Positions 1 to 39,514 of a stretch of DNA of 39,514 nucleotides are shown piece after piece (the stretch's first letter is position 1; each line of letters opens with the position of its first letter). A model generated the notes under the pieces. The model was given only the letters and a program-made list of their open reading frames with translations. It did no database searches and was not told the origin of the DNA. A program made the position numbers and the translations under genes. The DNA lies in the NCBI GenBank assembly GCA_028683655.1, contig JAQUHK010000005.1, positions 1 to 39,514 of the forward strand, written 5' to 3'. Source of the stretch: Alphaproteobacteria bacterium. Its GTDB lineage: Bacteria > Pseudomonadota > Alphaproteobacteria > UBA9219.

Positions 1-405
1 CTCGTGGAGCTTTTTGCGCTGAATCGCGAGGGGAATCTTTACGCCGAGCTATGCAGCTATGTGCATCCGGTGCGGCTGGCAGAAGGCAAGCTTGAGGTGC
101 GGGTGGTCCCTGACGCCTCGCCCCATCTGGTGCCGCGCATGGGCCAATGCCTCAGCCAGTGGACGGGCCAACGATGGATCGTTGCGGTGGTGGATGAGGC
201 GGGCGGCCCGACGCTGGCCGAAGAAGACAAAGAAATCGAACGCCGCCGCCATGAAAAAGCCGAGGCTCACCCGTTGATGCAGGCCGTGCGGGCTGTCTTT
301 GCGGACTCAAAAATTGTCAACCTGAAGCAAAAAGAGGTTGCCCCGCTTGCGGTGGAAAGCGAAGATGCCGACGAATCGACTCTGCTCGAGATCGAGGAAG
401 ATTAG
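1..405 (+). CDS. dnaX: DNA polymerase III subunit gamma/tau, C-terminal end (partial)
   Basis: This is the 3' end of a gene that begins before the window; the frame is open from base 1 and stops at 403-405. The 134 visible residues match the C-terminal tail of alphaproteobacterial tau: a segment with GGPTLAEEDKEIE, then EAHPLMQAVRAVFADSKIV and an acidic end. In this family the tail binds the polymerase alpha subunit and DnaB helicase in the replisome, while the clamp-loader ATPase domains (not visible here) lie upstream. Identification rests on these motifs plus the classic order dnaX-ybaB-recR. About 266 bases separate its stop from ybaB, unusually far for this trio, and that gap holds two inverted repeats. 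Confidence 0.85.
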   Translation, partial: LVELFALNREGNLYAELCSYVHPVRLAEGKLEVRVVPDASPHLVPRMGQCLSQWTGQRWIVAVVDEAGGPTLAEEDKEIERRRHEKAEAHPLMQAVRAVFADSKIVNLKQKEVAPLAVESEDADESTLLEIEED

Positions 406-458
406 GTTTCGGGCAGTTTGTTAGGACCTTCGCGTTATGAGGTGGTGCTAACTTAAAT

Positions 459-481
459 CTCTCCCTCCCGCCAGGGGAGAG
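459..481. repeat. Hairpin-forming intergenic repeat, CTCTCCC/GGGAGAG type
   Basis: A perfect 7-bp stem, CTCTCCC (459-465) and GGGAGAG (475-481), encloses a short GC-rich loop. The wording around it resembles the dispersed CTCTCCC-type palindromes that sit between genes in many proteobacteria. No T-run follows, so it is a poor intrinsic terminator for dnaX. Only one copy is seen here, so family membership is inferred. Confidence 0.45.
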
Positions 482-561
482 GGAAAGTAACCTGTACTTC
501 GGGGTGGAGAGGTAGTTTTCTCAGTAGGCCTTTTGCATAACTGGAGAGAAAAAGGAGAAGG

Positions 562-609
562 GGGATACCAGCACCCACTTTCGTGGCCATAGGCTACGGC
601 TGGCATCCC
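562..609. repeat. 48-bp imperfect palindromic (REP-like) element
   Basis: Outer arms GGGATACCAGC (562-572) and GCTGGCATCCC (599-609) pair with one mismatch. Inside, CCAC-TTTC-GTGG forms a second small hairpin, giving a cruciform-like unit. The inner TTTC-loop hairpin resembles the one at 7916-7935, which suggests related dispersed elements. It ends 62 bases before the ybaB start codon. Confidence 0.5.
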
Positions 610-671
610 GTTTGTTTCGACCGAAGCGGACAAAAAGGACGCACCATAAAACACAAGCAAAGGACACACAC

Positions 672-995
672 ATGCTCAATATGGGCCAGATGATGAAACA
701 GGTTCAGGATATGCAAAACAAGATGAACCTGATGCAAAACAAATTGAATGAAACCGAAGTGACGGGGCAGGCCGGTGGCGATCTGGTCACCGTGACCATG
801 AACGGCAAATATGATGTGAAGCAGATCAAGATTGATCCCAAGGTGGTGGATCCGTCCGACGTGGAGATGTTGGAAGACATGGTCACGGCGGCGGTGAATG
901 ATGCCAAGGCGCGGATCGACGCGATCATCGCCAGTGAAACGGAACGCGCCATGGGCGGGGTGAAATTGCCCGCTGGCATGAAGTTGCCGTTCTGA
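672..995 (+). CDS. ybaB: YbaB/EbfC family nucleoid-associated protein
   Basis: A 107-residue protein of the small dimeric YbaB/EbfC family, which binds DNA and affects nucleoid organisation. The N-terminus [18 protein letters not shown] is the typical amphipathic, Met/Gln-rich helix; the core has [18 protein letters not shown] and the end has the family's [12 protein letters not shown]. An upstream in-frame start would add 20 Lys/Arg-rich residues absent from the family, and an AAGGA Shine-Dalgarno lies just before the ATG at 672, so I take 672. recR starts four bases after its stop, so the two are almost certainly cotranscribed, as in most bacteria. Confidence 0.93.
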
Positions 996-999
996 TCCT

Positions 1000-1593
1000 A
1001 TGGCCTCGCCGCTCGATCAATTGACGCAGCTGATGGCCAAGCTGCCGGGCCTTGGGCCGCGCTCGGCGCGGCGGGCCGTGCTGCACCTTCTCAAAAGGCG
1101 TGAAGCCCTTATGCTGCCGCTGATCGAACAGATGCAGCATGTCGCCGACTCGGTGCAAAGCTGTGAAATCTGCGGTAATTGGGACGTGGCTTCGCCCTGC
1201 GCGATTTGCAGCAGCGTGCTCCGCGATCCCTCGGCGATTTGCGTTGTCGAAGATGTAGCCGATCTGTGGGCTTTGGAGCGGTCGCGGGCGTTCAAGGGGC
1301 GTTATCACGTTCTGGGCGGCACTTTGTCCGCGCTTGAGGGGATACGTCCCTCGGACTTGCGGATCGACTCTCTGCTGTCTCGTGTGCAAAACGAAACGGT
1401 GGACGAAGTAATTCTGGCTCTCAGTGCAACGGTGGAAGGCCAGACTACGGCCCATTATGTCGCCGAACGGCTACAGGAATCCGGCGTGAAAGTCTCGCGC
1501 CTTGCACACGGCCTGCCCGTGGGTGGCGAGCTGGATTATCTGGACGATGGCACGCTGACCGCCGCCCTGATGGCGCGGCAGAGCGCGGAATAA
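1000..1593 (+). CDS. recR: Recombination mediator protein RecR
   Basis: RecR acts with RecO (and RecF) to load RecA on gapped single-stranded DNA. The 197-residue length is normal. Visible parts in order: N-terminal helix-hairpin-helix ([16 protein letters not shown]), a four-cysteine zinc finger with C55, C58, C67 and C70, a Toprim domain starting at [14 protein letters not shown] with the RYHVLGG motif, and a C-terminal segment with [16 protein letters not shown]. It follows ybaB with a four-base gap. All expected key residues seem present. The gene ends 13 bases before the stop of the convergent minus-strand gene, with no obvious terminator between. Confidence 0.96.
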
Positions 1594-1606
1594 GCCCCCG
1601 CTTTGC

Positions 1607-2203
1607 TTACTTGCTTGTTGAGTCCTTCATAAAGGACGTGGCTTCTTGCGGCGTCAGGTCAGGTGGCTGATCCGCGCGGTATTGGCGGCCAAATTGTTCA
1701 ACCAGTTTTTGAAACGCTTCGTTGATCGAGGCGGCGTGGGCACTGGCGGGGCTTCCCACCATCAGGCCGCCGGTCCAATAGGTTGTGGTCAGATTGCGCG
1801 GCAGGCCTATGGGATTAATCTGCAACGGCTCGCGGCTGCTGACGGTCAGGGCAACCCATGAAATACATTCTTTGTCACGCGGCTGAAGCGTGATGACATC
1901 GGGATAGGCATTCACGCGCGCGGCTGTTTCTTGTTGTTGGGGGGCGTGCAAAACGGAGAAGGCAGGCAGCCCTTCGCCTTCCATCGACTTGAGCACGCTG
2001 GCAAGGACTTCGCCGCTTGATGTGCCGCAATTCGCGCTGGCTTTGGGATTGCCGATGCGTCCGTATTGGACTTGAATTTCGGATACGCCATAAAGAGCCG
2101 GAGCGATGCCTTGCATCTCTTCGGCTCTGGCCTCCCAAGAGGTCAGCAAACAGGCGAGGATCAGAAGAACAGAATAAAAGGCAGGTTTATTCGCGCTCGT
2201 CAC
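1607..2203 (-). CDS. Secreted protein of unknown function downstream of dksA
   Basis: I do not recognise a named family. The 198 residues begin with a clear signal peptide (hydrophobic FYSVLLILACLLTSW, cleavage probable after ARA near residue 27), so the mature protein should be periplasmic or surface-exposed. The mature part contains two cysteines (in SANCGTSS and DKECISWV), which could form a disulfide. The GTG start at 2203 lies inside the end of dksA, with a 17-base overlap, so translation is probably coupled to dksA. No TM segment other than the signal, no repeats, no catalytic motif seen. It could be a lineage-specific envelope protein. Confidence 0.7.
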   Translation of the reverse strand: MTSANKPAFYSVLLILACLLTSWEARAEEMQGIAPALYGVSEIQVQYGRIGNPKASANCGTSSGEVLASVLKSMEGEGLPAFSVLHAPQQQETAARVNAYPDVITLQPRDKECISWVALTVSSREPLQINPIGLPRNLTTTYWTGGLMVGSPASAHAASINEAFQKLVEQFGRQYRADQPPDLTPQEATSFMKDSTSK

Positions 2204-2609
2204 GGTGGGTTCTCTCCATGCGTTCGTGGCGCTCTTGCGCTTCGACCGTCAGAGTCGCGACGGGGCGGGCCTCAAGCCGCTTGATCCCGATCGGATCGCC
2301 AGTTTCCTCGCAATAGCCATAGTCGTTGTTGCGAATTCGTTCCAAAGCTTCGTCGATTTTGCTGATCAGCTTGCGCTGACGATCGCGTGCGCGAAGCTCA
2401 AGCGCGACGTCTGTTTCGACCGAAGCACGATCCGCAACATCCGACTCGCGCAGGCCGCCTTCGTCTTGAAGATCCTGAAGCGTCGAATTGGCATCGGCAA
2501 GGATTTGCTCTTTCCATGCCAACAGCTTACGCCGGAAATATTCCAGCATCACAGGATTCATGTAGGCTTCTTTTTCGGTGGGCTTATAATTGTCGGGTAC
2601 CGTAACCAT
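2187..2609 (-). CDS. dksA: RNA polymerase-binding transcription factor DksA
   Basis: DksA enters the RNA polymerase secondary channel and, with ppGpp, retunes transcription of ribosomal and biosynthetic genes. The 140 residues show the coiled-coil region (MLEYFRRKLLAWKEQILADA to ELRARDRQRKLISKIDEAL) and the C-terminal zinc-finger fold region (NNDYGYCEETGDPIGIKRLEARPVATLTVEAQERHER). Only one of the four zinc cysteines of Escherichia coli DksA is kept, the C in YGYC; the others are replaced, as known for many alphaproteobacterial DksA proteins. The ATG at 2609 has AGGAG upstream. It lies between fliX and the secreted unknown on the same strand. Confidence 0.93.
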   Translation of the reverse strand: MVTVPDNYKPTEKEAYMNPVMLEYFRRKLLAWKEQILADANSTLQDLQDEGGLRESDVADRASVETDVALELRARDRQRKLISKIDEALERIRNNDYGYCEETGDPIGIKRLEARPVATLTVEAQERHERMERTHRDERE

Positions 2610-2647
2610 GGGCTGCGTCTCCTGATCGATTCGAAATGAATGAGGGT

Positions 2648-3076
2648 TTATAGCTGAGTTGATGTGAATTTTGCCAGCTCTACTTGCGCGCGCAGGTCGA
2701 TTTCATCCAAAATTTGTCCTAAAGCAGGGTCGGAGACCTCGGCGCGGTGCTGGCCAACAATGGCCGAGAGCCGTTCCAGCTTGGTTTTTGAGATGCTGCC
2801 TGTGAGCAGATCGAGCCGCAAATCGTCCAGTTTATCCAGAATATCTTCCGCGCGGAGCTTGCCACGGGCAGCGCGGGCGAGGGCATCGTCCACTTCCTGC
2901 AAGTCCAGAACACAGCTAACCGCCCCAAGGGCCGAGGCCCCTTGCAGGCCCGAGGATTCCTCGGCTTCTTCTAAATGCTTGGAAAAGCTTGACTCAGAGC
3001 TGGAGCCAGCCTTCCCCGTCCGCCGGACAGAACCGGAGGGGCGAAGTGTGGAGGGGCCGTCGATTCGCATACTCAT
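2648..3076 (-). CDS. fliX: Flagellar assembly regulator FliX
   Basis: FliX couples completion of the early flagellar basal body to the activity of the sigma-54 activator FlbD in Caulobacter and relatives. The 142-residue length is right. The start MSMRIDGPSTLRPS and the C-terminal helical part (LDDLRLDLLTGSISKTKLERLSAIV, then DPALGQILDEIDLRAQVELAK) are characteristic of the family; the middle is low in complexity. It is divergent from flgI across about 276 bases, the same arrangement as in Caulobacter, which strengthens the call. Its stop lies 38 bases before the dksA start. Confidence 0.88.
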   Translation of the reverse strand: MSMRIDGPSTLRPSGSVRRTGKAGSSSESSFSKHLEEAEESSGLQGASALGAVSCVLDLQEVDDALARAARGKLRAEDILDKLDDLRLDLLTGSISKTKLERLSAIVGQHRAEVSDPALGQILDEIDLRAQVELAKFTSTQL

Positions 3077-3306
3077 GCGGTGATTCTACCTTATTTATCT
3101 TAAAGCCTCTACCACGAACGAAAAGATTCTTTCCTGCCTTATTAACCTACACCCGAAAGGGCAGAGGCCTTGTTGGGGCGGGGCGGCAAAAGCTGCCTGT
3201 CTGGTGGAGTCCCTGACGATAAGCGGCTTTCGGGGTTTTGGGGAGGTAAGGCCAAACGTCTTTGTCTTTCCAGATAGTTAAGGGTTTCTTGAAGGGGTTC
3301 GCCGTT

Positions 3307-3323
3307 TGGCACGAAGCTTGCTT
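3307..3323 (+). promoter_or_regulatory. Sigma-54 (-24/-12) promoter of the flgI operon
   Basis: The sequence TGGCACGAAGCTTGCTT matches the RpoN consensus TGGCACG-N4-TTGC(A/T) at every position. The GG at 3308-3309 and GC at 3320-3321 are separated by exactly ten bases, as the sigma-54 holoenzyme requires. Transcription should start near 3333, giving a leader of about 20 bases before the flgI ATG at 3353. Known biology of FliX/FlbD makes FlbD the likely activator. Confidence 0.88.
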
Positions 3324-3352
3324 CTTACTTGGGGCGAGAAACAGGAGCTTCG

Positions 3353-4546
3353 ATGCTTAAGACACTTTTATCAACTCTCTCCCCTTATTCCCCGCGTCTT
3401 GTTGGCGGCCTTGGTTTATCCCTTCGCCGCGCCCGCAAGGCTTGTGTTGTGGTGTTTGGCCTCGGATTTCTGTTTCTCGCTTCGCTTTCTTCGCCTGCCC
3501 ATGCGACTTCTCGCCTCAAGGATGTTGTGGATTTCGAGGGTGTGCGCGACAATATGCTGATCGGCTATGGCCTTGTGGTCGGCCTGAATGGCACGGGCGA
3601 CAGCCTGACCAATTCCCCTTTCACCGAAACCAGCCTTGTGGGCATGCTAGAGCGTCTGGGCGTCAACACGCGCGGCACCAGCATGAAGACCAAGAACGTC
3701 GCTGCCGTGATGGTAACCGCGACGTTGCCCGCCTTTTCGTCTCAGGGCTCGCGGGTTGATGTGGTGGTTTCGACGCTCGGCGATGCCAAGAGCCTGACGG
3801 GCGGCACCTTGCTGGTCACCCCGCTGCTTGGCGCGGATGGCGAGGTTTACGCTGTGGCGCAGGGGGCCTTGGCCGTCGGCGGGTTCAGTGCGCAGGGACA
3901 GGGTACGTCGGTGACCAAGGGCGTGCCGACATCCGCCCGCATTGCAAACGGAGCGATTGTCGAGCGCGAAATCCCTTTCCGTCTGGCTGATTTGGGCTCT
4001 ATGCGCTTGTCGCTGCGTAACCCTGACTTCACGACGGCGGACCGTATTGCGGAATCAATTAACCAGCATTTCCATACGCAAGCGGCTTCGGCCATAGATG
4101 CGGCGACGGTGCGCGTTCTGGTGCCCGATGCCCGCCGTCATGACGTTGTGGGCATGATGACCGAGATTGAACAGCTGCAAGTCGCACCCGATCAGGTTGC
4201 ACGGGTCGTCATCGACGAGCAATCCGGCGTGATCGTGATGGGCGAGAATGTCCGCATTAACACGGTCGCGATTGCGCAGGGAAATCTGACCATCCGCATC
4301 ACCGAAACCCCGATGGTGTCCCAGCCCGCGCCGTTTTCGCAGGGTGATACGACCTCTGTGCCGCGCACGGAGCTGGCCGTAGATGAGGGGGCTGGCAACA
4401 AGATGGCCGTGATAAAGACGGGGGTGAGCTTGCAGGACATGGTGCAAAGCCTCAACGCTTTGGGCATCGGGCCGCGCGATATGATCACGATTTTGCAATC
4501 CATCAAGGCGGCGGGTGCTCTGCAAGCCGATCTTGAAGTGATTTAA
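3353..4546 (+). CDS. flgI: Flagellar basal body P-ring protein FlgI
   Basis: FlgI forms the periplasmic P-ring around the flagellar rod. The protein (397 residues from ATG 3353) has a long N-region and signal sequence (VVVFGLGFLFLASLSSPAHA), then the family's hallmark start of the mature protein, SRLKDVVDFEGVRDNMLIGYGLVVGLNGTGDS, and the C-terminal KTGVSLQDMVQSLNALGIGPRDMITILQSIKAAGAL split here by description only. A TTG eight codons upstream is in frame but precedes the sigma-54 transcription start, and CAGGAG sits five bases before ATG 3353, so this start is preferred. First gene of a five-gene plus-strand flagellar operon. Confidence 0.96.
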   Translation: MLKTLLSTLSPYSPRLVGGLGLSLRRARKACVVVFGLGFLFLASLSSPAHATSRLKDVVDFEGVRDNMLIGYGLVVGLNGTGDSLTNSPFTETSLVGMLERLGVNTRGTSMKTKNVAAVMVTATLPAFSSQGSRVDVVVSTLGDAKSLTGGTLLVTPLLGADGEVYAVAQGALAVGGFSAQGQGTSVTKGVPTSARIANGAIVEREIPFRLADLGSMRLSLRNPDFTTADRIAESINQHFHTQAASAIDAATVRVLVPDARRHDVVGMMTEIEQLQVAPDQVARVVIDEQSGVIVMGENVRINTVAIAQGNLTIRITETPMVSQPAPFSQGDTTSVPRTELAVDEGAGNKMAVIKTGVSLQDMVQSLNALGIGPRDMITILQSIKAAGALQADLEVI

Positions 4547-4561
4547 GGGAGGGTCAAGTCC

Positions 4562-4897
4562 ATGGAAGCCATTGTTCCCGATGTCAGCGTTCTAAGCTCG
4601 ACGCAGACAAGCTCTTTCAATCGCAAAGGAATTAACCTCGCAAAAGCCGAGAAGGCCGCCAAGGATTTTGAAGCCGTGTTCATGTCTCAGATGCTTAAGC
4701 CTATGTGGGAGGGCGTGAAGACGGACGGGATGTTCGGTGGCGGAGTCGGCGAGGACACAATGCGCGATTTGTTGTTGCAGGAATATGGCAAGTCGATGGT
4801 GAGGAATGATCAGTACGGCCTTTCTCCCGCACTTATGGACGCGATGATCCGCATGCAAAATCAGGCCGATGGCGTTCAGCCCGGCCCGACGGTTTAA
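4562..4897 (+). CDS. flgJ: Rod-binding protein, FlgJ N-terminal domain type (CheL-like)
   Basis: A 111-residue protein corresponding to the rod-binding (capping) domain of FlgJ. Evidence is AAKDFEAVFMSQMLKPMWEG followed by MFGGGVGEDTMRDLLLQEYGK, both hallmarks of the family. It lacks the C-terminal muramidase domain of enterobacterial FlgJ, which is normal in alphaproteobacteria, where the equivalent gene beside flgI is called cheL in Caulobacter. A separate lytic enzyme must then open the peptidoglycan; none is visible in this window. A GGAGGG Shine-Dalgarno precedes the ATG, and it lies 15 bases after flgI. Confidence 0.9.
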   Translation: MEAIVPDVSVLSSTQTSSFNRKGINLAKAEKAAKDFEAVFMSQMLKPMWEGVKTDGMFGGGVGEDTMRDLLLQEYGKSMVRNDQYGLSPALMDAMIRMQNQADGVQPGPTV

Positions 4898-4923
4898 TTG
4901 GAAAAGACGAAAAGGAGACGATC

Positions 4924-5403
4924 ATGACAGAAGCGACGGATGGACAGACAAGCCGCGAAAGCGAGTACGAGAAGATTGTTGAATCCTCTATGGCCGTGAT
5001 GAGCGAGCTGGCCGTCGTCCTTGATCAGGAAACGGCACTGGTCGGCAAAAAAGACGCGGCAGAAATAGCCGCCGTCCGCGCCGAAAAGGCCAAGCTGATC
5101 CGCGATTATCGCTCCAGCATGACCATCGTGATCCAGAACCCTGATTTGCTGGAAAAACTGGCGGCTTCGACGCGGGCACGCCTCAAGCAAATTGGCGAGG
5201 TTCTTGCAACAGCAACAGAGAAGAATGTCAAGACGCTGAAAGTGGCGGTCGAGGCGACACAGGCTTTGGTGGGAACGATCATGGAAACGGCACGCAAGCA
5301 GTGCAAAGCGCATGACAGTTACAGCGACCCGCGCAAGCTACCGTCTGGACAGCCGGCTTATGCAGGGGATGTGATGGCGGTCGCGGTGAACCGGACGGCC
5401 TAA
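4924..5403 (+). CDS. Flagellar coiled-coil protein, FlgN/FlbY-like
   Basis: A 159-residue, almost wholly helical soluble protein without signal peptide. The pattern (ESEYEKIVESSMAVMSELAVVLDQE, AAVRAEKAKLIRDYRSSM, long helix, then an unstructured Pro/Ser end) resembles FlgN-type chaperones for hook-associated proteins. Position supports this: in Caulobacter the gene after flgI and cheL is flbY, a flagellar gene of similar size. An AAAAGGAG Shine-Dalgarno is placed 4911-4918. I infer a cytoplasmic export-chaperone role; sequence similarity alone is too weak to be certain. Confidence 0.65.
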   Translation: MTEATDGQTSRESEYEKIVESSMAVMSELAVVLDQETALVGKKDAAEIAAVRAEKAKLIRDYRSSMTIVIQNPDLLEKLAASTRARLKQIGEVLATATEKNVKTLKVAVEATQALVGTIMETARKQCKAHDSYSDPRKLPSGQPAYAGDVMAVAVNRTA

Positions 5404-5441
5404 GATACGGGTGGGACAAGAGGTTAAGGAAAGGATCGGTC

Positions 5442-7076
5442 ATGGCTTTTGGTGCAGAAACCCAAACGGTACTATCAAGCGAGAAAACCCTCTCTTCGCT
5501 CCTGTCTTCCCTGCGTTCGCGGACAGGCACAAGGGCCAGCGCGACGCAAGGTGGCTTTGCCAGCCTGTTGGCCGAAACGGGGGCTTCCGAAGTCTCGAGC
5601 CGATCGGCGCGGGAGGCTCGTTCAGCGCGCGAGGCCGATGAGCCTGCCAGTCAGCAAACTGTGACCGACGGTTCATCGGACGATGCGCGCGGCGAAAGCA
5701 AGGCAGCCCGCACTGCACCCGATGAGCCGGTGCGCGAGGCCCCGGCCAGCAAGGCCGAGGCATCCGACAAAGATAATCCCAACGACGAAACAGAGCTTTC
5801 GGCGCGTGATGAGTCGGCAAGCGACGATGCGACACAAGAGTCCGCGTCAGCTGACACGGTTACCGAAGAAGGTGCTGCCGCTTCGGGGAAGAAGAAAGCC
5901 GACGCGAACGACGATGGAGAGTTGGAGGCCAAGGTGGCGGCCTTCATCCCTTTGGATGGTTGTCCTGCGTCGCAAGTCGCGACCGGCGACGCGGCGGAAG
6001 GCGACGCGGTGACCTCGCAGACAGCGAACGTGACGAAGACGATGCCGACGCAGCAGGCGACGACACCGGAGACGCCTCTGACACAAGCGGCCACGCCGGA
6101 CCTTCTGCCTTCGCAGACGAAGAAAAAAGATACGGCGTCGTCTGGTGAAGCCGAGTCGGTCCAAACGCAAGGTGAGGAGACGCTGACAAGCGCTCTTGAT
6201 AAGATTGCGGGCGAACTTGCGGCGGCCAAGACGCAAAAGGAAGGGCCAGGGCCTGATACGACTGAATCAGCCGACGTTGACGACATGCTGGCTGGCCTTG
6301 ACCTTGAGGCACTGGCGCAAAAAGCGGCCAATGACAAGGGATCGGCAGTCAAGGCCGCCATGTCCGATGCGCCTGTGCGCAACACCTTGGGTCAGAGCGG
6401 ACAGGAAACGGCGGTTGCGCAGCAAACAGCACAAAACACGGCCACGGCTGGCGTGGCCACGGCTGGTGCGGGTGCGGCAGCGACCACGGCGGCTTCGTCT
6501 TCGGGAGCTCAGGAAAATGGCAATGCTTCGGCGGCTAGTTCCTCCATCGGGCTGGCTTCGGGTGTGCGCAGCGCGATTTCCTATGGCACCGCCAGCGAAC
6601 TGTCGGCGGCGCGGGTGACCAAGGGCGGCACCACGGGGTTGCCTCAGGCCGTAGAGCAGGTTGCCGTTCAGCTCCATAAGGCGGCCAAGGACGGGACGGA
6701 TACGATCACGATCCAGCTTCGCCCGGGCGAGTTGGGCAAGATCGAAGTGAAGCTGGAGTTCGGCGCGGACAAATCCGTGACGGGCACAGTTATCGCCGAC
6801 AACCAGACGACGCTGAACATGCTGCAAAAAGATGAAGGCAGCCTGCAACGGGCTCTTCAGGAAGCGGGGCTTCAGGCCGATTCCGGTTGCCTCGAGTTTT
6901 CGCTGCGCGGCGATGGGGGGCAAAGCGCGTTTGCGCAAAGCCAGTCGGACGGCGGTTCGTCTTCATCAGGCGCAGGCCGCACGACGACGCAAGTTACCGA
7001 TACTCAAGCGGGTGAGACGACCACAGGCGTTGACTCCTATTACCTCACGCCTGGGCGCGTGAACATCCACGTTTAA
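5442..7076 (+). CDS. fliK: Flagellar hook-length control protein FliK
   Basis: FliK measures hook length and switches export specificity through FlhB. The 544 residues split into a long Ala/Thr/Ser/Asp/Glu-rich, disordered N-terminal ruler region (about 1-400) and a folded C-terminal Flg_hook domain (about 405-500). The domain shows TITIQLRPGELGKIEVKLEF followed by TGTVIADNQTTLNMLQ, a diagnostic motif. The tail after residue 505 is again Ser/Gly/Thr-rich. An AAGGAAAGGA Shine-Dalgarno precedes the ATG. Position between the FlbY-like gene and flgD suits the role. Confidence 0.93.
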   Translation: MAFGAETQTVLSSEKTLSSLLSSLRSRTGTRASATQGGFASLLAETGASEVSSRSAREARSAREADEPASQQTVTDGSSDDARGESKAARTAPDEPVREAPASKAEASDKDNPNDETELSARDESASDDATQESASADTVTEEGAAASGKKKADANDDGELEAKVAAFIPLDGCPASQVATGDAAEGDAVTSQTANVTKTMPTQQATTPETPLTQAATPDLLPSQTKKKDTASSGEAESVQTQGEETLTSALDKIAGELAAAKTQKEGPGPDTTESADVDDMLAGLDLEALAQKAANDKGSAVKAAMSDAPVRNTLGQSGQETAVAQQTAQNTATAGVATAGAGAAATTAASSSGAQENGNASAASSSIGLASGVRSAISYGTASELSAARVTKGGTTGLPQAVEQVAVQLHKAAKDGTDTITIQLRPGELGKIEVKLEFGADKSVTGTVIADNQTTLNMLQKDEGSLQRALQEAGLQADSGCLEFSLRGDGGQSAFAQSQSDGGSSSSGAGRTTTQVTDTQAGETTTGVDSYYLTPGRVNIHV

Positions 7077-7088
7077 GGAGTTTTGACC

Positions 7089-7814
7089 ATGACAGCCGTC
7101 GGTTCAACAGATAACAGCTCGATCCTCAACAGCTATATCGCCTCGCAAAAGGCGGCGGAGAAGACGGCTTCGACCACAACGAGCGACAGCACCTCGTCGC
7201 TTAACGCGGATTTCAACACCTTCTTGCAAATCCTGACGGCTCAATTGTCTAATCAGGATCCGACAAGCCCCATGGATGCCAGCGAGTTTACCTCGCAGCT
7301 TGTTCAATATTCAGAAGTCGAACAACAGATGGCGACGAACGACAAGCTGGATGATGTGCTTTCGACGCTCAATTCCAACGGCATCACGCCGCTGTTGAAT
7401 TACGTTGGGCAATATGTCGAATCGTCAACGGATGGCGAGCTTGTGGTGCAAAACGGGCAAGCCTTACTCGCTTATACCTTGCCGTCCGAGGCGCAAAGCG
7501 TCGTCATTTCGGTTCAGGATAGCGATGGCGACGTTGTTGCCAAAATTGATGGCACTACGACTTCCGGCATGAACCGTGTGGCATGGGATGGCACGCTGGA
7601 TTCCGGTGAAGCCGCCGAAGATGGCGTGTATAAGTTCGTTATGACAGCCAAGAACAGCAATGGCGATTTGCTAACAACCAGTGATGTGCGCACGATCGGT
7701 CAGGTGACAGGAATTGAAACGGACGATGATGGCGTGGTTCATCTGATGGTCGGCCAAAAAGAAATCGACGATACGGACATCAAATCCATCTTCGCCGCCG
7801 TCGCCACGTCGTAG
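7089..7814 (+). CDS. flgD: Flagellar hook assembly protein FlgD
   Basis: FlgD caps the growing hook and guides FlgE assembly. The 241 residues contain the N-terminal family motif DFNTFLQILTAQLSNQDPTSP with DASEFTSQLVQYSEVEQQM, followed by a Tudor/FnIII-like C-terminal part (AWDGTLDSGEAAEDGVYKF). A TTG two codons upstream is in frame, but AAGGAG at 7075-7080 is spaced correctly for ATG 7089. fliK ends at 7076, so the Shine-Dalgarno overlaps its stop codon. It is the last gene of the flagellar operon visible; the hook gene flgE, often next, is not here. Confidence 0.95.
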   Translation: MTAVGSTDNSSILNSYIASQKAAEKTASTTTSDSTSSLNADFNTFLQILTAQLSNQDPTSPMDASEFTSQLVQYSEVEQQMATNDKLDDVLSTLNSNGITPLLNYVGQYVESSTDGELVVQNGQALLAYTLPSEAQSVVISVQDSDGDVVAKIDGTTTSGMNRVAWDGTLDSGEAAEDGVYKFVMTAKNSNGDLLTTSDVRTIGQVTGIETDDDGVVHLMVGQKEIDDTDIKSIFAAVATS

Positions 7815-7915
7815 GCGATAGAGACGGAGGCGTTTTTAAGGCTTGGCTTAGATATGCCTTGTATTTGAGGGATTGGATTCACAACTGTCGACAACAGCCT
7901 TTGCGATGGCCATAG

Positions 7916-7935
7916 ATCCCCGCTTTCGCGGGGAT
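7916..7935. repeat. REP-like hairpin, ATCCCCGC-TTTC-GCGGGGAT
   Basis: A perfect 8-bp GC-rich stem (7916-7923 with 7928-7935) closes a TTTC loop. Read on the minus strand this is the GTCATCCCCGCGAAAGCGGGGAT motif family (shown here only in part by the stem) that is dispersed between genes in many proteobacteria. It lies in the 190-base gap between flgD and the convergent thioredoxin gene, and may also slow transcription from both sides, although no T-run follows. The rest of the gap shows only a G7 run at 7940-7946. Confidence 0.6.
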
Positions 7936-8004
7936 GACTCGGGGGGGTAAACGTCGTTCCCACGTCTTGATAGGCGGCAGGTATATCGGTGCCTTCCCCT
8001 CCCC

Positions 8005-8541
8005 TCACTTCAGCGACAGGCTATCCCAAGCCATGGGGCCTTCGTGGACGGCGAGGACTTGGCCGTCCGGCGCGACAAGATAGGTCGTGGGCAGGACGGG
8101 ATTCTTTGCTGGTGCAATCACTGTGCCCAGCGGGTCATAGCACAGCTCCAAAGACAAGATGCCGTTGCGTTTGCCGAAAGCCGGCACGGTGATGTTGCCA
8201 TGAGGGTCTTCCGCCAGCGTCATGATGACAAGCCCCTCATCCGTCAGCCGCCTGTGCTGCGCGTCGATGGCTTTCATTTCGGGCCCGCAAGCTTTGCAAA
8301 ACGGAGCCCATAGATGCAGCAAGACCGGTTTGCCTTGAGCGCGGGCCTTAAAGGCCTGAGTTAGGTTGGCCGGGCGCGTGTTGGGGCAATAGACCAGAAT
8401 GTCGGGTAATTTGACGGGGCGTTCCAGCTTTGTGAAGCCGTTGGTAGGCTTTGCCGCTGCGGATGTTGCCCAAAAGCAAGCCGTCAGGAGGGAAAACAGC
8501 AGAAAACGTGAAAGGAGTGTTGCGCAGGAGGGGGCAGACAT
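8005..8541 (-). CDS. TlpA/ResA-like thiol-disulfide protein, secreted
   Basis: A thioredoxin-fold protein expected in the periplasm. The core is KPVLLHLWAPFCKACGPEM, with an active-site CKAC (a CxxC) in the usual WAxxC context; later PVLPTTYLVAPDG gives the cis-proline segment (TTYLVAPDG). The N-terminus LSRFLLFSLLTACFWATSAAAKP is a signal peptide. Upstream in-frame starts exist (ATG 8559, TTG 8577), none with a good Shine-Dalgarno; 8541 puts the signal peptide at the start. Such proteins reduce or oxidise cysteines, for example in cytochrome c maturation; the substrate cannot be told here. Divergent from the LptM-like gene, about 40 bases away. Confidence 0.85.
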   Translation of the reverse strand: MSAPSCATLLSRFLLFSLLTACFWATSAAAKPTNGFTKLERPVKLPDILVYCPNTRPANLTQAFKARAQGKPVLLHLWAPFCKACGPEMKAIDAQHRRLTDEGLVIMTLAEDPHGNITVPAFGKRNGILSLELCYDPLGTVIAPAKNPVLPTTYLVAPDGQVLAVHEGPMAWDSLSLK

Positions 8542-8582
8542 TTTACATTCAAGGGGCATGAAGGTCGGAGATACCAAGGACT

Positions 8583-8792
8583 ATGTCACTCTTTAAAGAC
8601 AAAGATCAACAGCGCGCGACCCGTCACAAGCTTTGGGCCTGTGCTTTCTTGGTGTGCCTGCTTGTCGGCCTGTCTGGTTGCGGCAAAAAACCTTCCTTTG
8701 TCGATCCCCCCGTTTCGGCCAAGGGCGAATCGACCTATCCCCGCACCTACCCTGCGCCTGATCCGGTTTTGGATAAGGATGGGGGCTCATGA
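8583..8792 (+). CDS. Small LptM/YifL-like lipoprotein
   Basis: A 69-residue lipoprotein precursor. A positive N-region is followed by a hydrophobic stretch and a lipobox ending LSGCG (Cys near residue 33), then a Pro-rich tail with STYPRTYPAPDP. Small lipoproteins of this kind regularly precede lysA in proteobacteria; the enterobacterial one, LptM (YifL), binds the LPS translocon LptDE. Homology to LptM is inferred from size, the CGKK-P pattern and location. Its stop overlaps the start of the next gene in an ATGA at 8789-8792, implying coupled translation. Confidence 0.75.
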   Translation: MSLFKDKDQQRATRHKLWACAFLVCLLVGLSGCGKKPSFVDPPVSAKGESTYPRTYPAPDPVLDKDGGS

Positions 8793-9982
8793 CGAAAGTT
8801 TCGTTCGCCTATCATAACGGGGCCTTGTGCGTTGAAGCCTTGCCGGTTTGCGAACTGGTGTCCGAGATCGAGCCGCCCTTCCTGTGCACCAGCTCTTTCC
8901 GGTTGAAACAGGAAATTGCCGCGCTCACGCGGAGCTATAAGCGCGATTTGATGGTTTCCCCTTGCTATGATTTCAAACAGGTCACCAGCGTGGCGACGGC
9001 GGGCCTTTGGGCCGCGCAGGGGTGCGGCGCGTGTGTGACTTCCTCTGGCACGATTGAAAAGGCGATCGAGGCGGGCTTTAGGCCTTCCGCGATGCTGCTG
9101 ACGGGCTATGGCAAGTCTTGCGACGATCTGGCCTCGGCCCTTTTGTGCGAAACGCCGCTGCTCACCGCCGGAACAGTCGGCGAAATCGAGCTGATCGGCG
9201 CGGTTGCGACGGCTTTGGGGCGGATGGCCCCTGTCGCCTTGGTTTGCCGGTTCGAAACAGGTATGGGCCGCTATGGCTTTGCTGTGGATGAACTGGCTGA
9301 CGCTTTTGGGGCCATGACACGGGAAAGCCATGTCGATTTTGCCGGTTTTGCGCTGACCTTGCCCGCCGCGCGCGCGCGGGCGGAAAAAGCCCTTTATGAC
9401 ATGGCCAAGCTTGTCCATATGATCCGCACCCAAGGCTTCGCGCCGACAAGCTTGTTGCTGGATTTCGAGGACGAGGCGGCGACGGGTACGCTTGCCGGAC
9501 TGCTGGGGCCTGTGGCGACGGTGACGGCATGCCGCGTTCATGTCCGTCTGGGTGCTGTGGCGATGCAAAAGGCGCGGCTTCTCGCTGCTCGGGTTCTGCG
9601 GGTCGATTCCGGCGCGACGGGCCTTGTTGCCGTTCTGGATTTGGAGGTTTTGCCCAAGGCGCAGGATGCCGCCAGCCCTTATTGCACCGAAAGTATTGGG
9701 CTTTATCCGACAGATCCGGCCAGCCGGATGGACGCGGTCCTGTTCGTGGATCGCAGGGGCACGCCGCTTTGCTCAAGCTGTGTGATGCCTGTTTTGTCGC
9801 GCGGCGATGTGGTGTGCCTTGGCGGGTTCGATACGGCGTTGCTGCGCGATTTGTTGCAGGTGCCAGAGATTTTGGTGTCCGGTGCGCGCTTTGTGCAGGT
9901 CCGCAGGCGGATCGCCACGGCGGAACAAACAGGATGGGAGGCCGGTTTCGAGCTGCCGGTAGGTATCGACCGTGCCGCGTAA
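8789..9982 (+). CDS. Degenerate diaminopimelate decarboxylase (LysA) homologue
   Basis: The 397 residues align along their full length with LysA, the fold-type III PLP enzyme that makes lysine. Matches include the start (YHNGALCVEALPV), CYDFK with the PLP lysine K63 in place of CYAMK, LLTGYGKS for the FSGVGKT segment, and the end VPEILVSGARFVQVRRR. Yet the functional motifs are lost: HIGSQ reads ALTLP, the GGGLG loop reads DFEDE, EPGR reads VRLG, the catalytic CESGD reads LSRGD, and the AGAY tyrosine is absent; the KxxTGKxxNKFG segment is shortened to ETGMGRYGF. The gene is intact and sits in the usual lysA slot (after the LptM-like gene, before DUF4175). A non-catalytic or repurposed protein is likely. 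Confidence 0.7.
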   Translation: MTKVSFAYHNGALCVEALPVCELVSEIEPPFLCTSSFRLKQEIAALTRSYKRDLMVSPCYDFKQVTSVATAGLWAAQGCGACVTSSGTIEKAIEAGFRPSAMLLTGYGKSCDDLASALLCETPLLTAGTVGEIELIGAVATALGRMAPVALVCRFETGMGRYGFAVDELADAFGAMTRESHVDFAGFALTLPAARARAEKALYDMAKLVHMIRTQGFAPTSLLLDFEDEAATGTLAGLLGPVATVTACRVHVRLGAVAMQKARLLAARVLRVDSGATGLVAVLDLEVLPKAQDAASPYCTESIGLYPTDPASRMDAVLFVDRRGTPLCSSCVMPVLSRGDVVCLGGFDTALLRDLLQVPEILVSGARFVQVRRRIATAEQTGWEAGFELPVGIDRAA

Positions 9983-11951
9983 TGAGCCCAAAAAACGGTT
10001 GCGAAAGTTTCTGGAAGCGCGGGCGCGCCGGACGGCGGTGCGTCGCTCAAATGGGGCCTCGATGCAGTCGGGTGGCTTTTCCGGTCTTTTAGTCCCGTTC
10101 CTCTTCGCCCTTTTTTATGGCTTGGCGGTGGCGTTTTGCCTTTTTTCGCCAGTCATTTTCTGGAGCCATGTGCTGGCGGTCGTTGTTTTGTGCCTGTGGG
10201 TCGCCGTCGCGTTTCGTCAGGACAAAGGCTATTGGGCCTACAGAACTCATGTCCTTTTCGGTCTGGTGTTTGTCGCTGCCGTCGTGGGGGGATCCGTTTG
10301 GCCGTTTGGTCGCGTGACGGGGCTTTCCATGACCGTCGTGCCGCCGCCTTACACACACCTTGCGGCACAGACGTTTGAGCCTGAGCACAAGGAATTGGTG
10401 CCGACGGTGGTGGAGGGCAGCGTGTTGCAATGCACCTGGGAACAGGACGACCCGGCCTCGGTCATGCGGTTCATGCAAAAAGAAGAGCCAATGACGGATT
10501 CCGGCGACGGGGTAGCGGTGGCCAGCATGGTTGCGCCGTCTGTCACCCAAAAAGAAACCAAGCCGCTGGTTCTGTTTCGCGGGCTGCGGCGGCTGGCGGT
10601 GTGGCGTGTGGCCATCGTGCCCGATCGTGCGCCGAGCATTACGTTGATTGAAGAGCCGGAGATCACGGCGCGCAAGACGATGCGTTTTGCCTACAAGGCC
10701 AGTGACGATTACGGCGTTGAATCGGTTTCTGTCCGCATCGCCCCGACGACATCGGCGGCGGGCGTGAGCATGGAGCCGGTCGAAATGCTGCTCGATACGC
10801 CGGTTGGCAAGGAGATCGACGCGGCGCGTTATGCCGACCTGACCTCCCTGCCATGGACGGGGATTCCCGTGACGATCCAGTTGGTGGCGACCGACGGGGC
10901 GGGGCACAAAGCGTGGAGCAACTCGAAGATCGTGACCTTGCCCTCGCGGACCTTTCGCAATCCTTTTGCGCGGGCTTTGATCGAGGAGCGGCAGAAACTG
11001 GCCAGCCAGACGGATACGGCGGCGCGGGACGAGGCCGCGAATGTGATGGCGGGCATCGCGCGGCAACAGGGGCTTTATCACGGCGATCCGCTGGTGATGA
11101 TGAGCTTGCGCTCGGGAGCCGTGCGGCTGGTATTGAATGACTCGCGCGACACGCGGGCGGCGGTGAACGCCATTTTGTGGCAAGCCGCTGTGCGGCTTGA
11201 GGAAGGCGAAGTCGGCAAGGCGCGTCAGGAGCTGGCAGAGGCCGAGCGCGTGCTGAGTGCCGGACTGGCGCACGGCTTGGCGGGCCAGCAAGTGCGCCCA
11301 ATGGTTCTACGCGTACGCAAGACGATGACGGCTTATTTTGCGGCCATGGAGCGCGAGCGGGCGCGCCAACCTCCCGCCTTGCAGGAGCTGGACTGGCCTT
11401 TGGCGACGGCCAGCGAGATGCTGACCCCCGACGATTTGCAAAACCGTTTGGTAGCGGTGGAGGACCAGTTGGCCTCTGGCGATAATGAAGCGGCGCGGGT
11501 TTCGCTGGCGCGCTTACAGGTTCTGATCGAAAATCTGCGCACGACGTCGCCGGAGTTGACTCCTGCGCAAAGCCAGATGATCCAGCAGGTTTCCGTTTTG
11601 CGAATGCTGGTCAAAGGGCAAAAGGAATTGATGGACGAGGTCGCGCATCTGGGGACGGGCAAGCCCAAGACGCTGAAGGAGAAAAAAGCAAGTGAGGCCG
11701 CCTGGTCCCGCGCCGTGGCGCAGCAACAGTTTTTGAATGCGGCCTTGCGTGAGACGATGACACGACAGGGGCTTAGCCTTGTTGACTCGCAGGAAGGTAG
11801 CGAGTCCATGAAACAGGCTTTGTCGTTGCTTCAGCAAAAAGAGCTGGACAAGGCGCAGACCAAACAGGCCGAGGCCCTTTTGATGCTTGAGAAAAGCCTG
11901 GATGCCATTTCCGACCAGATGCGCCATTCGCTGGCCTCGCGGATGCCTTAG
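9972..11951 (+). CDS. DUF4175 (TIGR02302-type) membrane-anchored protein
   Basis: A 659-residue protein with two to three N-terminal membrane helices (residues about 33-60, 62-80 and 88-108) and a large periplasmic part. That part has a beta-rich Ig-like stretch (TMRFAYKASDDYGVESVSVRI, about 235-330) and then long helices rich in Glu, Gln and Arg. These features and the place after lysA match the alphaproteobacterial TIGR02302/DUF4175 family, of unknown function. Family members are usually longer, with a Gly/Gln-rich C-terminal region; here that tail is missing or reduced. The GTG start at 9972 overlaps the previous gene by 11 bases. Confidence 0.8.
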   Translation: MPRNEPKKRLRKFLEARARRTAVRRSNGASMQSGGFSGLLVPFLFALFYGLAVAFCLFSPVIFWSHVLAVVVLCLWVAVAFRQDKGYWAYRTHVLFGLVFVAAVVGGSVWPFGRVTGLSMTVVPPPYTHLAAQTFEPEHKELVPTVVEGSVLQCTWEQDDPASVMRFMQKEEPMTDSGDGVAVASMVAPSVTQKETKPLVLFRGLRRLAVWRVAIVPDRAPSITLIEEPEITARKTMRFAYKASDDYGVESVSVRIAPTTSAAGVSMEPVEMLLDTPVGKEIDAARYADLTSLPWTGIPVTIQLVATDGAGHKAWSNSKIVTLPSRTFRNPFARALIEERQKLASQTDTAARDEAANVMAGIARQQGLYHGDPLVMMSLRSGAVRLVLNDSRDTRAAVNAILWQAAVRLEEGEVGKARQELAEAERVLSAGLAHGLAGQQVRPMVLRVRKTMTAYFAAMERERARQPPALQELDWPLATASEMLTPDDLQNRLVAVEDQLASGDNEAARVSLARLQVLIENLRTTSPELTPAQSQMIQQVSVLRMLVKGQKELMDEVAHLGTGKPKTLKEKKASEAAWSRAVAQQQFLNAALRETMTRQGLSLVDSQEGSESMKQALSLLQQKELDKAQTKQAEALLMLEKSLDAISDQMRHSLASRMP

Positions 11952-11954
11952 GCG

Positions 11955-12269
11955 ATGAGTCAGGTGGCCCAGCCGTTTGAAGGCGGCCTTCGGTTGACGG
12001 TGCGGGCACGACCGGGTACCTCGCGGACACGCCAGGCGCGGGTGGTTGATTGCGGGGACGGGAAAACGGCCCTTGAACTCACGGTGGCTGCCGCTGCCGT
12101 GGACGGTAAAGCCAACAAAGCGATCCTGGCCGCGGTGGCCGACTTGTTCGGCGTTAAAAAGGCTGCGGTCACGCTAAAAAGCGGCACGACTTCGCGGCTA
12201 AAAATCGTGGAGATCGCAGGCGATCCGGCAGCGTTGATGGAGCGCATGCGGGCGTTTGGAGATAAATAG
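11955..12269 (+). CDS. DUF167 (YggU) family protein
   Basis: A 104-residue protein of the small DUF167/YggU family, conserved from bacteria to plants but without a proven function. The hallmark is LRLTVRARPGTSRT, then AAAVDGKANKAILAAVADLFGV and LKSGTTSRLKIVEIAGDP. It starts three bases after the DUF4175 stop and ends two bases before the next start, so it belongs to the same transcript. The Shine-Dalgarno is poor, suggesting translational coupling to the gene before it. Confidence 0.92.
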   Translation: MSQVAQPFEGGLRLTVRARPGTSRTRQARVVDCGDGKTALELTVAAAAVDGKANKAILAAVADLFGVKKAAVTLKSGTTSRLKIVEIAGDPAALMERMRAFGDK

Positions 12270-12271
12270 AC

Positions 12272-13897
12272 ATGGATCACAAGACTGAACTTTTGTTACC
12301 GGCGGGGTCGCTGGAGCGGCTTAAGGTGGCGGTGCTGTATGGGGCGGATGCCATCTATATGGGCACGCCGGATTTGTCGCTTCGCACGCGCTCGGTCCTG
12401 ACGCTTGAGGATGTGCGGGAGGGCATTGCTTTTGCGCACGCGCAGGGCAAAAAGGTTTACCTGACGCTCAATCTGTTTTCGCATAACCGCGATCTTCCGA
12501 AGCTGCCCGCCTTTATCGACACGATCCGCGACATCCGGCCCGACGGGGTGATCGTCGCGGATATTGGCGTTTTTGATCTGGTGCGCGAGCACCTTCCCGC
12601 GATCGAGATTCATATCTCGACGCAGGCGAATGTCTGTTCATGGTTGTCGGTTCAGGCGTGGCAGAAGAAGGGAGCCTCACTGGTGGTGCTGGCGCGGGAA
12701 GTTTCGTTTGAGGAGCTGAAAGAAATCCGCGAACGGTGCCCTGACATCAAGCTGGAGGTTTTCGCGCATGGTGCGATGTGCATGACCTATTCGGGGCGGT
12801 GTTTGCTCTCCAACTTCCTCGCCGAGCGCGGCGCCAATCAGGGGAACTGCGCCAATTCCTGTCGCTGGCATTACAAGCTGCACGTGCGGCGCAAGGATGG
12901 TTCCCTGCACGAGGTGGAGGTGACCGAAGAAAACAAGGACGTGTTCGCCTTCTTTTTGCAAGAAGAGCAGCGGCCCGATGATTTTTTGGAGATACAGGAA
13001 GACGAACGAGGCTCCTATATCCTCAACAGCAAGGATTTGTGTTTGATGCCGGTGCTGGACCAGTATCTGGCCCTTGGTGTGGATTCGCTCAAGATCGAGG
13101 GGCGTAATCGCAGCGCGTATTATACGGCGGTGACGGCGCAAGCCTATCGTCGCGCGATTGACGCTTGGCGGCGCAATCCGGACGGCTGGTCGCCGGATTC
13201 CTATATGCGCGAACTGCGGCTTATTCCCAATCGTGGCTATACGCAGGCTTTTCATGCGGGCAAGCTGACGCATCACGCGCATAACTACGAAGACACCCAT
13301 ACGCTCGCGCCGTGGGAATATGCAGGGATCATCCGGCAAGTCGGCGCGGATGCTTTCTTCATGGAGGTCAAGAACCGGATCGAGCAGGGCGAGGTTCTGG
13401 AGTTTATGGCCCCTGATGGCGGGCCATCCGTGCTGTTGCGGATTTACACGTTCGAGGATGTGCAAAACAGGCGCACGACGGCGGAGGAAGGAATTAATGC
13501 GGGGCAAAAGCCGCTGATACGGATTCCCTTTGCGTGGTTTCATGAAGAAGAGCCTGCGACGCTGATGGCGCGGTTTCCGGCCTTCACGATTGTGCGCAAG
13601 GCCGCCGTATTGGGGGATGAATCGGTGGAAAGACTAAAGCTTGACCGGATCGCGCAAGCGGCCGAGCGCGGAGAGGACAACGAAGCGGCCTATCAACAGC
13701 AGCGCGATAAAACGGTGCAGGGGCTGGAGGCAGCCAAAGAGGGCAAGACTTTCCGTGCGCCGAAGCTGGGGGCAGAGGGCTGCTGCGGTCGCGGGTGTAA
13801 CGGCTGCCTGCATTTCTGGCATGATGAGAAATTCGCCAAGGCGCGCGAGAAGCTGCGAACCAAAAAACAGGGCGAGCTTTTATCTTCTACAGATTGA
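12272..13897 (+). CDS. U32 family protein (TrhP/RlhA type RNA hydroxylation or peptidase-like)
   Basis: A 541-residue peptidase-U32-family protein. Evidence: LLLPAGSLERLKVAVLYGADAIYMG at the N-terminus (described in part), HISTQANV, and the diagnostic cysteine cluster around residues 169-198 (AHGAMCMTYSGRCLLSN, GNCANSCRW). In studied members (TrhP, RlhA, UbiU/V) these cysteines bind an iron-sulfur cluster and the proteins serve tRNA, rRNA or ubiquinone hydroxylation rather than proteolysis. The C-terminus carries a second Cys-rich motif, CCGRGCNGCLHFW (about 506-519), seen in longer members. Which of the U32 reactions it performs cannot be decided. Last gene of the plus-strand cluster. Confidence 0.88.
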   Translation: MDHKTELLLPAGSLERLKVAVLYGADAIYMGTPDLSLRTRSVLTLEDVREGIAFAHAQGKKVYLTLNLFSHNRDLPKLPAFIDTIRDIRPDGVIVADIGVFDLVREHLPAIEIHISTQANVCSWLSVQAWQKKGASLVVLAREVSFEELKEIRERCPDIKLEVFAHGAMCMTYSGRCLLSNFLAERGANQGNCANSCRWHYKLHVRRKDGSLHEVEVTEENKDVFAFFLQEEQRPDDFLEIQEDERGSYILNSKDLCLMPVLDQYLALGVDSLKIEGRNRSAYYTAVTAQAYRRAIDAWRRNPDGWSPDSYMRELRLIPNRGYTQAFHAGKLTHHAHNYEDTHTLAPWEYAGIIRQVGADAFFMEVKNRIEQGEVLEFMAPDGGPSVLLRIYTFEDVQNRRTTAEEGINAGQKPLIRIPFAWFHEEEPATLMARFPAFTIVRKAAVLGDESVERLKLDRIAQAAERGEDNEAAYQQQRDKTVQGLEAAKEGKTFRAPKLGAEGCCGRGCNGCLHFWHDEKFAKAREKLRTKKQGELLSSTD

Positions 13898-13903
13898 CAC
13901 AGC

Positions 13904-14776
13904 CTAACAGCGATGTTCGGGGGCGTCTTTGTCGAAGGTGAAGAAAAGCTCATAATCGCCTAGGGCCGGTTTCTTCACGATGAACTTAAAGAGCAAGCGC
14001 ATCCGCTCGGTCGGCTGGCCATAAAATTGGCTTTTATAGGCGACCAGCGCACGGTGCTTGGTCTTCAGATAGGGCTTGGTCGCAATCTTTCTTTGCCGTT
14101 TGTTTTTGATGAAGCCGAACAGACAGGGCAGGACTTTTTGGGGAAAGAACCAGATCGGATATTCAAAGATCGGACAGGTGACATGCCCCTCGCGCGCCAG
14201 CGTGCGCAGGCTATACGCAATGGCCTGATGATCATCATGACATTTTTCAGGGCAGGGGCTGACGATCAGCGCGGGGGCCGTTTCCCGAATGGCCTTGAGA
14301 ATATGCTTTTGGATCTGGGCTTGGTGTTTTATCAGGTCACCGTCCGGCAAGGACAGAAACACGACATCCCCGTCCGCGACACCCAATAGTCTGGTTGCTG
14401 TGCAGGCTTCTTTATGGCGAAGGGCGGCGATCTTGTCCGGTTCGCCGAGTCCTTTGACGCTAGCCCCAGCCCCTTCGGTGGCCAGAATAATCTTAACCTT
14501 ATGTCCGTTCGCGCGGTAACGCGCGATCAAGGCTCCAGCGCCTAGCGTCTCGTCATCAGGGTGTGGCGAGAGGACGATCAAGGGTCCGGACGGCAACGCT
14601 GCCGTCATGTCCGGGCTGATCAGCGTAAGGCCTTTGCGCAAAAGATGGGCTAAGAAGACTTTGATCTTTAATAAAAAATAGAGGTTTCCTGAATCGTTCT
14701 GTGCCATTGTCCCGGTTTTCTGTGGTTGTACGGTCGCTGGTTTGGCCTGTTTGAAGTAAGTGCTTTTATAACACAT
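13904..14776 (-). CDS. PIG-L family (LmbE-like) deacetylase
   Basis: A zinc-dependent N-acetyl sugar deacetylase. The metal motif PHPDDE is at residues 71-76 (IVLSPHPDDETLGAGALIARY), and the second part CHDDHQA provides the distal histidine. Family members remove acetyl groups from GlcNAc-type substrates. The first 45 residues are poorly conserved, and ATG 14707 is an alternative start; neither start has a good Shine-Dalgarno. The gene converges on the U32 gene (six bases apart) and diverges from the EPS locus, so a part in tailoring that polysaccharide is possible but not shown. Confidence 0.87.
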   Translation of the reverse strand: MCYKSTYFKQAKPATVQPQKTGTMAQNDSGNLYFLLKIKVFLAHLLRKGLTLISPDMTAALPSGPLIVLSPHPDDETLGAGALIARYRANGHKVKIILATEGAGASVKGLGEPDKIAALRHKEACTATRLLGVADGDVVFLSLPDGDLIKHQAQIQKHILKAIRETAPALIVSPCPEKCHDDHQAIAYSLRTLAREGHVTCPIFEYPIWFFPQKVLPCLFGFIKNKRQRKIATKPYLKTKHRALVAYKSQFYGQPTERMRLLFKFIVKKPALGDYELFFTFDKDAPEHRC

Positions 14777-14796
14777 TCACAGGGATAAGGGGGGAG

Positions 14797-14810
14797 AGAA
14801 ATTAATTTCT
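14797..14810. promoter_or_regulatory. Perfect 14-bp palindrome AGAAATTAATTTCT
   Basis: A self-complementary AT-rich site in the 174-base gap between the divergent PIG-L gene and the first EPS gene. It is 20 bases from the PIG-L start and about 140 from the EPS start. A TTGGAC box follows directly but has no convincing -10 partner. It could be an operator; being AT-rich, chance is also possible. Confidence 0.35.
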
Positions 14811-14950
14811 TGGACATTTTTGGTGCAAATCGACCCTTTTTTTGGTAGAGTAGCTCACGGTTAACGGGCGAGCCCATCACACTTATTTATGAAATTATGG
14901 ATTCTGCCTTTTCCACATATGAATTTTAGTTAGAGCGAAAGAGGTTTGTC

Positions 14951-16531
14951 TTGTCTGCACGCAATGCGCTTCATCGCATGCTCGATACCGTTTCTTTGGG
15001 AGAAAACGGCGCAGATCGGGAGCCTTCGGCTGCTGGCGCCAGTCCCGAGAAAATGGAAGAGGTTCGTCTTCGTCTTTCCTCGATCATGCAGGAAGTGGCG
15101 AACGTTGCGGTTGATGAGGCAGGCAAGGTTCGCGATGATCGTCACGATCCCTCGTTGGCTTTACGCTGGTTTGTTCCGCTTGATGCGCTGGTATTTGTGG
15201 TGGCGTTTTATGCCGCATGGATCGGTGTCGTTGTTTTTCATACCGTCTTTTTAAACGAGCCAATGCCATCTTTGGGTGAGGCTTCGATGGCCTATTACGG
15301 TCTGACGGCCATGGGCGCGATGCTCTGGTTTGCTTACAAGGGCCAGTATAGTCGCCGGATGCCGTTCTGGATGGAGGTCCAGAAGATCGTCAAGGTCATG
15401 GGCTTTTCGATGCTGGTTCACGGCTTTGTTCAGTTTGCGGCGAAGGTCGATTTTTCGCGCCTATGGCTGATGGCGGGATGGGTTTTTGCGGCATTCGGCC
15501 TTATTCTGGCGCATGCTGTTGCGCGTGTCCTCATGCACCGGAGGGGGATATGGCAGGTGCGCACGCTTCTGGTCGGAAGTGGCTTGATGGCCGAAGAGGC
15601 GCGCTCGGCTTTGCGGACAGAGCCCGGTCTGGGTTACGAAATCGTTGCCAATGTCGAGGATTTGGGCAGCACGTTGGAGCGGTTCAACGGGTCGTGGACC
15701 CGTTTGTGCGATCGCTATCATGCGGACTATGTGATTGTTGCCTTGGAGGGTCCCGAATTGGCGGCGGCGGATGAGGCTATTGCGTCTTTGGTTGAGTCCG
15801 GTTTGCCCTTCTCGGTCACGCCGCCTTTGCGTCATTTGCCTGTTTTGGGCATGGCGGCCCAGTATTTCTTCAGCCATGACGTGATCTTTATGTCTCCCGT
15901 CGATAATCTGGAGCAACCGATCCCCCGCTTTGTCAAGCGGGCCATGGATGTGCTTGTTTCCGGCGTTGCGCTGGTCCTTTTGTCGCCACTGTTTTTGATC
16001 CTTGCCGTCTTGATCCGACGCGATGGCGGTCCGGCCTTCTTCGGTGATAAGCGGATTGGGGTGCGGGGCAAGATTTTCTATTGCCTGAAATTCCGGTCCA
16101 TGATCATCAACAGCGATGCTGTGTTGACGCGCTATCTTGAAGAAAATCCCGAGAAGGTTCAGGAGTGGGAGACTTATCGCAAGCTGCGCGACGGCGACCC
16201 GCGCGTGACGAAGGTCGGGGCCTTCATGCGGCAATGGAGCATTGACGAATTGCCCCAGCTGATCAACGTGCTACGCGGCGACATGAGTTTGGTGGGCCCA
16301 AGGCCGATCATGTTCACCGAAAAAGACATTTATAAAAACGGTATGGCTCTATATAGCCGTGTCCGGCCTGGGTTGACCGGGCTGTGGCAAGTCAGCGGGC
16401 GGAATAATGTGACCTTTGCCCGTCGCGTTCAAATGGAATCGTGGTATGTGCGCAATTGGTCATTGTGGCACGACATTGCTATTTTATGTAAGACGGTCCC
16501 CGTTTTGTTGAAAAAGACGGGTGCTTATTAA
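14951..16531 (+). CDS. Polyprenyl-phosphate sugar-1-phosphate transferase (WbaP-like, EPS initiation)
   Basis: This membrane enzyme starts the repeat unit by moving a sugar-1-phosphate from a nucleotide sugar to undecaprenyl phosphate. The 526 residues show a soluble N-terminus, four membrane helices (about 70-195), a CoA-binding-like domain (about 200-290) and the C-terminal bacterial sugar transferase domain. The latter has KRAMDVLVSGVALVLLSP, FRSM, the DELPQLINVLRGDMSLVGPRP motif and RPGLTGLWQVSGRN. The architecture fits TIGR03025-type enzymes; the sugar is unknown. The start is TTG 14951 with AAAGAGG upstream; ATG 14978 is an alternative. First gene of the EPS locus. Confidence 0.93.
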   Translation: MSARNALHRMLDTVSLGENGADREPSAAGASPEKMEEVRLRLSSIMQEVANVAVDEAGKVRDDRHDPSLALRWFVPLDALVFVVAFYAAWIGVVVFHTVFLNEPMPSLGEASMAYYGLTAMGAMLWFAYKGQYSRRMPFWMEVQKIVKVMGFSMLVHGFVQFAAKVDFSRLWLMAGWVFAAFGLILAHAVARVLMHRRGIWQVRTLLVGSGLMAEEARSALRTEPGLGYEIVANVEDLGSTLERFNGSWTRLCDRYHADYVIVALEGPELAAADEAIASLVESGLPFSVTPPLRHLPVLGMAAQYFFSHDVIFMSPVDNLEQPIPRFVKRAMDVLVSGVALVLLSPLFLILAVLIRRDGGPAFFGDKRIGVRGKIFYCLKFRSMIINSDAVLTRYLEENPEKVQEWETYRKLRDGDPRVTKVGAFMRQWSIDELPQLINVLRGDMSLVGPRPIMFTEKDIYKNGMALYSRVRPGLTGLWQVSGRNNVTFARRVQMESWYVRNWSLWHDIAILCKTVPVLLKKTGAY

Positions 16532-16559
16532 TTTGTGATCTTGTTGAGCGGGTTGGTTC

Positions 16560-17630
16560 ATGGCGCATTGTGTTCTTTTGTCCTCGGAAGAGGATGTTGT
16601 TGCTATAGCCGACGCATGGCGTGGGCTTCATGCGCGGGTTGGTCTTTCACCCTTTACCGATTATGATTGGGCGATGACATGGTGGCGGCTTATTGCCAAA
16701 CCCGAAGGGGCCGGAATCCTTGTCGCCGCGTGTTATGACGGCGATCGTCTTGTTGCCTTGTTGCCCTTTTCCATCCGGCTGAAATATGGTGTCAAGGTTT
16801 TGCGGTTGATCGGGCACGAGGTTTTTTATTACCGCAATTTTCTTTTTGAAACGCCCGATGTCGTGCCGCTTGCCTTTCAGGCGGTTATGGATTCTTCCCT
16901 TTACGACTGTGCCCAGATTAAAAATATTCATGAAGGAACGCCGGAAGATGCGTTCATGGCAAACCATGCCTATTTGCGCGAGGCCACGCACGTTCATCAC
17001 ATGGAACATGCCGGCAAGACCGAGGCAACGCTTTTTGACGGGCGGTCCAGTTCGACGCGCCGCCACTTCAAGAACATCGCCAAGACGGTACGTAAGACAC
17101 CTGATCTGGCCTATCATTTTGTCGAAAATGAAATGCCGCCAGCCGAGGTGATGGATTTTCTGCTCAAGCGCAAAAAGGCGTGGACGGTCGAAAACAAGAA
17201 ACACGGCATTTTTTCGGAACCCGCGTGTGACGCTTTTTATCGTGAGGTCACGGCTTTGGGGGCCCTGAAGAAGAACTTGTTCTTCAATTGGCTTGTTTAT
17301 CAGGGAAAGATTGTCGCGGCGGCGGTTAACTTTACCTGTGCGAATACGGTTTATTTCCACACCGCGACCTATGATCCTTTGGTGGCTCAATTGAAGGCGG
17401 GGCTTTTCCTGTGCCTTCAGGCCTCTGTCTGGGGGGCTGAAAAGGGGGTTGCCGAAACCAATTACATGGAAGGCGAAGAGGATTACAAACAACGGTTTAG
17501 CCGCCTTTTTCGCGTGACGAAAGAATATGTCTTTTGCTCGACCTTGAAAGGCAAGGTTTTTCTTTTCCTGCTTCATATGCAACTGTGTATGCGGCGGCTT
17601 GGCCGGTCCAAGCCCCAAGCGGGAGAGTAA
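16560..17630 (+). CDS. FemAB/CelD-like GNAT acyltransferase
   Basis: A 356-residue cytoplasmic protein with a GNAT-fold C-terminal half of the BcsL/CelD (Acetyltransf_6) type. Visible signs are SPFTDYDWAMTWW near the N-terminus, then SSSTRRHFKNIAKTVRK, FNWLVYQGKIVAAAVNF and the Asp/Glu-rich ending of the fold, NYMEGEEDYKQRFSR. Members of this group occur in many EPS and cellulose loci and may add acyl or aminoacyl groups to the repeat unit. The acyl donor and acceptor cannot be inferred. It lies 28 bases after the initiating transferase and three bases before a GT4 gene, consistent with one transcript. Confidence 0.82.
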   Translation: MAHCVLLSSEEDVVAIADAWRGLHARVGLSPFTDYDWAMTWWRLIAKPEGAGILVAACYDGDRLVALLPFSIRLKYGVKVLRLIGHEVFYYRNFLFETPDVVPLAFQAVMDSSLYDCAQIKNIHEGTPEDAFMANHAYLREATHVHHMEHAGKTEATLFDGRSSSTRRHFKNIAKTVRKTPDLAYHFVENEMPPAEVMDFLLKRKKAWTVENKKHGIFSEPACDAFYREVTALGALKKNLFFNWLVYQGKIVAAAVNFTCANTVYFHTATYDPLVAQLKAGLFLCLQASVWGAEKGVAETNYMEGEEDYKQRFSRLFRVTKEYVFCSTLKGKVFLFLLHMQLCMRRLGRSKPQAGE

Positions 17631-17633
17631 GCC

Positions 17634-18812
17634 ATGCGGATTTGCGAGATTATTGAATCGTCGGGAGGCAGCGTCAGGGCCGCCATTGATCTGGCCAAGG
17701 CCTTGGTAGAGCAGGGAGATGATGTTGCCTTCGTTTACTCGCCGATCAGGGTCGAGCCGTTCTTTGTTGAGGAAATTCGCGCGATCAAGGGGCTTCATCC
17801 TTTTGCGCTGCCCGTGCGCCGGGCTTTGGGCTGGCGCGATTTGGTCGCGACGGTGCGGTTGATCTCTTTTCTGGCCAAGACCGGCCCCTATGACGTGCTG
17901 CACGCGCACAGCTCGAAGGCAGGCGGGATCATGCGGTTGGCCGGACTGTTTTTTCCTTCGGCGGCCAAGATTTATACGCCTCACGCTTTTGTCACGATGT
18001 CGCCTTCGGTGTCGCCTTTTTATGCGCTGATTGAAAAGGGGCTTTCTTATTTGTGTGACAGGATCATTGCCGTTTCCTCGCTTGAGAAGGACCATGCCGT
18101 CAAGCATATCGGGATCGATGCCCGCCTGGTCGAGATTGTGCCGAATGCCGTTGTCACTGATGTCGAGGCTTATACCGGATGCGGCAACCGCGAGCAGCTG
18201 CGCCGAGAGCTTCACTTGGCAGAGGGTGAAATGGTTCTCGGGTTTGTCGGGCGGCTCGACGAACAAAAGAATGTAAGGCGGCTAGCCGATGTTTTTGCTG
18301 CGGCTTTCGCTCGTCATGAGCAGGTCCGGCTTGTCGTCATCGGCGATGGAAACGAGCGCGCGGCGTTTGAAGCGCGGTTGGCACAGCACGGCTTAACCGG
18401 CAAAGCCCTTTTGCTGGGGTGGCAGGAAGCGCGAGGTTATTATACGCTGTTCGATGCGTTGGTGTGCAGCTCTGATTACGAGGGATTCCCGCTGGTTTTT
18501 CTTGAGGCTCTTGTCTGTGGCGTGCCGATTGTGACAACGCCTGTCGGCGGCGCGGCGGAAGCGGTCATTGACGGCAAGACGGGCTTTATTGCCTCGGCTT
18601 GCAGCGACGAGGCTTTGGAAGAGGCCTTGGAAAAGTTTTTGGTTCTTACTGTGGGTGAGCGCGAACGGATGAGCCATGAATCGTTTGTTCACAGTCGCGT
18701 GTTTTCGCACAAGACGACAAGTCAGGCCGTGCGGGCCATTTACCTGCGCTGCTTGAAGGAAAAAAGTGGTGATAAGACGGCCTCCACCGGAGAATGGAAG
18801 AGGCTTTTATGA
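17634..18812 (+). CDS. Glycosyltransferase family 4 (first)
   Basis: A 392-residue GT-B fold retaining glycosyltransferase. The N-terminal domain begins MRICEIIESSGGSVRAAIDLA and has DVLHAHSSKAGGIMRLAG; the C-terminal domain has FVGRLDEQKNVRRLADVF and the GT4 E-x7-E motif in SSDYEGFPLVFLEAL followed by GVPIVTTPVGGAAEAV. No membrane segment or signal, so it acts at the inner face of the membrane on the lipid-linked sugar. Similar enzymes include capsule and O-antigen GTs. A GGAGAG Shine-Dalgarno precedes the ATG. Its stop overlaps the next start as ATGA (18809-18812). Confidence 0.93.
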   Translation: MRICEIIESSGGSVRAAIDLAKALVEQGDDVAFVYSPIRVEPFFVEEIRAIKGLHPFALPVRRALGWRDLVATVRLISFLAKTGPYDVLHAHSSKAGGIMRLAGLFFPSAAKIYTPHAFVTMSPSVSPFYALIEKGLSYLCDRIIAVSSLEKDHAVKHIGIDARLVEIVPNAVVTDVEAYTGCGNREQLRRELHLAEGEMVLGFVGRLDEQKNVRRLADVFAAAFARHEQVRLVVIGDGNERAAFEARLAQHGLTGKALLLGWQEARGYYTLFDALVCSSDYEGFPLVFLEALVCGVPIVTTPVGGAAEAVIDGKTGFIASACSDEALEEALEKFLVLTVGERERMSHESFVHSRVFSHKTTSQAVRAIYLRCLKEKSGDKTASTGEWKRLL

Positions 18813-19750
18813 CGGAGCGGCCTCTTGAGAAAATCTATTTCGTTCATGAGGGGCTGGCCGCCTATCCCGAAATCGCCGCGTACCAATCCTTCTTTGTGAA
18901 CACGTTTGCGGGCGAGGAAATCCGGCCTGAAGCTTTGGCGTCTCGCCCTGACGCAGCGAAGGCCCTGGCTTGGCATATGATGGGTTTTTATCCGAGGCGA
19001 GGGCCGACACGCTTTGTGCTTCATGATTATCGTTCGCTGTCTGTCGGGCGGTGGCACGGCCTTAAGGACGGGATCAAGCGGTTTTTTTGTGCGCGTCCCG
19101 ATCTGCGGGTTTTCCAGAATGTGGAGATGGCGGCGGCGATGGGGTTTCGCGATAATGTGCCAACCTTCTTTTTGCCGATGGGGGTGCCTGCCTCGATTTT
19201 ATCTCTGCGCAAGGAACCTGTGGCTGAGCCTGATTGCGATTTTTGTTATATCGGCGTTCTGTCGCAGGAACGGCAAAGCTGGCGGATGATTGACAGCTTT
19301 CTCAAGCGGTTTGGAACAAGCAAGAGCTTTCATTTGTACGGCACGCCCGAAGAGTCCATCGCGGCCCGTTATCGGGATCGCGCCAATGTTGTGTTTAAAG
19401 GAACGGTCCCGCAGGAGGCGGTTTTCCGCGCCTTGCGTCGAGCGCGGGTGGCGGTGAATTATTTTCCCGACCATTTCCCTCATAGGCTTCAGACGCCGAC
19501 AAAATTGCTTGAATATGCCGCGCTGGGGCTTCGGGTTTTGTCGAACGAGCATCCACAGTCCCGCTTGACGGTGGCGCGGTATGGGGTGCGCTCTTTGTGG
19601 GGGCGCAGCGCGGATATGTTTCGCGATGTGCCGGACGCGCTGGATTGGGACGATAATGCGGGTTTCGATCCGACGCCGCTTTTGTGGCCGTCGGTGATTG
19701 CGGCGAGCGGTGTGCCTGAGGCGGTGGAGGCTTTATGTGGCGGTCAATAG
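18809..19750 (+). CDS. Putative glycosyltransferase, GT-B like
   Basis: A 313-residue cytoplasmic protein, probably a glycosyltransferase. The C-terminal half has the GT1/GT4-like signature QTPTKLLEYAALGLRVLSN, with FKGTVPQEAVFRALRRARVAVNYFP before it, and DFCYIGVLSQERQSWRMID resembles a Rossmann start. The N-terminal half is divergent and I find no close family name. I choose ATG 18809, which overlaps the previous stop (ATGA) and has GGAAGAGG before it; an in-frame ATG at 18794 lies inside the previous gene. It overlaps the next gene by 16 bases. Confidence 0.75.
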   Translation: MTERPLEKIYFVHEGLAAYPEIAAYQSFFVNTFAGEEIRPEALASRPDAAKALAWHMMGFYPRRGPTRFVLHDYRSLSVGRWHGLKDGIKRFFCARPDLRVFQNVEMAAAMGFRDNVPTFFLPMGVPASILSLRKEPVAEPDCDFCYIGVLSQERQSWRMIDSFLKRFGTSKSFHLYGTPEESIAARYRDRANVVFKGTVPQEAVFRALRRARVAVNYFPDHFPHRLQTPTKLLEYAALGLRVLSNEHPQSRLTVARYGVRSLWGRSADMFRDVPDALDWDDNAGFDPTPLLWPSVIAASGVPEAVEALCGGQ

Positions 19751-21036
19751 GTAAGGTTAGCTTGGTGCTGGGCGTTCTTGGCGTTTTGGCGTCGGGCGCG
19801 GTGTGCGCACAGGCTTCCGCTTTGCCGCCGCCTGTGTTCGGCGCGGCGCAAGGCGTGCAGATCAAGGAATGGAGCGTCACAGACCGCGAGCTTGAGATGA
19901 TGAAAGCGGCGGGCTTATCCTTCGTGCGCTTTCCCATGCCTTGGTACGCTGTGGAAAAAAACAAAGGCCGTTTTGACTGGCGCGTTTTTGACGGTGTTGT
20001 CGAGCGGCTGCACGATCACGGATTGAAGGCGGTCATTATTCTGGGGGCAGGTCATCCGGCTTATACTGGCGTGGCCGAGCAACAGCATGAGGACGGCACG
20101 CTAGAGGAAACCTATCCCGCGCCCGTAACGCCCGAAGAGATTGACGCTTTTGCTGCCTATGTCCGTGCGGCGGCGGCACATTTTGACGGCAACGGCGTTG
20201 TGTGGGAATTGTGGAACGAGCCGGATTCGCGCTTGTTCTGGTACCCCAAGCCCGATGGCGCGGCCTATGTCGCCATGGCGGTTCCGGCTTGCCGCGCGAT
20301 CAAGGAAGCGGTACCCGACTCCGTTGTGATGGGGCCGGGCATGGCGGCGATGGCGGGCGGTGACGACGCGGCGGCTTCCGCTTTTCTGGGACAGGTGTTG
20401 AAATCGCCTTTGGCCTCGTGTCTGGATGCGGTGTCGCTTCATCCTTATCGTGATCGCGCGGTCCCGCCGGAGCTGGTGCTTGAGGCTTATGCGAAAACAC
20501 GCGCCTTCATCGAGGCGCACACGCCGGACGGGATGGAGCCTTTGCCGCTGGTGGCCTCGGAGTGGGGTTTTTCGACGGCGGAAGTTTCATCTGACGCGCA
20601 GGCGGATTATGCGCTGCGGTCCTTTTTGCTGAACGTCATGGACGATGTGCCCTTGTCGATCTGGTATGAATGGTACGATTCCCTGACGGGCGAGGCCGAT
20701 CCCGAGGCGCATTTCGGGTTGATCGATCATGACAAAAAGCCCAAGGTTGCTTACGAAGTGTTAGCCTCATTTTTGCCTGCCTTGACGGGCTGCGTGTTTG
20801 AGGCGCGGATTGCCCTGCCGGATCCGTTGGACTATCTGGTGGTTTTCCGGCGCGAGGATGGCAGCGGGGCCGTTGTTTACTGGACGGCAAGGCCTCAGAC
20901 AGAGCTTTCGGTGCAAGTTGCGATCGGCGATTCCAACGAAAAGAAAACCCTGACCTTGCGCAATAGGCCGCAAATGAAGCCGCTGGTGGTGGATGAGATG
21001 GTCGCACTGGCAGGCGGGGAAGGCGGGGCGGAATGA
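19735..21036 (+). CDS. Secreted glycoside hydrolase, GH39/PslG-like
   Basis: A 433-residue TIM-barrel glycosidase with an N-terminal signal peptide (SLVLGVLGVLASGAVCAQASA). The clan-A residues are present: the acid/base E162 in VVWELWNEPDS and the nucleophile E276 in LVASEWGFST. LSFVRFPMPWYAVEKNKGRFDW is typical of GH39/GH5-like enzymes (shown in part here). In Pseudomonas the related PslG sits in the Psl locus, trims polymer and aids its export. Here it lies between a GT and the Wzy gene, so a similar periplasmic role on the nascent EPS is likely. Overlaps both neighbours; its TGA overlaps the next ATG. Confidence 0.83.
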   Translation: MWRSIGKVSLVLGVLGVLASGAVCAQASALPPPVFGAAQGVQIKEWSVTDRELEMMKAAGLSFVRFPMPWYAVEKNKGRFDWRVFDGVVERLHDHGLKAVIILGAGHPAYTGVAEQQHEDGTLEETYPAPVTPEEIDAFAAYVRAAAAHFDGNGVVWELWNEPDSRLFWYPKPDGAAYVAMAVPACRAIKEAVPDSVVMGPGMAAMAGGDDAAASAFLGQVLKSPLASCLDAVSLHPYRDRAVPPELVLEAYAKTRAFIEAHTPDGMEPLPLVASEWGFSTAEVSSDAQADYALRSFLLNVMDDVPLSIWYEWYDSLTGEADPEAHFGLIDHDKKPKVAYEVLASFLPALTGCVFEARIALPDPLDYLVVFRREDGSGAVVYWTARPQTELSVQVAIGDSNEKKTLTLRNRPQMKPLVVDEMVALAGGEGGAE

Positions 21037-22418
21037 AGGACGGACTGATCGACAAGCTTTTTAGGATCGCCCTTGTGTTCCTGCCTTTCACGAGCATCAC
21101 GGGTCTGTCGTTTTTGGGCGAGATCAAGCGCGAGGTGCCGACCTATTGGTTTCTGGCGGCGATGGCCTTGTCGGCGTTTCCGGTTCTGACCTATTTCCGG
21201 ATCGGGGGCGAGCGGGTGCGTGAGCGCGTTCATCTTTTGCCGCGCCTCGCGTTTCTGTTGCTGGCGGCGATTGCCATTTCATTCGTCATGAATATTGACT
21301 CGATCAAGCACAGCTTCTTTCACGAGCGTAGCGGGATCGACAAGTTTGTCTCCGCGACCATTCTGGTCTTGTACGGGCTTGGCTTGTCGCTTCTGACCTA
21401 TTTCCTTGCGGCGCGGCAATCGTGGGACAAGCTGATCATCTTGCCGCTGGCAGCCAGCGTGATCATCTGCGCCGCCTTCTCGATCTTTGAAATGGCTGCG
21501 CATATGAGCGGCGCGATGGCCAAGCTTTTTGCCGTGATGTCCGCGCCGGTTTATGGCGATATTGGGCTTCTCCCCAATGATATGCGGCTCCGCTCGGTGG
21601 CGTTCGAGCCGCCGGATTTTGCCAACACGGCAGGGTATATATGGCCGTGGCTTTTGGCCGCCGTTTTGTATGCCAAGGGGACGCAGCGCGTGATTTTTGC
21701 CGCGATCTGGCTTGTGCTGAATATCATGATTATCCTGTCCGAGGCGCGGACCAGCTTTGTCGTGATCGGCGGGCTTTTGGGCGTGTTTGCCACGTTGTGG
21801 TTTTTGTTTTTGCCCCAACGCGATGTGCGCGATCCCGACCGCATGGTTTTGCCGCTGGCGTTGGTTTTCGCTTTCGTTCTCCCCGCTTGTTTGCTGTTGT
21901 TCGTTTATTCTTACGATACGCTCGTGGCATCGGTCGTGGCGAGCGACAATGTCTCGAACCTCTCGCGGCTGGCGGCGATCACCTCTGCTTTCAACGGGTT
22001 CCTGACCGCGCCGTTTTTTGGCTATGGCTTCGGGCAGAGCGGGTTTTACTACACCACTTTCTTGCCTTCATGGGGCTATTACAGCTGGGAGATCGTCGAG
22101 ATTCTTAAAAGCGGGACCGTCTGGCCAAACGCTTTTTGCGTTTACGCCCGCTTGGCGGTGGAGATGGGCGTAATGGGCGTCGCGTTGTGGCTGGGGTTGT
22201 GGTTGTGGTTGGCTTACAGCCTGATTGTCGAGACGATGCGCTATCGCAAGAAGACGGGGCTCGTTCCCTTTACCGCGATGCCGCTGATCATGAGCTGTTT
22301 TTGCGTGCTGCTCGCCGGTATCCCGTGCGATAGTTTGCGGGCACCGATGATCTGGATCAATCTTGGTTTGGCGTGCCGCTATCTTTATTCGATGAAACAA
22401 GCCAAAGCTTCCGCATAA
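21033..22418 (+). CDS. O-antigen ligase/Wzy-like polysaccharide polymerase (first)
   Basis: A 461-residue integral membrane protein with about ten to twelve hydrophobic helices. A loop in the second half and the segment LSEARTSFVVIGGLLGVF are typical of the O-antigen ligase/Wzy superfamily (PF04932); the sequence APFFGYGFGQSGF is another usual feature. It should polymerise lipid-linked repeat units on the periplasmic side. It is coupled to the glycosidase gene by ATGA at 21033-21036. The 3' end overlaps the convergent GT4 gene by 62 bases. No terminator is visible. Confidence 0.85.
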   Translation: MKDGLIDKLFRIALVFLPFTSITGLSFLGEIKREVPTYWFLAAMALSAFPVLTYFRIGGERVRERVHLLPRLAFLLLAAIAISFVMNIDSIKHSFFHERSGIDKFVSATILVLYGLGLSLLTYFLAARQSWDKLIILPLAASVIICAAFSIFEMAAHMSGAMAKLFAVMSAPVYGDIGLLPNDMRLRSVAFEPPDFANTAGYIWPWLLAAVLYAKGTQRVIFAAIWLVLNIMIILSEARTSFVVIGGLLGVFATLWFLFLPQRDVRDPDRMVLPLALVFAFVLPACLLLFVYSYDTLVASVVASDNVSNLSRLAAITSAFNGFLTAPFFGYGFGQSGFYYTTFLPSWGYYSWEIVEILKSGTVWPNAFCVYARLAVEMGVMGVALWLGLWLWLAYSLIVETMRYRKKTGLVPFTAMPLIMSCFCVLLAGIPCDSLRAPMIWINLGLACRYLYSMKQAKASA

Positions 22419-23508
22419 GCGCGGCATAGGCATGGGCGGCGCGGGCGACGGAAAAGCTTTGGCCATGCTGGCGTAGACGCTGGGGATCGCGCTTTGTCTC
22501 AAGCTCAAGGCGGATGGCTTTTGCCAAGGCTTCGGGCGTGAAGTCTTTCGCCAGCGTGCCGTAAAGCCCGTCTTCCAGAATCTCGCGTGGGCCCCCGCAA
22601 TCCGTGCTAACGACTTTCGTGCCGCAGGCCAGGGCTTCGGCGATCACGTTGCCAAAGGCTTCTTGTCGGGACGGTACAATAAACAAATCGGCGCGGCTGA
22701 GGGCCGGAAAGATATTGCGGACCATGCCTGTGATTGTGAAGTGCTTGTCGATGCCCAGTTTCATGGCCAGCTCGCGCAGCTCTCTTTCAGCCCGTTTGTC
22801 GCCTTCGCAGATTAAAAGCAGGTGCGCGTCGGGATGACTTGTGCGGATTTCTTGGAAAGCCTGCAAAAGAAGCCGGTGGTTTTTGACGGGTAGCAGGCGG
22901 CCTACACTTAGAAGAAGCGGCGAACCTGTGGGCGGAACGAAGGGAAGGGCCCCCTTGATCTGGGCTTCGAGGTCGTCGGGGACGACGGGGTTATAGATAA
23001 GGGGCAGGCTTTCGCTTGGGCAACTAAGAACGAGGCCGCAATCCCGCCGGACGGTTTGCGAGACGCACACAACGGCATCCGCCAGCGCGTAGGTGAGTTT
23101 GAGGATCAGGCTATAGACAGCTTTTTTGAGGCGCGGGCGTGGGGCCGGTTGGCGCATATGCTGGATCGCGATCAGGCGGGTTGGGCCGAAAGCCAGTTTG
23201 AGCGCGAGGGCTGTCATCAGGTCCAGATATGGTAGATTGCTGATCAGAATCTCCGGCTTTTCTTGCCTGAGATAGCGGATAACGGCGGGGATCGTTTTCA
23301 GACATGTGGCGAGTGAATAGGGTTTGTCGCCCAGATCGGTTACAGGCAAGGTGCCTTCAAGAAGGGGAGCCAGCCCCCCTTGGCGGGAAAGCGTTAAGAT
23401 AGAAGGCTCAAACCCTTGATCCCGCAGGGCGCGGGCAAGGCGCAAGACAACCCACTCCGTGCCGCCGGAATGAAAAGAGGGGAGAACAAAGGTGATTTTA
23501 AGGGCCAC
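22357..23508 (-). CDS. Glycosyltransferase family 4 (second, opposite strand)
   Basis: A 383-residue GT-B glycosyltransferase. It opens with MALKITFVLPSFHSGGTEWV, the nucleotide-sugar domain has LLSVGRLLPVKNHRLLLQAF, and the E-x7-E motif lies in PSRQEAFGNVIAEALACG followed by TKVVSTDCGGPREIL. It is the only EPS-locus gene on the minus strand and is expressed separately, from the 155-base gap it shares with the wzx gene. The start is GTG 23508 with no visible Shine-Dalgarno; no better start lies inside. Its last 62 bases are antisense to the end of the Wzy gene. Confidence 0.92.
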   Translation of the reverse strand: MALKITFVLPSFHSGGTEWVVLRLARALRDQGFEPSILTLSRQGGLAPLLEGTLPVTDLGDKPYSLATCLKTIPAVIRYLRQEKPEILISNLPYLDLMTALALKLAFGPTRLIAIQHMRQPAPRPRLKKAVYSLILKLTYALADAVVCVSQTVRRDCGLVLSCPSESLPLIYNPVVPDDLEAQIKGALPFVPPTGSPLLLSVGRLLPVKNHRLLLQAFQEIRTSHPDAHLLLICEGDKRAERELRELAMKLGIDKHFTITGMVRNIFPALSRADLFIVPSRQEAFGNVIAEALACGTKVVSTDCGGPREILEDGLYGTLAKDFTPEALAKAIRLELETKRDPQRLRQHGQSFSVARAAHAYAALMRKLWLVSSNKDSGTPNQD

Positions 23509-23663
23509 GGCGCAGGGTGCTTGAGCGAAGAAAGAAAAAGGGGGGGCGTTAAAAGCTGTTCAGAGCCTTCCTGTTTATGATACCCATCCGTGCAGTGGGC
23601 AGCAAATAAAATAGTGGGTGCCGGGCTTTTTGCGCGGGTGCCAGACGAGAAGGGATTTTGGGA

Positions 23664-24935
23664 ATGCGTCGGATTGTCCGTCGTTATGTGCCTCAGGTTT
23701 GCAATCTGTCTTTGCGCGCGCTTTCGCTTGCGGCCAAATTGGCTTTGACGCTTTACATGGCGCGCTGTCTGGGGCTGGAGGATCTGGGCGTTTATGGGCT
23801 TGTGTTCGCCGTGGCGACCACGGCCTCCGCTGTGATGGGGGTGCAGCTTGAATATGTCGTGGTCCGTGATCTGGTCGGCGCGACCGATGCCGTGCGCATG
23901 CAGAAGATTCGCGACCAGTCCGTTTTCTATGGTGTGAATTATGTTTTGTTTGCCTTGGTGGCCCTTGCTTGCTGGGGGCTGGGTATCGCTAGCGGCAAAA
24001 TTGTTGCCGTGACGTTGCTGATTTCCATTTTGGATAACGGTGTCGGTTTTCTTTCCTCCAATCTCGTGGCGATGGAGCGGCCCGTTCTCTCGACGTTTAT
24101 TTTCTTTTTGCGGGCCGGTTTGTGGGGCTTGGTCGCGGTGGCATTGGGGCTGCTTTTTCCGTCGCTCCAGACGGTCGATATGGTTTTCTTTTGCTGGATC
24201 GCGGGGTGCGTCGTGGCTCTTGTCGCTTGCGGGGCGGGGCTTTCCTTTTTGCCGTGGCGTGCTGGCCTGGCGCAACCGGTCGATTGGCGATGGGTCGGCG
24301 GATGCGTGCGCAAAAGCTGGCTCATCTGGCTGGGGATTGCCGCGTCGTTACTGTCCTCGACGCTGGATCGTTTTTTTGTGTCGGCCTATCTGGATTTGCA
24401 GCAAGTCGGTGTGCTGACGTTCTACAGCTCGTTTGCTTTTGCCTTGATCGGGCTTGTCCAAAGCGGCTTTTTTGTTTTTGCCTTGCCACGGCTTGTCTCC
24501 TATCACGATGGCGGGAACGAACCGGCTTTTCGTCGTGAATTAAACGCTGTCGCGGGCGAGGTCGCTTTGCTGGCTTCGGTGGCCGTGGCGTTTTTGGGAA
24601 TCGCCATTCCTCATCTCGCCCCTTATTTCGGCAGGCCCGAGTTGGCGCATTATGCGCCTGTTTTGTGGTGGCTGTTGGCGGGGACGTGGATTCACGTCAA
24701 TGCCGACACTTTGTATTACGCCCTTTATGCCCGCAGGCAGGATAAAGCCCTTTGGTCTGGAGGGCTCCTGGTCCTTCTGCCGGCTGTGATCGGGAATTGG
24801 GCGCTCGTGCCGCTCGTTGGTCTGGTGGGGACGGGCTATAGTGCCGTTTTGGCCGGGTTCTTCCTTTTTATCTGGCGCGGGGTGTGTTTTTTAAGGCCTC
24901 ATGAAAAAAAAGTGAGAGGACCTGCCGGGGGATAG
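23664..24935 (+). CDS. Polysaccharide flippase, Wzx-like (MOP superfamily)
   Basis: A 423-residue membrane protein with about twelve hydrophobic helices. The N-terminus (LSLRALSLAAKLALTLYMARCLGLEDLG) is the typical MOP/polysaccharide transporter start, where the first helix pair is followed by LGLEDLGVYGLV. The role is flipping lipid-linked repeat units across the inner membrane before polymerisation. ATG 23664 is preferred to a TTG two codons upstream because AAGGGA is correctly spaced. It completes the Wzx/Wzy pair of this locus, although separated from Wzy by the reversed GT4 gene. Confidence 0.87.
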   Translation: MRRIVRRYVPQVCNLSLRALSLAAKLALTLYMARCLGLEDLGVYGLVFAVATTASAVMGVQLEYVVVRDLVGATDAVRMQKIRDQSVFYGVNYVLFALVALACWGLGIASGKIVAVTLLISILDNGVGFLSSNLVAMERPVLSTFIFFLRAGLWGLVAVALGLLFPSLQTVDMVFFCWIAGCVVALVACGAGLSFLPWRAGLAQPVDWRWVGGCVRKSWLIWLGIAASLLSSTLDRFFVSAYLDLQQVGVLTFYSSFAFALIGLVQSGFFVFALPRLVSYHDGGNEPAFRRELNAVAGEVALLASVAVAFLGIAIPHLAPYFGRPELAHYAPVLWWLLAGTWIHVNADTLYYALYARRQDKALWSGGLLVLLPAVIGNWALVPLVGLVGTGYSAVLAGFFLFIWRGVCFLRPHEKKVRGPAGG

Positions 24936-24980
24936 CCTGAAAAGGGCGGAAAGGCTCGATCCGTACAATTTGAGATAAAA

Positions 24981-25003
24981 TTGATAATATCTAATATTAT
25001 CAA
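24981..25003. promoter_or_regulatory. Perfect 10-3-10 inverted repeat, candidate operator
   Basis: Arms TTGATAATAT (24981-24990) and ATATTATCAA (24994-25003) match perfectly around CTA. The site lies in an AT-rich 132-base gap, 64 bases before the start of the metalloprotease-like gene, well placed for a regulator of that gene. The stem is too AT-rich for a good terminator and no T-run follows. Confidence 0.5.
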
Positions 25004-25067
25004 TAGTTAAGCGTTACTTAGGCTTAATCAGCTACAGTGGGAACATCATAAGAGGCGTGGTGTTACC

Positions 25068-25592
25068 ATGAAAAAGATACTTACAGCCCTGCTGATTTTG
25101 GCGTTTTGCCTTGGATTTGCCCAGAGAGCTTTGGCCGAGGACTATGAGGACGGGGACCGTTTACCCGCCTCGGTCATCCAGCCGCTGATGTCGTGGGTTG
25201 AGCTTCATACGGGCGTGCGTGTGCCCTATATGCCCCAAGTCATTGCCAGTCAAAGCATTTTGGCGGATATTGTGGGCCGGAAAGGCCGTATTATGGGCCG
25301 TGCCCGTGCCCTTTATGTCAGTGGCATGGTGGTCTTGGACCACCGCTATTTCGACGCCGAGGACACAACCCAGTTGAGCCTTTTGGTCCATGAACTGGTG
25401 CATTATGCCCAGTCCTATCGCCCGCAGACGGCTTGGGCCTGCCCTCAGGAAAAGGAAGTCGAAGCCTATACGCTTCAGAATAACTGGTTGGAAGAACAAG
25501 GACATTCGCCCTATGTGCGGGCTTCGTGGATCGCTCGCATGGCGGCGTGTCCCGCTGGCCAGACCGAAACAGCGGTTGCGATGGCCGAATAA
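25068..25592 (+). CDS. Secreted zinc metalloprotease-like protein (DUF6647-like)
   Basis: A 174-residue exported protein. The signal peptide (ILTALLILAFCLGFAQRALA) ends near residue 23. The mature part has a zinc-peptidase signature HELVH in LSLLVHELVHYAQ (about 105-117) and a glutamate-rich helix downstream (QEKEVEAYTLQNNWLEEQ) that could give the third ligand, as in gluzincins. Two cysteines remain in the mature part. Small proteins of this type are annotated as DUF6647. Whether it cuts protein is unknown. Flanked by a palindrome upstream and a strong terminator downstream, it is a single-gene unit inside the EPS region. Confidence 0.75.
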   Translation: MKKILTALLILAFCLGFAQRALAEDYEDGDRLPASVIQPLMSWVELHTGVRVPYMPQVIASQSILADIVGRKGRIMGRARALYVSGMVVLDHRYFDAEDTTQLSLLVHELVHYAQSYRPQTAWACPQEKEVEAYTLQNNWLEEQGHSPYVRASWIARMAACPAGQTETAVAMAE

Positions 25593-25637
25593 ACAGGTCC
25601 TAGCCTTTTAATCATATTTAATCGCATTAACTCAAAA

Positions 25638-25663
25638 GGGCCGCCTTCGAGCGGCCCTTTTTT
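25638..25663 (+). terminator. Rho-independent terminator after the metalloprotease-like gene
   Basis: Stem GGGCCGC (25638-25644) and GCGGCCC (25651-25657) with loop CTTCGA, followed by six T. Four A before the stem can pair with the T-run, so it may also work on the minus strand. It separates the gene at 25068 from the next transcript. Confidence 0.92.
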
Positions 25664-25690
25664 GTCGTCTTGCAAAAAGCACAGAGCAAA

Positions 25691-25706
25691 GGAAAATAAA
25701 TTTTCC
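25691..25706. promoter_or_regulatory. 16-bp palindrome GGAAAAT-AA-ATTTTCC
   Basis: A perfect inverted repeat with 7-base arms and a two-base spacer, about 115 bases before the gene at 25822. It is directly followed, five bases on, by a second perfect palindrome. Candidate operator or an AT-rich curved-DNA site. Confidence 0.4.
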
Positions 25707-25711
25707 CTTAA

Positions 25712-25738
25712 AAAAAGCTAGCGATTTATTAGCTTTTT
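25712..25738. promoter_or_regulatory. Perfect 9-9-9 inverted repeat AAAAAGCTA/TAGCTTTTT
   Basis: Arms 25712-25720 and 25730-25738 are fully complementary around a nine-base loop. As an RNA hairpin it ends in T5, so it could act as a weak backup terminator; as DNA it could bind a dimeric regulator. It precedes the gene at 25822 by 83 bases. Confidence 0.4.
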
Positions 25739-25821
25739 GTTTACAAATGACGGACGGGTCGAGAAGGGTTTTCTGCATAGCGGAAGATGTCGATCCAAAT
25801 TTTGAATGACGGAGGCGGAAG

Positions 25822-26421
25822 ATGACCCGTTTTTATTGCAAAACTTTTTTGGCTGGATTTCTGGCGGCCCTTTTGCTGTCGGGTGCGGGCGTTGCGTTGG
25901 CTGCGACGGATATGAGCGGAAAGATCAACGACGCGTTGAACAAAAAGGACATGGAAGCGATTCAAAGCTTGCTGTCGTCTGGCCCTGGTAATGCTGACAT
26001 GGTGTTGCGCGCGTTGCTGAAGAAAACATCGGCGACCATGGCGACGGATCCCGCTTTCTCTAGCCAGATGATGACGATGGCCGGTCAGGTTTCCAAGCAG
26101 ATCACACCGCCGAGCGTTCCCGAGGTTTGCGCCGAGATGCGTCGCATCGTTGAGAAGCTGAATCCGCAGGATGTCGAAAGCGACTTGTTCAAGTCGGTGA
26201 TCGCAGCTTCAGAGAGCCTGGCCAAGGCTCCGGTCGTAATCGCGGCCGGTCGTCCCAACCAGTGTGAGCTGGCTTGGCTTGACGTAGCCGATGCTGCTGG
26301 CGACGAAGCGTTGCTGGCCCAGATGCCCAGCATGCGCGGCCCGGGTTTGCCCCCAACAACCGTGCGCCCCGGCATGCCACCGTCTGCACCCGGCCCCGAA
26401 GACAAGCCGAGTGCTGACTAA
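25822..26421 (+). CDS. Secreted protein of unknown function, Pro-rich tail
   Basis: I recognise no family. The 199 residues begin with a signal peptide (FLAGFLAALLLSGAGVALAA, cleavage near residue 28). The mature protein is largely helical and alanine-rich (DMSGKINDALNKKDMEAIQS and similar), has two cysteines (in PEVCAEMRR and NQCELAWL) and ends in a disordered tail rich in Pro and Gly (about 165-199). GGAGGCGGAAG precedes the ATG. It lies 55 bases before the beta-barrel gene, so it is probably the first gene of the porin-OPX-kinase transcript and may be an accessory factor for polymer export; that is inference from position. Confidence 0.65.
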   Translation: MTRFYCKTFLAGFLAALLLSGAGVALAATDMSGKINDALNKKDMEAIQSLLSSGPGNADMVLRALLKKTSATMATDPAFSSQMMTMAGQVSKQITPPSVPEVCAEMRRIVEKLNPQDVESDLFKSVIAASESLAKAPVVIAAGRPNQCELAWLDVADAAGDEALLAQMPSMRGPGLPPTTVRPGMPPSAPGPEDKPSAD

Positions 26422-26476
26422 GCCGGATTGATTTGTACTTGTGAGATAAACGCCATACCAAGATGAGGATAACAAG

Positions 26477-27805
26477 ATGAACAGCAAAGCAAAATGGGGC
26501 GGTAGCGTCCTTCTGGCCGTTGTGACCCTGTTGGCTTCCACGCCATCGGCCCATGCTTATGGACCCGAAGGTTTGTTTGGTGGCCGTCCGCAGCCTGACA
26601 GTTCGATTTCTTTGGGCAATCCCGTGGAAATCAAGAATGATCGCCCCGAGCGTGCGGAAAGCGTTCTTGAGCATCCTCGTCCTGATTACGATCCGGTTCC
26701 CGTCGATATTGGCAGCTTCGAGCTGTACCCGACCTTGGAATTGGGCTCAGCGATTGACAGCAACCTTTATGTGACGCCCAACGACGAGCGCACGGATGCC
26801 ATCGGCACCATTCGCCCGATCGTCAACCTGTTTTCGGACTGGAGCCGCCATGCTTTGGCTGTAACGGTTTTCGGCGACTCCAATTATTACAGCCAGCGTC
26901 CTGACGAAAACTATAACAACATGGTTTTTGACACGAATGGCCGTTATGACATCGCTGCCGATACCTGGGTTGCCGCACGCGGCGGTTATCAGCGTTTGGC
27001 CGAGACGCGTACCTCTATCAACGCCTCTAACGGCGAGGTGCCGACAACACTCGGTTACGGCAAGCTGGGGACGTCGTTCTATCGCGGTGTCGGGGCTGTC
27101 AAGCTCAGTGTCGATTACGATTACAGTCGTTTCGATTATGACGATACGCCTGCCGATGGTGGTGTGATCGACGGGAGCGTGCGCAACCGTAATGAGCACA
27201 AGGCGATGGGCAAGGTTGGCTATCAGGTTTCCGGCAATCTCAAACCTTATGTTCGCGGCAGCTATAACGTCCGCAACTATGATCACAACGATGCGCGTAA
27301 TTCTGACGGTTATGAAACTGTTGCGGGTGTCGAGGCCGATTTCGGCGGCATCACTTCGGTCGATGTGTTTGCCGGTTGGATGGAACAGTATTACGACGAT
27401 TTTACTGGGGGGAAGAAGGATCTGTCCTCGCCGCGTATCGGTGGTCGTGTTGACTGGAACGTGACGGGCAAGACCTCGGTCGTTCTTGAAGCCGATCGCA
27501 CGGTCGAAGAAACGGTTCTGCCTGAGTATAACAGCTATTACCAGACGGGTGGGTCGGTTACCGTGACGCATGAATTGCTTCGCAATGTCTTGCTTGAAGG
27601 TGATCTGGGCTATTCGCACTATGACTTTAACGGAACCGGTGACCGTGAGGATGACGGGTTCTTTAGCGGTGTCGGTGCCCGTTACCTGATCAATCGCAGC
27701 TTGTACACGGATCTGTTCTATAATTACGAACGTCGCTATTCGACGGACGATACCGCCGAGTTCGATCGTAATACAGTTATGTGGCGCGTTGGCGTTCACC
27801 TTTAA
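26477..27805 (+). CDS. Outer membrane beta-barrel porin (BBP2_2-like) of the EPS locus
   Basis: A 442-residue protein with a signal peptide (VLLAVVTLLASTPSAHA) and a long series of alternating hydrophobic/polar strands rich in Tyr, Asp and Gly, such as GAVKLSVDYDYSRFDYDD and LFYNYERRYSTDD. This is a typical outer membrane barrel of the BBP2_2 group; the last residues WRVGVHL form the terminal strand. The N-terminal 60 residues are Pro-rich and periplasmic. It stands directly before the Wza-like and Wzc-like genes, suggesting that it forms the outer membrane pore for the polysaccharide. Confidence 0.83.
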   Translation: MNSKAKWGGSVLLAVVTLLASTPSAHAYGPEGLFGGRPQPDSSISLGNPVEIKNDRPERAESVLEHPRPDYDPVPVDIGSFELYPTLELGSAIDSNLYVTPNDERTDAIGTIRPIVNLFSDWSRHALAVTVFGDSNYYSQRPDENYNNMVFDTNGRYDIAADTWVAARGGYQRLAETRTSINASNGEVPTTLGYGKLGTSFYRGVGAVKLSVDYDYSRFDYDDTPADGGVIDGSVRNRNEHKAMGKVGYQVSGNLKPYVRGSYNVRNYDHNDARNSDGYETVAGVEADFGGITSVDVFAGWMEQYYDDFTGGKKDLSSPRIGGRVDWNVTGKTSVVLEADRTVEETVLPEYNSYYQTGGSVTVTHELLRNVLLEGDLGYSHYDFNGTGDREDDGFFSGVGARYLINRSLYTDLFYNYERRYSTDDTAEFDRNTVMWRVGVHL

Positions 27806-27837
27806 GGACTGTTAGGGCAGGAAAACGAGGGCACGGT

Positions 27838-28521
27838 ATGATCCGCAAGAAAAATAAGTTGGGTTTGGTTCTCCTTCTTTCTTGTGGGCTACTGTGCCTT
27901 TCTGCCGCCGTACAGGCTGGGCCTTTGCCGCGGGTGGTTCAGCCCAGCACTTCTTCTTCTGCAAGCACGGATAGTTATGGGAATGCCCCCGTTGCTCAAG
28001 CTGCGCCTCAAGCAGCCGTGCCCGTTGTCAATCCGCCGGTGCCGGTGGTTCCGGGTAGCGGGACGCAGGAATATATTTTGGGGATCGGTGACAAGGTTAA
28101 GCTGACGGTTTATGGCGAGGCCGATATCTCCGGCGAATATGAAGTTTCCAGCACGGGCGTGCTGGCTTTGCCGCTTATCGGCGATGTGCCTGCCGCGAAC
28201 ATGACGGCGAGTGCTTTTGAAAAGCAAGTGCGTGAAAAACTGGCGGACGGGTATTTGAACGATCCGCGCGTGAGCGCACAGGTGACAAGTTACAGGCCCT
28301 TTTTCATTTTAGGCGAAGTGGCCAAGCCTGGAAGCTATCCTTATGTGAATGGCATGACGGTTGTGAATGCCGTCGCTTTGGCGGGCGGTTATACCTATCG
28401 CGCGGACAAGGGTGATATGACGGTTACGCGGGCCAGTGATCCGCATAAAGAGGCTGATGTCGAGGAGACCGAAGTGGTCATGCCCGGCGATATTATCCGC
28501 GTGCCTGAGCGCTTTTTTTAA
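27838..28521 (+). CDS. Polysaccharide export (OPX/Wza-like) protein, short form
   Basis: A 227-residue exported protein. After a signal sequence (LVLLLSCGLLCLSAAVQA) and a Pro/Ala-rich linker come the poly_export domain (about 76-150; EYILGIGDKVKLTVYGE and GVLALPLIGDVPA) and one SLBB domain (about 152-205; FFILGEVAKPGSYPYVNGMTV split by description), ending with DIIRVPERFF. E. coli Wza has about 380 residues and a C-terminal helix that crosses the outer membrane; this protein stops after SLBB and cannot form that channel alone. There is no clear lipobox (LLSC is atypical), so it may be soluble or lipid-anchored. It follows the porin gene closely. Confidence 0.9.
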   Translation: MIRKKNKLGLVLLLSCGLLCLSAAVQAGPLPRVVQPSTSSSASTDSYGNAPVAQAAPQAAVPVVNPPVPVVPGSGTQEYILGIGDKVKLTVYGEADISGEYEVSSTGVLALPLIGDVPAANMTASAFEKQVREKLADGYLNDPRVSAQVTSYRPFFILGEVAKPGSYPYVNGMTVVNAVALAGGYTYRADKGDMTVTRASDPHKEADVEETEVVMPGDIIRVPERFF

Positions 28522-28607
28522 GGCGTTCGTCCGGTTTGCGGTTGTGGGTGTATTTGTTTAGTGCGTTGAATTTTTATTATTTCTTTTTGCGTTAAGGGAG
28601 CTTTGCC

Positions 28608-30830
28608 ATGTCAAACCATCAATCAACGCCTGAGGTCCCTTTGGCAACGCCGTTTGCGTTGCAGCCTCAAGCTTTTTCCGGCACTTTCATCAAGAGTCTG
28701 GATCTGCGCGAATCTGGCCGCATTTTCCGACGCCGCCTACAGATCATTTTGCGCATGGTCGTTTTGGGGGCCGTTCTGGGCGTGATCGTTTCGCTTTTGA
28801 TGACGCCTCAGTTCAAGGGCAATGTCATTCTGCTTCTCGATCAGCGTCAGGCCAAGATTCTGGATATGGGCGGTGGATTCGCCGCACCGGCGGATAGTTC
28901 GTCTCTGCGCAGTGAAATTGACATTCTCACTTCGCGGGCTGTGATCGACCGTGTGGTCGACAAACTTAACCTGACGGACGATCCCGAGTTTAATACCCGC
29001 AGCTCAAGCTGGAAAGACTGGCTTAAGCCGCTTGGGCTTTTCGGTGGTGATGTGCAGAGCGACGAGGACAAGCAGGAAGAACGGGATAATGAAAAGACCG
29101 CGACAGCCAAGGCGGTGCAGCAGCGGCTTTCGGTTTCGAATGATGGGCGGTCGTCGTCGATTTTCTTATCGTTTGGCTCGCGCGACCCCAAAAAGGCGGC
29201 CAAGATTGCCAACACGATTGCCGATGAATATCTGGTCGATCAGCTAGAAGCCAAATATGAAGTGACGGCTCGCGCCAATAAATGGCTGAGCGAACGTCTC
29301 ACGACGCTGCGCCAGCAGGTCGAGAGTACGGAGCGGGTGGTTGAGGATTTTCGACAGAAGGCCAACCTGATCCAGATCGACGGCGGCACGGTCGCCTTAC
29401 GCCAGATGGACGAGATTAATACCCAGTTGATTACCGCGCGCGCCGCCACCTCTCAGGCGGAAGCGCGTTTTCGCGGCGCACGTGAAATGGTCCGGGCAGG
29501 TGGCACAATTGAAGGGGCCTTGGACGTGCTGTCCTCGCCGCTGATCCAGAAGTTGCGCGAACAGGAAGCCGAGGTCCGCCGCAAGGAGGCTGAACTGGCC
29601 AGCCGTTACGGCGACCGCCACCCGACGATGATCAATGCGCGCGCCGAGCGGCAGGATCTTGAGCGCAAAATCCGCGAGGAAGTGCAAAAGATTTTAAAGT
29701 CGCTTGAAAGCGAAGTGAATGTTGCGCGCGCCAAAGAGCAACAGCTTCAAAGCGATTTGGCGCGCCTTGAAGGCAAGGCTGGGTCCGAATTGAAGGACAC
29801 GGTGCAGCTGCGTCAACTTCAACGCGAGGCCGATGCCAACCGCACGCTCTATGAAAGCTTTTTGGGACGATTCAAGCAGACGGCGGCGCAGCAGGAAATG
29901 CAGCTTCCCGATACGCGCGTGATTGCTGGTGCCGATGTGCCCTTGACTCCCGACTTCCCCAAGAAATGGTTGTTCTTGATCGCAGGCGCGCTTTTGGGCG
30001 GCGTACTGGGCGTTGTCGCGGCTTATATGATCGAATATTTTGATCGAGGCTATCGCACAGGGCCGCAGCTTGAGGAAGGGACCGGATTGCCGGTCATCGG
30101 CCAGATTCCGAGTCTGCGCAGCATTTCGGATCGCCCGCCGGAGGATTATGTTGTGGACAAGCCCTTGTCCGCTTACAGCGAGGCTCTTCGCACGGTTCGC
30201 ACGGCGATCCATTTCTCGAATGTTGATCAGCCGCCCAAGACGGTCATGGTTACTAGCTCGGCTCCGGCGGAAGGCAAGACGACGTTCTGTTTGTCGATGG
30301 CGCGGTCGCTGGCGACGGCGGGGAACAAGATATTGCTGATCGACGCCGATTTACGCCGTCCGCGACTGGCCCGTCTTTTGGAAATCGCCGCTGACGGGCA
30401 CGATCTTTCGGCTTTACTGACGGGGCACAGCGACCTGAAATCCGTGATCCGTCATGACCCACTGGTGCCGACACTGGATGTCATTCCGGCTTTCGGGCGG
30501 GCCCCGAACGCTCAGGATTTGCTGGGGTCTAACCAGATGCGTCGCGTGATCCGCGAAGTGTCTGAAAAGTACGATTTGGTGATTATTGATACGCCGCCTA
30601 TTCTGGCTGTCTCCGATGCTGCCATGGTGGCCCGCGTTGTCGATACAAGCCTGTTCCTTGTCAAATGGGCGACGACAAACCGCGACACGGTGGTGCAGGC
30701 ACTCAAGCAGCTTAAAGGCTTTGACTGCCGCGTGGCAGGTTTGGTGTTGGGGCAGGTCAATTTGAACGAGATGGCTAGCTATGGCGATGGTTATTACAGC
30801 CACAAGTACAGTGAGTATTATGCGGACTAA
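28608..30830 (+). CDS. Wzc-like polysaccharide co-polymerase with tyrosine kinase domain
   Basis: A 740-residue inner membrane protein that controls chain length and export. Order: TM1 (about 46-64), Wzz-type periplasmic domain with long coiled coils (about 215-450), GNVR-like region, TM2 (about 448-470), and a cytoplasmic BY-kinase. The kinase has Walker A VTSSAPAEGKTT (about 547-558), Walker A' LLIDADLRRPRL and Walker B VIIDTPPIL. The last 19 residues hold six tyrosines (Y725, Y729, Y730, Y734, Y737, Y738), the autophosphorylation cluster. Proteobacterial fused form, as Wzc. AAGGGAG precedes the ATG. No separate phosphatase (Wzb) is seen in the window. Confidence 0.94.
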   Translation: MSNHQSTPEVPLATPFALQPQAFSGTFIKSLDLRESGRIFRRRLQIILRMVVLGAVLGVIVSLLMTPQFKGNVILLLDQRQAKILDMGGGFAAPADSSSLRSEIDILTSRAVIDRVVDKLNLTDDPEFNTRSSSWKDWLKPLGLFGGDVQSDEDKQEERDNEKTATAKAVQQRLSVSNDGRSSSIFLSFGSRDPKKAAKIANTIADEYLVDQLEAKYEVTARANKWLSERLTTLRQQVESTERVVEDFRQKANLIQIDGGTVALRQMDEINTQLITARAATSQAEARFRGAREMVRAGGTIEGALDVLSSPLIQKLREQEAEVRRKEAELASRYGDRHPTMINARAERQDLERKIREEVQKILKSLESEVNVARAKEQQLQSDLARLEGKAGSELKDTVQLRQLQREADANRTLYESFLGRFKQTAAQQEMQLPDTRVIAGADVPLTPDFPKKWLFLIAGALLGGVLGVVAAYMIEYFDRGYRTGPQLEEGTGLPVIGQIPSLRSISDRPPEDYVVDKPLSAYSEALRTVRTAIHFSNVDQPPKTVMVTSSAPAEGKTTFCLSMARSLATAGNKILLIDADLRRPRLARLLEIAADGHDLSALLTGHSDLKSVIRHDPLVPTLDVIPAFGRAPNAQDLLGSNQMRRVIREVSEKYDLVIIDTPPILAVSDAAMVARVVDTSLFLVKWATTNRDTVVQALKQLKGFDCRVAGLVLGQVNLNEMASYGDGYYSHKYSEYYAD

Positions 30831-31515
30831 GTCTTTCACTGTTCCGGCTTGGTGGATGGCCGTTCTGGTTATGCTGCTGTTGGCTTTTGGCCTGCCGCCG
30901 ATGGCGGCGCGGTTTATCGCCTTGTCTGGCGACCCGATCCATATGGATATTCTGGAAGGGCGTAAGGTCAGCGAGGCGGACTTGTCGCTTCTTGAGGCCT
31001 CGCGTCGTCGCGTCGTGGCGTGGTTTCCGACAAACGAGTATTACAATGATCTGGCTTTGGCGGCTTTTGATCGCGGGGCGCGGTTGCCTGCGTCAAATGC
31101 CGCTTCCTATTATCGGGAGGCTGCGGCGTGGCAGGTAAAGGCGTTGGCCGTTTCGCCAGCCGATCCTTACGGGTGGTACCGGTTGTCCTATTTCCAATAT
31201 GTGATGGATGGTGGACCGTCGGCGGCGGCGGCCAAGACGTGGCGGCAGTCCATGATTACTGCGCCCTATGAGCCACGCCTGACAATCCCGCGCTTGCAGA
31301 TGGGGATGAGCCTTGGCACCTATGTCGGGCCGGAGATGCGCGGTTACATCCTGCGCCTTGCTCGTGCGGCGTGGCGAGAGGAGCCAGAGCGGTTGATTGG
31401 GCTGGCCTCACGCGGGACTTATCTTTCGATCGTCGAAGAAGCCTTGGGTGACAATGCCGACGAGCTGGCCAAGTTCCGCGCCAAGGTCAAAGAAGAAACC
31501 GGCAACGGGACGTAA
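30820..31515 (+). CDS. TPR-like membrane-anchored protein of the EPS locus
   Basis: A 231-residue protein with one N-terminal membrane helix (AWWMAVLVMLLLAFGLPPM) and a helical, outside or periplasmic part. The stretch YYREAAAWQVKALAVSPADPYGWYRLSYFQYV resembles tetratricopeptide repeats (given in part: ALAVSPADPYGWYRLSYFQY). Function unknown; TPR-like proteins of this kind often follow Wzc-type genes or accompany Wzy proteins. ATG 30820 overlaps the last codons of the kinase gene by 11 bases, coupling the two; upstream in-frame starts lie deep inside the kinase gene. It converges on tolC with 20 bases between stops. Confidence 0.72.
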   Translation: MRTKSFTVPAWWMAVLVMLLLAFGLPPMAARFIALSGDPIHMDILEGRKVSEADLSLLEASRRRVVAWFPTNEYYNDLALAAFDRGARLPASNAASYYREAAAWQVKALAVSPADPYGWYRLSYFQYVMDGGPSAAAAKTWRQSMITAPYEPRLTIPRLQMGMSLGTYVGPEMRGYILRLARAAWREEPERLIGLASRGTYLSIVEEALGDNADELAKFRAKVKEETGNGT

Positions 31516-31535
31516 GGCCTTTCCTTTATTCTAAA

Positions 31536-32894
31536 CTAAAACCCGATCCACTGCTTGCCGACAGCGGCGGCGCGAGCCTTTTCGTCGGCGAGATCGACGG
31601 GCAGGCGCAGGGCGCGGGCAGTGAGGAGGCCTGCGGCGGCCTTGACTTGCAGGATGGCCAGAGCCTCGTCATGGCGGGCTTTCACGAGATTCACTTTGGC
31701 TCCCAAAAGTTCCTGTTCCGCGTCGAGAATGTCGAGGGTTGTACGCTGGCCGACTTCGGCTTCAACCCGTACGCCTTGCAAGGCGAGCTGCATGGCCTCG
31801 ACGGCGGCTTCGTGGGCCTTGATCGCGGCGCGGGCGGTTGCGAGGGATTGCCATGCCGTGATGGCGGCTTGCTTGGTCTGGGCACGGGCGTCTTCCAGTT
31901 CAAGGCGCGAGGCGACAGCGGTTTCCTGCGCCGCGCGGGTGCGGGCGTAATCCGCGCCGCTGCGGTAAAGCGGAATGGTGACGCGGGCCATGATGGTGCT
32001 GGCGTCCTGACGGTTCGGGATCATCAGGCTTTGATCCCAGCCGCGCGTGGCCGAGGCAACCAGATTGACTTCCGGCAACAAGCTGCCTTTGGTGGCCGTG
32101 ACATTGGCCTTGGCGGAGTCTTCGGCAAAGGTCGCGGCGACGATGGCGGGGTTGGCTTTGGCGGCGAGCGCGAGGACGTCTTCCTCGGTTTTGACCTCAT
32201 CAAGCGAAAGGTCGGGTTGCGCCAGCGTCGCGGGGGCTTCGCCGATCAGGCGGGTATAGGCTGCTTGCGCGATGGTCAGGCCGCCTTGAGCCTGAATGCG
32301 TAGGGCTTTGGCAACGCTTAGGCGGGCTTCGGCTTGGCTGATATCCGTCTTGGTGACCTCGCCGCTGTTGAAGCGTGCTCGGGTCGCGTCGAGCTGCTGG
32401 GTCATCACTTCTTCGTTATGCGTGGTCAGGTCGAGCACCGTCCGGGTTTCGACGACATCGAGATAGGTATTGGCTGCCGCGAGAAGAAGGTTTTGCTCGA
32501 ACCCCTCAAAGGCGGCTTCAGCCGCGCTGACTTGCGCCGTGGCGGCATCGACCGAGGCGACGGTGCGGAAGCCCTGAAAGACTGGCTGGGTGACGGTAAG
32601 GCCTGCATCACGCGGTGTGAGCGTGCCTGAGCCGGTAAACGCGCCGCCGCTGGCCAGAACCTGTTCCGACTTGCCAACGCCCGCCGTGCCTTCGATGGAC
32701 GGACGCCAACCGCTTTTGGCGATGGCGACTTGCTCATCCGTCGCGCGGAGCTTGGCGCGCTGGGCCTGTAAAGAGGGATTGGTCCGGTAAGTTTGGGCCA
32801 AGGCGTCTTGCAGGCTGACGGGCTCGGCGGCCAGCGCGGCGGCGGTATGGCCGAGAACGAAGGGGAGGAGGGCCAGCAGGAGCGGTTTGTTCAT
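31536..32894 (-). CDS. tolC: TolC family outer membrane channel protein
   Basis: A 452-residue outer membrane factor. The signal peptide (LLLALLPFVLGHTAAALA) is followed by two OEP repeats rich in long helices (SLQDALAQTYRTNPSLQAQRAKL, ARFNSGEVTKTDISQAEARLSVAK, LEVGQRTTLDILDAEQELL-type motif here VGQRTTLDILDAEQELL). TolC provides the outer membrane exit for efflux pumps and type I secretion. It is third in the bigR-DUF2892-tolC operon; its partners are probably the adaptor and RND pump genes on the other side of the operator. The ATG at 32894 lacks a good Shine-Dalgarno. Confidence 0.93.
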   Translation of the reverse strand: MNKPLLLALLPFVLGHTAAALAAEPVSLQDALAQTYRTNPSLQAQRAKLRATDEQVAIAKSGWRPSIEGTAGVGKSEQVLASGGAFTGSGTLTPRDAGLTVTQPVFQGFRTVASVDAATAQVSAAEAAFEGFEQNLLLAAANTYLDVVETRTVLDLTTHNEEVMTQQLDATRARFNSGEVTKTDISQAEARLSVAKALRIQAQGGLTIAQAAYTRLIGEAPATLAQPDLSLDEVKTEEDVLALAAKANPAIVAATFAEDSAKANVTATKGSLLPEVNLVASATRGWDQSLMIPNRQDASTIMARVTIPLYRSGADYARTRAAQETAVASRLELEDARAQTKQAAITAWQSLATARAAIKAHEAAVEAMQLALQGVRVEAEVGQRTTLDILDAEQELLGAKVNLVKARHDEALAILQVKAAAGLLTARALRLPVDLADEKARAAAVGKQWIGF

Positions 32895-32913
32895 AGGGTC
32901 AAGCTTTCATCGG

Positions 32914-33120
32914 TTACTTGAAGGCAACGCCGGATTTGAAGCCGAGTTTTTTCAGGATGTTCACAAGGGGGCAAAAGCCGGTGAAGGAGGCCTGAATCAG
33001 GTTGAGCCCGACAAGGGCGTCGAGGAGATACCAATAGGAGCTGATCCCATAACCCAAAGCAAGGCCGATCAGGATCATGGTTCCGGCAAAGCGCATCACG
33101 GCTTGGTCAATGGTGGTCAT
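32914..33120 (-). CDS. DUF2892 inner membrane protein
   Basis: A 68-residue membrane protein of the DUF2892 (YgaP C-terminal) family: MRFAGTMILIGLALGYG, a second helix, and the typical end FTGFCPLVNILKKLGFK. DUF2892 units are often fused or next to rhodanese domains and occur in BigR-regulated sulfide operons; the GFCP cysteine may take part in persulfide chemistry or sulfur transport, which is unproven. An AAAGGAG Shine-Dalgarno overlaps the end of the regulator gene, 15 bases upstream. Second in the operon, before tolC. Confidence 0.88.
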   Translation of the reverse strand: MTTIDQAVMRFAGTMILIGLALGYGISSYWYLLDALVGLNLIQASFTGFCPLVNILKKLGFKSGVAFK

Positions 33121-33135
33121 GGCGGTGGACTCCTT

Positions 33136-33426
33136 TCAGCAATAGAGCGTGTAGAGTTGTTTGATGATCTTGGCTGTCTTCGGGTCTGTCAACCGGTAAT
33201 AGATGGTTTGCGCATCGCGACGTGTGGCAACGACCTTGTCGCGGCGCAGACGGGCCAGATGTTGTGAGAGCGCGGATTGAGTGAGGCAAACAAGGTCTTC
33301 CAGTTCGGAGACCGAACACTCGCCCGCATGCAAGCGGCACAAAATCACCAGCCTGTGCGGGTTGGCAAGATTTTTCATCAGCGCGGCTGCGCGCGCAGCT
33401 TTTGGGCAGAAGGCTTTAATATTCAT
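33136..33426 (-). CDS. bigR: ArsR-family persulfide-responsive repressor (BigR/SqrR type)
   Basis: A 96-residue winged-helix repressor. The recognition region is SVSELEDLVCLTQSALSQHL followed by LARLRRDKVVATRRDAQTIYYRL. Cysteines C30 (in LVILCRL) and C96 (the last residue) are 66 positions apart, exactly as the redox pair of SqrR (C41/C107) and BigR (C42/C108), which form a tetrasulfide or disulfide with reactive sulfur species and release DNA. C7, C37 and C47 are extra. No metal-binding site of ArsR/SmtB type is evident. The ATG at 33426 has no Shine-Dalgarno, and the predicted transcript begins at about that base, so it may be leaderless. Autoregulation through the adjacent palindrome is likely. 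Confidence 0.85.
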   Translation of the reverse strand: MNIKAFCPKAARAAALMKNLANPHRLVILCRLHAGECSVSELEDLVCLTQSALSQHLARLRRDKVVATRRDAQTIYYRLTDPKTAKIIKQLYTLYC

Positions 33427-33433
33427 AGGAACT

Positions 33434-33462
33434 AAATTAGCACTTGCTAATATAACCGTCAA
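33434..33462 (-). promoter_or_regulatory. Predicted promoter of the bigR-DUF2892-tolC operon
   Basis: On the minus strand a -35 box TTGACG (33457-33462) and a -10-like TAATTT (33434-33439) are 17 bases apart. The start point would fall near 33427, right at the bigR ATG. The operator at 33436-33451 covers the -10 and most of the spacer, an ideal site for repression. Confidence 0.55.
33436..33451. promoter_or_regulatory. BigR/SqrR-type operator ATTAGC-N4-GCTAAT
   Basis: ATTAGCACTTGCTAAT is a perfect 6-4-6 palindrome between the divergent regulator and pump genes. Operators of this ATTAG...CTAAT type are known for BigR. One site could control both transcripts, as the only palindrome in this 74-base gap. 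Confidence 0.75.
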
Positions 33463-33500
33463 GCGGCATGATAGGCTTGTTCTGATGATGGAGGTTGCCG

Positions 33501-34493
33501 ATGCCTGTAACGCATCTTTCGCGCTTTGCTTTTCTTGTGGCTCTGGGGTGGGGCGTGGTTTGGGGGGCAAGCGGCACTCATGCCGAGCTTTATCGTGTGG
33601 AGCCACAACAGGTGGACGACCTCAAGGCGGTGATTGGCACAATTGAATCGGTGCACGAGGTTCAGGCACGGGCGCGGATCGGCGGGACCATAGGCTCACT
33701 TCTCGTCAAGGAAGGCGATGCCGTCGCGGCGGGGGACAAGATCGCCGTGGTCGGGGACGCCAAGCTGGCCATTCGTGGCAAGGGCTTTGACGCTCGGATT
33801 GAATCGGCGCGGTCGGCTTATGACAAGGCCAAGTTGGATTTTGCGCGGGCGCAGGAATTGCGCAGCTCCGGCTATGGAACGCAAGCCAAGCTGGATGAGG
33901 CGCGCGCCAATCTTCAGGCGGCAGAGAATGCAATGCGGGCCAGTGAGGCCGACCGACAGGAAGTGGCGCAGCAATCCTCCGAAGGGGCTGTGCTGGCCCC
34001 ATCGGCGGGGCGCGTTTTGAAGGTGCCTGTAGCTGTTGGCAGCGTGGTGATGGCGGGCGAGACGATTGCGACGCTCTCGCAGGATAATTATGTGCTGCGG
34101 ATTGAGCTTCCGGAGCGGCATGCGCGGTTCCTGAATCCCGGCGATACGGTGCAGGTCGGTGGGCGCGGGCTCGTCGAGCAAGATCATGAGGCGCGGCAGA
34201 CGGGCACGATCCGGCTGGTTTATCCCGAAATCAAGAACGGGCGTGTGATTGCTGATGTGACCGTGGATGGGCTAGGCAATTATTTTGTGGGCGAGCGCGC
34301 GAGGGTTTATGTTTCGACTGGCCAGCGTGAGGCGTTGATGGTGCCGGTGGCGGCGGTGGTCAAACGGGCAGGTACGTCTTTTGTGAAGATGAGGGATGGC
34401 GCGGAGATTGTGGTTCAGATCGGGCAGGTTTCTGGCGACAAGGTCGAGATTTTGTCCGGTCTTCAAAAAGACGATGAGGTGGTGACCCCATGA
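33501..34493 (+). CDS. RND efflux periplasmic adaptor subunit (HlyD/MFP family)
   Basis: A 330-residue membrane fusion protein. It has a signal sequence (FAFLVALGWGVVWGASGTHA), a barrel-sandwich hybrid (ARARIGGTIGSLLVKEGDAV at the N-terminal half and GRVLKVPVAVGSVVMAGETI at the other), a short coiled coil between (about 90-155) and a beta-barrel part up to the end. It links the inner membrane pump to TolC. ATG 33501 is taken, with GGAGG at 33490-33494; a TTG two codons before is less likely. The final stop overlaps the RND start as ATGA. Confidence 0.9.
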   Translation: MPVTHLSRFAFLVALGWGVVWGASGTHAELYRVEPQQVDDLKAVIGTIESVHEVQARARIGGTIGSLLVKEGDAVAAGDKIAVVGDAKLAIRGKGFDARIESARSAYDKAKLDFARAQELRSSGYGTQAKLDEARANLQAAENAMRASEADRQEVAQQSSEGAVLAPSAGRVLKVPVAVGSVVMAGETIATLSQDNYVLRIELPERHARFLNPGDTVQVGGRGLVEQDHEARQTGTIRLVYPEIKNGRVIADVTVDGLGNYFVGERARVYVSTGQREALMVPVAAVVKRAGTSFVKMRDGAEIVVQIGQVSGDKVEILSGLQKDDEVVTP

Positions 34494-37400
34494 GAGTTGG
34501 CCTTTCGGGTCGTTTGACCCAGATTTTTATTCGCTCACCGCTCACGCCGCTTTTTCTTCTGGCCTGCCTTGCCGTTGGTTTTATGGCACTCAGTGTCCTG
34601 CCGCGCGAGGAGGAGCCCCAGATCAGCGTGCCGATGGTTGATATTATCGTCAGCGCGAACGGCTATAAGGCCGATGATGCGGTGGAGCTCATCACGCGGC
34701 CTTTGGAAGAGATCGTCAAGGGGATCGACGGGGTCGAGCATGTTTACTCTCAGACCGAGGATGATCGCGCCGTCACGACGGTGCGCTTTTTCGTCGGGAC
34801 AGACGAGGACACAGCCATCTTGCGCGTGCATGAGAAAATCCGCGCCAATATTCATGATCTGCCCAAAGGGATTCCCGAGCCGCTGATTATCGGGCGCGGG
34901 ATTGACGATGTCGCGATTGTCACGCTTACGCTCACGCCGAAACCGGAAGTGGCGTCCCGGTGGGACGATAACGGGCTTTATCAGGTGGCGCAGGAATTGC
35001 GCTATGAACTCAACAAGACCGACAAGATCGGGCTGAATTACATTGTGGGCGGCGAGCCTAGCCAGATACGGGTCGAGCCTGATCCTGAAAAGCTGGCTTT
35101 GTACGGAATCACGCTTAACCAGCTGGCCGACAAGCTGGTGAATGCCAATCGCTCATTCCAGACGGGCTATGTGCATGGGCAGGACAAGCATTTGCCGGTG
35201 GTGGCCGGCCAGACGTTGCAGGGTGTGCCGGATATCGGATTGCTGCTTTTGACCTCGCGCGACGGGCGGCCTGTTTATGTGAAGGATGTGGCGACGGTCA
35301 TTGTCGGCGGGGCAGAGCCGGAATCGCTTGTCTGGTCGATTAAGCGACAGGGGGAGGCGTTCGCGCCGCGTGTGCCTGCCGTGACTCTGGCCTTTGCCAA
35401 GCAGAAGGGGGCCAATGCGGTTAAGGTCGCGGATGATTTGCTGGAGCGGCTGAAGCTTGCGGAAAAGACGGTGGTACCAGCGGATGTGTCGATTGAGGTG
35501 ACGCGCAACTATGGCGAGACAGCACTTGAGAAATCGAACGAGCTGATTTTTCATCTGGTACTGGCGACCTTGTCGATTGTCGCGCTCATTACATGGGCGA
35601 TTGGCTGGCGCGAAGGGGCCGTGGTTTTTGTTGTTGTGCCGGTCACGATCCTGATGACGCTTTTTGCGGCGTGGATCATGGGCTATACGATCAACCGCGT
35701 GAGCCTATTTGCGCTGATCTTCTCCATCGGGATTCTGGTAGATGATGCCATCGTGATTGTTGAGAATATCGTGCGCCGCTGGCATTTGGACAAGGGCGCA
35801 GACGTGATCGAGACGGCGATTGATGCGGTGTCCGAGGTCGGGAATCCCACAATTGTCGCGACGCTGACCATTATGACCGCCCTGCTGCCGATGATGTTTG
35901 TCAGCGGGATGATGGGGCCTTATATGAGTCCCATTCCGGCCAATGCCTCGATGGCGATGCTGTTTTCCTTTTTTGTGGCCGAGATCATCACGCCGTGGCT
36001 TTTGCTAAAAGTCTCTGGCAAGGCGTTCATCGAAGGCTCGGCGGCGCATGATGAGGGGATGGGCAAGATCACGGTGTGGATGCGCCATGGGTTGGAGCGC
36101 GTGCTCGTTTCGCCTGCTGTGGCGCGGAAGTTTATCTTTATCGTGGCGGCGGTTACGTTGTTTTCGTGCCTGTTCTTTCCGCTTAAACTTGTGACGGTTA
36201 AGCTGTTGCCGTTTGACAATAAGGCGGAGCTTCAGGTCGTTGTCGATTTGCCCAAGCAGGCGACGGTAGAGGCGACGGATCGCGTGTTGCAGGATATTGT
36301 CGTCCAGATCGAAGGCGTGCCAGAAGTGGTGTCGATGCAGACCTATGCCGGAACGTCGATGCCATTCAATTTTAATGGGCTCGTCCGGCATTATTATATC
36401 CGCAGCAATCCAGAGATGGGCGATGTACAAATTAATCTGACCCCCAAAGGGGAACGGAGCCGTTCAAGCCATGAGATTGCTTTGGAAATCCGCGAGAAGT
36501 TGAAGGGTTTACCTAAGCCGGAAGGAACGGTTGTCGGCGTGGTCGAGGTGCCGCCCGGTCCTCCCGTGCTCGCGACATTGTTGGCCGAGATTTATGGGCC
36601 AGATGCAAAGACGCGGCGCGATGTGGCTTTGAAGGTGAAGGAGGCATTCCGCCAGACGGATTTTATCACCGATGTCGCCGACAGTTTCAAGACGCCAGGT
36701 GACCGAGTGCGTTTTTCGATCAATCAGGAAAATCTGGAGTTCTACGGGGTCGATGATCAGGCGGTGTATGACACGCTTGCTGCGCTGACGGGCGGGGTTA
36801 AGCTGGGCTATTCGCAAAAGGGCGGTGGCACCAAGCCGATAGACATTACGCTTCAACTGGCGCGCAGCGATCTGGCTTTAACGGAAAAACTGCTCTCCAC
36901 GCCGGTTCCAGCAGGCGGGACCAAGCGTGACGGCAAGAATGTCGAGCTGGGCGATGTCGTGACGGTGACGCACGAGCCGACTTCTTATCCGATTTTTCGC
37001 CGCGATGGCCGTTTTGCCGAGATGGTGCAGGCGGAGCTGGCGGGGCGGTATGAGGCCCCGATTTATGGGATGCTGGCGGTTAATGACGCGCTTGCCAAAA
37101 TGGATTGGGGGGCCGAAGGGGCACCGACGATTCATTATCATGGGCAGCCACTTGATGAATCCAAACCCAGCCTTTTGTGGGATGGCGAGTGGGAGGTAAC
37201 CTATGTCACGTTCCGCGACATGGGGGCAGCTTTCATCATTGCGCTTCTGGGCATCTATCTGCTCGTGGTTGGGTTGTTCAAATCCTTTACGTTGCCGCTG
37301 GTTGTGATGGTCCCAATCCCGTTGACGCTCATCGGGATTGTGATCGGACATATGCTTTTCGGCGCGCCGTTTACGGCCACGTCCATGATCGGCTTTATCG

Positions 37401-37726
37401 CGCTCGCAGGGATTATTGTGCGCAACTCGATTCTGCTTGTCGATTTTATCCGTGCGAAACGCAAGGAAGGGTGGCCCTTGCGCGAGGCCCTTATTGAAGC
37501 CTGCCTGATCCGTGTGCGCCCGATTGTGCTGACGGCGGCGGCGGCGATGATCGGCGCGGTTTTTATTCTTGCTGATCCGATCTTTCAGGGACTCGCGATT
37601 TCGCTGGTCTTTGGTCTCGCTAGCTCGACGATCCTGACGCTGCTTGTGATTCCTGCGCTGTATATGTGGCGACGCGGGGAAGCGGTGGTTGTGCCGTCAG
37701 AGCCGGTGGCTGAAGAAAGGGGATGA
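34490..37726 (+). CDS. RND family efflux permease (AcrB-like)
   Basis: A 1078-residue inner membrane proton antiporter with the RND layout: TM1 (LFLLACLAVGFMALSVL), a large periplasmic loop, TM2-6, a second large loop, TM8-12. The proton relay aspartates D418 and D419 lie in SIGILVDDAIVIVEN of TM4. PREEEPQISVPMVDI after TM1 resembles a subgroup distinct from drug-type AcrB and common in environmental Gram-negatives. Substrate unknown; the BigR-type regulator suggests sulfur compounds or an organic persulfide by-product. Forms a tripartite system with the adaptor (coupled by ATGA) and the TolC across the operator. Confidence 0.95.
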   Translation: MRVGLSGRLTQIFIRSPLTPLFLLACLAVGFMALSVLPREEEPQISVPMVDIIVSANGYKADDAVELITRPLEEIVKGIDGVEHVYSQTEDDRAVTTVRFFVGTDEDTAILRVHEKIRANIHDLPKGIPEPLIIGRGIDDVAIVTLTLTPKPEVASRWDDNGLYQVAQELRYELNKTDKIGLNYIVGGEPSQIRVEPDPEKLALYGITLNQLADKLVNANRSFQTGYVHGQDKHLPVVAGQTLQGVPDIGLLLLTSRDGRPVYVKDVATVIVGGAEPESLVWSIKRQGEAFAPRVPAVTLAFAKQKGANAVKVADDLLERLKLAEKTVVPADVSIEVTRNYGETALEKSNELIFHLVLATLSIVALITWAIGWREGAVVFVVVPVTILMTLFAAWIMGYTINRVSLFALIFSIGILVDDAIVIVENIVRRWHLDKGADVIETAIDAVSEVGNPTIVATLTIMTALLPMMFVSGMMGPYMSPIPANASMAMLFSFFVAEIITPWLLLKVSGKAFIEGSAAHDEGMGKITVWMRHGLERVLVSPAVARKFIFIVAAVTLFSCLFFPLKLVTVKLLPFDNKAELQVVVDLPKQATVEATDRVLQDIVVQIEGVPEVVSMQTYAGTSMPFNFNGLVRHYYIRSNPEMGDVQINLTPKGERSRSSHEIALEIREKLKGLPKPEGTVVGVVEVPPGPPVLATLLAEIYGPDAKTRRDVALKVKEAFRQTDFITDVADSFKTPGDRVRFSINQENLEFYGVDDQAVYDTLAALTGGVKLGYSQKGGGTKPIDITLQLARSDLALTEKLLSTPVPAGGTKRDGKNVELGDVVTVTHEPTSYPIFRRDGRFAEMVQAELAGRYEAPIYGMLAVNDALAKMDWGAEGAPTIHYHGQPLDESKPSLLWDGEWEVTYVTFRDMGAAFIIALLGIYLLVVGLFKSFTLPLVVMVPIPLTLIGIVIGHMLFGAPFTATSMIGFIALAGIIVRNSILLVDFIRAKRKEGWPLREALIEACLIRVRPIVLTAAAAMIGAVFILADPIFQGLAISLVFGLASSTILTLLVIPALYMWRRGEAVVVPSEPVAEERG

Positions 37727-37776
37727 CAATCGTCTTTTCCTCTTTTCATAGGGGCGAAATGGGCTCATACTCGTGG

Positions 37777-37791
37777 TTAGAATAATTCTAA
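37777..37791. promoter_or_regulatory. Fur-superfamily-like 7-1-7 box before ahpC
   Basis: TTAGAATAATTCTAA is a perfect palindrome with 7-base arms and one central base, 24 bases before the ahpC start codon. It differs from the PerR box TTATAATNATTATAA by one base per arm and is also similar to alphaproteobacterial Irr (iron control element) sites. A TAGAAT within it could be the -10 box, so binding would block transcription. Which Fur-family protein binds is not visible here. Confidence 0.65.
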
Positions 37792-37815
37792 AAACAGGAA
37801 AACAGGGAGGTTCTT

Positions 37816-38355
37816 ATGCTGGGTGTCGGTCAACAATTTCCGTCTTTCGATGTGACGGCTACAGTTTCAACAGATGTTAACCATGCTTTTGCGCAGGTCA
37901 CCAATGCGACCTATAAGGGCAGATGGCTGGTTGTTTTCTTCTGGCCTAAAGATTTTACCTTCGTCTGTCCGACCGAAATTTCGGCCTTTGGCGACGCCAA
38001 TAAGGCCTTTGTTGACCGTGACGCGCAGGTTCTGGGGGCCAGTATCGACTCGGAATATGTTCATTTGGCATGGCGTCAAAGTAATAACGATCTCAAAGAG
38101 TTACCATTCCCTATGCTCGCGGATGTCAAGCGAGAGCTGGTGTCGGCTTTGGGGATTTTGGACCCTGAGGCAGGCGTGGCCCAGCGGGCGACCTATATTG
38201 TCGATCCTTCGGGCAAGATCCGTTTTGCCAGCGTCACCGACCTGAATGTCGGGCGGAATGTCGAGGAAGTCTTGCGCGTTCTGGACGCCCTGCAAAATGG
38301 CGGTTTGTGCCCATGCAACTGGCATAAAGGCGAAAAAACCATTACAGTAAGCTAG
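37816..38355 (+). CDS. ahpC: AhpC-type 2-Cys peroxiredoxin
   Basis: A 179-residue thiol peroxidase that reduces hydrogen peroxide and organic hydroperoxides. The peroxidatic C51 is in FTFVCPTEISAFG, and the C-terminus has two more cysteines C165 and C167 in GGLCPCNWHKGE. This CxCNW ending marks the AhpC group reduced by AhpD (as in Mycobacterium), rather than the AhpF-linked type. No ahpD or ahpF lies in the window, so the reductant is unknown. GGGAGG precedes the ATG. A Fur-type palindrome upstream and a terminator downstream make it a single-gene unit. Confidence 0.93.
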   Translation: MLGVGQQFPSFDVTATVSTDVNHAFAQVTNATYKGRWLVVFFWPKDFTFVCPTEISAFGDANKAFVDRDAQVLGASIDSEYVHLAWRQSNNDLKELPFPMLADVKRELVSALGILDPEAGVAQRATYIVDPSGKIRFASVTDLNVGRNVEEVLRVLDALQNGGLCPCNWHKGEKTITVS

Positions 38356-38382
38356 GCTTAAGAGCTTGCTGCTAAAGATAAA

Positions 38383-38415
38383 GGGCTGGCTCTTTTGGAG
38401 CCGGCCCTTTTTTTT
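38383..38415 (+). terminator. Rho-independent terminator after ahpC
   Basis: A ten-pair stem, GGGCTGGCTC (38383-38392) with GAGCCGGCCC (38398-38407), including one G-U pair, closes a TTTTG loop and is followed by eight T. It ends the ahpC transcript about 30 bases downstream of its stop. Confidence 0.94.
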
Positions 38416-38453
38416 GATTGTTTTTGATGACGGGCAACGCAGGAGACAAGACC

Positions 38454-39514
38454 ATGCCCCCAGTGAAGCAGGCCAAGACCAGTCCTCAGTCAGCATCTTC
38501 TCATGCCGTGTCCAAGATGCCGTTCTGGCTTGGCGGGTTCGTGGCGTTTTTGTGCTTGTTGCCGTTGCCGTTCGGCGGGAACCGTCCGTGGGCTTCCGAT
38601 TTGTTTGCCGTCGCGATGGGCGTTTTTCTCGGGCTGATGGTCTGGGAGGAAAAAGATCGCCTGCCCTCTGGTGGCGATGCGCCGCGTAAAAGGCTTTGGA
38701 TGGCGATGGGGTGTTTTTCAATCGTCGTTGTCTGGGCCTTTCTCCAAAACGCGTCATGGATGCCGGTGACGACACATCACCCGTTGTGGGCGGAAGCGAT
38801 GGGCGTGCTGGGCCAGATGAAGAGCGCGATGGCCATTGACAAGGGATTGCTGCCCGAAGCGTTGATCCGGTTCTTGAGCTATATGGCCTGTTTCCTGCTG
38901 GCTTTCGTCGCGGGGCGTGACCGTAAGCGGGCGCGGCAGATTGTGAAGGCACTCGCTGTGGCTGGGGCGGCTTACGCGCTATACGGGCTGGTGGCACAGG
39001 CGGGCGGTGGCACGACGATTTTGTGGTACAAGAAATGGGCCTATGAGGGCTTTTTGACCTCGACCTTTGTGAACAAGAACAGCTATGCCGCTTATGCGGG
39101 GATCGGGTTTTTGTGTGCGCTTGCCGTGGTGTGGGAGCATTTCAAACATTACGAGCCCAAGGATCGCGTGCTCGCGCGGCAATCGAAGATGGCGGCTTTT
39201 GCGGCCTCGCTGGGGCTGAAAGATTTTGCGCTGCTAGCCCTGCCGGTGGTGCTTTTGGGGGCCCTTGCTTTGACGGGCTCACGGGCCGGGATTGCCAGCT
39301 CGATGGTTGGCGTTGCCGGGTTCTTTTGCGCCATGGCTGTGCATCGGCGTTGGTCTTTGCGCCGCTGGGGGATTTTGCTGGGGGTGTGTTTGGTGGCTCT
39401 GCTGCTCTTCGTGAGCATGGGCGGCGATGCGTTGCTCAGCCGTCTGGGCGAGGCCAAGATTGATGAAGACACCTCGATGCGGCTGATGGCCTATGATCTT
39501 GCGATGCAGGCTAT
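38454..39514 (+). CDS. O-antigen ligase/Wzy-like polymerase (second), 3' end outside the window
   Basis: The frame is open from ATG 38454 to the end of the window (353 codons), so the gene is partial. It encodes a membrane protein with several helices after a hydrophilic N-terminus of about 25 residues. LTSTFVNKNSYAAYAGIGF and LALTGSRAGIASSMVGV are hallmark motifs of the PF04932 O-antigen ligase/polymerase superfamily. AGGAG is correctly spaced before the ATG. Its role could be polymerisation of the same EPS, or a ligase for another glycan; it is the second such gene in this window. It lies directly after the ahpC terminator and so needs its own promoter, none of which is clear. Confidence 0.88.
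   Translation, partial: MPPVKQAKTSPQSASSHAVSKMPFWLGGFVAFLCLLPLPFGGNRPWASDLFAVAMGVFLGLMVWEEKDRLPSGGDAPRKRLWMAMGCFSIVVVWAFLQNASWMPVTTHHPLWAEAMGVLGQMKSAMAIDKGLLPEALIRFLSYMACFLLAFVAGRDRKRARQIVKALAVAGAAYALYGLVAQAGGGTTILWYKKWAYEGFLTSTFVNKNSYAAYAGIGFLCALAVVWEHFKHYEPKDRVLARQSKMAAFAASLGLKDFALLALPVVLLGALALTGSRAGIASSMVGVAGFFCAMAVHRRWSLRRWGILLGVCLVALLLFVSMGGDALLSRLGEAKIDEDTSMRLMAYDLAMQA

Follow-up and report, generated by a model that had tools for sequence, protein, structure and literature searches.

The window analysed here, 39,514 nucleotides long, makes up all of contig 76 in a draft genome (G000; 2.28 Mb, 207 contigs, 94.45% complete). The genomes compared with it included five congeners (G001 to G005), four of which (G001, G003, G004 and G005) have a canonical LysA at the corresponding locus, and a genome from another genus of the same family (G013). 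Flagellar genes (flgI to fliK and flgD, positions 3329 to 7814, forward strand), which evolve at a normal rate, served as the synteny anchor. A divergent gene for a TlpA/ResA-like thioredoxin-fold protein (8005 to 8577, reverse strand; AhpC-TSA 33.6 bits), syntenic in the canonical congeners, lies upstream of three forward-strand genes: a small LptM-like lipoprotein gene (8583 to 8792, 69 aa), a degenerate lysA orthologue of 397 aa with an intact frame (8789 to 9982) and a DUF4175/TIGR02302-like gene (9972 to 11951, 659 aa; PF13779 243.8 bits). As predicted, the stop codon of the LptM-like gene overlaps the lysA start in an ATGA (8789 to 8792). The GTG start of the DUF4175 gene lies within the end of lysA, and the resulting 11-nt overlap (9972 to 9982, GTGCCGCGTAA) was kept in G001 to G005, including the degenerate G002; the canonical congeners have the identical sequence there, with TAG in G004 as the one difference.

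The order flgI to fliK-flgD, tlpA-like (reverse strand), lptM-like, lysA and DUF4175 was common to G003, G004 and G005 and was partly present in G001. The lysA neighbourhood was indeed kept, as had been claimed: the lptM-like/lysA/DUF4175 block, with both joints overlapping, occupies the place that it has in the canonical congeners. By blastp, a homologue of the LptM-like gene was found upstream of lysA in G001, G003, G004 and G010, and an LptM-like ORF was also present at the locus in G002 and G013. The score of the upstream gene in the window with the NCBIfam LptM model (NF047847) was 15.3 bits, below the cut-off of 27.7, and the gene is LptM-like by form and place only. In Rhodobacter, a TIGR02302 protein is a member of the CenR envelope regulon (PMC9275681). 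Immediately downstream of the DUF4175 operon, the window encodes a TrhP-like U32 peptidase-family protein (12272 to 13897, 541 aa), which scored under the equivalog cut-off, and positions 14951 to 31515 contain an exopolysaccharide cluster with a WbaP-like transferase, glycosyltransferases, an EpsL-like protein, an export protein and a chain-length/tyrosine kinase protein.

The lysA reading frame (397 codons) starts with ATG and contains no internal stop. When three canonical LysA sequences were used as tblastn queries against the window, residues 1 to 415 were covered in a single frame with no frame switch, and the lost motifs were absent from the matching place in the other frames, so that a frameshift hiding them was ruled out. 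The original prediction of an intact, full-length and co-linear LysA homologue without a frameshift was thus borne out. The protein passed the Pfam gathering cut-off for PF02784 (32.7 bits against 23.4) and failed that of the NCBIfam lysA equivalog (TIGR01048), which gave 58 bits against 297.9 and matched residues 9 to 151 only. A structure model built with 30 related sequences had a mean pLDDT of 83.5, and the structural superposition proposed as a check found LysA structures as its best PDB matches (Foldseek: 3vab, TM 0.82, 20% identity). Score and predicted fold both place the product in the fold-III PLP decarboxylase barrel (PF02784), and the locus and overlaps, which are those of the canonical congeners, support orthology to lysA by place and descent. 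The window gene is taken to be the vertically inherited lysA of its lineage, whose alphaproteobacterial character agrees with the TIGR02302-like neighbour.

The active-site motifs were compared with those of 27 canonical relatives, and residues are given below as G005 followed by the window protein. The PLP-binding lysine was retained (K62 to K63; codon 8975 to 8977, forward strand) as the single PLP-site residue kept, in the context YDFKQ and not YAVKA. Every one of the HIGS, GGG, EPGR, C-E-S/T-x-D and G-A-Y motifs was replaced or deleted: H201 to T190 and G203 to P192; GGG 239-241 to D225 plus a deletion; E275-P-G-R278 to R253-L-G-A256; the catalytic cysteine C345 to D321, with E346 to R322 and D349 to T; and G373-A-Y375 to G345-G-F347. 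Replacements were also observed at R314 (L288), Y318 (Q292), Y383 (L352) and N384 (R353), the NPDVDAKTH stretch was deleted, and TGxxxxKFG was shortened to TGMGRYGF. This matches the earlier description, in which K63 was kept while HIGSQ, GGGLG, EPGR, the catalytic Cys and the AGAY tyrosine were replaced and the TGKxxNKFG segment was shortened. In fold-III decarboxylases, the lost positions bind the PLP phosphate, the PLP ring or, across the dimer, the substrate; without them, decarboxylation of DAP would be impossible for the window protein.

No second lysA or other PF02784 gene was found in the window genome at its 94.45% completeness, and the search for a second canonical lysA, which had been suggested as a check, left the window gene as the only fold-III decarboxylase gene found. 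A degenerate, open lysA was present at the same locus in G002 (100% complete) and G013 (62% complete), and in each of the three genomes it was the only PF02784 gene found. The orthologues did not show the random decay with stop codons that had been considered in advance, the frames of both copies being open. Conservation of K63 among the degenerate orthologues, another proposed check, held for G013, where the equivalent lysine is kept, and failed for G002, where it is replaced (SYDLDHD). Across 33 genomes of the order, the PF02784 scores were 34-50 bits for the degenerate three and 111-200 bits for the other matches, with the exception of a 20.6-bit match in the polyamine-like cluster L155 of G015. 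The genes of this cluster (G015:C242:1000-9000), among them the one with the weak match, comprise two ornithine-decarboxylase-like paralogues, an agmatine-deiminase-like gene and genes of the carboxynorspermidine type. Two LysA-like genes were observed in G017, another genome of the family (G017:C61:32177-33412 and G017:C66:9530-10732), the second of which is less similar to the family's own and was possibly acquired. Among the matches listed from a profile search that covered 289 genomes of the class, no additional member of the degenerate subfamily stood out above canonical LysA, and close relatives sought in a contig collection were represented by a single distant match.

Identity among the three degenerate LysAs was 26-29%, and their end branches in the LysA tree were 2.61 for the window gene and 1.79 and 1.83 for the other two, against a median of 0.29. 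As the flgI (0.12) and flgD (0.22) branches of the window genome were ordinary, these branch lengths reflect a rate jump specific to lysA and not a fast genome. Support for grouping G000 with G002 in the species tree was 78/88. The three dead copies may stem from a single event: a clade uniting G000, G002 and G013 was not rejected (p-AU 0.09). Long branches affect the LysA tree.

Both the window genome and G002 contain dapA, dapB and murE, and G002 has dapF as well. dapF was not found in the window genome. In G004 and G005, dapF lies approximately 3.3 kb past the homologue of the window's first gene (4 to 405), and in the window genome it is probably just past the contig edge, in an assembly gap; given this position, the reading that a missing dapF means no DAP synthesis was set aside. 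The DAP branch seems to be kept for peptidoglycan, the loss being confined to the step that makes lysine. Since the degenerate lysA is the only lysA-like gene found, we predict that lysine synthesis has been lost and that the cell is probably a lysine auxotroph that depends on outside lysine. The original prediction had expected that, with this as the sole lysA, both lysine and possibly cell-wall precursor metabolism would be unusual; the first part agrees with these results, and the second gains no support, because the LysA step comes after DAP and the genome has dapA, dapB and murE.

argH above the family cut-off was not found in four of the six genomes of the genus (G000, G002, G004 and G005) and was present in G001 and G003. 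These absences seem to be in line with a lineage that is dropping amino-acid synthesis, with arginine synthesis patchy. Loss of argH from the lysA locus in the same event was ruled out, as the family does not have argH at this position. In G014, G017 and G018 (96-100% complete), murE was present with no dapA or dapB match. The dependent bacterium Micavibrio aeruginosavorus has also lost steps of amino-acid synthesis with metabolism otherwise kept, but whole pathways are missing there and pseudogenes are rare, whereas the window lineage carries a full-length, in-frame and apparently dead gene; lysine is outside the seven amino acids reported missing in Micavibrio (PMC3189940). It may serve as a parallel for the window lineage, not as an identification.

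With a draft genome in 207 contigs, a sequencing or assembly error might be suspected behind the window lysA. The original prediction had named such an error as the result that would speak against it, but canonical LysA aligns in one frame only, the change is spread across the whole gene, the flanking genes are normal and the same degeneracy was observed in G002 and G013; the probability of an error is therefore practically negligible. A plain pseudogene that by chance has gained no stop yet would fit the missense change in the window gene, which is close to neutral. In neutral simulations, however, 0.47-0.54 changes per site, approximately, were needed for the observed loss at canonical-invariant sites, and drift was expected to produce approximately 5 stop-making mutations per 202 codons, or about ten over the whole gene, together with several frameshifts. 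None was present in the window gene, the frame was likewise open in the other two genomes, and a pseudogene of this kind appears improbable. Because about ten stops were expected and none was seen, and because all indels relative to G005 (12/12) were in frame, the integrity of the frame has been under selection. The protein could also still carry out PLP chemistry in a rebuilt active site, with its old activity or a new one, as K63 is retained in G000 and its equivalent in G013, but the His, GGG, EPGR, Tyr and Arg contacts were lost or replaced differently in each genome and the PLP lysine was lost in G002, which makes this very unlikely. Among the readings first offered, the pseudo-enzyme is supported by the window gene being the only PF02784 gene found and by the comparable degenerate, open and sole copies of two relatives. 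A new PLP-binding protein and a new decarboxylase or racemase gained no support, since none of the three proteins retains the contacts to the PLP phosphate and ring or those to the substrate, which are lost or replaced, and G002 is without the lysine itself.

For this analysis we wrote a codon model in which the degenerate branch has a released phase. Over all columns, the lnL was -6561.6 for uniform neutral release, -6554.8 for one free omega and -6535.7 for class-specific omega. In the middle region only, the class-specific model exceeded the neutral one by 18.0 (G000), 23.0 (G002) and 6.9 (G013). When gap-free columns were used as a guard against misalignment, the gain was 7.3 in G000, against a null maximum of 4.0 in 12 null simulations, and 19.7 in G002, against a null maximum of 2.9. 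Under these models, uniform neutral missense drift is rejected, strongly in G002 and modestly in the window gene. The chemistry of the changes at invariant sites was clearly conservative in G002 and G013 and near neutral in G000, except for a raised hydrophobic fraction in the latter (8/300 simulations). The overlap of retained sites between G000 and G002 was above the neutral null (1.4% of simulations), and these two genomes had the derived states T29P, A61D, E88T, G192P and E253R in common; in gap-free columns, neither of the other two pairs showed a significant overlap. With the three degenerate sequences only, AlphaFold, which may recall the fold, predicted the barrel with confidence, at pLDDT values mostly of 80-96 for residues 80-220, and did not do so for the C-terminal domain. 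Our reading is that constraint on the window LysA may be strongly relaxed, not absent.

The explanation that we hold, with middling confidence, is a dead lysA in a lineage living on outside lysine, its frame kept mainly by the overlapping operon, with a weak folding constraint. DAP decarboxylase activity would have been lost, lysine would come from outside and the upstream DAP branch would be kept for peptidoglycan. As lysA is the middle cistron of the lptM-like/lysA/DUF4175 operon with its overlaps, translation of the envelope gene DUF4175 would be cut by any stop or frameshift in it, and the frame would be held open mainly in this way; grossly misfolding missense changes would be costly, and the product would be a translated, roughly LysA-shaped, dead protein. 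We infer both translational coupling as the cause of retention and the cost of misfolding. The near-neutral chemistry of the window gene at canonical-invariant sites speaks for this explanation. For termination-reinitiation coupling, the final ~15 nt of the upstream gene are enough (PMC10666635), so that large in-frame lysA deletions should be tolerated and coupling alone fails to explain the 397 (G000) and 407 (G002) codons that remain of 427. The codon-model results for G000 and G002 also argue against retention by the operon only. The main rival, a tentative possibility, is a selected non-catalytic protein whose barrel would serve a structural or regulatory purpose, perhaps one connected with the operon's envelope genes or with DAP/lysine binding. 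This would agree with the retention of the full length in three genomes, of which one measures only 1.5 Mb, with the site-specific constraint, strong in G002, and with the barrel still predicted by AlphaFold, subject to its possible recall of the fold; identity among the three proteins is low, however, no conserved new surface or motif was found in them, and the genome has no catalytic PF02784 paralogue to regulate. The conservative chemistry in G002 and G013 also favours such a protein, but the window gene is near neutral in this respect, and the retained-site overlap that accompanies the shared derived states of G000 and G002 did not extend to the other pairs. That a LysA-derived, PLP-free protein tied to the envelope operon has a structural or regulatory role in at least three species, from one ancestor, is unlikely.

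The window protein resembles LysA (TIGR01048; PDB 3vab, 4xg1) in length, order of elements, predicted fold, genomic place and PLP lysine, and differs from it in lacking nearly all PLP and substrate residues and in scoring far under the family cut-off. Antizyme inhibitor (PDB 3btn), a dead ornithine decarboxylase paralogue of animals that is kept as an intact gene, belongs to the same fold family, but it acts beside a live enzyme, whereas the dead copy of the window genome is the only one. The trypanosomatid prozymes, dead DHS and AdoMetDC paralogues, are likewise catalytically dead enzyme relatives retained as genes, but they activate a live partner (PMC3663545, PMC5201418), of which there is none here. 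With live and dead lysA copies at the same place within one genus, this lineage may offer a clean case to separate two causes of open dead genes, the use of the protein and the demands of an operon with overlapping genes. If such genomes were annotated by gene place and length, they would be assigned a lysine synthesis that is most likely absent.
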